Positions 1-48,792 of a stretch of 48,792 nucleotides of DNA are shown piece after piece. Positions within the stretch are counted from its first letter, which is position 1; every line of letters starts with the position of its first letter. This DNA comes from Caldilineales bacterium (GTDB lineage Bacteria; Chloroflexota; Anaerolineae; J102): positions 1 through 48,792 of the forward strand of contig JAIBAP010000007.1 in NCBI GenBank assembly GCA_019695115.1. Reading direction: 5' to 3'. A program made the position numbers and the translations under genes. The notes beneath the pieces are model-generated. The model saw nothing but the letters and a program-made list of their open reading frames with translations. It had not been told where the DNA came from and made no database searches.

Positions 1-1738
1 ACTCATCCAGCGCCGCGACCAGGGCTTCCTCGCCCAGGTCGCTGGCGGCCGCCAGCACGCCGAAGGTGAACGCCCGGCCCACTACCGCGGCCAGATCGAG
101 CACGCCGCGCGCCGCGGGCGAAAGCTGCGCCAGGCGGGCGGCCAACACCTGGCGCACCTTGTCCGGCAGCGCCAGCTCGACCGCGGCCATCACCGCCTGA
201 TCTCGCCCCAGGCCGGCGCGCACCATCTCGACCACGAACAGCGGGTGGCCCTCCGTGCCCTGATAAAGCCGCGGCCCCAGCGCCGGGTCGAGCGGCCGGC
301 CCGCCACCCGCTCCGCCAGCGCCAGGGTGGCGTCCTGGCTCAGCGGGCCCAGTTCGATCTCGGTCAGTTGGCCGCTGCGGGCCAGTTCGGCCCGCCATGC
401 GGCCAGGGCGGCATCCGCGTCGCTCTCCCCGCTGCGCAGCGTGGCCGCCACCAGCAGTTGCGGCGGCCTGGGCAGATCCAGCCGCGCCGTCAACAGGTAG
501 TGCAGCCAGTCCAGCGTATCGCGGTCGCACCACTGCAGGTCGTCCAGGGCCAGCAGCAGCGCGCTGCGTCCGGTAAGGATCGCATGGGCCAGCGCCTCGA
601 ACAGACGCAGCCGCTGCCACTTCTCGGTCAGCGGCGCCGGCGCCGGCAGGTTCGGGCGCTCGACGAGGATTTCGGGCAGCAGACGGGACAGCTCGCGCAG
701 CCAGGGATCGGCCAGGGCGGGCCGCGGCTGGCCGCGCAGCCAGGCGACCACCGGCGCATAGGCCAGTTCACCGCCGGCCGCGTAGCAGGCGGCGGTCAGC
801 GCGGGGATGCCCTGCCGGCCCACCCACGCGGCCAGCGCCTCGGCCAGCCGCGTCTTGCCGATGCCCGCTTCGCCGGTGATCAAGGCCAGCCGCGGGCGGG
901 CGACCGCGGCGCGCCAGGCTTGCAGCAGCTGCCGCCACTCAGGCTCGCGCCCCACCAGCGGGATGGCAGCTTCGGCTGCGGCCTGCACCGCGGGCTGCGG
1001 GCCGGCCTTCAGCAGCCGCTCGTAGAGGGTGCGCGTCTCCGGGCCTGGCTCCACGTCCAGTTCGCGGCGCAGCGCCGTGGCGCAGACGTGGTAGGTGTGC
1101 AGCGCCGCCGCCCGGTCATCGTTCAACGCCTGCAGGCGCATCAACCGGGCGTAGGCCGGCTCGTGCAGCGGGTCGTGGCGCAGCAACGCCTGCGCCTGGC
1201 CGATGGCCCGGCGATACTCGCGCCGCGCTTCGTACAGCTCTGCCAACTGCTCCCGCGCCGCCGCATAGGCCTGGGCCAGCCGATCCCGCTCGGCCAACAG
1301 CCATTCGCTGTAGCAGCCCGGCAGCAGCTCGCCGCCGTAAAGGGCGACGGCCTGCTCCAGGCGCTGCGCCTGGTTGTCGTCGCCAGCGGTTGACCCGGCT
1401 GACTGCACGTGGCGCTCGAACTCGGCCACATCCAGCCAACAGGCGTCGCCCGCGTGCCACTGCACGGTCAGGTCGTCGGTGCGCAGAAAGCGGTCTGCCT
1501 CGGGCAGGGCGCGGCGCAGGCGGTGCCACAGGTTGCGGAAATTGGTGCGCGCCTGCTCCTCGATCGAATCAGGCCAGAAGAGGAAGGCGAGCTGTTGCCG
1601 TGGCAACGGGCAGTCGCGCCGCAGCAGCAGGTAGGCCAGCAGCTCCTGCAGGCGCGCCTGATCGAAGCCTTTGACCGCCTCGCCGCGGTGGAGCAGGCGA
1701 AACGATCCAAGCAGGTGAATCTGCAGGGGTGGTGACAT
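1..1738 (-). CDS. SARP/BTAD-type transcriptional regulator with AAA ATPase domain (partial, C-terminus off the left edge)
   Basis: Reading leftward from an ATG at 1738, the frame stays open to the window edge (about 579 codons) and begins MSPPLQIHLLGSFRLL, typical of the winged-helix DNA-binding domain of SARP regulators. A BTAD helical-repeat region follows. Around residues 285-300 is a Walker A loop, GEAGIGKTRLAEAL, and about 100 residues later a Walker B strand, LLLALDDLQW. This is the architecture of large one-component activators in which an ATPase module gates DNA binding; family members often run to about 1000 residues, so a C-terminal TPR region probably lies outside the window. The target genes cannot be inferred. 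Its nearest neighbour reads the same way but is almost 300 bp upstream, so it is probably a separate unit. Confidence 0.85.
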   Translation of the reverse strand, partial: MSPPLQIHLLGSFRLLHRGEAVKGFDQARLQELLAYLLLRRDCPLPRQQLAFLFWPDSIEEQARTNFRNLWHRLRRALPEADRFLRTDDLTVQWHAGDACWLDVAEFERHVQSAGSTAGDDNQAQRLEQAVALYGGELLPGCYSEWLLAERDRLAQAYAAAREQLAELYEARREYRRAIGQAQALLRHDPLHEPAYARLMRLQALNDDRAAALHTYHVCATALRRELDVEPGPETRTLYERLLKAGPQPAVQAAAEAAIPLVGREPEWRQLLQAWRAAVARPRLALITGEAGIGKTRLAEALAAWVGRQGIPALTAACYAAGGELAYAPVVAWLRGQPRPALADPWLRELSRLLPEILVERPNLPAPAPLTEKWQRLRLFEALAHAILTGRSALLLALDDLQWCDRDTLDWLHYLLTARLDLPRPPQLLVAATLRSGESDADAALAAWRAELARSGQLTEIELGPLSQDATLALAERVAGRPLDPALGPRLYQGTEGHPLFVVEMVRAGLGRDQAVMAAVELALPDKVRQVLAARLAQLSPAARGVLDLAAVVGRAFTFGVLAAASDLGEEALVAALDE

Positions 1739-2029
1739 CGATGGCGCGCCGACCGAAACGTGTTGGGAGAACATGCCAGAGACAGGCCAAGGGGCGGGTT
1801 CTACCTCTGACGGCATTATGCCATAGTGGGAGTGTCGCGGCCACGCGCAGGGGTCGTCAAGGACTACGGCAGATGGGATGCGGCCCCACCCGAGCCCACC
1901 CAGGCTCGAAGTCAGGATGTCAGCGTCAAGGCTCAATCGCCATGATCGGCCCCGTGATGGGCGGCGGCCTCCCCGGTGTCGCCGGGCCGCCGCGCAGCAG
2001 GCCGCGCCGGTTTCGCAGCTGGCAGAGGG
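1739..2029. other. Spacer with no gene seen
   Basis: No credible coding frame, RNA gene or strong terminator hairpin was recognised here. It should contain the promoter of the leftward SARP-like gene and the end of the TetR transcript, but no clear -35/-10 pair was found. Confidence 0.4.
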
Positions 2030-2617
2030 TCAGGGCGCGCGGTGCTCAGCACCCTCGAAGAAGATGGTCAACGCCAGCGCCACGTCAGCGGCGCCGGCCT
2101 CCGGGTCATGCGCGGCGTCGAGGAAGGGATAGAGCATCCCCAGCAGCAGCCGCGTGGTCTGGCGCGGATCGAGCGGGCGCAGGTCGCCCCGCGCCACGCC
2201 CTCCGCCAGGATCGCCTCCACCTGGCCGATGAACCTGGCCTGGTAGAGGCGACCGAACTCCTCCAGACGTGCGGGACTCAGGGTCGCGATTTCCTGCCGC
2301 GCCAGCCGGATGATCGCACGCTGATCGGGAGATTGGCCGAAGATGCCCTGCGCCATCGCCTCCACCTGGGCGCGCGTGGTTCCCCCCGCTGACCGCGCCG
2401 CCTGCACAATGCCTTCGAGCCGATCCAGGCTGGCGGTCAGCACGGCCATGAACAACGCTTCCTTGTCGCTGAAGTGATAGTAGAGCGCGGCTTTGGTCAC
2501 GCCCACCGCCTCCGCGATCTCGCGCATGGACATGGCGTGATAGCCGCGGCCCACGAACAGGCGCGTGGCCTGCTCGATGATGCGGTCGCGGGTCATGGGC
2601 GGCGCGGTGGCTGTCAT
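2030..2617 (-). CDS. TetR/AcrR family transcriptional repressor
   Basis: The 195-residue protein has an N-terminal TetR helix-turn-helix (about residues 9-55; MSMREIAEAVGVTKAALYYH is the recognition region) followed by a variable helical ligand-binding domain. The ATG at 2617 has a good ribosome site, GGAGG, nine bases upstream. It is the last gene of a leftward operon after a DUF2269 membrane protein and a DHA2-like exporter. A perfect inverted repeat, TACTAACCG-AC-CGGTTAGTA, covers the predicted start of that operon (4636-4655) and is a typical TetR operator. The sensible reading is an autoregulated efflux operon relieved by a small hydrophobic or drug-like ligand. The ligand is unknown. 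Confidence 0.9.
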   Translation of the reverse strand: MTATAPPMTRDRIIEQATRLFVGRGYHAMSMREIAEAVGVTKAALYYHFSDKEALFMAVLTASLDRLEGIVQAARSAGGTTRAQVEAMAQGIFGQSPDQRAIIRLARQEIATLSPARLEEFGRLYQARFIGQVEAILAEGVARGDLRPLDPRQTTRLLLGMLYPFLDAAHDPEAGAADVALALTIFFEGAEHRAP

Positions 2618-2640
2618 CGGCTTGTCCCTCCGTTTCCTCT

Positions 2641-4053
2641 CTACGCGCCCTGGCTGGCTTCGGAACGCGCTGCATGGCGCTGCACCGTCGCCAGTTCAGC
2701 CGCGCGGCCTTTGAGCCCGAGCGCCAGCAGCGTCAGCACCACCGCGACGCCGCCGATCACCAGGTAGGCGGCGCTGTAGCCGGCGCTGCCGCCGCCCTGC
2801 GAGGCCGCCACCGCGCCCACAGCCGCGCCGCTGATCAACTGGCCGATGCTGGTGAAAAGGGTGATCGCGCCCTGGGCCGCGGTGCGGTCGGCCGCCGGCG
2901 CCTCGTTGAGCATGATGTAGCGCACCGGCGCGCCCAGCAGCGCCGACAGCCCCAGACCGATCAGCGCGCCGGCGACGATGAAGAGCGCCAGGCTGCTGGC
3001 GCCCTGGCTGAGCACAACCATGCCCAGGGCCAGCAGCGCCGCGCCCGCCAGCACCACCGTTTTCGAGCCGAGACGATCGAGGAAGCGGCCGGCCAGCGGC
3101 GACCCCACCGACATCGCCAGCACCACCGGCATCAGCATGAAGCTGGCCGTCGAACTGGTCATGCCCAGCGCCGCGGCCGCCAGCGGCGGCATGAACACCA
3201 GCCCGGCCTCGCCCAGGCCCGCGCCCGCGGAGAGCGCGTTGGCCAGCACGGCCTGGCGCGCGCCGAAGAGGCTCATGCGCAGGATCGGGTCGGCGGCGCG
3301 GCGCTCGATCTGCCAGAAGAGCAGCGCCAGGAGCAGGGCCAGCAGCAGGAAGGGCCAGACCTGCAGCGAGAGCAGGCTGGCGCCGAAGTGGGCCGTGTCA
3401 ATCTGGTTGATGCCGTAGGTCAGCGCGGCCAGCGCCAGGCTCAGCGCCGCCATGCCCTGCCAGTCGAACGCCTTGCGGCTGGCCGTGCGCGTGGCCGGCA
3501 GCAGACGCAGACCCATGCCGATCACCACCAGCGCCACCGGCAGGTTGACGATGAAGAGCCACTGCCAGCCCGCCATCAGCAGGACGCCGCCCAGAATCGG
3601 GCCGATGATGAAAGCCAGCCCGAACACCGCGCCGATCAGCCCCAGGGCGCCGCCGCGCTTTTCCGGCGGAAAGGTGTCGCCGATCACGGCGCTGGCGACC
3701 GGGAAGATGCCGCCGGCGCCGAACCCTTGCAGCGCTCGCCCGGCCAGCAGCATCGGGAACGAGGACGAGAGGGCCACAGCCAGCGAGCCGAGGGCGAACA
3801 GCGCCACATCGGCCACGTAAACGGCGCGGCGACCAAAGAGGTCGGACAGCTTCGCCATCAGCGGCGTGCCGATCAGGTTGAAAAGGACGTAGATGGTGAA
3901 GGTCCAGGCCAGCAGGCGATCATCCACCCCAAACGCGGTTTTGATCGAATGTAATGCCGGGCCGACGATGGCGATGTCGAGTGCGCCCATCAGCACGCCC
4001 AGGAACAGCACCAGGAGAATGCGGTTGCGAGTACGGTTGTCTGTAATGTTCAT
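2641..4053 (-). CDS. MFS drug exporter, DHA2 (EmrB/QacA-like)
   Basis: This 470-residue integral membrane protein has 12-14 hydrophobic segments from residue 10 to 460. The first helix reads LGVLMGALDIAIVGPAL, the DHA2-type motif (LDxTIVNxALP in close relatives). The loop between helices 2 and 3 carries LSDLFGRRAVY, the MFS motif A. A segment with GRALQGFGAGG resembles the antiporter motif C region. The protein should expel hydrophobic compounds in exchange for protons. It sits 24 bp before tetR and 64 bp after the DUF2269 gene in the same leftward transcript, so it is presumably induced by its own substrate through TetR. Confidence 0.9.
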   Translation of the reverse strand: MNITDNRTRNRILLVLFLGVLMGALDIAIVGPALHSIKTAFGVDDRLLAWTFTIYVLFNLIGTPLMAKLSDLFGRRAVYVADVALFALGSLAVALSSSFPMLLAGRALQGFGAGGIFPVASAVIGDTFPPEKRGGALGLIGAVFGLAFIIGPILGGVLLMAGWQWLFIVNLPVALVVIGMGLRLLPATRTASRKAFDWQGMAALSLALAALTYGINQIDTAHFGASLLSLQVWPFLLLALLLALLFWQIERRAADPILRMSLFGARQAVLANALSAGAGLGEAGLVFMPPLAAAALGMTSSTASFMLMPVVLAMSVGSPLAGRFLDRLGSKTVVLAGAALLALGMVVLSQGASSLALFIVAGALIGLGLSALLGAPVRYIMLNEAPAADRTAAQGAITLFTSIGQLISGAAVGAVAASQGGGSAGYSAAYLVIGGVAVVLTLLALGLKGRAAELATVQRHAARSEASQGA

Positions 4054-4117
4054 GAGGTCTCCAAGATAGGGTATTAACGGGCCGGCTCTGCGGTCACGAT
4101 GCCGCTTACCGCCTGGT

Positions 4118-4582
4118 TCACGCCGCCCACAGCGGCGGCTTGACTACCATCAGAAAGACGATGAGAGCAGCCAGCAAAGCCACAGCCCCGAGGAGGATGT
4201 TAGCGAACCGCGCCGCCCGCTGGTACGCCTCGCCCTCGATGCCGTCGCGCACGGCGATCTGCATCTGCCTGCGGAAAGCCGGGGCATAGACTGCAATTCC
4301 CAGTACGGCGATGACCACGTAGAGCACCAGCCCCGACAGAATCCAGGGCGTGGTAAGCGGGAATGGGACGGTGAAGACCATCACAAACCCGGTCAACAGC
4401 ACCAGCATGTAGGCGGGGTTCGCCAGGCGGCTATCGAGCATGCGGATCGTTTTGAGTGCGTAAACAACCAGGTCAGGCTGGCGTCTTGACCACCATAGCA
4501 GCACCAGATAGGTCATGTTCGTGCCGACGGCGACGATGGCAAAGAAAACGTGCAGAAAAACAGTGATTGCAAAATGGGACAT
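4118..4582 (-). CDS. DUF2269-type small integral membrane protein
   Basis: This 154-residue protein has four predicted transmembrane helices (about residues 5-28, 54-72, 80-100 and 125-148) and little soluble sequence. The N-terminus, HFAITVFLHVFFAIVAVGTN, and the spacing resemble DUF2269/YhhN-like membrane proteins, a family of unknown biochemical role. It is the first gene after the TetR-controlled promoter and precedes the exporter, so an accessory role in efflux or membrane stress is plausible but not shown. Assignment to DUF2269 rests on my recognition of the pattern and is moderate. Confidence 0.7.
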   Translation of the reverse strand: MSHFAITVFLHVFFAIVAVGTNMTYLVLLWWSRRQPDLVVYALKTIRMLDSRLANPAYMLVLLTGFVMVFTVPFPLTTPWILSGLVLYVVIAVLGIAVYAPAFRRQMQIAVRDGIEGEAYQRAARFANILLGAVALLAALIVFLMVVKPPLWAA

Positions 4583-4635
4583 GGGTCTCCTCGGCGATGG
4601 ATGATTGCGCCTGGCAAGGTTTGCATAACTCAGGC

Positions 4636-4689
4636 TACTAACCGACCGGTTAGTAAGTTGAGTCTAGCAGAACCAGCATTCCCTGTCAA
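4636..4689 (-). promoter_or_regulatory. Sigma-70 promoter with TetR operator for the efflux operon
   Basis: On the minus strand TTGACA (4689-4684), a 17-base spacer and TAGACT (4666-4661) form a near-consensus promoter. Directly downstream, where transcription should start, lies a perfect 9+2+9 inverted repeat, TACTAACCG-AC-CGGTTAGTA (4636-4655). A repressor bound there would block initiation. TetR from 2030-2617 is the obvious candidate. Confidence 0.85.
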
Positions 4690-4730
4690 ATGAGAAGACC
4701 ATCGTTTCACTTGCTGACCCTACGGCCTGG

Positions 4731-5696
4731 CTAAGCGGTCGCCGGAGGTTCAGCCGCGGAGGCGGCGGGCGGGCTGGCCCCAACCGGGCCGCTCCCCACG
4801 GCCCCATCCTCTGCCGGAGACGGTGGCCGGCGGCGCAATTCGCCATGCGTCACCACCAGGACCGCCACGAGGATAAGCCCACCGCCGAGCAAAGCGACCG
4901 GCGCCAGCGTCTCGTGCAACCACCAGGCCGCCAGCAGGACTGTCACCACCGGCTCCAGGGTGGAGAGCATCGACGCATTGGTCGGCCCAATCCGCGCCAG
5001 CCCGGCGAGAAAGGTCACGACCGGCAGCAAGGTGGCCACCACCACCATCGCCGCCATCGCCGCCCAGCCGCTGCCTGTGACCGGAAGACGCAGGCCAGTC
5101 AGCAGCGCCAACACGCCCGCGCTCAGCCCGGCGGAGGTGAAGATCACCGCCGAAGATTGCACAGACGAAACCTGCCGCATCACCTGCGCCCCGACGATGA
5201 TGTAGATCGCATAGATCGCCGCCCCGCTGACCGCCAGCAGCATGCCTAGAGCCTGGCCGCCCAATGGCCCCACCGTGAGAACGGTGCCGGTCAGCGCCAG
5301 GCCCAGGGCCAGCCCTTTGCCGCCCGTGAGAGGCTCGTGCAGCAGCAGCACGGCCAGCAGAGCCACGAAGATCGGATAGAGGTAGAGCAGCAAAGCCACC
5401 AACCCCGCCGAAGCATACTTCAGCGCCGTCAGGTAGGCCATGGCCTGACCGACATAACCGACCGCGCCCATGCCGATCAGCCGCAGCAGCACCGGGCCGC
5501 GTGGCAACCGCTGGCGCCGCACCCGCAACAAGGCCAGCATCGGCGCCGCTGCCAACGAAAAGCGTAAGAACAGGATCGTCTGGACATTCATGCCGTCGGC
5601 ATAGGCATAACGCCCCAGGATGGCGAGCGTGCCGAAGGAGGCCGCCGATACCGTCACGAGAATGATCCCAACGATGCGATTCATCGGCGCTGACAT
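4731..5696 (-). CDS. EamA/RhaT-family (DMT) exporter
   Basis: The 321-residue protein consists of two EamA repeats, each of about five helices, giving ten transmembrane segments between residues 5 and 285. Family signatures include LRFSLAAAPML early in the first repeat, ALKYASAGLVALLLYLYPIF at its end, and GPTNASMLSTLEPVVTVLLA in the second repeat. The C-terminal 35 residues are a Pro/Ala/Gly-rich cytoplasmic tail. I start it at the ATG giving MSAPMNRIVGI; the frame is open further upstream, but that sequence is not membrane-like or conserved-looking. These carriers export amino acids or metabolites; the substrate cannot be told. Confidence 0.85.
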   Translation of the reverse strand: MSAPMNRIVGIILVTVSAASFGTLAILGRYAYADGMNVQTILFLRFSLAAAPMLALLRVRRQRLPRGPVLLRLIGMGAVGYVGQAMAYLTALKYASAGLVALLLYLYPIFVALLAVLLLHEPLTGGKGLALGLALTGTVLTVGPLGGQALGMLLAVSGAAIYAIYIIVGAQVMRQVSSVQSSAVIFTSAGLSAGVLALLTGLRLPVTGSGWAAMAAMVVVATLLPVVTFLAGLARIGPTNASMLSTLEPVVTVLLAAWWLHETLAPVALLGGGLILVAVLVVTHGELRRRPPSPAEDGAVGSGPVGASPPAASAAEPPATA

Positions 5697-5995
5697 GATA
5701 AAAGCCTCTGCTTGCGTGCCCTGGCTCGCCCGGTACGGCGCTCGCTCCGTGGCCTGCGGGACGGGCCGGGTTTGGTTTCCGTCAAGGCCGCTATTCTCGC
5801 GCCGATGGCGCCACAATGACCAGATGGGCGTGCAGTCATGGAGAACAGGGCAGGGCGAGAAAGCGATGGTGATGCGACGGCGGTTCGCCGCGGCGACAGA
5901 CGCCGTGGTAGACTTCATCGCACCAATGCCCGCCGGCAGACAAAAGCCGCCATCGCCCACCGCCAGACTCGCAGCCAGCCGCATCTCCCACTCCC

Positions 5996-7234
5996 ATGCC
6001 ACCCCCCAAACCCGCAACCGCCCCGCGCCTGGGCGAATTCGTGGCCATGATGGCGCTGATGACCTCGCTGGTCGCCATGTCCATCGATCTGATGCTGCCG
6101 GCGCTGGCCGACATCGGTGCCGAATTGGGTGTGCAGCGCCACAACGACAATCAGTTGATCGTAACCATGATCTTCCTGGGGCTGGCCGTGGGCCAATTGT
6201 TCTACGGCCCCCTGTCCGACAGCATCGGGCGCAAGCGGGCCATCTACCTGGGCTACGGCGTCTTCTTCATCGGCACGCTGCTGGCCCTCTTCGCCGCCAG
6301 CTTCCCCATGATGCTGGCAGGGCGGCTGTTGCAGGGCCTGGGCGTGGCCGGGCCGCGGGGCGTCTCCCTGGCCTTAATCCGCGACCGCTTCGAGGGCCGG
6401 CCCATGGCCCAGGTGATGTCGTTCATCAGCGTCATCTTCATCCTCGTGCCGGTGATCGCCCCCAGCCTGGGCCAGGCCATCCTGCTGGTAGCCAGTTGGC
6501 GGGCCATGTTCCTGGTACTGCTCCTCATGGGCGTGGTCTCGCTGCTCTGGTTTGCCCTGCGCCAGCCGGAGACGCTGCCGGCGGCGCGGCGGGCGCCGTT
6601 GTCGGCCAGGCGCATCGCCCGCGCCCTGCGCGAGGTGCTGGGCAACCCCATCGCCCTGGGCTACACCCTCATGGCCGGGCTGATCGCCGGCGCCTTCCAG
6701 GGCTACCTCAGCTCGGCCCAGCAAATCTTCCAGATTCAGTACGGCCTGGGCGCCCTCTTTCCCCTCATCTTCGCGGTCAACGCCCTGGCCATCGGCCTGG
6801 CCTCTTTCCTCAACGCCCGGCTGGTGCTGCGCTATGGCATGCGCGCCCTGCTGCGCACGGCCCTGCTCGGCCTGTGTGGGCTGGCCGTGCTTCTCGTCGG
6901 CGTGGCCCTGGCCATGGGCGGGCAGCCGCCGCTGTGGCTGTTCATGGCCTTGCTGATGCCGATCTTCTTCTGCGTGGGCGTCCTTTTTGGCAACATGAAC
7001 GCCCTGGCCATGGAGCCGCTGGGCCACATCGCTGGCGTGGGTGCGGCGGTGGTCGGTTCGCTCTCGATCCTGCTAGCCACACCCCTGGGTGCGGCGGTCG
7101 GACAGACCTACAACGGCACGGTGACGCCGCTGGCCCTGGGCTTTGCCCTGCTAGGATTGGGCGCGCTGGCCCTGATGCGCTGGGCCGAGGCCCGTCGCGC
7201 CGCCGCCCTTCACCCCCAACCGCTCTCCCACTGA
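5996..7234 (+). CDS. MFS multidrug exporter, Bcr/CflA type
   Basis: The 412-residue, 12-helix transporter begins with the typical Bcr/CflA N-terminus (RLGEFVAMMALMTSLVAMSI, then DLMLPAL). It carries motif A (GPLSDSIGRKRAIYLGY) between helices 2 and 3 and GRLLQGLGVAGPRGVSLALI in helices 4-5. The family uses the proton gradient to expel antibiotics or small metabolites such as cysteine. No clear ribosome site precedes the ATG, but the start matches family N-termini. It is divergent from the EamA exporter and convergent with the response regulator gene; the 299 bp upstream hold no other gene that I can see. Confidence 0.88.
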   Translation: MPPPKPATAPRLGEFVAMMALMTSLVAMSIDLMLPALADIGAELGVQRHNDNQLIVTMIFLGLAVGQLFYGPLSDSIGRKRAIYLGYGVFFIGTLLALFAASFPMMLAGRLLQGLGVAGPRGVSLALIRDRFEGRPMAQVMSFISVIFILVPVIAPSLGQAILLVASWRAMFLVLLLMGVVSLLWFALRQPETLPAARRAPLSARRIARALREVLGNPIALGYTLMAGLIAGAFQGYLSSAQQIFQIQYGLGALFPLIFAVNALAIGLASFLNARLVLRYGMRALLRTALLGLCGLAVLLVGVALAMGGQPPLWLFMALLMPIFFCVGVLFGNMNALAMEPLGHIAGVGAAVVGSLSILLATPLGAAVGQTYNGTVTPLALGFALLGLGALALMRWAEARRAAALHPQPLSH

Positions 7235-7263
7235 CCCTGTCGTGACGCGCCGCGCCGCCGCCC

Positions 7264-7923
7264 CTACTCCCCCAACTCGATCAGCCCCAAACGCACGGCG
7301 GCCAGCACGGCCTGCACGCGGTTGGGCTGGTCGAGCTTGCGCAGGATGCTCTTGGCGTGGCTGCGCACCGTCTCCTCGCCGATGGTCAACTGCTCGCCGA
7401 TCTGGCGGTAGGTGGCCTCGGTCGCCATCAACCTGAGCACTTCATGCTCACGCGGGCTGATCGGGGCGGCCGCTGGCGACGGCGCCTGCCCGCGCGCTTG
7501 CAGGCGCCGCAGCACCTGACGCGCCACTGCCGGGTGCAGATACGATTCCCCCTCGGCCACGGCCCGAATCGCCTGTTTCAAGTCCTCCGGCTCGATCTCC
7601 TTGAGAACGTAGCCATCCACGCCCGCGGCCATGATCTCGCTCAGCCGCTCATCCAGCTCGGCGCCGGAGAGGACGAGGATGCGCACCGCCGGCAGCAGCG
7701 CCCGCAACGCCCGTGCGATCTGCACCCCATCCATGCCGGGGAGGATGAGGTCGAGCAAGACCAGGTCGGGGCGCTGCGTGCGCGCCAGCGCCAGGGCCTG
7801 TTGCCCGTTGCCGGCCTCGCCCACCACCTCGAAATCGCTTTCCAGGCGCAGCACCATGGCCAGGCCCTTGCGCACCACGGCGTGGTCGTCCACGATCAGG
7901 ATGCGGATGGTCTTGTCAGTCAT
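7264..7923 (-). CDS. NarL/FixJ-type response regulator
   Basis: The 219-residue protein has an N-terminal receiver domain (about residues 6-120): acidic pair VDDH at 11-14, phosphoacceptor Asp58 in LLDLILPGMDG, and a conserved Lys in VLKEIEPED. A C-terminal LuxR helix-turn-helix follows (about 152-212, ISPREHEVLRLMA then EETVRSHAKSILRKL). The ATG at 7923 lies inside the last codons of the kinase gene (8-nt overlap), so the pair is translationally coupled and surely functions together. The pair is divergent from the sulfur-oxidation operon, which makes that operon the leading candidate target. This is inference from position only. Confidence 0.92.
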   Translation of the reverse strand: MTDKTIRILIVDDHAVVRKGLAMVLRLESDFEVVGEAGNGQQALALARTQRPDLVLLDLILPGMDGVQIARALRALLPAVRILVLSGAELDERLSEIMAAGVDGYVLKEIEPEDLKQAIRAVAEGESYLHPAVARQVLRRLQARGQAPSPAAAPISPREHEVLRLMATEATYRQIGEQLTIGEETVRSHAKSILRKLDQPNRVQAVLAAVRLGLIELGE

Positions 7924-9658
7924 GGCCGCTGCTGCCGTTGAGGGGGATGCTGACCGAGAGGGAGGTCCCGGCCCCGATCTGGCTGCGCAGGCGCAACTCG
8001 CCGCCCAGGGCCTGCACCCGCTGCTGGATGCCGAGCAGGCCGAAGCGTTCGCGGTCGTCCTGGCGCGCCAGCGCCCGTTCGGGGTCGAAACCCACGCCCT
8101 CGTCGCTGACGCAGAGCGAGAGCTGCTGCGGGCCGATGTGCAGGGTGACGGCGGCCGCGTCCACGCCGGCATGGCGGGCGGCGTTGGCCAGCGCCTCTTG
8201 CGTCACTCGATACAGCGCCCGGCGGACGGTGGGCGAGAGGGCGTCGAAATCGCCCTGGGTGACGAACTGCACCTGGAAGCGGCGCCCGCCGCTGCAATGG
8301 TTGGCGTAGCTGTTCAGGTCGGCCTTGAACCGCTCCAGCGTCAGTTCCGAGGGCCAGAGGTCGAGGATCGAGCGACGCACCTGCAAGCGGGCTTCGCTGG
8401 CCAGCTCACGCAGTTCCAGCAGATCCTGTTTCACCGCCGTCGCCTGCTCCGGCAGCATGGCGATGCACGCCTCCAGGGAAAAGACGATGCCGAACAGGCT
8501 CTGGGCGACGGTGTCATGGATGTCTTTGGCGATGCGGTTGCGCTCTTGCTCCACGGCCAGGCTGCGGGCACGGTCGATGCAGAGCACGGTGGTGCCCAAG
8601 GCCACCGCCGCCTGATGCACGATCAGGTCGAGCATCACCTGCTGCTCCTCGCTGATCCCGCCCGCCTCGCCGCCCTGGGCGATCAGCAGCACGCCCACCG
8701 GATTCCCCCGCAGAAAGAGGGGCAGGATGCGCCAGTGCTCCTGGCCCAACCAGGCGTTTAGCTCCGCCGCGGCGCTGAGCGGCTGGCCGGGCGCGCAGGT
8801 TTGGGGCTGGCATTCCAGCAGGCTCAGCGCCAGCAACCCGCTTTCGGGAGCCAGCGCCATCGTCGGCAACCGCTCCGTCGTGGCCGGGGCCGGGGACAGC
8901 TGCCAGCCGCCCAGCACCATCAGACGCGGATCCACCAGGCCGACCGCGGCTTTGGCGAACCCCAAATCATGGGTGAGGGCGCTCAACACCTGGTCTTGCA
9001 CCGAGCGGATGTCGGGCGTGGCTTGCAGCAGCACCGTCAGGTTGTGGATCAACTTGAGCTGGCGATGCGCTTCTCCCAGTTCGAGGTTCTGCTGGGCAAG
9101 GTTGGCGCCGGTCTGGGAGAGGTCGGCGTGCGCCTGTTGCAGTTGTTTCAGGAGCACCGAGAGATAGCCGAAGAGCAGGCCGATCAGCCAGGCGCCGGCC
9201 AGTTGCGTGAAGACCATCTCAGCGTCAATGGGGCTGCCGTAGGCGCGATGGCTGATGACCAGGGCCGCGGCGTAAAGAGGGGTGAAGGCGGCGGCGGCCA
9301 ACAGCGCGCCCCGCATCTGGAAGAAGAAGGCGCCGGCCCACAACGGGCTGAGGGCGTAGAGGTAATAGGGGCTGGCGGCGCCGCCGCTGATCGCCAGCAG
9401 GCCGGCGGTGAAGAGCATATCCAGCGCCAGCAGGGCGGGCCGGCGGGCCAGTTGGGCGTTGAGCGGGCGCTGCCAGAGCGTGATGAGCAGGGCAGAGGTG
9501 ACGGCCAGGCCCAGGGCGACGCCGACGGGCAGGCCCTGGCCGCGGCTGCTGCCCGGCCACAGCCACAGCCACAGCGCGGGCAGCAGACTGGTCCAGCGGT
9601 AGGCCAGGATGAACAGGAAGAGTCGAGGTTGGTGGGTCTCTGCTGTGGTCACGCGCAA
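7916..9658 (-). CDS. Membrane sensor histidine kinase, NarL partner (HisKA_3)
   Basis: The 580-residue kinase has about six N-terminal transmembrane helices (residues 12-172), a short coiled segment (175-205), a GAF-like domain (about 210-360) with Cys283, Cys288 and Cys360, a HisKA_3 dimerisation domain with the H-box NRIAKDIHDTVAQS (phospho-His381), and a HATPase_c domain (N-box EALANAARHA at 488-497, G1 DEGVGFD at 519-525). The membrane region has almost no external loop, so the signal is probably intramembrane or cytosolic via GAF. The listed start is a TTG; a GTG two codons later (9652) is an equally good choice. Its control region is shared with the divergent tusA-shdr operon. Confidence 0.9.
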   Translation of the reverse strand: MRVTTAETHQPRLFLFILAYRWTSLLPALWLWLWPGSSRGQGLPVGVALGLAVTSALLITLWQRPLNAQLARRPALLALDMLFTAGLLAISGGAASPYYLYALSPLWAGAFFFQMRGALLAAAAFTPLYAAALVISHRAYGSPIDAEMVFTQLAGAWLIGLLFGYLSVLLKQLQQAHADLSQTGANLAQQNLELGEAHRQLKLIHNLTVLLQATPDIRSVQDQVLSALTHDLGFAKAAVGLVDPRLMVLGGWQLSPAPATTERLPTMALAPESGLLALSLLECQPQTCAPGQPLSAAAELNAWLGQEHWRILPLFLRGNPVGVLLIAQGGEAGGISEEQQVMLDLIVHQAAVALGTTVLCIDRARSLAVEQERNRIAKDIHDTVAQSLFGIVFSLEACIAMLPEQATAVKQDLLELRELASEARLQVRRSILDLWPSELTLERFKADLNSYANHCSGGRRFQVQFVTQGDFDALSPTVRRALYRVTQEALANAARHAGVDAAAVTLHIGPQQLSLCVSDEGVGFDPERALARQDDRERFGLLGIQQRVQALGGELRLRSQIGAGTSLSVSIPLNGSSGHD

Positions 9659-9699
9659 CCTGGATGACGAACAGATCGCGGAGGAAGCCGATAGGGGGT

Positions 9700-9728
9700 A
9701 TTATAGCACACGCAATCGGAATCCAGAA
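9700..9728 (-). promoter_or_regulatory. Probable promoter of the kinase/response-regulator pair
   Basis: On the minus strand a perfect TATAAT (9705-9700) lies about 40 bp upstream of the kinase start. The hexamer 17 bases further upstream, TTCTGG (9728-9723), is a weak -35. The -10 is convincing, the -35 is not. Confidence 0.45.
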
Positions 9729-9769
9729 TCCCCTTTGCGGGGGATACGAAGTACCCCCGTAAGGGGGAT
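9728..9769. repeat. 42-bp imperfect palindrome made of two GC-rich hairpins
   Basis: Two small hairpins, ATCCCC-tttgcg-GGGGAT (9728-9745) and CCCCC-gtaa-GGGGG (9754-9767), are themselves near-inverted copies of each other, so the whole block can fold as one long stem. It sits between the divergent kinase and tusA promoters and overlaps the start of the tusA -35. It could be a regulator site or a dispersed palindromic repeat that landed in the spacer. Confidence 0.6.
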
Positions 9770-9818
9770 GACAATCGGCCTGGCCTACACTATGATCAGT
9801 CTGAGCGTTTCTGCTCAG
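9768..9818 (+). promoter_or_regulatory. Promoter of the tusA-shdr operon with an inverted repeat at the start site
   Basis: ATGACA (9768-9773), a 17-base spacer and TATGAT (9791-9796) form a good sigma-70 promoter reading toward tusA. Immediately downstream, at the expected start of transcription, is CTGAGC-gtttct-GCTCAG (9801-9818), a 6-bp inverted repeat that could be a repressor operator or a 5'-end stem-loop. The untranslated leader would be about 75 nt. Confidence 0.6.
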
Positions 9819-9876
9819 GCCTCGCTGACCGTTTTTGCTCCCGTACACGTTTCACCGCACACCAGGAGAGTGAGGG

Positions 9877-10113
9877 ATGGCACTTTCAGCCGATCAAACG
9901 TTGGATTGCACCGGCATGCTCTGCCCCATGCCGGTGGTCAAGACGACCAAGACAATCAGGGGCATGGAGGTTGGACAAGTGTTGAAGATGATTGCCACGG
10001 ATCCGGGCGCGCCGCCCGATATGGCGGCCTGGGCCCGGCAGACCGGCAATCTCATCCTACAGGAATCCCAAGAGGATGGAAAGTTCGTTTTCTTTATCAA
10101 GCGCGCCAAGTAA
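9877..10113 (+). CDS. tusA: TusA sulfur carrier protein
   Basis: The 78-residue protein has the TusA core: LDCTGMLCPMPVVKTTKTI at residues 9-27, with the CPxP motif whose Cys16 is the expected persulfide carrier, plus an extra Cys11 five residues before it. In sulfur oxidisers TusA receives sulfane sulfur from rhodanese or DsrE-type proteins and hands it towards Dsr or sHdr. Here it is the first gene of the locus, followed 33 bp later by a DsrE-family protein. An AGGAG ribosome site precedes the ATG. TusA homologues also serve tRNA thiolation, but the neighbours make sulfur oxidation the better reading. Confidence 0.92.
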   Translation: MALSADQTLDCTGMLCPMPVVKTTKTIRGMEVGQVLKMIATDPGAPPDMAAWARQTGNLILQESQEDGKFVFFIKRAK

Positions 10114-10146
10114 AGCAGGCGCGCTTTTTCATTCTGGAGGTGTGCT

Positions 10147-10668
10147 GTGACTCGATCCAATCCTGACGGCCCCAAACGCCTGGCCCTGATTGCCAGCAAA
10201 GGCACGCTGGACTGGGCCTATCCTCCCTTCATCCTGGCCACCGCCGGCGCGGCGATGGGCTGGGAGGTGGGCATGTTTTTCACCTTTTATGGCCTGCCCC
10301 TGCTCTGCCATGACATCAAGGCCGCGGTCTCGCCCCTGGGCAACCCGGCCATGCCAATGAAAATGCCCTTTGGCTCGCCCGGTTTCCAAAACATTGACTG
10401 GCCGATCCCCACCGTGCTGATGTCTGTGCCGGGGTTCAACGCCATGACCACCGGGCTGATGAAGAAGCAGTTCCACAACAAAGGCGTGGCCACGGTGGCA
10501 GAACTGCGCGACATGGCGGTGGATCTCGATGTCAAGTTGATCGGCTGCCAGATGACGATGGATGTCTTCGGTTTCAAGAAGGAAGACTTCATCGAGAGCT
10601 GCACGGTTGGCGGCGCGGCGATGTTCCTGGAGTTTGCCGCCGAGGCGGAAGTCTCGTTGTTTGTGTAA
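10147..10668 (+). CDS. DsrE-family sulfurtransferase (DsrE2/DsrE3-like)
   Basis: The 173-residue protein uses a GTG start after a GGAGG site. It has the DsrE fold signature: KRLALIASKGTLDWAYPPFI at the N-terminus, a long helical insertion, and LIGCQMTMDVFGF near residue 131 with Cys134, the probable persulfide-bearing residue; Cys54 and Cys152 are additional cysteines. No transmembrane helix is evident, unlike membrane DsrE2 forms, so DsrE3-type is more likely. Such proteins exchange sulfane sulfur with TusA and deliver it to the sHdr machinery. The exact subtype cannot be fixed without a tree. Confidence 0.85.
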   Translation: MTRSNPDGPKRLALIASKGTLDWAYPPFILATAGAAMGWEVGMFFTFYGLPLLCHDIKAAVSPLGNPAMPMKMPFGSPGFQNIDWPIPTVLMSVPGFNAMTTGLMKKQFHNKGVATVAELRDMAVDLDVKLIGCQMTMDVFGFKKEDFIESCTVGGAAMFLEFAAEAEVSLFV

Positions 10669-10755
10669 ATGACCGGCAGTTGTTGTCCGATTTGGGCAAA
10701 AAATGCGCGCCTGGATTTTGACCGCAACTCTCTTCCCCAGCAACTACTCAGCCTC

Positions 10756-10815
10756 TGCCACGAATTACACGAATGATCACAGGCAAAATTCGTCAAATTC
10801 GTGCAATTCGTGGCA
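10756..10815. repeat. 19-bp inverted repeat in the dsrE-dsrE spacer
   Basis: The arms 10756-10774 and 10797-10815 match at 18 of 19 positions and enclose a 22-nt loop. Sixteen bases of the right arm recur exactly at 21727-21742 between two lbpA genes, so this is a dispersed intergenic element, not a unique operator. A hairpin here could stabilise or process the operon mRNA. Confidence 0.75.
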
Positions 10816-10863
10816 AAAATCCAGACAGGCTGAGCAGTTACCTCCCCCAAAGGAATCGTACTG

Positions 10864-11262
10864 ATGTGGCGTGAACGCGAGGATGAAGATGTCAAGCGTG
10901 TCCTGTATGTGCAGACGCACGGCCGGGATACGCCCGAACGCAGCGCAACCCCCTTCTTTCTAGCCACGGCCGCTGCGGCCATGGACAACGAGGTCGCCAT
11001 CTATTTCACCATGAACGGGCCGCAGCTGCTGGCCCGGGGCGCGCCTGAAGCGATCATCGTGCCCAAGGCCGGGGGCGGGGGCAGAGCCTTGCGCTTCTTC
11101 ATTGACCAGGCGCTGGACATGGACGTGCGCTTGTTCGTCTGCCAGCCCTCGCTCGATCTGCACGGCTACACCATGGCCGACATGATCGAGGGCGTGGAGA
11201 TGATCGGCGGCGCCGCCTTCAACGACATGGCGCTGCGCGCCGACGCCGTGATCTCCTTCTGA
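10864..11262 (+). CDS. DsrE-family protein, second copy
   Basis: This 132-residue DsrE/F-like protein reads KRVLYVQTHGRDTPERSATP at residues 11-30, then FFLATAAAAMDNEVAIYFTM, the usual beta-alpha core, and RLFVCQPSLDLHGY near residue 89. Cys93 is the only cysteine and aligns with the persulfide Cys of the family. It is shorter than its upstream paralogue and lacks the insertion. With TusA and the first DsrE it makes a three-member relay before LbpA and sHdr. It starts at ATG with AAAGGAA upstream and ends two bases before the lbpA start. Confidence 0.85.
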   Translation: MWREREDEDVKRVLYVQTHGRDTPERSATPFFLATAAAAMDNEVAIYFTMNGPQLLARGAPEAIIVPKAGGGGRALRFFIDQALDMDVRLFVCQPSLDLHGYTMADMIEGVEMIGGAAFNDMALRADAVISF

Positions 11263-11264
11263 CC

Positions 11265-11747
11265 ATGTCCGAGTTTCGCATCCTGCGCAACTGCGTCTTG
11301 CCGTTGGGTCTCTATTACAAGATCGAAGAGCACATCTGGCTGCGGCTGGAGAGCGATGGCCTGGCCACCCTGGGTTTCACCGATGTGGCCCAAACCACCG
11401 CCGGCGGCATGTTGCACGTCACCTTCCGGGCGCTGGGCAAGTCGTATCCGGCCGGCAAGTCGGTGGCGGTGGTGGAGAGCGCCAAATGGCTGGGGTCGCT
11501 GCGCACCCCGGTGACTGGGACGCTGGCCGCGGTCAACGAGACGCTGCTGCAAGACGCCGGCCTGATCAACCGCAGCCCCTACCGCCGCGGCTGGGTGGTC
11601 AAGATGCAGCCCGATGACATCGCGGCCGACCTGCAGCGGCTGCGCACGGGCGATGCCGCGCTGGCGGCCTACGACGCCTTCATGGCTGCAAAGCGCCTGG
11701 ACGACTGCATCCACTGCGAAGGCTATGAGCTGCCCGATGGCCACTGA
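11265..11747 (+). CDS. lbpA: Lipoate-binding protein LbpA (copy 1)
   Basis: The 160-residue protein resembles glycine-cleavage protein H: LYYKIEEHIWLRLESDG, then VESAKWLGSLRTPVTG, where Lys74 is the expected lipoylation site, and NRSPYRRGWVVKM near the end of the barrel. No glycine-cleavage genes are nearby. It lies among shdr genes, where LbpA is the known partner of sHdr and carries the substrate sulfur on its dihydrolipoyl arm. Unusually it has a C-terminal extension with a CIHC motif (Cys148, Cys151). Copies 2 and 3 follow at 21.2-22.2 kb. The start is two bases after the preceding stop, implying coupling. Confidence 0.9.
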   Translation: MSEFRILRNCVLPLGLYYKIEEHIWLRLESDGLATLGFTDVAQTTAGGMLHVTFRALGKSYPAGKSVAVVESAKWLGSLRTPVTGTLAAVNETLLQDAGLINRSPYRRGWVVKMQPDDIAADLQRLRTGDAALAAYDAFMAAKRLDDCIHCEGYELPDGH

Positions 11748-11781
11748 CCCCGCCGCGCTGCGCTGCGAAGGAGGCGCCGAC

Positions 11782-12042
11782 ATGGTTGAGGTACGCGTCT
11801 TCACCCACCCCACCTGCTTCACTTGTCCGCAGGCCATTCGCCTGGCGCAGCGCCTGGCGGATGAAAACCCGCAGGTCAATTTGCAGATCATCTCCCTGGG
11901 CAGCGCCCGCGGCCGCGAGATCGCCAAATCGTTGCAGGTGCTGTCGGTGCCCACGGTCTTCGTGGGCGAAACCCGCTTTGTGGGCGTGCCCGACTGGGGG
12001 CAGCTCAAAGCCGCCGCCGACCTGGCAACGCACAGCGGCTGA
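11782..12042 (+). CDS. Small thioredoxin/glutaredoxin-fold redox protein
   Basis: This 86-residue protein has a thioredoxin-like fold: VRVFTHPTCFTCPQAIRLAQ at the N-terminus with a CxxC active site (Cys12, Cys15) and the cis-proline segment VLSVPTVFVGE. The length and motif fit Thioredoxin_3/glutaredoxin-like proteins. I start it at 11782 because AAGGAGG lies eight bases upstream; an in-frame ATG at 11737 overlapping lbpA would add 15 residues with no recognisable homology. Placed between lbpA and shdrC1, it may reduce or exchange persulfides or the lipoyl disulfide. That role is inference. Confidence 0.85.
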   Translation: MVEVRVFTHPTCFTCPQAIRLAQRLADENPQVNLQIISLGSARGREIAKSLQVLSVPTVFVGETRFVGVPDWGQLKAAADLATHSG

Positions 12043-12078
12043 CCCATGCCAACACGCAACCGTTTGAGGAGGTAACTT

Positions 12079-12789
12079 TTGGCTACGACTGCGCAAAACT
12101 GGAACCCCGGTAAGGTCACCGATAAGTACCCCAACGTCCCCTACGAGGAAAAACTGCGTTTATTCCAGGAAGTGAAGGCCGATGCCCGCTACGAGGACTA
12201 CCTCTATGGCTGCTACGAGTGCGGCATCTGCGTCTCGGCCTGCCCCTCGGCCCGCTTCTACGACTACAGCCCGCGCGTCATCACCCAAACCATGGCCCGC
12301 GAGGATGTCAATCGCATGTACGAGATCCTGGTCGAGGACATCTGGAACTGCGCCCAGTGCTTCTCCTGCGTGCGCTGCCCGCGCCAGAACAGCCCCGGCG
12401 GCCTGGTCACTCTGATCCGCGAGATCGCGGTGCGCAACGGCATCAAGGAGACCCGCGAGGTGCTGCAAGGCTACAGCCGAGTGATCTACAAGGTCATGCT
12501 CAAGGGCAACCAGGTCTCGCCCGACATGCTGCAGCCCGATTTCTTCCCCGATTGGGGCCCCTGGGTGCGTCAGTTCCAGGGCAACATGAACCTGTGGCGA
12601 CAAGCCATCCCCGTGGACAGCCTGCGCGGCGTCACCGACGCGGCCTGGAAGACCGACGAGCGCACCCTGCGCGAGCTCTACACGATCTGGTTCGAAACCG
12701 GCAACATCGAATTGATCGCCGAAGTGGATGAAGGGCTTTACGAACTGTTGCTGGATGTGATGCAAGAAGCGCTGGAGGAATGGGAATGA
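12079..12789 (+). CDS. shdrC1: sHdrC1, iron-sulfur subunit of the sHdr complex
   Basis: The 236-residue protein has two ferredoxin-type 4Fe-4S motifs, CYECGICVSACP (Cys45, 48, 51, 55) and CAQCFSCVRCP (Cys91, 94, 97, 100), followed by an all-helical C-terminal region, as in HdrC. It would pass electrons between HdrB-type clusters and HdrA flavin. The start is TTG, chosen because GAGGAGG lies just upstream and no ATG is available. It overlaps shdrB1 by a few bases. The order C1-B1-A-H immediately downstream identifies the sulfur-oxidising version, not the methanogenic enzyme. Confidence 0.9.
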   Translation: MATTAQNWNPGKVTDKYPNVPYEEKLRLFQEVKADARYEDYLYGCYECGICVSACPSARFYDYSPRVITQTMAREDVNRMYEILVEDIWNCAQCFSCVRCPRQNSPGGLVTLIREIAVRNGIKETREVLQGYSRVIYKVMLKGNQVSPDMLQPDFFPDWGPWVRQFQGNMNLWRQAIPVDSLRGVTDAAWKTDERTLRELYTIWFETGNIELIAEVDEGLYELLLDVMQEALEEWE

Positions 12790-14003
12790 CCATCTCGACC
12801 ACCATTGCCCTCGATGAACTGCTGGCCAAGAAATCTCGCACGGTGCAGCGCGACCCGGCCGAGGCGCCCACGCACGACCTGCGCGAGACGCTGTTCGAGC
12901 TGGAGGCCAAAGGCGAGCTGATCGTGCAGCGCGTGCCGGAGCCTTTTTTCGAGGTCAAAACCAAGTTCGGCCGCGTCAAGAAAATCCCGCTGGAGCACAC
13001 CTGGCACCACAAATCGTGCGGCCAGTGCGGCCACATCCCCGGCTACACCGGCTCCATCTTCTGGCTGCACCGCCAGTTTGGGCTGGATCATGTGGACCCG
13101 ACCGACCAGACCTCCTGCACCGGCTGGAATTACTACGCCTCTGGCACTTCCAACGCCGTGGCGCAGCTGGCGGTGATGTCGCGCAACTTCGCCGCCGCCT
13201 ACGAAACTGGCTACTACCCGCTGATCCACTGCGGCACCAGCTACGGGCACTACAAAGAGGCTCGCGAGGAGCTGATCCATCACAAGGAGATGCGCGATCA
13301 GGTGCGCCGTGTGCTCGACAAGCTGGGCAAGCCGCTGGTGGTGCCGGAGGAGATCGTGCACTACAGCGAGTGGGTGCACGCCATGCGCGACCGCATCGCC
13401 GCCCGCCAGCTGATTGACATGAGCCACCTCACCGCCTGCGTGCATCCCGCCTGCCACTACTACAAGATCGTGGCCGAGGATGCCATTTACGACGACGCCG
13501 TCTTCGGTGGGCAGCGCACCGCCACGGTCACGGCCACGGTGGAGGCGTTGGGCATCACCGCCGCCGACTACTCCACCTGGTTCGACTGCTGCGGCTTCGG
13601 CTTTCGGCACGTGCTGGTGCAGCGCGATTTCACCCGCTCGTTTGCGGTGCAGCGCAAGATTGATGTCATGAAGAACGAGATTGACCCCGATCTGGTCGTC
13701 ACCCATGACACCGGCTGCGTCACCACGCTGGACAAAAGCCAGTTCTCCGGCAAGGCGCACAACTTCAACGTGGGCGTGCCCGTGCTGTCCGACGCCCAGG
13801 TGGCGGCCCTGGCTATGGGCGCGCACCCCTTCCGCGTGGTGCAGCTGCACTGGCATTCCACCGATTGGCGGCCGCTGATGGACAAGCTGGGCATCAACTG
13901 GCAGGCGCACTGGGCCGAGTTCGAGGCCGACCTGGAAGCGATCCGCCGCGGCCAGAAGCGCGGCGTGACCTGGCAGGACACCGATCAGCTGACCGTTGCC
14001 TGA
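12786..14003 (+). CDS. shdrB1: sHdrB1, cysteine-rich (CCG-domain) subunit
   Basis: The 405-residue HdrB-like protein carries two cysteine-rich regions: Cys78, Cys81, Cys111 and Cys149 in the first, and Cys218, Cys223, the CC pair 268-269 (FDCCGFG) and Cys311 in the second. In HdrB such regions bind non-cubane 4Fe-4S clusters that act on disulfides. The first region lacks a CC pair and the second ends DTGC without the usual CxxC, so only one standard cluster site is evident; such divergence is expected in sHdr. The ATG at 12786 is preferred to the one at 12780 because GGAGGA ends six bases before it. Confidence 0.9.
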   Translation: MTISTTIALDELLAKKSRTVQRDPAEAPTHDLRETLFELEAKGELIVQRVPEPFFEVKTKFGRVKKIPLEHTWHHKSCGQCGHIPGYTGSIFWLHRQFGLDHVDPTDQTSCTGWNYYASGTSNAVAQLAVMSRNFAAAYETGYYPLIHCGTSYGHYKEAREELIHHKEMRDQVRRVLDKLGKPLVVPEEIVHYSEWVHAMRDRIAARQLIDMSHLTACVHPACHYYKIVAEDAIYDDAVFGGQRTATVTATVEALGITAADYSTWFDCCGFGFRHVLVQRDFTRSFAVQRKIDVMKNEIDPDLVVTHDTGCVTTLDKSQFSGKAHNFNVGVPVLSDAQVAALAMGAHPFRVVQLHWHSTDWRPLMDKLGINWQAHWAEFEADLEAIRRGQKRGVTWQDTDQLTVA

Positions 14004-14037
14004 CCCCGCTGGCTCAGGGCCGAAACCACTGATTCCA

Positions 14038-14096
14038 ATACGATTCCCGTTTTGCTCGATACGATTCCAGTTTTGCTCGATACGATTCCAGTTTAG
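14038..14096. repeat. 21-bp tandem repeat upstream of shdrA
   Basis: Two complete 21-bp units (14038-14058, 14059-14079; one mismatch) and a 17-base partial unit follow one another and stop next to the shdrA ribosome site. The core of each unit is ACGATTCC. The period is three times seven, like the heptamer arrays further right. It could influence shdrA translation through spacing or structure. Confidence 0.85.
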
Positions 14097-14108
14097 ATGG
14101 AGAAGACC

Positions 14109-15152
14109 ATGTCCAAGAACATCATGATTGTCGGCGGCGGCCCGGCCGGGCTGGAGGCGGCCCGCACCATCGCCGACCTGGGCTATCCCGCCATCCTGGT
14201 GGAGAAGCGCGCCCGCCTGGGCGGCACGCCGGATGAAGAGCAGTACGCCAAACTCACCCACCATTTTCGCGACGCCGAGGAGGCGATGGGCGAGATGGTC
14301 GCCGCGGCCAGCGGCCCCGGCGTGCAGGTTCTGACTAGCACGCGGGTGGTGGGCCTGGAAGGCGAGGCCGGCAACTTTCGGGTGACCGTGCAGAATGGCG
14401 GCGCCCCGCAGACCATCGAGGCCGGCGCCCTGATCCTGGCTACCGGCTTCAAGCACTTCGACCCCGGCCGCGAGACCCAATACTACAACTATTACAGCTA
14501 TCCCGACGTGATCACCATCGCCGACCTGGAAGGGATGCTGAAGGCGCACAAGGTGGTGCGGCTTTCCAACGGCGAGACGCCGAAACGGGTGGCGTTCATC
14601 CAATGCGTCGGCTCGCGCGACCGCCAGATCGGCAACGAGTACTGCTCGAAGGTCTGCTGCGGCATCGCCAGCAAACAGGCGATCGAAATCCGCCAGCTGC
14701 TGCCCGACACGCAGGTGTTCATCTTCTACATTGACATGCGCATGTACGGCTATTGGGAGAACGAGCTGTACTGGCCGGCGCAGGAGCAGTACAAAGTCAA
14801 CTACGTCAAGGGCCTGGCCAGCGAAATCCTGGCCAAAGGCGACCGCCTGTTGATCCGCGGCGAGGACACCACCATGAGCCGCCCGATGGAAGTGCTGGTG
14901 GACCTGGTGGTGCTGTCGGTGGGCATGGAGCCGAGCGACGGCACGCGTGAGATGGCCCGCGTGCTCGGCGTGACGCAGAACAAGTACGGTTTCATCGCCG
15001 CCGGCGGGCCGGGCGGCCTGGATCCGGTGGCGACCTCGCGGCCCGGCGTTTTCGTCGTCGGCGCCGCGGCCGGCCCCTCCGACATGGACGATTCCATCTC
15101 CACCGCCGGTCTGGCCGCGGCCCGCGCCGTCGCCCTGGTGCGCAGGCAGTAG
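14109..15152 (+). CDS. shdrA: sHdrA, FAD-binding subunit of the sHdr complex
   Basis: The 347-residue flavoprotein begins with IMIVGGGPAGLEAARTIADL (Rossmann motif GGGPAG, residues 9-14) and has an acidic end VEKRARLGG for FAD ribose. The HdrA iron-sulfur site is present as CVGSRD (Cys166) and YCSKVCC (Cys179, 183, 184). A second dinucleotide region ends in RPGVFVVGAAAGPSDMDDSI. It lacks the extra ferredoxin domains of methanogen HdrA, as expected of the short sulfur-oxidation type. ATG 14109 is preferred to ATG 14097 because GGAGAAG sits before it. This is the likely electron-branching centre, here paired with EtfAB. Confidence 0.92.
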   Translation: MSKNIMIVGGGPAGLEAARTIADLGYPAILVEKRARLGGTPDEEQYAKLTHHFRDAEEAMGEMVAAASGPGVQVLTSTRVVGLEGEAGNFRVTVQNGGAPQTIEAGALILATGFKHFDPGRETQYYNYYSYPDVITIADLEGMLKAHKVVRLSNGETPKRVAFIQCVGSRDRQIGNEYCSKVCCGIASKQAIEIRQLLPDTQVFIFYIDMRMYGYWENELYWPAQEQYKVNYVKGLASEILAKGDRLLIRGEDTTMSRPMEVLVDLVVLSVGMEPSDGTREMARVLGVTQNKYGFIAAGGPGGLDPVATSRPGVFVVGAAAGPSDMDDSISTAGLAAARAVALVRRQ

Positions 15153-15179
15153 TTTCAACTCTGAGACCGAGAGACGCGC

Positions 15180-16055
15180 ATGTCATTTGGCCAACGCTAC
15201 AGCCACATCGTCAAAGAGAAGACCGGCCCCGACGACCCGGAGCTGGCCGAGCTGCTGCAGCAGGCGATGGAGCAAGCCAGCCCGAAGCTGCTGGCCGAAA
15301 TGGCGGCGGAACTGTGGGCGCGGCGGCAGCAGTGGCTGCCCCGCCTCGACGGTCTGGAGGGCGCCAGCGCCCTTTTCCCGTCGCTGGCCCGCCTGACCAC
15401 CGCCAGCCGCCGCAACGCCGAGGCAGTGACGGCGCACCTCGGCCAGCACGGCCTGCCCGCCGTCGCCCCGCTGCTGCGCGGCGACGCCCCCGTCACGGCC
15501 CGCCTGGCCGCCTTCAGCGCCCAACTGCCCGGCCTGGAACCCCGCCTGCGCCTGGAACTGGCCACCGGCCTGCTGCACCTGGCCGACCCCGCCCAATACT
15601 GGCTGTGGACGCGCTGGCTGTGGGACGCCGGCAAGCAGAGCGGCATCCTGCCGCTGCTGGCCGGGGGCGTGCACCACTTCCAGGGGCTGGATCAGGGCGA
15701 CAGCTATCGGGCGGTGGGCGCGGTCACGGCCATGAGCATGCGTTTCGCCGAAGGCAGCGGCCTGCTGTCAGCGGATTTGCTGGAGCATCCCCACCGCTCC
15801 CCCTTTGCCGCCGATGTCTTTCTGGCGGCCGCCTACAGCATCTACATGTACGGCATCACCAGTTGGCGCCTGAGCCGCGAGTACAACCGCTTGCTGCCCA
15901 CCCTGCCCGATATGATGCGCAAGTTGCTCGGCCTTGCCAAACCGCCAGCGGCGCGGCCGGCCCAAGCGGCTCGAGCTCATAACGGAGATCGTGCAGATAG
16001 TGCAGATAGTGCAGATAGTGCAGATAATGGAGAAATGCCATGGACGCAGGACTAG
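15180..16055 (+). CDS. shdrH: sHdrH, conserved helical protein of the sHdr locus
   Basis: The 291-residue protein has no cofactor motif. It is mostly helical (LLQQAMEQASPKLLAEMAAE, then TARLAAFSAQLPGLEPRLRL) with no clear transmembrane segment. Its position between shdrA and the next cluster subunit is that of the formerly hypothetical gene shdrH. The last about 30 residues are a low-complexity tail, ADSADSADSADNG, encoded by four copies of a 9-bp repeat and unlikely to be part of the fold. It overlaps the following gene by 16 bases. The identification rests mainly on synteny; the molecular role of the family is not known to me. Confidence 0.75.
   Translation: MSFGQRYSHIVKEKTGPDDPELAELLQQAMEQASPKLLAEMAAELWARRQQWLPRLDGLEGASALFPSLARLTTASRRNAEAVTAHLGQHGLPAVAPLLRGDAPVTARLAAFSAQLPGLEPRLRLELATGLLHLADPAQYWLWTRWLWDAGKQSGILPLLAGGVHHFQGLDQGDSYRAVGAVTAMSMRFAEGSGLLSADLLEHPHRSPFAADVFLAAAYSIYMYGITSWRLSREYNRLLPTLPDMMRKLLGLAKPPAARPAQAARAHNGDRADSADSADSADNGEMPWTQD
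15991..16026 (+). repeat. 9-bp tandem repeat, four units, in the 3' end of shdrH
   Basis: GTGCAGATA is repeated four times without error and encodes the Asp/Ser/Ala tail of sHdrH. A change in copy number would lengthen or shorten the tail without a frameshift and alter the distance to the shdrB3 ribosome site. Confidence 0.95.
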
Positions 16056-17314
16056 ACAAAGTTGTCCGCATTTTGGAAAAAGAAACCGCCATCATTGATG
16101 GCGTGGACATCTCCGGTTCCTGGAACCGCATGTTCGAGCAGCGCGTGATCTGGGACTATACGCCGGAACTGATCGAGAAGATCACCGGCCAGCCGGGGGG
16201 CGAGTCCTTCGGCTGGTGCTACCAGTGCGCCTCCTGCACGCCCGTTTGCCCGGTGGACATGGTGGGCAGCTACGGCCCGCGACGCCTGTTTCGGGACGTG
16301 CAGACCGGAACCGACCTCTTCAGCGCCGATGACCTGTGGCTGTGCACCACCTGCGCCAACTGCCTGCGCGTCTGCAAAAAAGAGGTGGACATGGTGCAGA
16401 TCATGCCGGCGGTGCGCCAGCAGGCGGTCTTGAACGGGTTCGTGCCGGAGGAGCTGCAAAAGGCGTTCGAGGACACCGCCAGGTTCGGCAACCCCCTGGG
16501 CCAGCCGCAGCGCAAGCGCGCCGCCTGGACCAAACAGGCCGAGGTGGAGGTGCCGATCCTGAAGGACCTGGGCCGCGGGGTCGAGGTGCTCTGGTATGTC
16601 GGCTCCTACCCTTCCTATCACCCGCGCGGGATTGACGCCTCCGCCGCCGCCGCCCGCATCTTCCACGCCCTGGGCGTGGATTACGGCATCCTCGGCAACG
16701 AGGAGAAGGACGACGGCGATTCGCAGCGCCTGGCCGGCGAAGCGGGCCTCTTCGAGATGCTGGCCGAGCACAACATCGAGATGTTCCAGAAGTATGACTG
16801 GCAAACCCTGGTGGTGAGCGGGCCGCACGAGTACAACGCCTTCAAGACCCAGTATCCCAAGATGGGCTTCGAGCGCCCGGTGCAGCATTACACGCAGTTT
16901 CTGGCCAGCCAGCTCGAGCGGCTGCGCCCGCTGCTGCAACGCCCGCTGCCCCTGCGCGTCACCTTCCACGACCCCTGCTACCTGGGCCGGCATCATGGCG
17001 AATACGACGCGCCGCGGGCCTTGCTGCGGGCCATCCCCGGCCTGGAGCTGGTGGAGATGGGCCGCTGCCGCGAGAACGGCTACTGTTGCGGCGGCGGCGG
17101 CGGCGGCATGTGGCTCGATTCCTTCAGCGCCAACCACACCACCATGCGCCTCTCGGAAAAGCGGGTGATGGAGGCCGCGGCCAGCGGCGCCGACGTCCTG
17201 GCCGTCTGCTGTCCCTTCGAGGTCTCCCGCTTCGAGGACGCGGCCAAGAACACCGGCAACGGCCACCTGCGCGTGCTCGACATCCTGGAACTGCTGGATA
17301 TGTCAATGCGCTAG
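16040..17314 (+). CDS. shdrB3: sHdrB3, HdrC-HdrB-like fused iron-sulfur subunit
   Basis: The 424-residue protein joins two 4Fe-4S ferredoxin motifs (CYQCASCTPVCP, Cys60-70; CTTCANCLRVCK, Cys102-112) to a CCG-type region. The C-terminal CCG repeat is complete in outline: HDPCYLGR, then GYCCGGGGGGMW about 35 residues later, then VCCPFE. The first repeat has lost its cysteines (LWYVGSYPSYHPR). This HdrD-like layout directly before etfBA and emo is the B3 subunit that replaces separate C2 and B2 subunits in type II sHdr loci. It probably links the sHdr core to the electron-transfer flavoprotein. Confidence 0.88.
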   Translation: MDAGLDKVVRILEKETAIIDGVDISGSWNRMFEQRVIWDYTPELIEKITGQPGGESFGWCYQCASCTPVCPVDMVGSYGPRRLFRDVQTGTDLFSADDLWLCTTCANCLRVCKKEVDMVQIMPAVRQQAVLNGFVPEELQKAFEDTARFGNPLGQPQRKRAAWTKQAEVEVPILKDLGRGVEVLWYVGSYPSYHPRGIDASAAAARIFHALGVDYGILGNEEKDDGDSQRLAGEAGLFEMLAEHNIEMFQKYDWQTLVVSGPHEYNAFKTQYPKMGFERPVQHYTQFLASQLERLRPLLQRPLPLRVTFHDPCYLGRHHGEYDAPRALLRAIPGLELVEMGRCRENGYCCGGGGGGMWLDSFSANHTTMRLSEKRVMEAAASGADVLAVCCPFEVSRFEDAAKNTGNGHLRVLDILELLDMSMR

Positions 17315-17366
17315 AAAAAAGCTCAACTTCGCCCAGAAGTCGAACTTTTGCTCAGGAGAAAGACCC

Positions 17367-18134
17367 ATGAACATTGTTGTGACGCTCAAACACATCCCCA
17401 GCCTGGCCGATGAGCTGCCGCTCAACGCCAAAGGCGCCAACCTCGACTTCGACGAGGTGGATTTCGTGCTCAACGAATTCGACGAGCAGGCGCTGGAACA
17501 GGCCGTGCTGGTCAAGGAGAGCAGCGGCGGCGCGGTGACGGCGCTCGGCGTTGACCTGATCGAAGAACTGGACGACGTGCTGTATACCGCCCTGGCCAAA
17601 GGCGCCGACAAAGCCTGCAAGATCGTGGGCGATGTGCAGCCGGGGCTGGATTCGCACACCCACGCCGCCTGGCTGGCCGCGGCCATCCGCGACCTGGCGC
17701 CCGACCTGGTGCTGACCGGCGTGCAGGCGGCCGACGACCTCGACGGCCAGATCGGCCCCATGCTGGCCGCCCATCTGGACATGCCCTACATCGGCGTCGT
17801 GACCGGGCTGGAAGTGAGCGGGGGCGTGGTCACGGTGCACAAAGAGTTCGCCGGGGGCATCGTTGCCGCCATCGAGGTGGATTTGCCCTGCGTGGCCGGC
17901 ATCCAGGCTGCCGAAAAGCCGCCGCGCTACGCGCCGATCAGCAAGATCCGCCAGATCGCCAAGACCGCCAGGATCGAAGAGATCGAGGCTGCCGAGGAGG
18001 CCCCCGGCGCCGGCGTCACCCTGCGCCGCCTGTCCAAACCCCAGGTTACGGGGCGGGCGCAGATGCTGGAGGGGAACGCCAAACAGGCGGCCGCCCGCAT
18101 CATCGCCATCATCACCGAGCGAGGTTTACTATGA
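17367..18134 (+). CDS. etfB: Electron transfer flavoprotein beta subunit
   Basis: The 255-residue protein matches EtfB: N-terminal MNIVVTLKHIPS, FVLNEFDEQALEQAV, and the nucleotide-binding segment VLTGVQAADDLDGQIGPMLA (about residues 113-132). The C-terminal arm that embraces EtfA is present. Its gene overlaps etfA by four bases (ATGA), so the two are co-translated. In this locus the Etf pair would accept electrons from the sHdr complex and pass them to the membrane oxidoreductase at 19143-21227, not act with acyl-CoA dehydrogenases, none of which are in the window. Confidence 0.93.
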   Translation: MNIVVTLKHIPSLADELPLNAKGANLDFDEVDFVLNEFDEQALEQAVLVKESSGGAVTALGVDLIEELDDVLYTALAKGADKACKIVGDVQPGLDSHTHAAWLAAAIRDLAPDLVLTGVQAADDLDGQIGPMLAAHLDMPYIGVVTGLEVSGGVVTVHKEFAGGIVAAIEVDLPCVAGIQAAEKPPRYAPISKIRQIAKTARIEEIEAAEEAPGAGVTLRRLSKPQVTGRAQMLEGNAKQAAARIIAIITERGLL

Positions 18135-19084
18135 GCCAGGACATTCTCGTCGTCGCCGAACATCTGGACGGCAAGATCGCCGACATCTCCTTCGAGATGA
18201 CCGGCAAGGCCAGGGAGCTGGCTGCGGCCCTGGGCGGGCGGGTCAGCGTCCTGCTGTTGGGCAGCGGGATGGAGGCGCAGGCGGCCGGCTTCGCCGCCGA
18301 CGCCACGCTCTATCTCGATGACCCGCGGCTGGCCCACTACAACCCCCAGGCCTACCAGCGGGTGATTGCCGCCGTGGTCGCCGAACGTGCGCCGCGGCTG
18401 GTCATGCTCGGCTACTCCTCGGTCGGCATGGATGTGGCGGCCTGGCTGTCGGTCAAGAGTGAGCGGCCCTGCATCGCCTACGTCAATCAGCTGGCGGTCG
18501 AAAATGGCGCCATCGTCGCCCGCAGCCAATTGTACGGCGGCAAGCTGACCGCCGAGAGCGCGCCGCAGGGCAAAAACCTCATCGTCACCATCATGGCCGG
18601 GGCCTTTGCCGCCGAGGCGGGGCGCGGCGCCGCCCCTGTGCAGGCCATCGCCGCGCCGATCGCTCTGGACGGCCTGCGCACGCGCTTCGTCGAGCTGATT
18701 AAGCCGGAGGCGGGCGATGTGGACATCACCGCCGAGGAGAAGCTGGTGGCGGTGGGCCGCGGCGTCGGCGGGGCAGAGGGCGTGGAGCTGGCCGGGGAGT
18801 TGGCCGAGGCGCTGGGCGCGGTGGTGGCCGCGTCACGCCCCGTGACCGACGCCGGTTGGCTGCCGAAGAGCCGGCAGGTGGGCAAGTCGGGCCTGACCGT
18901 GCGGCCCAAGCTCTACCTGATGTTGGGCATCTCCGGCGCGCCGGAGCACCTGGAAGGCATGAAGGACGCCGATCTGATCATCGCCGTCAACAGCGACGCC
19001 AACGCCCCCATCTTCAACGTCGCCCATTACGGCGCCACGCAAGACCTGTTCGAAGTGGCCGAGGCGATGTTGGCGGCTTTGTAG
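18131..19084 (+). CDS. etfA: Electron transfer flavoprotein alpha subunit
   Basis: The 317-residue protein has the EtfA C-terminal FAD domain: AVGRGVGG, VVAASRPVTDAGWLPKSRQV, LYLMLGISGAPEHLEGM and DADLIIAVNSDANAPIF in order, and HYGATQDLFEVAEAM at the end. The common GAIQH segment reads GAPEH here, a small difference near the flavin. The N-terminal domain is typical. It starts at the ATGA overlap with etfB. Whether the pair can bifurcate electrons cannot be decided by eye; type II sHdr context favours simple transfer to menaquinone via EMO. Confidence 0.93.
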   Translation: MSQDILVVAEHLDGKIADISFEMTGKARELAAALGGRVSVLLLGSGMEAQAAGFAADATLYLDDPRLAHYNPQAYQRVIAAVVAERAPRLVMLGYSSVGMDVAAWLSVKSERPCIAYVNQLAVENGAIVARSQLYGGKLTAESAPQGKNLIVTIMAGAFAAEAGRGAAPVQAIAAPIALDGLRTRFVELIKPEAGDVDITAEEKLVAVGRGVGGAEGVELAGELAEALGAVVAASRPVTDAGWLPKSRQVGKSGLTVRPKLYLMLGISGAPEHLEGMKDADLIIAVNSDANAPIFNVAHYGATQDLFEVAEAMLAAL

Positions 19085-19090
19085 AGGCCG

Positions 19091-19121
19091 GAAGTTCAAC
19101 TTCTGAGAGAAGTTGAACTTC
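19091..19121. repeat. Perfect 13-bp inverted repeat between etfA and emo
   Basis: GAAGTTCAACTTC (19091-19103), a 5-nt loop, then its exact reverse complement (19109-19121). Each arm is itself palindromic around its centre. Variants of the GAAGTT/AACTTC core also occur at 17323-17349 and 21685-21698. It could be a transcript-processing hairpin or a dispersed repeat. Confidence 0.9.
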
Positions 19122-19142
19122 TCGTTTCAAGGAGATGCGACT

Positions 19143-21227
<2,085 letters not shown>

Positions 21228-21242
21228 CCACGGAGGCGAGCG

Positions 21243-21680
21243 ATGGCAAAAGCGACGAAGTGCGAGATTCCTGCTGACCTGTACTACTGGATCAAAGAGC
21301 ACGTGTGGGTGCGCCGGGAGGAGGATGGCAGCGTCACCATTGGCATGACCGACGCCGCCCAACACATCGCCGGCGTGGTGATCAACGCCATGCCCAAGAA
21401 GGCGGGCCGCGGCGTGCAGAAGGGGCGCAGCACCGGCACGGTAGAGAGCGGCAAGTGGGTCGGCCCAGTCAAGGCGCCCGTTTCGGGTCAGATCATCGCC
21501 GCCAACGAGACCCTGGCCAGCACGCCCCGAGCGCTGAACGAAGACCCCTACGGCAGCGGCTGGTTCGTGCGCATCCAGCCGGACAACTGGGCAGGCGAGA
21601 GCGCCGACCTGGTCAGCGGCGCCGACGGCGCAGCCGCCTATCGCCAGTTTTTGGAGGATGAAGGCATCGCTTGCGAGTAG
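21243..21680 (+). CDS. lbpA: Lipoate-binding protein LbpA (copy 2)
   Basis: The 145-residue GcvH-like protein has LYYWIKEHVWVRREEDGSVT, the lipoyl motif TVESGKWVGPVKAPVSG with Lys71, and NEDPYGSGWFVRI. It keeps Cys7 near the N-terminus and a Cys at position 144 near the C-terminus, both outside the lipoyl motif. It starts 15 bases after emo and has a good GGAGG site. Of the three copies it has the most canonical length and is the best candidate for the main sHdr substrate carrier. That ranking is inference. Confidence 0.92.
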   Translation: MAKATKCEIPADLYYWIKEHVWVRREEDGSVTIGMTDAAQHIAGVVINAMPKKAGRGVQKGRSTGTVESGKWVGPVKAPVSGQIIAANETLASTPRALNEDPYGSGWFVRIQPDNWAGESADLVSGADGAAAYRQFLEDEGIACE

Positions 21681-21758
21681 ATGAAGTTTCAACTTCTTGA
21701 GTGAGCGAAAAAAATTCGTGCAGATCCGTGCAATTCGTGGCAGAAAACGGGAAAACGT

Positions 21759-22208
21759 GTGATTTACTACGGCTGCGACATCCCCGAAGACCTGCATTAC
21801 CACCCCGAATACGACTGCTGGGTGCGTTTCGACGGCCCGGACACGGCCACATTGGGCATGACCGACGTGGCCCAGACGCTGGCCGGCAAGCTGCTGTTCG
21901 TGCGCTTCAAGCAGCCGGGCCGCGTGATCCAGGCCGGGCGCATCGCCGCCACCATCGAGAGCGGCAAGTGGATCGGCCCCTTCAAGATGCCGTTCGACGC
22001 CGAACTGCTGGCGGTGAACGAGACCGCCTTTCAAGCGGACAGCGCCATCGCCAACCGCGACCCCTACGGCGCCGGCTGGCTGGTCAAGGTGCGTCTGCTG
22101 CACCCCGAGGCGGCCCGCGCCCTGCTGCTCAGCGGCGCGGCGGCGACAGCCTTCCTGCGCGAGAAGATTGAACGCAACCGCATCCGCTGCTTTCGCTGCG
22201 CCGATTGA
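21759..22208 (+). CDS. lbpA: Lipoate-binding protein LbpA (copy 3)
   Basis: The 149-residue GcvH-like protein starts at GTG and has Cys6, a lipoyl motif ATIESGKWIGPFKMPF with Lys70, and NRDPYGAGWLVKV. The C-terminus ends RCFRCAD, a CxxC (Cys143, Cys146) resembling the one in copy 1 and absent from copy 2. The spacer from copy 2 contains a fragment of the dispersed repeat found at 10797-10815. The three copies are clearly paralogous but not recent duplicates, so they may be loaded differently or interact with different sHdr subunits. Confidence 0.88.
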   Translation: MIYYGCDIPEDLHYHPEYDCWVRFDGPDTATLGMTDVAQTLAGKLLFVRFKQPGRVIQAGRIAATIESGKWIGPFKMPFDAELLAVNETAFQADSAIANRDPYGAGWLVKVRLLHPEAARALLLSGAAATAFLREKIERNRIRCFRCAD

Positions 22209-22316
22209 TCTCACACCAAGCCACAGAGCCACAAAGCTCTTTCAGGCGGCCTGGCGTGAGCGGATGAATAGACGCCCATCCCGTCAGCAGGACAACGAGG
22301 GATGAAAACGCCGTAG

Positions 22317-22404
22317 TGACGACTTCAGTCGTCAGCGCCCACGGAGCGACTGAAGTCGCTACTACGAACAACGGAGCGACTGAAGTCGCTACTACGAACA
22401 ACGG
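22317..22404. repeat. 30-bp direct repeat with CGACT..AGTCG palindromes upstream of the lipoate ligase
   Basis: A 30-bp unit occurs twice in a row (22341-22370 and 22371-22400). Each unit contains GCGACT-GA-AGTCGC. A related inverted element, GACGACT-TC-AGTCGTC, lies just before, around 22317-22332. The block sits in a 230-bp spacer and is read through by an open frame that I do not consider coding. The spacer also has octamer-like CCACAGAG/CCACAAAG repeats near 22216. Confidence 0.8.
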
Positions 22405-22438
22405 CCATTTTCAGATCGGCCCAAAGGAGATACGATTG

Positions 22439-23518
22439 ATGTCTCGCACCATTCGTTTGCTTGATCTTGGCGAGGTGGCGCCGCTGCGCTCGCAGACCGT
22501 CTACCACACCGCGGCCTATGCCCTGACCGAGGACAGCCCCGATACGATCATCCTGGTCAGCCCGCAGACGCCCTACGTGTGCATCGGCTACCATCAGGAT
22601 TTGGAGAAGGAAGTAGACCTGGCCTATTGCCGGGAGCATGGGCTGCCGGTCTACCGCCGCGAGGTGGGGGGCGGCGCCGTCTATCTCGACCGCGGCCAGA
22701 TCTTCACGCAGTGGGCCTTCCACCGCGATCGCCTGCCCGCCGCGCTGGAGGCGCGCTTCGACCTCTACATCCGCCCGCTGGTGGAGACCTACCGGGCCCT
22801 GGGCATCGAGGCCTACCACCGCCCCATCAACGACATCCACGTCGCCGGCAAGAAGATCGGCGGCACCGGCGCCGCCCAGATGGGCGTCGCCGAGGTGGTG
22901 GTGGGCAGCCTGATGCTGACCTTCGACAAGGCCACCATGGCCAAGGTGCTCAAAGTCCCCTCGGAGAAGATGCGCGACAAGATCTTCGAGAGCCTGGAGC
23001 AGTACATGACCACCATCCAGGAGCAGTTGGGCCAGCTGCCCCCGCGCCAGGAGGTGAAAGACCTGTACGTGCAGAAGTGCCGCCAAATCCTGGGGGTCGA
23101 GATCGTGCCGGGCGCGTGGACGGAAGAGGAAGAAAGCCTGGCCGCCGAACTCGACGCCCGCTTCGCCTCGGAAGAATGGCTGTTCCAGCAGGGCCGCCTG
23201 CGCCAGCCGGGCGTCAAGATCCACAGCGATGTGCAGGTGGTGGAGAAGGCGTTCAAGGCCCCCGGCGGCCTCATCCGTGTGGTCGCCCGCCTGCGCGAGG
23301 GCCGCATTGACGACCTCAGCCTCAGCGGCGACTTCACCCTGCTGCCCTCCTTTGCCCTGGGCGCGCTGGAGCAGGCGGTGCGCGGCCTCAGCGCCCGGCG
23401 CGACTCCCTCACCGCCCGCCTGCAGGAGGCCTACCAGCGTCTGGGCATTCAGTCGCCGGGCGTGACGCCGGCCGATTTCGCCACCGCCATCCTGGCCGCC
23501 GCCGACGCGCAGGGTTGA
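22439..23518 (+). CDS. Two-domain lipoate-protein ligase for LbpA (sLpl-type)
   Basis: The 359-residue protein has the lipoate ligase core: VYRREVGGGAVYLDRGQ (residues 71-87, the lipoyl-AMP loop) and NDIHVAGKKIGGTGAAQ with Lys139 as the expected catalytic lysine. The C-terminal part (about 270-345), with VEKAFKAPGGLIRVVARLRE, is the accessory LplB-like domain fused to the ligase. Ligases of this fused kind in shdr loci load lipoate or octanoate on LbpA specifically. No lipoyl synthase is in the window. ATG 22439 has AAAGGAGA upstream; the longer frame would only translate the repeat block. Confidence 0.88.
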   Translation: MSRTIRLLDLGEVAPLRSQTVYHTAAYALTEDSPDTIILVSPQTPYVCIGYHQDLEKEVDLAYCREHGLPVYRREVGGGAVYLDRGQIFTQWAFHRDRLPAALEARFDLYIRPLVETYRALGIEAYHRPINDIHVAGKKIGGTGAAQMGVAEVVVGSLMLTFDKATMAKVLKVPSEKMRDKIFESLEQYMTTIQEQLGQLPPRQEVKDLYVQKCRQILGVEIVPGAWTEEEESLAAELDARFASEEWLFQQGRLRQPGVKIHSDVQVVEKAFKAPGGLIRVVARLREGRIDDLSLSGDFTLLPSFALGALEQAVRGLSARRDSLTARLQEAYQRLGIQSPGVTPADFATAILAAADAQG

Positions 23519-23527
23519 GGGGTCAGC

Positions 23528-25099
23528 ATGAACTATGGCTTCGTAATTGACAACCGCAAATGCATCGGCTGCCACGCCTGCTCGGTCGCCTGCAAGAGCG
23601 AGAACGGCGTGCCCCTGGGCGTCTATCGCACCTGGGTCAAATACGTCGAGACCGGCCAGTTTCCCGACACCCGCCGCCACTTCCAGGTCACGCGCTGCAA
23701 TCACTGCGCCAACCCGCCCTGCGTGCGCATCTGCCCGGTGGCGGCCATGTACCAGCGGCGCGATGGCATCGTTGAGTTCGACCCCAGCGTCTGCATCGGC
23801 TGCAAAGCCTGCATGCAGGCCTGCCCCTACGAGGCCATCTACATTGACCCCGACAGCCACACCGCGGCAAAATGTCATTACTGCGCCCACCGCGTCGAAA
23901 TCGGGCTGGAGCCTTCGTGCGTGGTCGTCTGCCCGGAGCACGCCATCCTCGCCGGCGACCTCGACGACCCCGACTCGGAGATCAGCCGCACGCTGGCCAG
24001 CAACCGCGTGGCCGTGCGCAAACCCGAACAGGGCACGCGGCCCAAGCTGTTCTACATCGAAGGCACCCACTGGAGCTTGCACCCCACCGCCACCGCGGAC
24101 AGCCCCGCCACCTTCCTCTGGGCCGATGTACTGCCGCGGCATGGCCAGGCGGACGCGGGTCATGCCCCCAGCCAGCCCGCCAACGGGCGCCCGCAGTCGG
24201 CGGGGCAGACGGCGCAGGTGGCCTACAACGCCCAGCACAAGATCCCCTGGCACTGGCCGGTGCCCGCCTATCTGGTGACCAAAGCCGTGGCCACGGGCAG
24301 CTTCATCGCCCTGGCCCTGGCGGCGGGGCTGGGGCTGGCGACCTTCCACGCTCCCACCTTCCTGCTGGGCGGCTTCCTCTCGCTGCTCTTCACGCTGATC
24401 ACCACGCTGTTCCTCGTCCTCGATCTCGAACATCCCCGCCGTTTTCTCCTCATCCTGACGCGGCCGCAGTGGCGCAGCTGGTTGACGCGGGGCGCCTTCA
24501 TCCTGATCGGCTTTACCATCGTCGCCGGGGTGTGGTGGCTGCTGGAGGCGGCAACCAGCCTGCGCTGGCTGCCCCCTGATCTGGCGGCGACGCTGCGCCC
24601 CGCCTTGCTCTGGACGGGCGCGCTGCTGGCGGCGGGCGGCGCCGCCTACACCGCCTTCCTGTTCGGCCAGGCCGAGGGCCGCGACCTGTGGCAGAGCAGC
24701 TTGCTGCCCCTGCATCTGCTGGTGCAGGCGGGGCTGGCCGGCAGCGGTCTGCTGGCGATCATGGGGCTGTTGGCGCCGCCGCCGGCCGATTTCGCCGGAT
24801 TCGTGCGCGTCTTCTTCCTGGCCATGCTGCTGCTCGACCTGGCGCTGACCCTGGTGGGCGAGTTTGGCATGTCGCACGCCAGCGAGGTCGCGGCCCGCGC
24901 CGCCCATGCCATCCGCCGCGGCCGCTACCGCCGGCATTTCTGGCTGGGCGGCATCGGCCTGGGCCGCCTGCTGCCCCTGGCCCTGCTCCTGGTCAATGCG
25001 CCCCTGGCCAGCGCCCTGGCCGCCGTGGCCGCCATCGCTGGCCTCTTCGTCTACGAGTACATTTTCATCATGGCCCCGCAAGAAATCCCCAATTCCTGA
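23528..25099 (+). CDS. soeBC: SoeB-SoeC fusion: four-cluster ferredoxin joined to an NrfD/PsrC-type membrane subunit
   Basis: The 523-residue protein has four 4Fe-4S sites in residues 12-135 (CIGCHACSVAC at 12-22; CNHCANPPCVRIC at 57-69; CIGCKACMQAC at 89-99; Cys116, 119, 131, 135), typical of electron-transfer subunits of DMSO-reductase-family enzymes. A Pro/Gly/Gln-rich linker (about 205-235) leads into a domain of about eight helices (240-515) with WHWPVPAYLVTKAVATG and DLEHPRRF, NrfD/PsrC signatures for quinone binding. In most relatives these are two genes. There is no Tat signal, so the cluster domain is cytoplasmic. With the next gene it forms a complete sulfite-dehydrogenase-like complex. 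Confidence 0.88.
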   Translation: MNYGFVIDNRKCIGCHACSVACKSENGVPLGVYRTWVKYVETGQFPDTRRHFQVTRCNHCANPPCVRICPVAAMYQRRDGIVEFDPSVCIGCKACMQACPYEAIYIDPDSHTAAKCHYCAHRVEIGLEPSCVVVCPEHAILAGDLDDPDSEISRTLASNRVAVRKPEQGTRPKLFYIEGTHWSLHPTATADSPATFLWADVLPRHGQADAGHAPSQPANGRPQSAGQTAQVAYNAQHKIPWHWPVPAYLVTKAVATGSFIALALAAGLGLATFHAPTFLLGGFLSLLFTLITTLFLVLDLEHPRRFLLILTRPQWRSWLTRGAFILIGFTIVAGVWWLLEAATSLRWLPPDLAATLRPALLWTGALLAAGGAAYTAFLFGQAEGRDLWQSSLLPLHLLVQAGLAGSGLLAIMGLLAPPPADFAGFVRVFFLAMLLLDLALTLVGEFGMSHASEVAARAAHAIRRGRYRRHFWLGGIGLGRLLPLALLLVNAPLASALAAVAAIAGLFVYEYIFIMAPQEIPNS

Positions 25100-25120
25100 G
25101 CCAGGTCTGGAACAAGCACC

Positions 25121-27934
<2,814 letters not shown>

Positions 27935-27981
27935 GCGATAGCGCTTCGTGCCAACTGCCACGCGCCCGCGCCAGCCGCACC

Positions 27982-29049
27982 CTACCGTCGCAGTTGGCGC
28001 CGCATCCTGTCGAACACATCCACCCCCATTTGCAGCAAGAGGTGGGGGATGTCGAACGGAATCCAGTTCTCGACGATCGTTTCCTCGTCGCAGCGGTAGA
28101 AATCCATCACCCGCATCGCCAGCCGCTTGCCCGTGGGCGGCATGCCCAAGAAGCCGCCGCCCGTGTGTGTGGCCTGCACATAGCCCCAGCCGCCCGTCAC
28201 CGCATAGTCGCCATCGCCGATGCGGATGAAGTGGCCGATGGCGCTGCCGCCGCGGTCGGGGAAGGCCACCAGAAAGGGGATCTGGTGGTAGTCTTCGAAG
28301 CCCTTCAACCCGCGCGTCGTCCCGATCCCGGCTGGCCCGGAATACATGAAATGGGGATGCCAGTGCTTGACCATCTCCATCGCGTCCAAAGCAGCGCGGG
28401 TAGGTGGGCCGCCGGGGAATTGGTGCAGCGCCGCGTGCATACGCAACACCCGCTCGATCGCGCGCTGTGAGAGGGCGTTGTCTTGCGGGCTGAGGATGAC
28501 GCCGTCGTGCGTGGCCGGTGGGAGCCAGCGCATCTCCTGGCCCAGGCTGGGCGCCAGCGGCCAGCAGCCGGCCTGCCGCATCAGGTCGAGGAAATCGATG
28601 AAGACATAGCTGGCGGCGATCTTGCCCTCGCGCAGTTCGTGGCCCTCGGCGAAGCGCACGGCCACCACGCCGCGCGTGGCCGGGATGCCCAGCCAATCGT
28701 GCTCGAACGTGCCCACGTAGTGCCCACTGCAGCCAATCCAGTGAGCGCCGCGGTAGCGACCGCCGGCCACGATGTCGTGGCGCCGCTCGAGGTCGGGCAG
28801 CGCCCGCCGCAGCGGCCGCCAGAGTTGCTCAGTCACTGCGGCGAGGTCGCTCAGTTCGTCGAGCGGATGCGTCACCTTCACGCCGGCGCCGGCGTGATAG
28901 CCTGCCGCCACGGCGTCGGCCAGGTCCGCCTCGCCCGCGTCCACGAGCGATTGCATGATCGCGATCAGCCGTCGCTTGTTGGCGATGTTTTCCGTCTGAT
29001 CGACGGCTTCGAAAACGTAACCGGGTGGGTTGGTTCTGTTGTTGGTCAT
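27982..29049 (-). CDS. Tandem SnoaL-like (NTF2-fold) protein, copy 1
   Basis: The 355-residue protein contains two SnoaL/NTF2-fold domains (about 40-165 and 195-345). Each has the hallmark pattern of a helix followed by a curved sheet: HWIGCSGHYVGTFEHDWLGI and FYRCDEETIVENWIPFDIPH are typical. SnoaL-type proteins are polyketide cyclases or uncharacterised hydrolases/isomerases acting on small hydrophobic or sugar-like substrates. There is no signal peptide. It is the last gene of the leftward run and a neighbour of a similar protein at 29302-30315. Substrate and reaction are unknown. Confidence 0.8.
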   Translation of the reverse strand: MTNNRTNPPGYVFEAVDQTENIANKRRLIAIMQSLVDAGEADLADAVAAGYHAGAGVKVTHPLDELSDLAAVTEQLWRPLRRALPDLERRHDIVAGGRYRGAHWIGCSGHYVGTFEHDWLGIPATRGVVAVRFAEGHELREGKIAASYVFIDFLDLMRQAGCWPLAPSLGQEMRWLPPATHDGVILSPQDNALSQRAIERVLRMHAALHQFPGGPPTRAALDAMEMVKHWHPHFMYSGPAGIGTTRGLKGFEDYHQIPFLVAFPDRGGSAIGHFIRIGDGDYAVTGGWGYVQATHTGGGFLGMPPTGKRLAMRVMDFYRCDEETIVENWIPFDIPHLLLQMGVDVFDRMRRQLRR

Positions 29050-29103
29050 ATCGCTTGATCCTTTATGGATGGCTAGCTAAAGAAATGATACTCGGTACTG
29101 AAA

Positions 29104-29158
29104 CGTGATGCGTGATGTGTGAAAATCGCCGACGTTTTCTCACGTTTCACGCTTCACG
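29104..29158. repeat. Heptamer repeats forming an imperfect hairpin
   Basis: CGTGATG-CGTGATG-TGTGAAA (29104-29124) faces three heptamers of the form NNTCACG (29138-29158), so the two halves are imperfect inverted copies around a 13-nt loop. The 252-bp spacer holding them contains no gene. Confidence 0.85.
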
Positions 29159-29301
29159 GTTTATGACCTTCATCACAAATCAACCTAGCGATCCATAGTT
29201 GGTTTGTGATCGAGGCCGAAGCTGCTTGCTTGGGGCCTGACGAAGGGTGAAGTGCGGAGCGTGAGCAGGCGAGGAGGAACGATGCCCTTGAACCTGGCGC
29301 C

Positions 29302-30315
29302 TCACCGTCGCGCCGCCGTCAGCTCGCGCATACGGGCGCGGACATCGACGCCGATCTGATGATAGACATGTAGCAGGTCCACCAGCACCCAATTCTCGCG
29401 GATCAGCCCATCTTCGCAGCGCCAGAAATCCAGGCTGCGCATGGTGATCTGCTGGCCGGAAGGGGCGATGCCCAGCCAGCCGTCGCCGCTGATCGTCATC
29501 GTCATGTTCGGCCAGCCGGTGGTGCCCACGTAACCCCCCTCGGCAAAGAAGGTGTGGGCGAGAGTGACGGCGCCGTGGCGGTCGGGCATGGCCTTGAGGA
29601 AGGGGATCTGGTGCCAGCGGCGGAAGCCGGCAATGCCGCGCATCGAGCCGATGCCGGCCGGGCCGTACCAGCAGAACTTGGGATGCCAGTAGCGCTCCAG
29701 CCGCATCACCTCCGGCCCGCCGCCCAAGGGATGCTTGCCCATATCGGTGAGCATGGCCAGCACCAGTTGCAGGCTGGCGGCGGAGCTGGCTTCTGCTTGG
29801 GGGCGGGAAGAGAGGCCATCCTGGGTGGCAGGAGCGGGCGCGGGCCAGTTGACGCCGAGGCTGGGCGTCATCGGCCAGGCGCTGGCCTGCATCATCACCT
29901 GGGGGATGTCCCACAGCGCCTGCATCTCCACGATCCGTTCCTCCTCGAGGCGGAAGAACTCGTGATAGCGCATGGCCACGAGATGCTGCGTGGGGGGGAT
30001 GTCGAGCCAGGGCTGCTCGAAGACACCGACGTAATGCCCGGCGCAGCCGATCCAGTGCTGATCCTTGCTTTCGCCGGCGATGAAAATGAAATCGCGGCGC
30101 TCCAGGTCGGGGATGGCAGCCAGCAGGGGCCGGTAGGCCTGCTCGAAGAGCTCGTCCGGCCCGACCAGATCCTCGAACGGGAAGGCGAGATGGATGGCGC
30201 AGGCGGGCGCAAACAGCCGGCGCAACTGTCCCGGCAGCGCTGATGCCTGGCAATCATACAGCGCCGCCCGGAACGGCTGGAAAAACCACTTGTTGTCCTG
30301 GCGTCTCACAGTCAT
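29302..30315 (-). CDS. Tandem SnoaL-like (NTF2-fold) protein, copy 2
   Basis: The 337-residue protein has two SnoaL/NTF2-fold domains, with HWIGCAGHYVGVFEQPWLDI in the first and FWRCEDGLIRENWVLVDLLH in the second, closely matching copy 1 in arrangement (the segments FCWYGPAGIGSMRG and FMYSGPAGIGTTRG are equivalent). It is a clear paralogue of copy 1. It begins with an ATG preceded by AAGGAGG at short spacing and lies between the ABC permease genes and copy 1, in the same direction. It is likely to act in the same pathway as the transporter. The function is unknown. Confidence 0.8.
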   Translation of the reverse strand: MTVRRQDNKWFFQPFRAALYDCQASALPGQLRRLFAPACAIHLAFPFEDLVGPDELFEQAYRPLLAAIPDLERRDFIFIAGESKDQHWIGCAGHYVGVFEQPWLDIPPTQHLVAMRYHEFFRLEEERIVEMQALWDIPQVMMQASAWPMTPSLGVNWPAPAPATQDGLSSRPQAEASSAASLQLVLAMLTDMGKHPLGGGPEVMRLERYWHPKFCWYGPAGIGSMRGIAGFRRWHQIPFLKAMPDRHGAVTLAHTFFAEGGYVGTTGWPNMTMTISGDGWLGIAPSGQQITMRSLDFWRCEDGLIRENWVLVDLLHVYHQIGVDVRARMRELTAARR

Positions 30316-30342
30316 CGCCTCCTTGTCATCGAAACTCTCTCA

Positions 30343-30370
30343 ACTGACCACTGATCACTGACCACTGCCC
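30343..30370. repeat. Heptamer tandem array (ACTGACC type)
   Basis: Four heptamers, ACTGACC-ACTGATC-ACTGACC-ACTGCCC, lie in the short spacer between the SnoaL-2 gene and the end of the permease gene. The same type recurs at 44597-44659. Confidence 0.9.
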
Positions 30371-30378
30371 CCTGCACC

Positions 30379-31383
30379 CTACCCCTTCACCGCCCCCGCC
30401 GCCAACCCCTTGACCAGGTTCTTCTGGAAGAACAGGATCACGATCACGATCGGGATGGTGGCCGAGACGGCCGAGGCAGCGGCCAGGGTGAGATGGCGCG
30501 GGTCCTCGCCGCCGGTGAAGCGCGAGATGGCCACCGGCAGGGTCCAGTTCGTTTGGGTGAGGACGCGCACGAGCAGGAATTCGTTGTAGGCCAGAAGCAG
30601 GGTGAAGAGGGCGGTGGAGATGATCCCCGGCCAGGTGATGGGGATGATCACCCGCAGGAAGGAGGTGAGGCGGTTGCAGCCATCCACCATCGCCGCTTCT
30701 TCCAGTTCTTTGGGGATGTCCATGAAGAAACTGCGCAACATCCAGATGGTGAAAGGCTGATTGACCGCCACCAGGGTGATGACGAGCAGAAGACGGGTGT
30801 CCAGCAAGTTGAGCGCCGCCCCGATCCAGTAGTAGGGCAAGATGAAGGCCAGCCGCGGCAAGGCCCGGAACCCCAACGCCGCCACAAGGATGACCACGCC
30901 GGCCAACCCGTTATAGCGGGCCAGGCCATATCCCGCTAGACAGCCGATCGAGATCGAGATGGTGATTGTGCCCACGGTGACGAGGAGCGTGTTGAGGAAG
31001 TAATCGTAGAATTTCGCCACATCCACCAGCCGCGGGATGCCCCACAGCAGCAGGGCGAACCCGACCGCCACCAACGCGTAGACGAAGCCGGTGCGGACGG
31101 GGATGTAGCGGGCAAAGAGAAGCAGGCAGACGAGGATGACCAGGGCGGCGAGGAGGAAAAAGGCGATGGCGGCGCCGTTTTCGGGCACAGAACGCAGCCA
31201 CAGGTCGCGGTAGTTCTCCCAGGTGGGGCTGAAGATGAACTTGGGCGTGCGCGAATTGGCATCGGGCAGCGTCTTGAACGATTGCAGCAGCGTCCAGAAG
31301 AAGGGCAGGAGGCTGTAGACTGCAAACAGGATCAGAGCGAGGTGGATCGCCAGCCGCCCCCAGGCATTGTTGACCTTGTCCAT
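30379..31383 (-). CDS. ABC transporter permease, UgpE/MalG-like, with extra helices
   Basis: The 334-residue permease has the N-terminal helix and FFWTLLQSFKT typical of carbohydrate importer subunit 2, and the ATPase-contact loop EEAAMVDGCNRLTSFLRVII (about residues 233-252). Residues about 70-115 form two additional hydrophobic stretches (AIAFFLLAALVILVCLLLFA and TGFVYALVAVGFALLLW) not present in the usual form of about 280 residues. It follows the other permease by two bases, so both are co-expressed with the binding protein at 32324-33763. No ATPase gene is in the operon, as is common when a shared MsmK-type ATPase serves several importers. Confidence 0.9.
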   Translation of the reverse strand: MDKVNNAWGRLAIHLALILFAVYSLLPFFWTLLQSFKTLPDANSRTPKFIFSPTWENYRDLWLRSVPENGAAIAFFLLAALVILVCLLLFARYIPVRTGFVYALVAVGFALLLWGIPRLVDVAKFYDYFLNTLLVTVGTITISISIGCLAGYGLARYNGLAGVVILVAALGFRALPRLAFILPYYWIGAALNLLDTRLLLVITLVAVNQPFTIWMLRSFFMDIPKELEEAAMVDGCNRLTSFLRVIIPITWPGIISTALFTLLLAYNEFLLVRVLTQTNWTLPVAISRFTGGEDPRHLTLAAASAVSATIPIVIVILFFQKNLVKGLAAGAVKG

Positions 31384-31385
31384 GC

Positions 31386-32249
31386 TTAACGCTCCTCGAT
31401 TTGTTGCCGGTAGGCTTGGATCAGATTGGGGATGAGGACGATCATGACGCCGACGACGGTGAGCACGGCCATGGCATTGGCCTTGTCCAGCCGCTGCACG
31501 GTGACCGCCGTCTGGAAGGTGTAGGTCATCACCGTATCGGCCTTGTAGATCGGGTTCATCTGCGAGATGACGAAGACGCTATCGAAGACGCGGTAGGCGT
31601 CCATGATCGAGATCAGCAGGATGAGAATCGTCAGGGACCGCAGGTGGGGGAGGACGATGTGGCGGATCTTCTGCAGGCGGGTGGCGCCGTCGATGGAAGC
31701 CGCTTCGATCTGATCGTGCGAAAGCGTTTGTAGGCCGGCAAAGTAGGTCACCAGCGAGAAAGGCGCCATGGCCCAGACGCCGTAGAGGATGATCAAGGCT
31801 TTGACTGAGACCTCGCTGTAGCGAAACTTCGTGTCCAAGAGCATCTGGTAGAGCCAGCGCAAAAGGCCGGACGGCTCGAACAACTGCTTGAACATCAGTG
31901 TGCCCACGATGGGGACGATGATGAACGGCAACAGGAAGATCGAGAGGTAGACGCCGCGGGCCAGGCCGGAGACCTGATCCAGCAAGAGGGCGATGGTGAA
32001 GCCGGTGAAGATGGTCGCCGGCACGACGATCAGGGCGTAGATGGCGGTAAAACGGAAGGATTGCCAGAACTTGGGATCGGTGAGAACATCGATGTAGTTG
32101 CGCAGACCGATGAACTGCGGGGAGTTGATGTTGTTGTAGGTGAAGAAGTTCATCCCCAACCAGATCGCCATCAGCAGTGGGATCACCATCAGCAGCGTCA
32201 TGACGATCATGCTGGGGGCGGCAAAACGGAAGAAAGTGCCTCGACTCAT
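31386..32249 (-). CDS. ABC transporter permease, UgpA/MalF-like
   Basis: The 287-residue protein has six predicted helices beginning with SMIVMTLLMVIPLLMAIWLG and the subunit-1 region FIGLRNYIDVLTDPKFWQSF. The coupling loop IEAASIDGATRLQKIRHIVL (about residues 196-215) contacts the ATPase. It pairs with the downstream permease and the binding protein to form a carbohydrate uptake system (CUT1 type). It is separated from the binding-protein gene by a strong stem-loop, which suggests lower expression than the binding protein. Substrate unknown. Confidence 0.93.
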   Translation of the reverse strand: MSRGTFFRFAAPSMIVMTLLMVIPLLMAIWLGMNFFTYNNINSPQFIGLRNYIDVLTDPKFWQSFRFTAIYALIVVPATIFTGFTIALLLDQVSGLARGVYLSIFLLPFIIVPIVGTLMFKQLFEPSGLLRWLYQMLLDTKFRYSEVSVKALIILYGVWAMAPFSLVTYFAGLQTLSHDQIEAASIDGATRLQKIRHIVLPHLRSLTILILLISIMDAYRVFDSVFVISQMNPIYKADTVMTYTFQTAVTVQRLDKANAMAVLTVVGVMIVLIPNLIQAYRQQIEER

Positions 32250-32270
32250 CGTTCACCTCCGGCTCGAAGA

Positions 32271-32313
32271 AGCGAAGTCGGAAGCACGGTGTGCTCATGC
32301 TTCCGACTTCGCT
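32271..32313 (-). terminator. Strong stem-loop between binding protein and permease genes (attenuator)
   Basis: A perfect 16-bp inverted repeat (32271-32286 and 32298-32313, arm AGCGAAGTCGGAAGCA) with an 11-nt loop lies just after the binding-protein stop. There is no long T tract, so full termination is unlikely. Such intercistronic hairpins usually protect the upstream mRNA and reduce read-through into the permeases, fitting the high binding-protein to permease ratio of ABC importers. Confidence 0.8.
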
Positions 32314-32323
32314 GGCGACTGTG

Positions 32324-33763
32324 TTAGCTCTTGATGTAGCCCTGCGCCGTTGCCTCTTCGATGTAGGCCTTCGCGGCGGCGTCGAGCGCCTCCTGGGCGG
32401 TCATTTCGCCAGTGCCTACCAGGGGGAGGAACTGGCCGAGTTTGGTGCGGACGATGCCGACGGCGGGGTTCTTGTCGTAGATGCCGATGCCCTCGTCGAT
32501 CGTTTGGTTGGCGGCTGCCATGTACGGGCCGCCGTACTGCGCTACCGCCTGGCGGGTGGCCATGCCCACCTCAGCGGCGTCGCGCTGGCTGCGTTCGTCC
32601 GCGGCCTCCATGATGATGCGGAAGATCAGGTCGGGGTCGTTGGTCGTCTTGGCCGGAATCATGTAGAAGTCGTTCCAGGCCGAACCGGCGCGCGGGCCGC
32701 CGGCGACGGCGCGCGGGGCCGGCGCATAGGCGATCACGTCGCCCAGCTTGGTGCGGTCGGGCTTGCTCATGTTGGCGGCGCGGCTGGCCCACATGTTGGT
32801 GGCCGGCAGGGTGCCCTGTTGCACCGCCACTTCCTGGTCGTTGAGGGCGAACGAGTAGCCGTCAGGCCCCATACAGGCGTTGGCAATCTCGATCAGCTTC
32901 TCGACCGCCTTGACGCCTTCCTCGCCAGCAAAGGCGGGCATGTTCTTGTCATCCAGGAAGTCGCCGCCAAAGGCGCGCAGCATCTGGAAGAACTCAAGTT
33001 CCCAGGCCCAGCCGGCAGAGAGATTGATGGTGAAGGGCATGTCCCAGTCGGGGTTGTCGAGGCCGATGGTGTTGCACATCTTGATCACATCATCATAGGT
33101 GTCGGGAACGGAGAGACCCAGCTTATCGAAGACATCCTTGCGGTAGATGAGGTGCAGGGTGTTGGCGACGATGGGCACGCCATAGATCTTGCCATCGATG
33201 GTGGCGCCTTCCCAGGCTTTTTCGGGGATGTCGCCCAGGTTGTATTCATCCCAATACTTCTCGACCAGGTCGTTGAGCGGCATCATCCAACCCACACCCG
33301 CCCATGCGCCTACCTGGGAGTTGGCCCCGTGGACGATGTCGAACGGTGAGTCGCCGCCGGCCGAGAGGGCCAGCCGCACCTGCTCCTGGGCGTCGGCCGA
33401 GGCCAGCAGGTTGGCGTTGACCTTGAGGTTCTCGATGCGGTTGCACTTCAGCAGTTCTTCGGCGTAGAAGTCGGTAATGGGGAACGACCAACCGATCATG
33501 TTGATCTCGGTCGCTTTTTCCGGCGCGGCAAGGTTGCATTCGGTCGGGTCGACGATGACTTCTTTGGTCACTTCGACGATCACTTCCTTGGGAACCTCGA
33601 CCGTCTCGACGACCTTCACTTCCTTTGTGACCTCGACCGTCTGCACGACGGTGACCACTTCGGGGGTGGCGGTGGCGCAGGCTGCCAGGGCCAGGATCGC
33701 CAGGGCCAGGACGGTGAGCAGCAGCAAACGTGTTGTTGGCGCAGTGCGCTTGGGGGCAAACAT
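32324..33763 (-). CDS. ABC transporter substrate-binding lipoprotein (carbohydrate type)
   Basis: The 479-residue protein has a lipoprotein signal peptide (LLLLTVLALAILALAAC; lipobox LAAC near residue 29) and then a repetitive Val/Glu/Lys-rich linker (VEVTKEVKVVETVEVPKEVI) that should hold the domain away from the membrane. The remainder is a type-1 extracellular solute-binding protein with GKIYGVPIVANTLHLIYRKD and KPDRTKLGDVIAYAPAPRA. I start at the ATG at 33763, preceded by GGAGGAG. It would capture an oligosaccharide, sugar acid or similar polar solute. The linker style is common in Chloroflexota lipoproteins. Confidence 0.92.
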   Translation of the reverse strand: MFAPKRTAPTTRLLLLTVLALAILALAACATATPEVVTVVQTVEVTKEVKVVETVEVPKEVIVEVTKEVIVDPTECNLAAPEKATEINMIGWSFPITDFYAEELLKCNRIENLKVNANLLASADAQEQVRLALSAGGDSPFDIVHGANSQVGAWAGVGWMMPLNDLVEKYWDEYNLGDIPEKAWEGATIDGKIYGVPIVANTLHLIYRKDVFDKLGLSVPDTYDDVIKMCNTIGLDNPDWDMPFTINLSAGWAWELEFFQMLRAFGGDFLDDKNMPAFAGEEGVKAVEKLIEIANACMGPDGYSFALNDQEVAVQQGTLPATNMWASRAANMSKPDRTKLGDVIAYAPAPRAVAGGPRAGSAWNDFYMIPAKTTNDPDLIFRIIMEAADERSQRDAAEVGMATRQAVAQYGGPYMAAANQTIDEGIGIYDKNPAVGIVRTKLGQFLPLVGTGEMTAQEALDAAAKAYIEEATAQGYIKS

Positions 33764-33803
33764 GGTGTATCTCCTCCAACTTGAGTGAGAAAAAGAGCGT
33801 TTG

Positions 33804-33919
33804 CGTGTCATGGCGAGGCCGGAGGGTACTGAGTGAAGCGAAGTAAGCAATCCCCATCAGGGAGGGGGATTGCCTCCTTCACTGCATCGAGGACGGCTGT
33901 CCTCCTTCGCCATGACACG
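33804..33919. repeat. Nested palindromic element (MITE-like dispersed repeat)
   Basis: The outer arms 33804-33816 and 33907-33919 are perfect 13-bp inverted copies (CGTGTCATGGCGA). The inner arms GCAATCCCC (33847-33855) and GGGGATTGC (33865-33873) form a second 9-bp stem with a 9-nt loop. The layout resembles the dispersed repeat with ends reading GTCATTGCGAGG and an inner GCAATCCC that occurs in several bacterial phyla. It sits in the 384-bp spacer upstream of the binding-protein gene. Confidence 0.85.
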
Positions 33920-34058
33920 GCATGAACAGTGACGCATGATGATGTGTTTGTGGGTGATCAACGGCTATCGTTCAGGGGCGGATGGCAATGTGATACCGGT
34001 CTTGACGCAATACATACCTCCTCTGCAAGTGGTGTTTTTGTGTTAATACAGCAGCCAT

Positions 34059-34131
34059 ACACCAGGAAACACGAAGGCGACGATAACTATTATTGCTTTG
34101 TGTTATCTTCGTGACCTTTGTGTCTTGGTGT
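34059..34131. repeat. Second inverted repeat in the same spacer
   Basis: The left part (34059-34087, with ACACCAGGAAACACGAAGG) and the right part (34102-34131, with CTTTGTGTCTTGGTGT) are imperfect inverted copies around a short AT-rich loop. The sequence style matches octamer-like repeats seen near 22216 (CCACAGAGCCACAAAG). Confidence 0.7.
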
Positions 34132-34147
34132 CGAATGCGGTTGCACA

Positions 34148-35236
34148 TCAGTCCGGTGCAAACAACCGTTTCATCAGGGCGAACTCATCGAAAACCGTCC
34201 ATTCGCGGACGATGCGACCGGCGTGGAGCAGGTGATGCGACATGCCCATCAGCCGGATGCGCTTGCCGGTGGGCGCCCCATAGACGCCGGGACCCAGGTG
34301 GCTGCCCTGCAGCGTCCAGCGCGTGGCCGTGCGATAGGCGTCTGGCCCGTCGGCCAGGGCGCAGAAATGGTCGACCGTGAGGGCGGCGTCGGGGAAGGCC
34401 GCCAGCATGGCCAGCACGAAGGCCTGGTAATCGCCCCGCCCATACAGGCTGCGCCCAGAAGGGAACTGGCCGCTGTAGCTGGGCGCAAAGGCCGTATCGA
34501 CCACATTCAGCAACCGCCAGTTCCAGATCTGATGCAGGATGCGGCGCATGAAGTCCTCGATCTCGAACTCGGTCGGCGGCGGCGGCAGCTCGACCGGCGT
34601 CCCCTGGCCGAGCACCCGCTCGACCTCGCCCGGATGCTCGAAACGAATCCCTGCTGCTGCTTCCTGGGCGGCCATCTCTCTGGCCAGCGCCAGCGGCTCG
34701 AAGCCCAACTGCCGCACCAGCATCACATTGTCGCGCGCCAGCCATTCTTCGACGATGACATTCTCACGCACCACGCAGTCGGCGATGGCCGTGTAGCGCA
34801 CCTGCCGGCCGGTGGGCGGGCCAAAGCTGCTGTAGCCGGTGTTGCGGCCCATGTGCGTCAATCGGTGCGAGGTGTAGAAGCCGTTCACGTCGTCGCCCGC
34901 CCAGATCACCTCGTCGCCGTAAAGCCGCCGGTCAGGAAAAGCCGCCAGCGTCGCCACCGTCCCCGCCATCACCGCCTCGCGCCCGTAGATCGTCCCTTCC
35001 GTGGTATGCACGGGGCAGTTGTAGCCATAGTAATCGTAGATGCGCCCAATGCCTTTCTCCTCCCAGATTTCGTGCGTGATGCGCAGGATGTAATCGATGA
35101 TGTCGGTGAACTTCTCGTCGAAGCCGGCCATGCTTTGCCGGCGCGGCCCGCCGCCCGCCAGGGTGCGGCGGATGTCGCCCTTTTGATAGAGCAGAATCGG
35201 CGTGGGGGTGGAGGTTGCAGACGGTTCAGGTGACAT
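34148..35236 (-). CDS. Tandem SnoaL-like (NTF2-fold) protein, copy 3
   Basis: The 362-residue protein has two SnoaL-like domains (about 45-185 and 220-355). The first contains EGTIYGREAVMAGTVATLAA and FPDRRLYGDEVIWAGDD; the second contains GRSLYGRGDYQAFVLAMLAA and ends GRIVREWTVFDEFALMKRLF, classic SnoaL patterns. It is more distant from copies 1 and 2. I start at ATG 35236 (MSPEPSATS); the frame is open further upstream, but there it is not protein-like. It is the first gene after a consensus promoter at 35524-35502 and precedes the ABC importer. Function unknown. Confidence 0.82.
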   Translation of the reverse strand: MSPEPSATSTPTPILLYQKGDIRRTLAGGGPRRQSMAGFDEKFTDIIDYILRITHEIWEEKGIGRIYDYYGYNCPVHTTEGTIYGREAVMAGTVATLAAFPDRRLYGDEVIWAGDDVNGFYTSHRLTHMGRNTGYSSFGPPTGRQVRYTAIADCVVRENVIVEEWLARDNVMLVRQLGFEPLALAREMAAQEAAAGIRFEHPGEVERVLGQGTPVELPPPPTEFEIEDFMRRILHQIWNWRLLNVVDTAFAPSYSGQFPSGRSLYGRGDYQAFVLAMLAAFPDAALTVDHFCALADGPDAYRTATRWTLQGSHLGPGVYGAPTGKRIRLMGMSHHLLHAGRIVREWTVFDEFALMKRLFAPD

Positions 35237-35289
35237 GGTTTTTCTCTCTCCCTGCCGGCGGAAATTGAAAGAATCCCATTCGAAGTTCG

Positions 35290-35303
35290 TGATTACGTAA
35301 TCA
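35290..35303. promoter_or_regulatory. 14-bp perfect palindrome, candidate operator
   Basis: TGATTACGTAATCA lies about 54 bp upstream of the SnoaL-3 start and about 190 bp downstream of the promoter. Its central ACGT resembles the site at 35487-35502. Two such sites on one leader would allow looped repression. Confidence 0.5.
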
Positions 35304-35486
35304 GACCGAAATCCTTGCGAATGTGGAATGGTCGCCGCAGGCCATCTGCAGACGGTCTGCGGCCGGTCCTGGCTTGATCGAGCGTCTCCTGATGCCGGCC
35401 AGCGGGCCTGCCTCCTGGCGGACGAGGCCAACCATGGCGCCTGTTGGCAGAGTACGACCTGCCGACAACTGGGCCGGCGCTCAAGT

Positions 35487-35529
35487 TTGAATACGTATGC
35501 AATTATAGCAGCTTTTTCCCCCTTGTCAA
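35487..35529 (-). promoter_or_regulatory. Consensus sigma-70 promoter with LacI-like operator
   Basis: On the minus strand, TTGACA (35529-35524), a 16-base spacer and TATAAT (35507-35502) are both perfect hexamers. Immediately downstream is TTGAATACGTATGCAA (35487-35502), palindromic at 14 of 16 positions with a central CG, the form typical of LacI-family operators. It would cover the start site of the SnoaL-3/ABC importer transcript. The LacI regulator at 45417-46481 is the natural candidate. Confidence 0.8.
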
Positions 35530-35590
35530 GTCCCGATCATCGCCTCGCGCCCGCACGATTTCGGCGCCCGTGGCCGGTGTGAGACGCGCC

Positions 35591-37327
35591 TCAACGACAG
35601 ATCAGCAGTGGCACCCGGCTGGCGCGCAGCAGCGCATTCACCGTGCTGTCCCGCGCCGCTTCGCCCAGCGGCGGACGCGAATAGCCCCCCAGGATGATCA
35701 AATCCCGCCCGTGGGCCTCGGCCGCCGCCAGCACCGCCCCGGCGACGGCCCGCTTGCTCTGCACATACTCCGCTTCCACGCCGCGCCCCTCCAGATAGGC
35801 GCGGGCCTCGGCCAGCAGAGCATCGGCGCCGTCTGGCGCCGCCGCCAGCACCACCGGGCGCAGATCCCAGCGCCGCGACAGGTAGGCAGTGACATACAGG
35901 GCTTCGCGCGCTTTGTCCGAACCGTTGTAGGCCAGCAATGGCTGCGCCAGCACATGCCAGCTGCGCGGTGTGATCAACAGCGGGCCGGGGCAGCGGTGGA
36001 GCATGGTGCGGATGCCGGAGCCGAGGCGGGCGATGGGGTTGGGCGCCGGTGGATGCACCAGCCGGATCACCGTCAGGTCGGTGAACCGACCGCGCTCGCA
36101 GATCACCCGCGCCACCGGGCCGGCGACGACGTCGAAACGGGCCGGGATGCCCGTCTTGGCGCAACGGTCGAAGAACTGAGCCTTGAGATCGTGCACGGCC
36201 GGCGTCTCGATGTCCGACTGCCTGGCGACGGCGTGCAGCCCCACCACCTGGCCGCCCTCGCGCCGGGCGATCTGCAGGGCCTGATAGAGCGCAAACCAAT
36301 GTTCCTCCTGGCCCGTCACCGGCACCAGGATCTGGGCGAAGAGACGCCGGTCGCCGGGGGCGGCATCGCGCTGCCAGCGCCAGACGCCGGACGAGGGGCC
36401 GCTCTCCAGGGCGTCGGGGGTGAGGACATCGCGCAGCTTCTCGCCCACGCGGGCGGCCACGCGCCCCAAACGAGGGCTGCGTTGCCGGGCTAGCTCGGCG
36501 GCGGCGACATCGGGCGCCACCTCCCATCCCAGTGTCGCCGCCAGTTCCTCCTGGTACTTCGTGATCCAGACGTAGAGGTCGAGCGGGGTGCGGCCGGGGA
36601 AATCCTTGAGCAGATCCTGCCGGCGGATCAGTTCGGCAATGTGGGCGTAGACCGAATCGTACCAGGAAACGGCTGCCGCCGCCTCGTCGATCTCGCTCTG
36701 GCCTTCCGCTTGCAGCCGCCTTTGGTGGGCCTCGATCTGCGCGAACAGGACGGGGTAGCGTCCCGGCAGGGTCAGGTGCAGGTCGGCGGCGGGGCGCAGT
36801 TCGTCGAGGCGGGTGCGTTGCAGGAAATCGGCATATTCCGCCGCCAGGATCAGGTCGTCCGGCTGCATATCGGGGGTCAGAGCCACCTTTGCCTCCACCT
36901 CGGTGACATAGGCCTCGATTCGCTTCGCCCCTTGCTGCCGCGCCACCGACACGCGGTGATTGCCATCCAGCACAAAGTAGACTTCACCGATCTGGTAGAC
37001 CTCGATCGGCGGCAGCCCGACCAGCCCGGTCATCCCCACCTGCACCTGCGCCCAACGCACGCGGTCGCTGTCGCGCCGCGGCAAGAAGCTGCGTGTGAAA
37101 TCGGTGTAGCGCCCCACACTGCCGACGATGGCGTCGAGGGGGATGTCTTTGAGCTGGCGGCGGCTCGTCTCTTTGCCGTGCACCTGCCGCCGCACTTCTT
37201 CATAGGCGAGCAGGTCAACGGATTCGCCCCGGAGCCGCGCCAGGATGTGTTCTAGCCCGGCCTGCCAGTGGGCAAGCTGAAAGTTTTCGAGGGCATGGAG
37301 ATAGTCGGAGCGTTTTTGTTCAGGCAT
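35591..37327 (-). CDS. ParB-like/universal-stress-protein fusion
   Basis: The protein of about 578 residues begins with a region related to ParB/sulfiredoxin-like domains, whose signature VLDGNHRVSVARQQGAKRIE lies near residues 128-147. A middle helical part (about 190-310) follows. The C-terminal half has two Usp-type domains (about 325-455 and 460-578), the second ending HGRDLIILGGYSRPPLGEAA and STVNALLRASRVPLLICR, a Usp nucleotide-binding pattern. It probably senses or signals stress. ATG 37327 is chosen; a TTG at 37342 is possible. It is 30 bp after the VOC gene and reads the same way. Confidence 0.75.
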   Translation of the reverse strand: MPEQKRSDYLHALENFQLAHWQAGLEHILARLRGESVDLLAYEEVRRQVHGKETSRRQLKDIPLDAIVGSVGRYTDFTRSFLPRRDSDRVRWAQVQVGMTGLVGLPPIEVYQIGEVYFVLDGNHRVSVARQQGAKRIEAYVTEVEAKVALTPDMQPDDLILAAEYADFLQRTRLDELRPAADLHLTLPGRYPVLFAQIEAHQRRLQAEGQSEIDEAAAAVSWYDSVYAHIAELIRRQDLLKDFPGRTPLDLYVWITKYQEELAATLGWEVAPDVAAAELARQRSPRLGRVAARVGEKLRDVLTPDALESGPSSGVWRWQRDAAPGDRRLFAQILVPVTGQEEHWFALYQALQIARREGGQVVGLHAVARQSDIETPAVHDLKAQFFDRCAKTGIPARFDVVAGPVARVICERGRFTDLTVIRLVHPPAPNPIARLGSGIRTMLHRCPGPLLITPRSWHVLAQPLLAYNGSDKAREALYVTAYLSRRWDLRPVVLAAAPDGADALLAEARAYLEGRGVEAEYVQSKRAVAGAVLAAAEAHGRDLIILGGYSRPPLGEAARDSTVNALLRASRVPLLICR

Positions 37328-37357
37328 GTCGGTGGACGGCAAAACCCCTGTCGTCCC

Positions 37358-37774
37358 TCACTCCAGCCAGGGGATTTCGACCAGCTCGATGAGATGGCCG
37401 TCGGGGTCGTAGAGATACATCTGCGTGGCCCCGTCCCCGCGCGGGCGCGGCCCCCAGGCGATGGGGTAGCCGTGCTGGCCGAGCGTGCGGACGGCCTCGG
37501 CCATGCTGGCGACGCGAAAACAGAAGTGGCGGGCGAAGGTGATGTCGCCGTCGGCCTTGTGGCCGTTGGGCGGGTCGCCGAAGTATTGGGTGGCGTCGGC
37601 CCAGCCGATGAGGTGGATTTCGTAGACGCCGTGGCGAAACCAGGCGCCCTCGAAGGTGAAGTTGGCCGGGCGGGGGACGTCAGCCATGCCCAGGATGTCG
37701 CAATAGAAGCGCCGGGAGGCGGGCACGTTTTGGGTGACGAGGCTGATGTGGTGGAGGTGTTTGAGTTCGATCAT
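37358..37774 (-). CDS. VOC-family (glyoxalase-fold) protein
   Basis: The 138-residue protein has two beta-alpha-beta-beta-beta repeats: LKHLHHISLVTQNVPASRRF at the start, HFCFRVASMAEAVRTLGQHG in the second half and the C-terminal YLYDPDGHLIELVEIPW, where Glu is the usual metal ligand. His8/His9, a Glu near residue 52, His83 and the C-terminal Glu could form the metal site. VOC enzymes include glyoxalases, dioxygenases, epimerases and fosfomycin-resistance proteins. The reaction cannot be chosen. It overlaps no neighbour and lies eight bases after the methyltransferase-like gene. Confidence 0.85.
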   Translation of the reverse strand: MIELKHLHHISLVTQNVPASRRFYCDILGMADVPRPANFTFEGAWFRHGVYEIHLIGWADATQYFGDPPNGHKADGDITFARHFCFRVASMAEAVRTLGQHGYPIAWGPRPRGDGATQMYLYDPDGHLIELVEIPWLE

Positions 37775-37781
37775 GGTCTGC

Positions 37782-39020
37782 TCATTGCTGAGGGCGCTGC
37801 CGGGGTCGCTTGCCGCCGAGCGCCCGGTCTTGGGCCAGTTCGGGCGTGGCCTTGACCGGGTGCAGGTCCTCGGGCCGGAGGATGCCCTCCATCTGCAAGG
37901 GATAGCCGCCGTAGCGATTGGCGGCCTCGAACATGGCGATCACATTGGCGGGCGGCACATCTTCGCCGATGTCGTGGCAGGTGGAAAGGATGTAGCCGCC
38001 GCCGCGACCGAGGTCCCAGATGCGTTTGGCCACATCATAGCGCACTTGTTCCGGGGTGGAGAAGGGCAGCATCTGCTGCACGTCGATGGCGCCGTGAAAA
38101 ACCAGGCGGTCGCCGAATTCTTCTTTCATCCAGTAGGTGTCCATGTCCATGGCCGAGGTCTGGATGGGGTTGAGGATGTCCACCCCCATCTCGACGATGT
38201 CCTGGATCACCGGCACCACGCTGCCATCGGTGTGATACGAGAGCTTGACCTCGCCCAGGCCCTTGATGTGGTCGAAGAGTGCGGCCAGGCGGGGCTTGAT
38301 CAGCCTCCGGAAGAGCGGCGGCGAGATCATCATGTTGTTCTGGGCGCCGATGTCATCGGTGAAGTAGACCATCTGCACATACGGCCCCACCTCTTTCATG
38401 TATCCCGACCAGGCTTCCTTGTAAAACCAGAGCAGTTTGTCCAACACCGCCTCGGCAAAATCGAGTTCACCGGCCAGGGCGCTGAAGAAACGCATGTAGC
38501 CGCAGATCTGCAGGGCTTTGGTCAGCAGCCCGCCCTTGATGCTGTCGGCGACGATGACGTAGTCGGTGTTCTCGTGCAGCCACTTCGCCCGCTCGCCCAG
38601 CCCCGCCCAAATGGCAGGATTGTGGGGGTCGGGCCAGGGGTAGGCGTCGAGATCGGCGATGGCGGCGTCGGCCAGCGGCGAGCGGGAGAGGCTGTAGGAG
38701 TTGAGCATCTTCACCCAGGTGATGCCCCACATGTCGATGTAGGCATCCTCGCCCTCGACTTCTTTGACGTCGATCCAGTGCGGCTCCAGCCAGCGGAAAT
38801 CGACATCGAAGCGCCGCAGCAGTTTCTCGTCCGGGTAGATGTTCTGCACCATGCGGTCGAGGACGGCGTCCTGGTTGCGCAGGTCGGGGTCTTCGAGATA
38901 GGCTTGCAGCGCCAGATAGCCGTTGCGGTGGATCGAGCCGACATGCCGGCCCCAGTCGATGGGCACCCGGTCGGGTTCGCGGTGGTTGACGACGGCATCA
39001 AAACGTTGGCGTGGGTTCAT
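37782..39020 (-). CDS. Uroporphyrinogen decarboxylase-family protein (MtaA/CmuA-like)
   Basis: The 412-residue TIM-barrel protein begins MNPRQRFDAVVNHREPDRVP, the hallmark of catabolic URO-D-family proteins, and has VYFTDDIGAQNNMMISPPLF, LSYHTDGSVVPVIQDIVEMG, VDILNPIQ and ILSTCHDIGEDVPPANVIAM in the expected order. True heme-pathway HemE has different active-site motifs. Relatives transfer methyl groups from corrinoid proteins, but no corrinoid-binding protein is in the window. The frame is open 300 bases upstream, overlapping the next gene antiphase; the ATG at 39020 gives the family N-terminus. A demethylation step on a methylated sugar or similar substrate is possible. Confidence 0.85.
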   Translation of the reverse strand: MNPRQRFDAVVNHREPDRVPIDWGRHVGSIHRNGYLALQAYLEDPDLRNQDAVLDRMVQNIYPDEKLLRRFDVDFRWLEPHWIDVKEVEGEDAYIDMWGITWVKMLNSYSLSRSPLADAAIADLDAYPWPDPHNPAIWAGLGERAKWLHENTDYVIVADSIKGGLLTKALQICGYMRFFSALAGELDFAEAVLDKLLWFYKEAWSGYMKEVGPYVQMVYFTDDIGAQNNMMISPPLFRRLIKPRLAALFDHIKGLGEVKLSYHTDGSVVPVIQDIVEMGVDILNPIQTSAMDMDTYWMKEEFGDRLVFHGAIDVQQMLPFSTPEQVRYDVAKRIWDLGRGGGYILSTCHDIGEDVPPANVIAMFEAANRYGGYPLQMEGILRPEDLHPVKATPELAQDRALGGKRPRQRPQQ

Positions 39021-39072
39021 TTGGAGATTGGAGAGTGGAGATTGGGCGGGATCGCGGGGATGGCGCGTCAAT

Positions 39073-40503
39073 CTAGCGGGTGTAGAGGACGGGGGTGATG
39101 TTGAGGAGCCGGCACAGGTGCAGCAGTTCCTCGACGTAGGCGCCATCCACGGCCAGGATGTGGTTGGAGGCGAAGCTGCCGATGAAGGCGTCGATGTCCA
39201 CCTCCAGCCGGGCGAAGGCGGTGGGGAGCTGGTGGCTGCCGCGGGCGGCGACGAAGGCCTGGTACTTGTCGGGCGGGATGTCGACGGTGGCCCCGCGGGC
39301 GATGGCCATGTGGTAGTCACCGTTTCGGCGGTAGAGGCGGGCGAAGGTGAGGGGGCCGGGCGCGGTGGTGAAGTAGGTGATGGCGCCGCCGCCGGGCCGG
39401 TTGGCCGGGCGCAGTTCCACCCGCTTCATGTTCTCAGCCGGATCGTCCGCGCGAGCGGCATACCACGAGCAGAAGGCGCCGCAGTTGGGCAGGTAGAAAA
39501 TCCCGGCTTCGTCGTCGATGTAGCTCACATCCAGGAACAGCACCGGCTTGCCGCCCGACACCTGTTTGAGCAGTTCCATGGTCAGGGCGGCGTCGCCATC
39601 GGCCTCGCAGGCCATCATCGTCGGCTCCTTGCGGCCGTCGGCGTCGTAGGGGCCGGGCAAGAACGCGGCCGAGAGGCACTGCGGCACGTAGAAATTGGTC
39701 AGGTCGGGCATGCACTTGACGGCGACGAAGTCCAGCTCGCGCTCGGCGATCAGTTCTTTGGTGGCCAGATAGCAGCGGACCTGGAACTCCAGCTTCTCAG
39801 GGGTCAGCTTGCCCTGGCCGTAATCGACGCGGGCGGCGCCTTGCTCCAACCAGCGCACCATCGCCGCCGCTGTCTCCGGCGCCACCAGCTCGGCCCGGCG
39901 GATGATCTCGAGCTGGTCGATGTGCTCGGTGTCCACCTCGAACAGGCGTTTCCATTGCAGGGGGTCGAAGGTGCCGGTGTCGATGCCCAACGAGCGCCCG
40001 CCGAACAGCCCGAAGGTCTGCCCGCGCAACCGCGCTTTTGCCGCCGCCGCCCGGAAGAAGGGCATGGCCTGCGCGCCGATCATCGCCCCGCCCGGCCCCT
40101 CGAAGTCGGCCCGCACCCGCAGGTGGGGAGTGCCGATCTGGTCGAGCGTGCCGGCGGCGCCGAGGAAGCCGACCGTGCCGTGCGTGGCCGGGCTTTTGTT
40201 GGTGAGGAGGAGGGTGGGCAGGCCGGCCCGCTGCACGCCCCGCACCACCAGGTTGGGCGAGGTCCAGCAGGGCGTGTGCACAACCAGGGCCTCGACGCCG
40301 GCGGCTTTGAGCGCGTCCACCTGGGCGTCGATCTCGGCCTTGTGCCGGGCGACGGCCGGGTTCGTATGCAATGCGATCGGCAGGGTGTTAAAGAAGGCGA
40401 TGGCCTGTTGGTGGCGCGGCTCGGTCAGGCGCTGGAACACGGCATGCCACTCGTGCTGGCGGTTGTCGCCGAAGGTGATAAGGCCGATGCGGGGTGGGGT
40501 CAT
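39073..40503 (-). CDS. L-fucose/L-arabinose isomerase-family protein
   Basis: The 476-residue protein has the fold and active-site pattern of the FucI/AraA family: MACEADGDAALTMELLKQ (Glu300), KPVLFLDVSYIDDE (Asp325) and FASNHILAVDG (His448), which correspond to the metal-binding Glu, Asp and His of L-fucose isomerase. N-terminal motifs, ALVVHTPCWTSPNLV, are also typical. It is shorter than E. coli FucI (about 590) and belongs to a subgroup of uncertain substrate. It probably interconverts an aldose and a ketose, or a related polyol derivative. Encoded among dehydrogenases, it supports a sugar-like substrate for this locus. Confidence 0.85.
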   Translation of the reverse strand: MTPPRIGLITFGDNRQHEWHAVFQRLTEPRHQQAIAFFNTLPIALHTNPAVARHKAEIDAQVDALKAAGVEALVVHTPCWTSPNLVVRGVQRAGLPTLLLTNKSPATHGTVGFLGAAGTLDQIGTPHLRVRADFEGPGGAMIGAQAMPFFRAAAAKARLRGQTFGLFGGRSLGIDTGTFDPLQWKRLFEVDTEHIDQLEIIRRAELVAPETAAAMVRWLEQGAARVDYGQGKLTPEKLEFQVRCYLATKELIAERELDFVAVKCMPDLTNFYVPQCLSAAFLPGPYDADGRKEPTMMACEADGDAALTMELLKQVSGGKPVLFLDVSYIDDEAGIFYLPNCGAFCSWYAARADDPAENMKRVELRPANRPGGGAITYFTTAPGPLTFARLYRRNGDYHMAIARGATVDIPPDKYQAFVAARGSHQLPTAFARLEVDIDAFIGSFASNHILAVDGAYVEELLHLCRLLNITPVLYTR

Positions 40504-40520
40504 GGGGGTTATTGGTTACT

Positions 40521-40668
40521 GGAGATTGGAGATTGGAGATTGGAGATTGGAGATTGGAGATTGGAGATTGGAGATTGGTTACTGATTACTGATTACTGAT
40601 TACTGATTACTGTGCCTTTCGCACGGAGACGCCCTAATAACCAATCTCCAATCTCCAATCTCCAATCC
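40521..40668. repeat. Heptamer arrays with inverted copy
   Basis: Eight copies of GGAGATT (40521-40576) are followed by GGTTACT and four copies of GATTACT (40584-40611). After a short spacer come three copies of CCAATCT and one CCAATCC (40641-40668), the reverse complement of the first type, so the block can fold. GGAGATT also occurs three times (one variant) at 39023-39043. Confidence 0.95.
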
Positions 40669-40671
40669 CTA

Positions 40672-41448
40672 CTACTGGTCTAGCGCCCGCGGGAAGGCCT
40701 GGATGCCGCGGCCGCCATCGACATAGACCGTCTGGCCGACCATGTAGCTGGCCTCGTCGCAGCTGAGGAAAATGCAGACGCTGGCGATTTCCTCCGGCGC
40801 GGCGATGTAGCCGATGGGCAGGCGGCGCATCAACTCCTCGTGTTTTTCCTGGTTGTGCACCACCCGCTGCATCAGTTCGGTCAGCACCGGGCCGGGCGCG
40901 ACACAGTTGACGCGGATGCCCTTGTCGATCAGGGCCAGGCCCATGGCCGTGGTCAGTTGGTTGACGCCGCCTTTGGCCGCGCAATAGGCCACCTGGTTGC
41001 GCAGCGCCATCTTGGCCATGATCGAGGAGATGTTGACGATGTAGCCCGGCTTGCCTTGCTCGACCATGACCCTGGCCCCGGCCTGGCTCATCAAGAACGC
41101 GCCTTTCAGATCCACGCCCATCACCCAGTCCCAGTCTTCCTCGGTGATGGCGAAGAAGTCGGCAGCATGGTTGACGCCGGCATTGTTGACGACGATATCG
41201 ACCGTGCCGAAGGCCTTCAGGGTCTCAGCGATGACGCGATCGACATCGGCCTTCTTGCTGACATCGCAGGGCACGAAGATACTCTCGCCGCCGGCGGCGC
41301 GGATTTCCGCGGCCACTTGCTCGCCCAACTCGAGCGAACGCCCGGTCCCGACCACTTTGGCGCCGGCTTTGGCGTATTCTTTGGCCAGGGCCACGCCGAT
41401 GCCTTTGGTTGTACCGGTGATGATGGCGACTTTGTCTTTGAGTTTCAT
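40672..41448 (-). CDS. Short-chain dehydrogenase/reductase (SDR), first copy
   Basis: The 258-residue classical SDR has the cofactor motif TGTTKGIG (residues 11-18), the structural motif NNAGVNHAADF (about 88-98), and the catalytic SSIMAKMALRNQVAYCAAKG (Ser, Tyr and Lys). The C-terminus VGQTVYVDGGRGIQAFPRAL is standard. The Arg/Lys pattern after the first strand (GTGRSLELGEQV) would suit NADP or NAD; I cannot decide. In this locus it likely oxidises a sugar or polyol hydroxyl. It ends four bases from a heptamer array. Confidence 0.9.
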   Translation of the reverse strand: MKLKDKVAIITGTTKGIGVALAKEYAKAGAKVVGTGRSLELGEQVAAEIRAAGGESIFVPCDVSKKADVDRVIAETLKAFGTVDIVVNNAGVNHAADFFAITEEDWDWVMGVDLKGAFLMSQAGARVMVEQGKPGYIVNISSIMAKMALRNQVAYCAAKGGVNQLTTAMGLALIDKGIRVNCVAPGPVLTELMQRVVHNQEKHEELMRRLPIGYIAAPEEIASVCIFLSCDEASYMVGQTVYVDGGRGIQAFPRALDQ

Positions 41449-41468
41449 GGTGATTGGTGCGGATTGAG

Positions 41469-41496
41469 TGTTCCGTGTTCCGTGTTGCGTGTTCCG
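41469..41496. repeat. Heptamer tandem array (TGTTCCG type)
   Basis: Four units, TGTTCCG-TGTTCCG-TGTTGCG-TGTTCCG, lie just upstream of the SDR start. An inverted counterpart, GGAACACGCAACACGG, appears at about 41561-41576 before the creatininase stop. Confidence 0.9.
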
Positions 41497-41585
41497 TAGT
41501 GGGGGGGGCGGTGGGGCGCCCCACTTTTACCTGTTGCCTGCATTCCCCTCAGGCCCAGAACGGAACACGCAACACGGATGACGAT

Positions 41586-42422
41586 CTAGGCCCACGGGCT
41601 ATCCGGCAGCGGCTCGGTGTCCAGGGGGTTGACGCCCGGCGCATACCTGGAACGGATGTCCCCGATCAGGTCGGCCATGTAGCCCACCACCGTCGTCACC
41701 ATCCGCTCGCCCTTCTCGACCGTGGCCTTGGTGGCGTCGCCGATGATACCGTTCTTCAGCTCCCGCACTTCGGGCCGGGCGAAGGTGCCCTCGAAGTGAT
41801 ACATCATGCCGGGGCCAGCCGGGAGGCCGGGGCCGATGATGAAACGCTTGTCCACCAGGGGGGTGCCGCCGCCCTTGTCGGCCTTGCTCATGTCCACGAA
41901 TTGGGGGTAGAGATAGAGCGCCATCGAGGTCTCGGCCTCGTCCGCATGCCACATGCCCGTCTCCAGGATCGTCTTCTGGTCGCGCAGGAAGTCGTACCAG
42001 TGCAACGAGAGGGTGAAGATGTTGGCCAGGCCCAGCTTGTGCACGGCGACGATGGTCGAGGAGACCTGGCCGTGGGCCGAGAGGATGATGAACTTGTTGA
42101 AGCCGGCCACTTTGGCGCCCTTGATGATGTCCTCGATCAGGGCGATGTGGGTCTCGAAGCGCAGGGGGATGTTGCCCGGCATGCCCCAGTGATGGAAGGG
42201 GTGCGAACCGTACATCGGGCAGGGCAGCAGCATCACGCCCGTCTTCTCCGACAGCTTCTCGGCCAGACCGATGGCGTTGAAGTCATCGGAGCCGCAGGGA
42301 CAGTGGGGGCCGTGCTGCTCGATGGCGCCGATGGGCAGGACGGCGATGTCGTCGCGTTTGGCGTGGGCCAGCAGGTCGGGGGCGGACAGATTCTGCCACC
42401 AGATGGCTTGAGCGGTTGTCAT
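41586..42422 (-). CDS. Creatininase-family amidohydrolase
   Basis: The 278-residue protein has family motifs: VLPIGAIEQHGPHCPCGSDD (residues 28-47; metal ligands Glu, His and Asp), GSHPFHHWGMPGNIPLRFET, and ILSAHGQVSS, plus MWHADEAETSMALYL with the Ala-Glu-Thr metal region. Members hydrolyse cyclic or open amide bonds (creatinine, 3-dehydro-4-phosphotetronate-like substrates, formamides). The substrate is not evident. The stop lies downstream of a heptamer array and the ATG is preceded by a weak GGAG site. No creatine-pathway gene is nearby, so an amidase or lactam step in the same catabolic pathway is likelier. Confidence 0.88.
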   Translation of the reverse strand: MTTAQAIWWQNLSAPDLLAHAKRDDIAVLPIGAIEQHGPHCPCGSDDFNAIGLAEKLSEKTGVMLLPCPMYGSHPFHHWGMPGNIPLRFETHIALIEDIIKGAKVAGFNKFIILSAHGQVSSTIVAVHKLGLANIFTLSLHWYDFLRDQKTILETGMWHADEAETSMALYLYPQFVDMSKADKGGGTPLVDKRFIIGPGLPAGPGMMYHFEGTFARPEVRELKNGIIGDATKATVEKGERMVTTVVGYMADLIGDIRSRYAPGVNPLDTEPLPDSPWA

Positions 42423-42474
42423 GGTAAAGCTCCTTGAGGATGAAAAGGGGGTGATGTTTAACTGATGTCTTGTA

Positions 42475-42693
42475 TTGGAGATTGGAGATTGGTTATTAGT
42501 TATTAGTTATTAGCGCGTCTCCAATCTCCAATAACCAATCTCCAATAACCAATCTCCAATAACCAATCTCCAATAACCAATCTCCAATAACTAATCTCCA
42601 ATAACCAATCTCCAATAACCAATCTCCAATAACCAATCTCCAATAACCAATCTCCAATAACCAATCTCCAATAACTAATCTCCAATAACCAAC
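42475..42693. repeat. 14-bp tandem array of 12 units with inverted left flank
   Basis: Twelve 14-bp units (consensus CTCCAATAACCAAT) run without gaps from 42526 to 42693. Units 5 and 11 read CTAAT in place of CCAAT, and the last unit ends in CAAC. An inverted relative (ATTGGAGATTGGAGATTGG then TTATTAG repeats) occupies about 42475-42513. The array overlaps the 3' end of the Ldh2-family gene. Confidence 0.95.
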
Positions 42694-43742
42694 AGAACAT
42701 CCAATTCACGGCCGATCGCCTGCAACTCCTGCACCAGGCTGGCGGGGAGGGGAATGCCGTTGGCCCGTCGCTCCTGCGCTCGGCGATGTTCCAACTCGCC
42801 CGGCAACAGCATCTCCTGCTTCTCGTCCCACATCGGCGAGGCGTGCACAGCGGCTACGAACTCGGACATGCGTGCGGCCAACTCCTCCCGGCTGATCAGG
42901 GCCAGGGGGTCGAGGGCGATGAAGAAATGCCCGGTCAGGCTCGGTTCGTCGGGCTGCTTGTACATCGACTTGATCGCGTGCTGGAAGACGCCGCCGGTGA
43001 TCAGACCGGACAGAATATCGACCACATACGACAAGCCCAGCCCTTTGTGCCCGCCCACCGGCAGCAGGAAGCCCTTGAAACCCTCGTCCGGGTCAGCGGT
43101 GGGGCGACCCTGGCGGTCGGTGGCCCAATCGAGGGGGATCTTCTCGCCCTTCTGGCTGGCCAGCAGCAGCTTGCCGCCAGCCACGTTCGAGAGCGAGATG
43201 TCGAGCAGGAAGGGGAAGTCGCCAAAGGTGGGGATGGCGATGGCGATGGGGTTGTTGCCGGTGATGGGCCTGGCTCCGCCCGGCGCCACCATGTTGGGGA
43301 TGACATTGCTCATGGCGATGCCGATTAGACCCTGATCCGCGGCCATGCGGGCATAGAGCGCCGCCGCCCCGAAGTGATTGCTGCGCACCGCCCCCACCGC
43401 AGCGACGCCGAACTGCCCGGCCAGTTCGATCGCCCGGCGCATGGCCGCCCGCCCGACCACATAGCCCATGCCATCGTCGCCATCCAGCACCGCCAGGGCC
43501 AGGCCGCCTGCCGTCTGGCGGATGGCCGGGCGGGGATTGACCGCGCCCAAGCGCACTCGCCGCACATACAGCGGCAGCCGCAGCACGCCGTGCGAGTCGA
43601 TGCCCCAGAGATTGGTCAGCACCAGGCATTCGGCGCAGAAGGCGGCGTCGTCTGGCGGCATACCGGCCCGGACGAAGATTTCGGCAGTGAACCTCTGCAA
43701 GTCGTGGTGGTTGATGATGATCGATTCCGCGGACATGGTCAA
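42675..43742 (-). CDS. Malate/L-lactate dehydrogenase-family (Ldh2/ComC-like) oxidoreductase
   Basis: The 355-residue protein belongs to the type-2 malate/lactate dehydrogenase family, unrelated to classical LDH. Motifs are LTNLWGIDSHGVLRLPLYVR, VGAVRSNHFGAAALYARMAA, AMSNVIPNMVAPGGARPITG and VGGHKGLGLSYVVDILSG. Members use NAD(P) to interconvert 2-hydroxy acids and 2-oxo acids; characterised ones include ureidoglycolate, 2,3-diketogulonate and L-sulfolactate dehydrogenases. The last six residues and the TAG stop are encoded by the 14-bp repeat array. It overlaps the SMP-30 gene by four bases (ATGA). Confidence 0.88.
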   Translation of the reverse strand: MTMSAESIIINHHDLQRFTAEIFVRAGMPPDDAAFCAECLVLTNLWGIDSHGVLRLPLYVRRVRLGAVNPRPAIRQTAGGLALAVLDGDDGMGYVVGRAAMRRAIELAGQFGVAAVGAVRSNHFGAAALYARMAADQGLIGIAMSNVIPNMVAPGGARPITGNNPIAIAIPTFGDFPFLLDISLSNVAGGKLLLASQKGEKIPLDWATDRQGRPTADPDEGFKGFLLPVGGHKGLGLSYVVDILSGLITGGVFQHAIKSMYKQPDEPSLTGHFFIALDPLALISREELAARMSEFVAAVHASPMWDEKQEMLLPGELEHRRAQERRANGIPLPASLVQELQAIGRELDVLLVIGD

Positions 43743-44593
43743 GAAGGCATCTCAAGCCGTAAGCGGTAGAGCGACGACGAGGCGGTGATGAACAGGCTGC
43801 GGCCATCGTCGCCGCCAAAACAGAAATTAGCGGTCTGTTCGGGCATGGGCATCCGCCCCAGCAAGCGGGCGGCGGGGTCGAACACGTAGATGCCGCCCGG
43901 CCCGGCGCACCACAGATTCCCCCCGGCGTCGATCTTCATGCCATCGGCCACCCCCGCGCCTTCCCCCACCAGCCTGGCCCACACCCGGCCGCCGGCCAGC
44001 GTCCCATCCGCCTGCACGTCGAAGACGCGGATGTGGTTGTGGGCGCTGTCATTGATGAACAGGCGGCGTTCATCGCCCGTGAAGCAGAGGCCGTTCGGCC
44101 TGGCGAAATCGGCGACCAGCAGGGTCAGGCTTCCCGACACAGGGTCGAGCCGGTACACGCCCTGGACATCAAGCTCCTGCGGGCGCAGCAGGCCCACGCG
44201 CGGGTTGATGCGGCCGTAGGGCGGGTCGGTGAAGTAGATCGAGCCATCCGATTTCACAACCACATCATTGGGGCTGTTCAGTTCCTGGCCCTGGTAATGC
44301 GCGGCCAGGACTTCATAGCCGCTGCCATCCCGGTGCGAGCGGCTGAGGCGGCTGCTGGCGTGCTCGCAGGTGAGGATGCGGCCCTGGCGGTCGTAGGCAT
44401 TGCCGTTGGCCTTGTGGCTGGGCTGCCGGAACAGCGCCACACCCTCCGCCTCGCTCCAGCGATACATCGCATCGCCGGGAATGTCGGAAAAAGTGAGATG
44501 GCGCTCGCCCGCGTGCCAGATCGGGCCTTCGGTAAATCCGAAACCCGTCGCCAACCGTTCCAACACGACCTCATTCAAAAAAGACATCATCAT
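43739..44593 (-). CDS. SMP-30/gluconolactonase-family lactonase
   Basis: The 284-residue six-bladed propeller protein has FTEGPIWHAGERHLTFSDIP (Glu metal ligand), LNSPNDVVVKSDGSIYFTDP (Asn ligand), RPNGLCFTGDERRLFINDS (Asn), VADGMKIDAGGNLWCAGPGG (Asp, the catalytic ligand), and TANFCFGGDDGRSLFITASS. All metal-binding positions look intact. These enzymes hydrolyse sugar lactones made by sugar dehydrogenases, which fits two SDR genes nearby. The first codons read MMMSF; the precise ATG is uncertain. Co-translated with the Ldh2-like gene downstream. Confidence 0.92.
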   Translation of the reverse strand: MMMSFLNEVVLERLATGFGFTEGPIWHAGERHLTFSDIPGDAMYRWSEAEGVALFRQPSHKANGNAYDRQGRILTCEHASSRLSRSHRDGSGYEVLAAHYQGQELNSPNDVVVKSDGSIYFTDPPYGRINPRVGLLRPQELDVQGVYRLDPVSGSLTLLVADFARPNGLCFTGDERRLFINDSAHNHIRVFDVQADGTLAGGRVWARLVGEGAGVADGMKIDAGGNLWCAGPGGIYVFDPAARLLGRMPMPEQTANFCFGGDDGRSLFITASSSLYRLRLEMPS

Positions 44594-44596
44594 CTA

Positions 44597-44659
44597 ACCA
44601 CTGAACACTGACCACTGAATACTGAATACTGACCACTGACCACTGACCACTGACCACTG
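44597..44659. repeat. Heptamer tandem array (ACCACTG type)
   Basis: Nine heptamers in a row, mostly ACCACTG with AACACTG and AATACTG variants, fill the spacer between the SDR stop and the SMP-30 start. The array ends two bases before the SDR stop codon. Confidence 0.95.
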
Positions 44660-44661
44660 CC

Positions 44662-45420
44662 CTACTGCCCCAACGGCCTGCCGCCATCGACGGCCAGAAT
44701 CGAGCCGGTCGTCATCGTCAGCAGGGCGGCGGCGGCCAGCACAGCCTCGGCCACCTCTGCGGGCGTGGCAAAACGATGCAGCGGCGTCTTCGCCATCTGC
44801 TCGGCCAGGATGTCCTGCGGCATGCGGGCGGCGTACTCGCCCCACACCCAGCCCGGCGAGACCGAAACCACCCGGATCGTGGGGGCCAGCGCCCGGCCCA
44901 GCGAGCGCGTCAGCGAATCCAGGGCCGCTTTCGAGGCGCAATAGGCCACATTGCTGCCCAGGCCGGTGACGCCCGCCACCGACGAGATGTTGACCACCAC
45001 CCCACCCTCGCCGGCCGCCAGCAAGGGCCGCAAGGCGCGGATGCAGGCGAAGGCGCCGCGCCAGTTCACCCGGAAGATGCGGTCGATCAGCTCATCGTCG
45101 AGGGCGTCGAGGTCGGCGTGCGCCACCGGTTGGGTGACCCCGGCGTTGTTCACCAGCAGATCCAGGCGGCCAAAGCGATCCTCCACCAGCCGCGCCAGCC
45201 CGGCCAGGGCGGCGCTATCGTCCACCAGCGCCCGCACCGCCAGATGACCGGCGCCCTCCAGGCTGTTGGCCACGGCTTCGGCCTTCTCGGCGTCGCGTGA
45301 ATACGTAAGCATGACCGACGCGCCGACTTCAGCCAGGCGGCGACAGATGGCCGAGCCGATGCCACCGCCGCCGCCTGTGACCACGGCCACCTTGCCCTGC
45401 ATCGACAGGTTCAGATTCAT
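44662..45420 (-). CDS. Short-chain dehydrogenase/reductase (SDR), second copy
   Basis: The 252-residue SDR begins MNLNLSMQGKVAVVTGGGGG, with the glycine-rich loop GGGGGIG, followed by NNAGVTQPVAH and the catalytic ISSVAGVTGLGSNVAYCASK. It ends TTGSILAVDGGRPLGQ. The ATG overlaps the lacI stop (ATGA), so it is co-translated with the regulator and very likely part of its regulon. With the SMP-30 lactonase directly downstream it could form a sugar dehydrogenase/lactonase pair. The substrate is unknown. It differs clearly from the first SDR. Confidence 0.9.
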   Translation of the reverse strand: MNLNLSMQGKVAVVTGGGGGIGSAICRRLAEVGASVMLTYSRDAEKAEAVANSLEGAGHLAVRALVDDSAALAGLARLVEDRFGRLDLLVNNAGVTQPVAHADLDALDDELIDRIFRVNWRGAFACIRALRPLLAAGEGGVVVNISSVAGVTGLGSNVAYCASKAALDSLTRSLGRALAPTIRVVSVSPGWVWGEYAARMPQDILAEQMAKTPLHRFATPAEVAEAVLAAAALLTMTTGSILAVDGGRPLGQ

Positions 45421-46481
45421 GGCGTCTGCTCCCAGTAGGCGGCAAAGGGCGGCTGGGCCGGGCCGGCCAGGGCGTAGGCGGGCAGCCGGGCCGAGGTGCG
45501 GACGACCAGGGCGCCGGGAAGGAGGAGGGTGGTGGGCGAGGAGGCGGGTTTCTCCAGCCGCGAGAGCACGAGGTCGATGGTGGCGTTGACCATGCGATTG
45601 ACCGGCGTGCGGATGGTGGTGAGCGAGTAGGAGGGCCAGGCCGCGGCGGGGATGTCGTCGAAGCCGAGGATCGAGACATCGTCGGGGACGCTCAAGCCGC
45701 ACTCGTAGCGGGCGGCGTCCAGCGCGCCCAGGGCTTCACTATCGCTGGCGCAAAAAATGGCGTCGGGCCGGTCGTCGCGCCCCAGCAGACGCTTGGCCGC
45801 GGCAAAACCGGACTCGTAGGAATAATCTCCCGGCGCCACCAACACGTCGGTATAGCCCCGCTCGCGCAGCCGGTCGAGGAAGCCTTTCTTGCGGTCGATG
45901 TTGGTGGAGGCGTTGACCTTGCCCTCGATGAAGGCCAGGCGGTGGTGGCCGGCGTCGAGCAGCAGATTGGCCGCCAGCCGGCCGGCCTCGACATTGTCGG
46001 TGCAAACGGCATCCACCTGCGCGCCCAGGACATAGCGGTTGAAGAGCACGACCGGCGTGCCCAGGCGGGCGCACTCATCCGCCATCTGCGAGGAAAGCGT
46101 GGCCGAGGTGATGACCAGGGCATCGACGCGGTATTGCAGCACCAGATCGAGGAGGTTGTCGATGTCCCGGTCGGGCGTGGTGCTGAACAACAGCGTCTGC
46201 CGGCCCCGCTCCTGGAACGCCTGGATGAATTTCTCCAGCACGTAGGGGTGGAAGGGGCTGCTGATCCGGCCCATGACGATGCCGATGATGTTGGTGGTGC
46301 TGGTGATCAGGCTGCGGGCGATGGCGTCGGGTTTGTAGCCCAGTTCGTTGGCCGCGGTCAACACCCTGGCCCGTGCCTCTTCCGAGACGCTGGCCCCGGG
46401 CGTGAACACGCGGCTGACCGTCGATTGCGAGACGCCGGCCAGCCGGGCGACATCGTTGGAGGTGGCTCGTCGTGGTTGCAT
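45417..46481 (-). CDS. LacI-family transcriptional regulator
   Basis: The 354-residue protein has an N-terminal LacI helix-turn-helix (ATSNDVARLAGVSQSTVSRV) and hinge (ALARSLI-like region NELGYKPDAIARSLI), then a periplasmic-binding-protein-like effector domain (IIGIVMGRISSPFHPYVLEK; FIEGKVNAST; AIFCASDSEALGALDAARYE). The ATG at 46481 gives the usual short N-terminus; the frame upstream encodes an improbable Pro-rich stretch from a purine-rich tract on the other strand. It probably represses this catabolic locus, including the importer with the LacI-like operator at 35487-35502. The ligand is presumably the substrate or an intermediate. Confidence 0.92.
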   Translation of the reverse strand: MQPRRATSNDVARLAGVSQSTVSRVFTPGASVSEEARARVLTAANELGYKPDAIARSLITSTTNIIGIVMGRISSPFHPYVLEKFIQAFQERGRQTLLFSTTPDRDIDNLLDLVLQYRVDALVITSATLSSQMADECARLGTPVVLFNRYVLGAQVDAVCTDNVEAGRLAANLLLDAGHHRLAFIEGKVNASTNIDRKKGFLDRLRERGYTDVLVAPGDYSYESGFAAAKRLLGRDDRPDAIFCASDSEALGALDAARYECGLSVPDDVSILGFDDIPAAAWPSYSLTTIRTPVNRMVNATIDLVLSRLEKPASSPTTLLLPGALVVRTSARLPAYALAGPAQPPFAAYWEQTP

Positions 46482-46499
46482 GGGCGGGGTGGGGGAGAC

Positions 46500-46577
46500 G
46501 GGGAGAGGGAGAGACGGAGGGACGGAGAGAGGGAGGGAGGGGGGAGACGGAGGGAGGGGGGACGGAGGGAGGGGGAG
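46500..46577 (+). repeat. Purine-rich, G-quadruplex-capable tract upstream of lacI
   Basis: The + strand is almost purely G and A here, with GGGAGGGAGGGGGG at 46531-46544 and a related GGGAGGGGGG at 46552-46561. Runs of three or more G separated by single bases can form a quadruplex. It lies in the leader/promoter region of the lacI transcript, as the C-rich template complement. Confidence 0.8.
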
Positions 46578-46623
46578 AGTGTGTGCCTTCCAGCGCATCA
46601 CTCAAAACGGGTCTGCATCCTCA

Positions 46624-46658
46624 CACTTGGCACTTGACACATGGCACTTGACACTCAG
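46624..46658. repeat. Heptamer tandem array (CACTTGA type)
   Basis: Five heptamers, CACTTGG-CACTTGA-CACATGG-CACTTGA-CACTCAG, abut the end of the dehydrogenase gene, whose stop codon is inside the last unit. Confidence 0.9.
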
Positions 46659-47935
46659 TTTCCGCCATACCGGCGCAGGCGCAGGTCGCACTGTTCTTTG
46701 TGCCCCCAGAAGCGTTCGATGGCGCAGAGGCGCGAGCCGTACTCGCCCACCAGCACGCTGGCTTCGGGGCTGACCTGTTGGTAGGTGACGGTCTTGAGGA
46801 ACTTGCCCACCCACAGACCGCCGGTATAGCGGGCGGCCTTCTTGGTGGGCAGGGTGTGGTTGGTGCCGATGACCTTGTCGCCGTAGGCCACATTGGTCTC
46901 CGGGCCGAGGAAGAGGGCGCCGTAGTTGGTCATGTGGTCGCGGAAGTAGCGCGGGTCTTCAGTCAGCACCTCCACATGCTCCGAGGCGATGCGGTCGGCT
47001 TCGGCCACCAGCTCCTCCACCGTGTCCACCAGGATCACCTGGCCATAATCGCGCCAGGAGACGCTGGCGATGTCGGCGGTGGGCAGCACCTGCAACTGCC
47101 GCTCGATATCCTGCAAGGTGGCGTCGGCCAGGGCCTCGTCGCTGGTGAGGAGGATGGCGGGCGAGGTGGGGCCGTGCTCGGCCTGGCCCAAGAGGTCGGT
47201 GGCGCACATCTCGGCGTCGGCGGTGTGGTCGGCGATGACCAGGATCTCCGTCGGCCCGGCCAGCAGGTCGATGCCCACCCGCCCGAACAACTGCCGTTTG
47301 GCGTCGGCCACGTAGGCATTGCCCGGCCCCACCAGCATGTCCACCGGCTGGATGCTCTCGGTGCCCAGGGCCATGGCCGCCACCGCCTGCACGCCGCCGA
47401 GGATGTAGATTTCGTCGGCTCCGCCCAGAGCCATGGCCGCCACCGTCGCCGCCGGCGGAGCGCCGTCGATGGGCGGGGTGCAGGCAATCACCCGCGGCAC
47501 ACCGGCCACCTTGGCGGTGACGATGCTCATGTGGGCCGAAGCCACCATGGGATAGCGACCGCCGGGCACATAACAGCCCACGCTGCCCACGGGGATGTTC
47601 TTGTGGCCGAGGAAGACGCCGGGCAGCGTCTCCACCTCGACATCCTGCAAGGCCGCGCGCTGCGCCTGGGCAAAGCGCCGCACCTGGGCCTGGGCGAACT
47701 TAATGTCTTCCAGGGTTTGAGCGGGGAGGCTGGCGATCAGGTCTTCGATCTCGACTGGGGAGAGGCGGAAATGGGGCGGCGACCAGTGGTCGAAACGAGC
47801 CGAAAGCTCGGCCACTGCCGCATCCCCGCGGGCTTCGACCTCGGCCAGGATGCCCTCGACCGTGGCCCGCACCCTGGCGTCGGCCTCTTTCGACGCCTGT
47901 TCGCTGATGCCGTGTTTGATGATCCGTACTGTCAT
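46655..47935 (-). CDS. Histidinol-dehydrogenase homologue, HpsN (sulfopropanediol dehydrogenase)-like
   Basis: The 426-residue protein is a HisD homologue keeping the Zn ligands (Gln and His of [11 protein letters not shown], Asp of YGDKV, His of WGHKEQ) and the catalytic Glu-His pair (SEHVEVL). Regions that bind histidinol in HisD differ: [38 protein letters not shown] and [18 protein letters not shown]. From memory these resemble HpsN, which oxidises 2,3-dihydroxypropane-1-sulfonate to sulfolactate. No other histidine gene is present. ATG 47935 is preferred because GGAGCA precedes it. It likely oxidises a primary alcohol to a carboxylate. The substrate needs confirmation; other HisD-like enzymes of unknown role exist. 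Confidence 0.8.
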
Positions 47936-47980
47936 GGTTCTGCTCCGAAGGCGGAATGGGAGAAAGGCAAAAATGGCGGC

Positions 47981-48002
47981 GTTCGCATCCCCAGATGCGA
48001 AC
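47981..48002. repeat. Perfect 9-bp hairpin between aldolase and dehydrogenase genes
   Basis: GTTCGCATC-CCCA-GATGCGAAC is a perfect stem with a 4-nt loop in the 71-bp spacer between the two genes. It has no T tract, so it looks like an intercistronic or dispersed REP-type hairpin, not a terminator. Confidence 0.8.
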
Positions 48003-48006
48003 GGGA

Positions 48007-48792
48007 TCAATACGTCGAAGCCGACGCGCCCGGCGGCGCCGCTGGCGACGCCCCCGGCGGAGATCCCATCTCCTGCCGTGTGGCCGTCACCGCCTGGCGG
48101 GCGTAGGCCCCCAACATGCCGGAGTCGGTCATCACCGTCACGAAACGATAGCCCTTGGCAACGACCATGCGGGCGTAGTCGGGGCTGTTGGTGTGCAGCC
48201 CGGCCACCAGGCCATGCCGCCGCGTCGCCGCCAGGATGGCGTCGAGGGCCTCGATCATGACCGGCTCGTAGCTGTCCAGCCGCTGCGCCCCCCCCAGGCT
48301 CAGGCTCAGGTCTCCCGGCCCCACATACACGCCATCCAAACCGGGCGTGCTGCAGATGGCGTCGAGGTTGGCCAGGGCTGCGGCCGTCTCCACCATGGCC
48401 AGCGTGATCACCCTGGCGTTGGCCGTGCGGGCGTAGTCGCTGCCGTAAACCAGCCCGGCCCGCGTGGGGCCAAGACTGCGATAGCCCTGGGGAGGATAGC
48501 GACAGGCGCCGACGAAACGCTCCGCCTCCGCCCGCTCGTTCACCATCGGGCAGATGATGCCCAGGCAGCCGGCGTCGAGCAGGCGCATGATGATGCCCGG
48601 CTCGTTCCAGGGCGCGCGGGCCAGCGGCGTCACCCCGGCCCCGGCGATGGCCTGGATCATGGTCAGGGCCGTCTCGAAGCCGGCAAAGCCGTGCTCCAGG
48701 TCAATCGTCAGGCTGTCGAAGCCCTGATGGGCCATGACCTCAGCCGACCAGGAGCTGGGGATGTTCAGCCAGCCGTTGAGGGCGGCTTTGTC
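48007..48792 (-). CDS. HpcH/HpaI-family aldolase (partial, N-terminus off the right edge)
   Basis: The visible 261 residues lack only a short N-terminus. The family signature is present: [39 protein letters not shown] (catalytic His), [57 protein letters not shown] (Glu ligand) and [16 protein letters not shown] (Asp ligand). These metal-dependent class II aldolases split 2-oxo-3-deoxy acids into pyruvate and an aldehyde. With two SDRs and a lactonase this is the final enzyme of an Entner-Doudoroff-type route. A poly-Ala/Pro tail ends the protein. The dehydratase that such a route needs is not in the window. Confidence 0.9.

What the first reader, a model, noticed from the sequence alone, without database searches (positions are those of the whole stretch)
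11265..22208. Three divergent LbpA carriers, two with C-terminal CxxC motifs
Copies at 11265, 21243 and 21759 all keep the lipoyl lysine but differ elsewhere. Copies 1 and 3 end with CIHC and RCFRC; copy 2 lacks a CxxC but keeps Cys7 and Cys144. Extra thiols next to the lipoyl arm could bind sulfur or a metal, or form disulfides, suggesting that different carriers serve different sHdr steps.
Basis: partly seen in the sequence, partly recalled or inferred. Interest (0 to 1): 0.6.

Follow-up and report, generated by a model that had tools for sequence, protein, structure and literature searches.

The report
Three sulfur-carrier paralogs with distinct thiol tails
This Chloroflexota bacterium carries a known type of sulfur-oxidising operon (type II sHdr) with three lipoate-carrier proteins, and comparison across phyla shows that each carrier type has its own fixed set of tail cysteines, one of them inherited together with a small thioredoxin-like gene, which suggests that the three carriers do different jobs.

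Summary
Three GcvH-like LbpA genes lie in a type II sHdr cluster (tusA, dsrE, dsrE, lbpA-a, trx, shdrC1-B1-A-H-B3, etfBA, emo, lbpA-b, lbpA-c, lplA). All three keep the lipoyl lysine and the N-terminal plus C-terminal cysteine already known as LbpA hallmarks (PMC6067878), so copy 2 is canonical. Copies 1 and 3 add one more cysteine: CxHCEG[YF]E in LbpA-a and CxRC in LbpA-c. In about 80 type II loci from at least seven phyla, CxxC occurs in 37/37 LbpA-c, 27/31 LbpA-a, 0/44 LbpA-b and 0/30 GcvH. A tree built without the tails recovers the same groups. lbpA-a travels with the adjacent thioredoxin-like gene: both 27 loci, neither 37, trx alone 0. Four of the five lbpA-a-position genes lacking trx have lost the second cysteine. 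Three LbpA copies in such clusters were already known. The type-specific dithiols and the lbpA-a/trx cassette were not found described in the open-access papers searched. My best reading is that LbpA-a and LbpA-c carry redox-active dithiol tails, LbpA-a's served by the thioredoxin-like protein. Function is inferred, not shown; type I LbpAs could not be sampled.

The parts
9877..10113 (+). tusA-like sulfur carrier, 78 aa
   Evidence: Pfam TusA E 3.6e-22
10147..10668 (+). dsrE2-like sulfur carrier, 173 aa
   Evidence: Pfam DrsE_2 E 1.2e-44; NCBIfam SulfCarrDsrE2 203.5 bits against a cut-off of 210
10864..11262 (+). dsrE-like sulfur transferase, 132 aa, immediately upstream of lbpA-a
   Evidence: Pfam DsrE E 8.9e-18
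11265..11747 (+). lbpA-a: lipoate-binding protein, 160 aa; N-Cys10, lipoyl Lys74, tail C148-I-H150-C151-E-G-Y-E
   Evidence: Pfam GCV_H; Cys10 and Cys148 invariant in 43 LbpAs; tail motif conserved
11782..12042 (+). thioredoxin-like gene, 86 aa, CFTC; linked cassette partner of lbpA-a
   Evidence: Pfam Thioredoxin_3 32.8 bits, cut-off 24.8; CxxC in 31/31 relatives; co-occurrence
12079..12789 (+). shdrC1, Fe-S electron carrier subunit
   Evidence: HdrC models, synteny
12780..14003 (+). shdrB1, CCG-type catalytic subunit
   Evidence: HdrB models; used to fetch 78 type II loci
14097..15152 (+). shdrA, FAD/Fe-S subunit
   Evidence: HdrA models
15180..16055 (+). shdrH-position protein of unknown function
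   Evidence: no family match; conserved in synteny
16040..17314 (+). shdrB3 (fused C2/B2 type)
   Evidence: Fer4 plus CCG domains
17367..18134 (+). etfB
   Evidence: EtfB models
18131..19084 (+). etfA
   Evidence: EtfA models
19113..21227 (+). emo-like membrane Fe-S/CCG quinone oxidoreductase
   Evidence: CCG plus Fer4 domains
21243..21680 (+). lbpA-b: lipoate-binding protein, 145 aa; N-Cys7, single C-terminal Cys144, no CxxC
   Evidence: Pfam GCV_H; b-type clade
21759..22208 (+). lbpA-c: lipoate-binding protein, GTG start, 149 aa; N-Cys6, tail C144-F-R-C147
   Evidence: Pfam GCV_H; c-type clade with CxRC in 37/37
22439..23518 (+). lplA-like lipoate:protein ligase
   Evidence: Pfam LplA-B_cat E 2.2e-37; follows lbpA-c in most type II loci

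Best explanation
The three genes encode three old, separately maintained LbpA paralogs of a type II sHdr sulfur-oxidation system. Each is a GcvH-fold carrier with a lipoyl-lysine arm. Each has the LbpA-specific N-terminal cysteine and a tail extending past the GcvH C-terminus with the other conserved cysteine. LbpA-a (CxHC) and LbpA-c (CxRC) carry one more cysteine, giving a dithiol tail that can cycle between disulfide and dithiol or hold a persulfide; LbpA-b carries only a single thiol. The tail of LbpA-a is most likely reduced or relieved of sulfur by the thioredoxin-like protein encoded directly downstream. LbpA-a would then act on the sulfur-input side, between DsrE/TusA and sHdr, and LbpA-b and LbpA-c at the sHdr/EtfAB-EMO side. 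Shown: three orthologous types, conserved type-specific cysteines, and co-inheritance of lbpA-a with trx. Inferred: lipoylation, dithiol chemistry, the Trx partnership and the order of action.
For: Same gene order with three LbpAs and the same tails in related genomes. Across type II loci, CxxC in 37/37 c-type, 27/31 a-type, 0/44 b-type, and N-Cys in all 112. A tree built without tail and N-Cys columns separates the types: b 95/89, c 94/80, a with 2 changes; labels need 2 changes in all, which is the minimum. lbpA-a and trx: both 27 loci, neither 37, trx alone 0, lbpA alone 5; four of those five have lost the second Cys. Seven changes of the cassette on the HdrB1 tree; in 5 well-supported independent pairs trx goes the same way in 4.6 on average and never the opposite way. 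Trx relatives keep FTHPxCxxC and a VPT-type proline. GcvH fold at Z 20.4 to pea H-protein, model residues 10-143 matching pea 1-131, so the tail is an addition.
Against: No biochemical data. The sign test on independent pairs reaches only p = 0.0625. L129 (Myxococcota) keeps CTHC without a neighbouring trx. LbpA-c keeps its CxRC in more than ten operons that lack lbpA-a and trx, so the c tail does not need this trx. An operon-borne trx could serve TusA or DsrE instead. LbpA-b has lost its C-terminal Cys in one Anaerolineales clade, so the tail thiol is dispensable in at least one type.
Confidence: 0.5

Rival explanations
1. The extra cysteines build a metal site. In LbpA-a, C10, C148, H150 and C151 could bind zinc or a cluster; LbpA-c would use C6, C144 and C147.
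For: LbpA-a has three Cys and one His in the conserved set; AlphaFold gives an ordered tail (mean pLDDT 91 for residues 141-150).
Against: In LbpA-c the His is replaced by Arg, which is not a usual metal ligand, and only three Cys are conserved. The second Cys tends to go with a thioredoxin-like gene, which points to redox chemistry.
Confidence: 0.15
2. The tails are docking or recognition elements (for sHdr, EMO, DsrE or the LplA-like ligase), and the second Cys has no redox role.
For: The whole tail of LbpA-a (DDCxHCEGYE) is conserved, not only the cysteines, and each type keeps its own place in the operon.
Against: The c-type tails conserve little more than the CxRC, and the loss of the second Cys coincides with absence of trx.
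Confidence: 0.2
3. Plain redundancy: duplicated carriers kept for dosage or substrate channelling, as proposed for LbpA1/LbpA2 in 2018, with tail differences being lineage markers.
For: PMC6067878 argues for gene duplication and channelling and saw no Cys differences between LbpA1 and LbpA2; some lineages manage with one or two copies.
Against: Motifs are fixed per type over several phyla, on a tree that does not use them.
Confidence: 0.15

Closest known systems
sHdr-associated lipoate-binding protein LbpA (Hyphomicrobium denitrificans LbpA2, Thioalkalivibrio LbpA1/LbpA2; PMC6067878)
   Same: GcvH-like carrier, lipoyl lysine, N-terminal and C-terminal Cys absent from GcvH, genes inside an sHdr cluster next to an LplA-like ligase.
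   Different: Three paralogs with type-specific tails; LbpA-a and LbpA-c have a second tail Cys. The 2018 paper reports no Cys differences between LbpA1 and LbpA2.
Type II sHdr / Group III clusters with EtfBA and two or three LbpAs (PMC6067878, PMC11582611); Thermomicrobium roseum 19-gene cluster with three lbpA genes, upregulated on average 45-fold in persistence (PMC6776052)
   Same: Same gene set and the same number of LbpAs.
   Different: I found no mention in the searchable papers of type-specific Cys tails or of an lbpA-a/trx cassette.
Glycine cleavage H protein (GcvH)
   Same: Fold (Z about 20) and lipoyl lysine.
   Different: GcvH E14, which holds the aminomethyl arm, is replaced by other residues in nearly all; GcvH S67 is Gly in nearly all a, b and c types; GcvH lacks the N-Cys and the tail.
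SoxY C-terminal GGCGG swinging arm (comparison made in PMC6067878)
   Same: Carrier with a thiol near the C-terminus on a flexible end.
   Different: Different fold and compartment; single Cys, not a dithiol; resemblance only.
Sulfobacillus hdr clusters with a thioredoxin and GcvH-like genes (PMC4378227, figure 4 legend)
   Same: Thioredoxin and gcsh genes drawn in hdr loci.
   Different: The part of that paper read here gives no function or partner for the thioredoxin; the Sulfobacillus type II loci held here have b and c types and no trx.

Membership tests
sHdr lipoate-binding protein LbpA | GCV_H domain with lipoyl lysine | tested here: met
   Pfam GCV_H for all three; ES[AG]KW lysine in the sequence
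sHdr lipoate-binding protein LbpA | one N-terminal and one C-terminal Cys that GcvH lacks | tested here: met
   Cys10 and Cys148 (LbpA-a numbering) invariant in 43 aligned LbpAs; all three copies have both
sHdr lipoate-binding protein LbpA | gene inside an sHdr cluster | tested here: met
sHdr lipoate-binding protein LbpA | lipoylated by the cluster's LplA-like ligase and required for sulfur oxidation | not testable with these tools
   ligase gene present at 22439-23518; modification and phenotype need experiments
[quoted passage not shown]
   all genes in order at 12079-19084; the H-position gene is assigned by position only
Type I LbpA1 or LbpA2 | falls within the LbpA1 or LbpA2 clade | tested here: inconclusive
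   no type I reference sequence could be fetched; the genome-contig scan was centred on type II sHdrB1
Glycine cleavage H protein (GcvH) | NCBIfam gcvH equivalog TIGR00527 cut-off of 115.85 bits | tested here: not met
   80.3, 85.6 and 64.9 bits; copy 2 does exceed the broader PRK01202 subfamily cut-off (124.1 against 117)
Glycine cleavage H protein (GcvH) | cavity residues that hold the aminomethyl-lipoate arm (E. coli E12/E14, S67) | tested here: not met
   E14 position is V, A, I, S, T or similar and S67 position is Gly in nearly all LbpAs (residue roles from PMC7733448)
Thioredoxin/glutaredoxin family (partner gene 11782-12042) | CxxC active site and Thioredoxin domain | tested here: met
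   Pfam Thioredoxin_3 32.8 bits, cut-off 24.8; CxxC in 31/31

The most novel reading that the evidence does not exclude
Type II sHdr systems use functionally specialised lipoyl carriers: LbpA-a with a CxHC tail forms a dedicated lipoyl-dithiol-thioredoxin relay for loading or releasing sulfur, while LbpA-c with its CxRC tail works directly with the sHdrB1 disulfide centre. An Acidithiobacillus plasmid carries an LbpA-c-type protein, an sHdrB1-like protein and a thioredoxin as a detached module without any other annotated sHdr subunit.
Probability: 0.3. Interest if true: 0.7.

Novelty: new variant of a known kind. Interest (0 to 1): 0.5.

Why it matters
The 2018 paper that discovered LbpA calls the reason for multiple LbpAs unexplained and saw no cysteine differences between its types. 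The conserved type-specific dithiols and the lbpA-a/trx cassette found here give a concrete, testable reason: different tail chemistry and a candidate dedicated partner. Thermomicrobium relatives held here have the same set, and a Thermomicrobium roseum cluster with three lbpA genes is strongly induced in starvation, so a cultivable system exists.

Tried and rejected
Chance CxxC: rejected (0/30 GcvH of relatives). Genuine GcvH: rejected by bit scores, tree placement and cavity residues. 'LbpA-b is degenerate because it lacks CxxC': rejected; it has the canonical pair. A universal rule that every operon has a CxxC LbpA: rejected by the Calditrichota/Bacteroidota-type loci (L105, L107, L116, L132), which have a single-Cys LbpA. 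'LbpA-b loses its C-terminal Cys when lbpA-a is absent': not strict (L098 has lbpA-a but NFE; L094, L095 and L109 lack lbpA-a but keep Cys). Type I LbpA references: the plasmid searches found only the Acidithiobacillus module, and the genome search could not be centred on a Pseudomonadota genome. A viral scan gave three GcvH-like loci without these tails.

Full report
Observation. All match GCV_H and keep the lipoyl lysine. The tails read CIHCEGYE, GIACE and IRCFRC.

Setting. The cluster is tusA, dsrE2, dsrE, lbpA-a, trx, shdrC1-B1-A-H-B3, etfBA, emo, lbpA-b, lbpA-c, lplA-like. This meets the published definition of a type II sHdr system (shdrC1B1AHB3 plus etfAB in one cluster; PMC11582611). 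Two or three LbpAs in such clusters are known ('Group III', PMC6067878). Thermomicrobium roseum has three lbpA genes in a 19-gene cluster induced on average 45-fold in persistence (PMC6776052). The window's genome has five GCV_H genes in all, three of them here, a lipA and a dihydrolipoyl dehydrogenase elsewhere, and two LplA/B-type genes, one of them in this cluster.

Conservation. In same-family genomes the same order recurs with the same tails. A genome-contig scan with sHdrB1 returned 78 type II loci from Chloroflexota, Thermomicrobiota, Armatimonadota, Bacillota, Neomarinimicrobiota (Fidelibacterota), Calditrichota, Bacteroidota, Myxococcota, Actinomycetota and archaea. From these, over 110 LbpAs were extracted. 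Every a-, b- and c-type protein has the N-terminal Cys (112/112). The first tail Cys (C148 in LbpA-a) is invariant in a 43-member alignment of chosen sequences, but the full set shows it lost in one Anaerolineales clade of LbpA-b (tails such as QNLNFE; 26/44 b-type keep a Cys in the last 12 residues, and one b-type row is a broken copy). So the statement in PMC6067878 that the C-terminal Cys is strictly conserved does not extend to those MAGs. The second tail Cys is type-specific: c-type 37/37 (C[FLMI]RC), a-type 27/31 (CxHC[EA]G), b-type 0/44, GcvH of relatives 0/30.

Phylogeny. Trees built only on the core columns, without tails or the N-Cys, separate the motif types. Quick tree: the Chloroflexota/Thermomicrobiota/Armatimonadota a-type 100, the Fidelibacterota/Myxococcota/archaeal a-type 99, c-type 87, b-type 90. 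Careful tree of 111 rows: b 95/89, c 94/80, a with two changes, and the three labels together need the minimum of two changes. There are few columns and many rows, so deep order is unsure.

The lbpA-a/trx cassette. Between dsrE and shdrC1, 27 loci have both genes (one of them, L115, with a broken lbpA-a), 37 have neither, and none has trx alone (one row of the table, L076, was miscounted because ORFs were sorted by their stop-to-stop start, and it has both genes). Five loci have an LbpA there without trx. In four of these (L105, L107, L116, L132) the second Cys is gone (ACDHIE, ACEHIE, ACEQIE); the fifth (L129, Myxococcota) keeps CTHC. On an sHdrB1 tree the cassette changes seven times. Among five independent well-supported pairs, trx follows lbpA-a in 4.6 on average and never goes the other way, but five pairs cannot reach significance (p 0.0625). 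The trx relatives share FTHPxCxxC and a VPT-type proline. The Sulfobacillus type II loci held here have b and c types but no trx. An earlier paper names a thioredoxin gene in the legend of its Sulfobacillus hdr-cluster figure; the part of its sulfur section I read gives it no role (PMC4378227).

Structure. AlphaFold gives LbpA-a the GcvH fold with mean pLDDT 93.7, and LbpA-c likewise 94.2. LbpA-a aligns with pea H-protein at Z 20.4, model residues 10-143 on pea 1-131. So Cys10 falls at the GcvH N-terminus, and C148, H150 and C151 lie in an added tail. Residues that hold the loaded arm in E. coli GcvH (E14, S67; PMC7733448) are replaced in nearly all LbpAs, S67 by Gly. Distances between the cysteines and the lipoyl lysine could not be measured.

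Interpretation. Shown: three long-maintained LbpA types, type-specific tail cysteines, and co-inheritance of lbpA-a with trx. From established work: LbpA is lipoylated by a cluster ligase and is essential in H. denitrificans (PMC6067878, PMC10332631, both type I). Inferred: the CxHC and CxRC tails are redox-active or persulfide-carrying dithiols, the Trx-like protein serves LbpA-a, and the carriers act at different steps. The order of action is suggested only by gene position. Metal binding, docking and plain redundancy remain open, with the weights given.

Limits. The scan patterns came from Chloroflexota sHdrB1, so type II is favoured and type I LbpAs are absent from the comparison. Most loci are MAG contigs. 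The claim that the tail types and the cassette are undescribed rests on the open-access papers searched here, and supplementary alignments could not be read; the 2018 figure supplement may show some of these tails.

Noticed in passing
L134 1-4490 (Acidithiobacillus ferrooxidans plasmid pACF1): A detached module: thioredoxin-like (CPVC), hemerythrin, an LbpA ending QCMRC (LbpA-c type) and an sHdrB1-like protein (52% identical to the window's), near hcp, NnrS and globin genes, with no other sHdr subunit annotated on the plasmid.
   Followed up: partly
LbpA-b of L063, L064, L066, L072, L073, L083, L084, L088, L090, L092, L096, L098-L100, L102, L104, L128: One Anaerolineales clade has lost the C-terminal Cys of LbpA-b (tails such as QNLNFE), contrary to the published statement of strict conservation.
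   Followed up: partly
L090:11628-12086, L099:19998-20453, L107:10868-11326, L110, L112, L116, L125, L126:5588-6043(-), L127: A fourth, Cys-less GcvH-like type (tails such as GWID) next to small lipoyl-ligase-like ORFs in some sHdr loci; it may be a lipoyl relay or a different carrier.
   Followed up: no
window 23528-27934: A Fer4-NrfD fusion and a molybdopterin oxidoreductase directly downstream of the sHdr cluster, similar in make-up to membrane-anchored sulfite-oxidising (SoeABC-like) or polysulfide/tetrathionate enzymes; a candidate for the next step after sulfite.
   Followed up: no
L036 8578-9027 (G000:C40), with similar genes at L044, L054 and L055: A divergent GcvH-like protein without the tail Cys and with an ETVKV or similar lysine motif, in this genome and three other genomes of its class.
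   Followed up: no
L045 3678-5700 and L046 4806-8791: Small clusters with tusA, dsrE genes, an HdrB3-like fragment and an LbpA ending ISCA or ISCQ; no match to the other sHdr core subunits in the stretches held.
   Followed up: no
window 27982-30315: Two adjacent genes each with a SnoaL-like domain, of unknown role.
   Followed up: no
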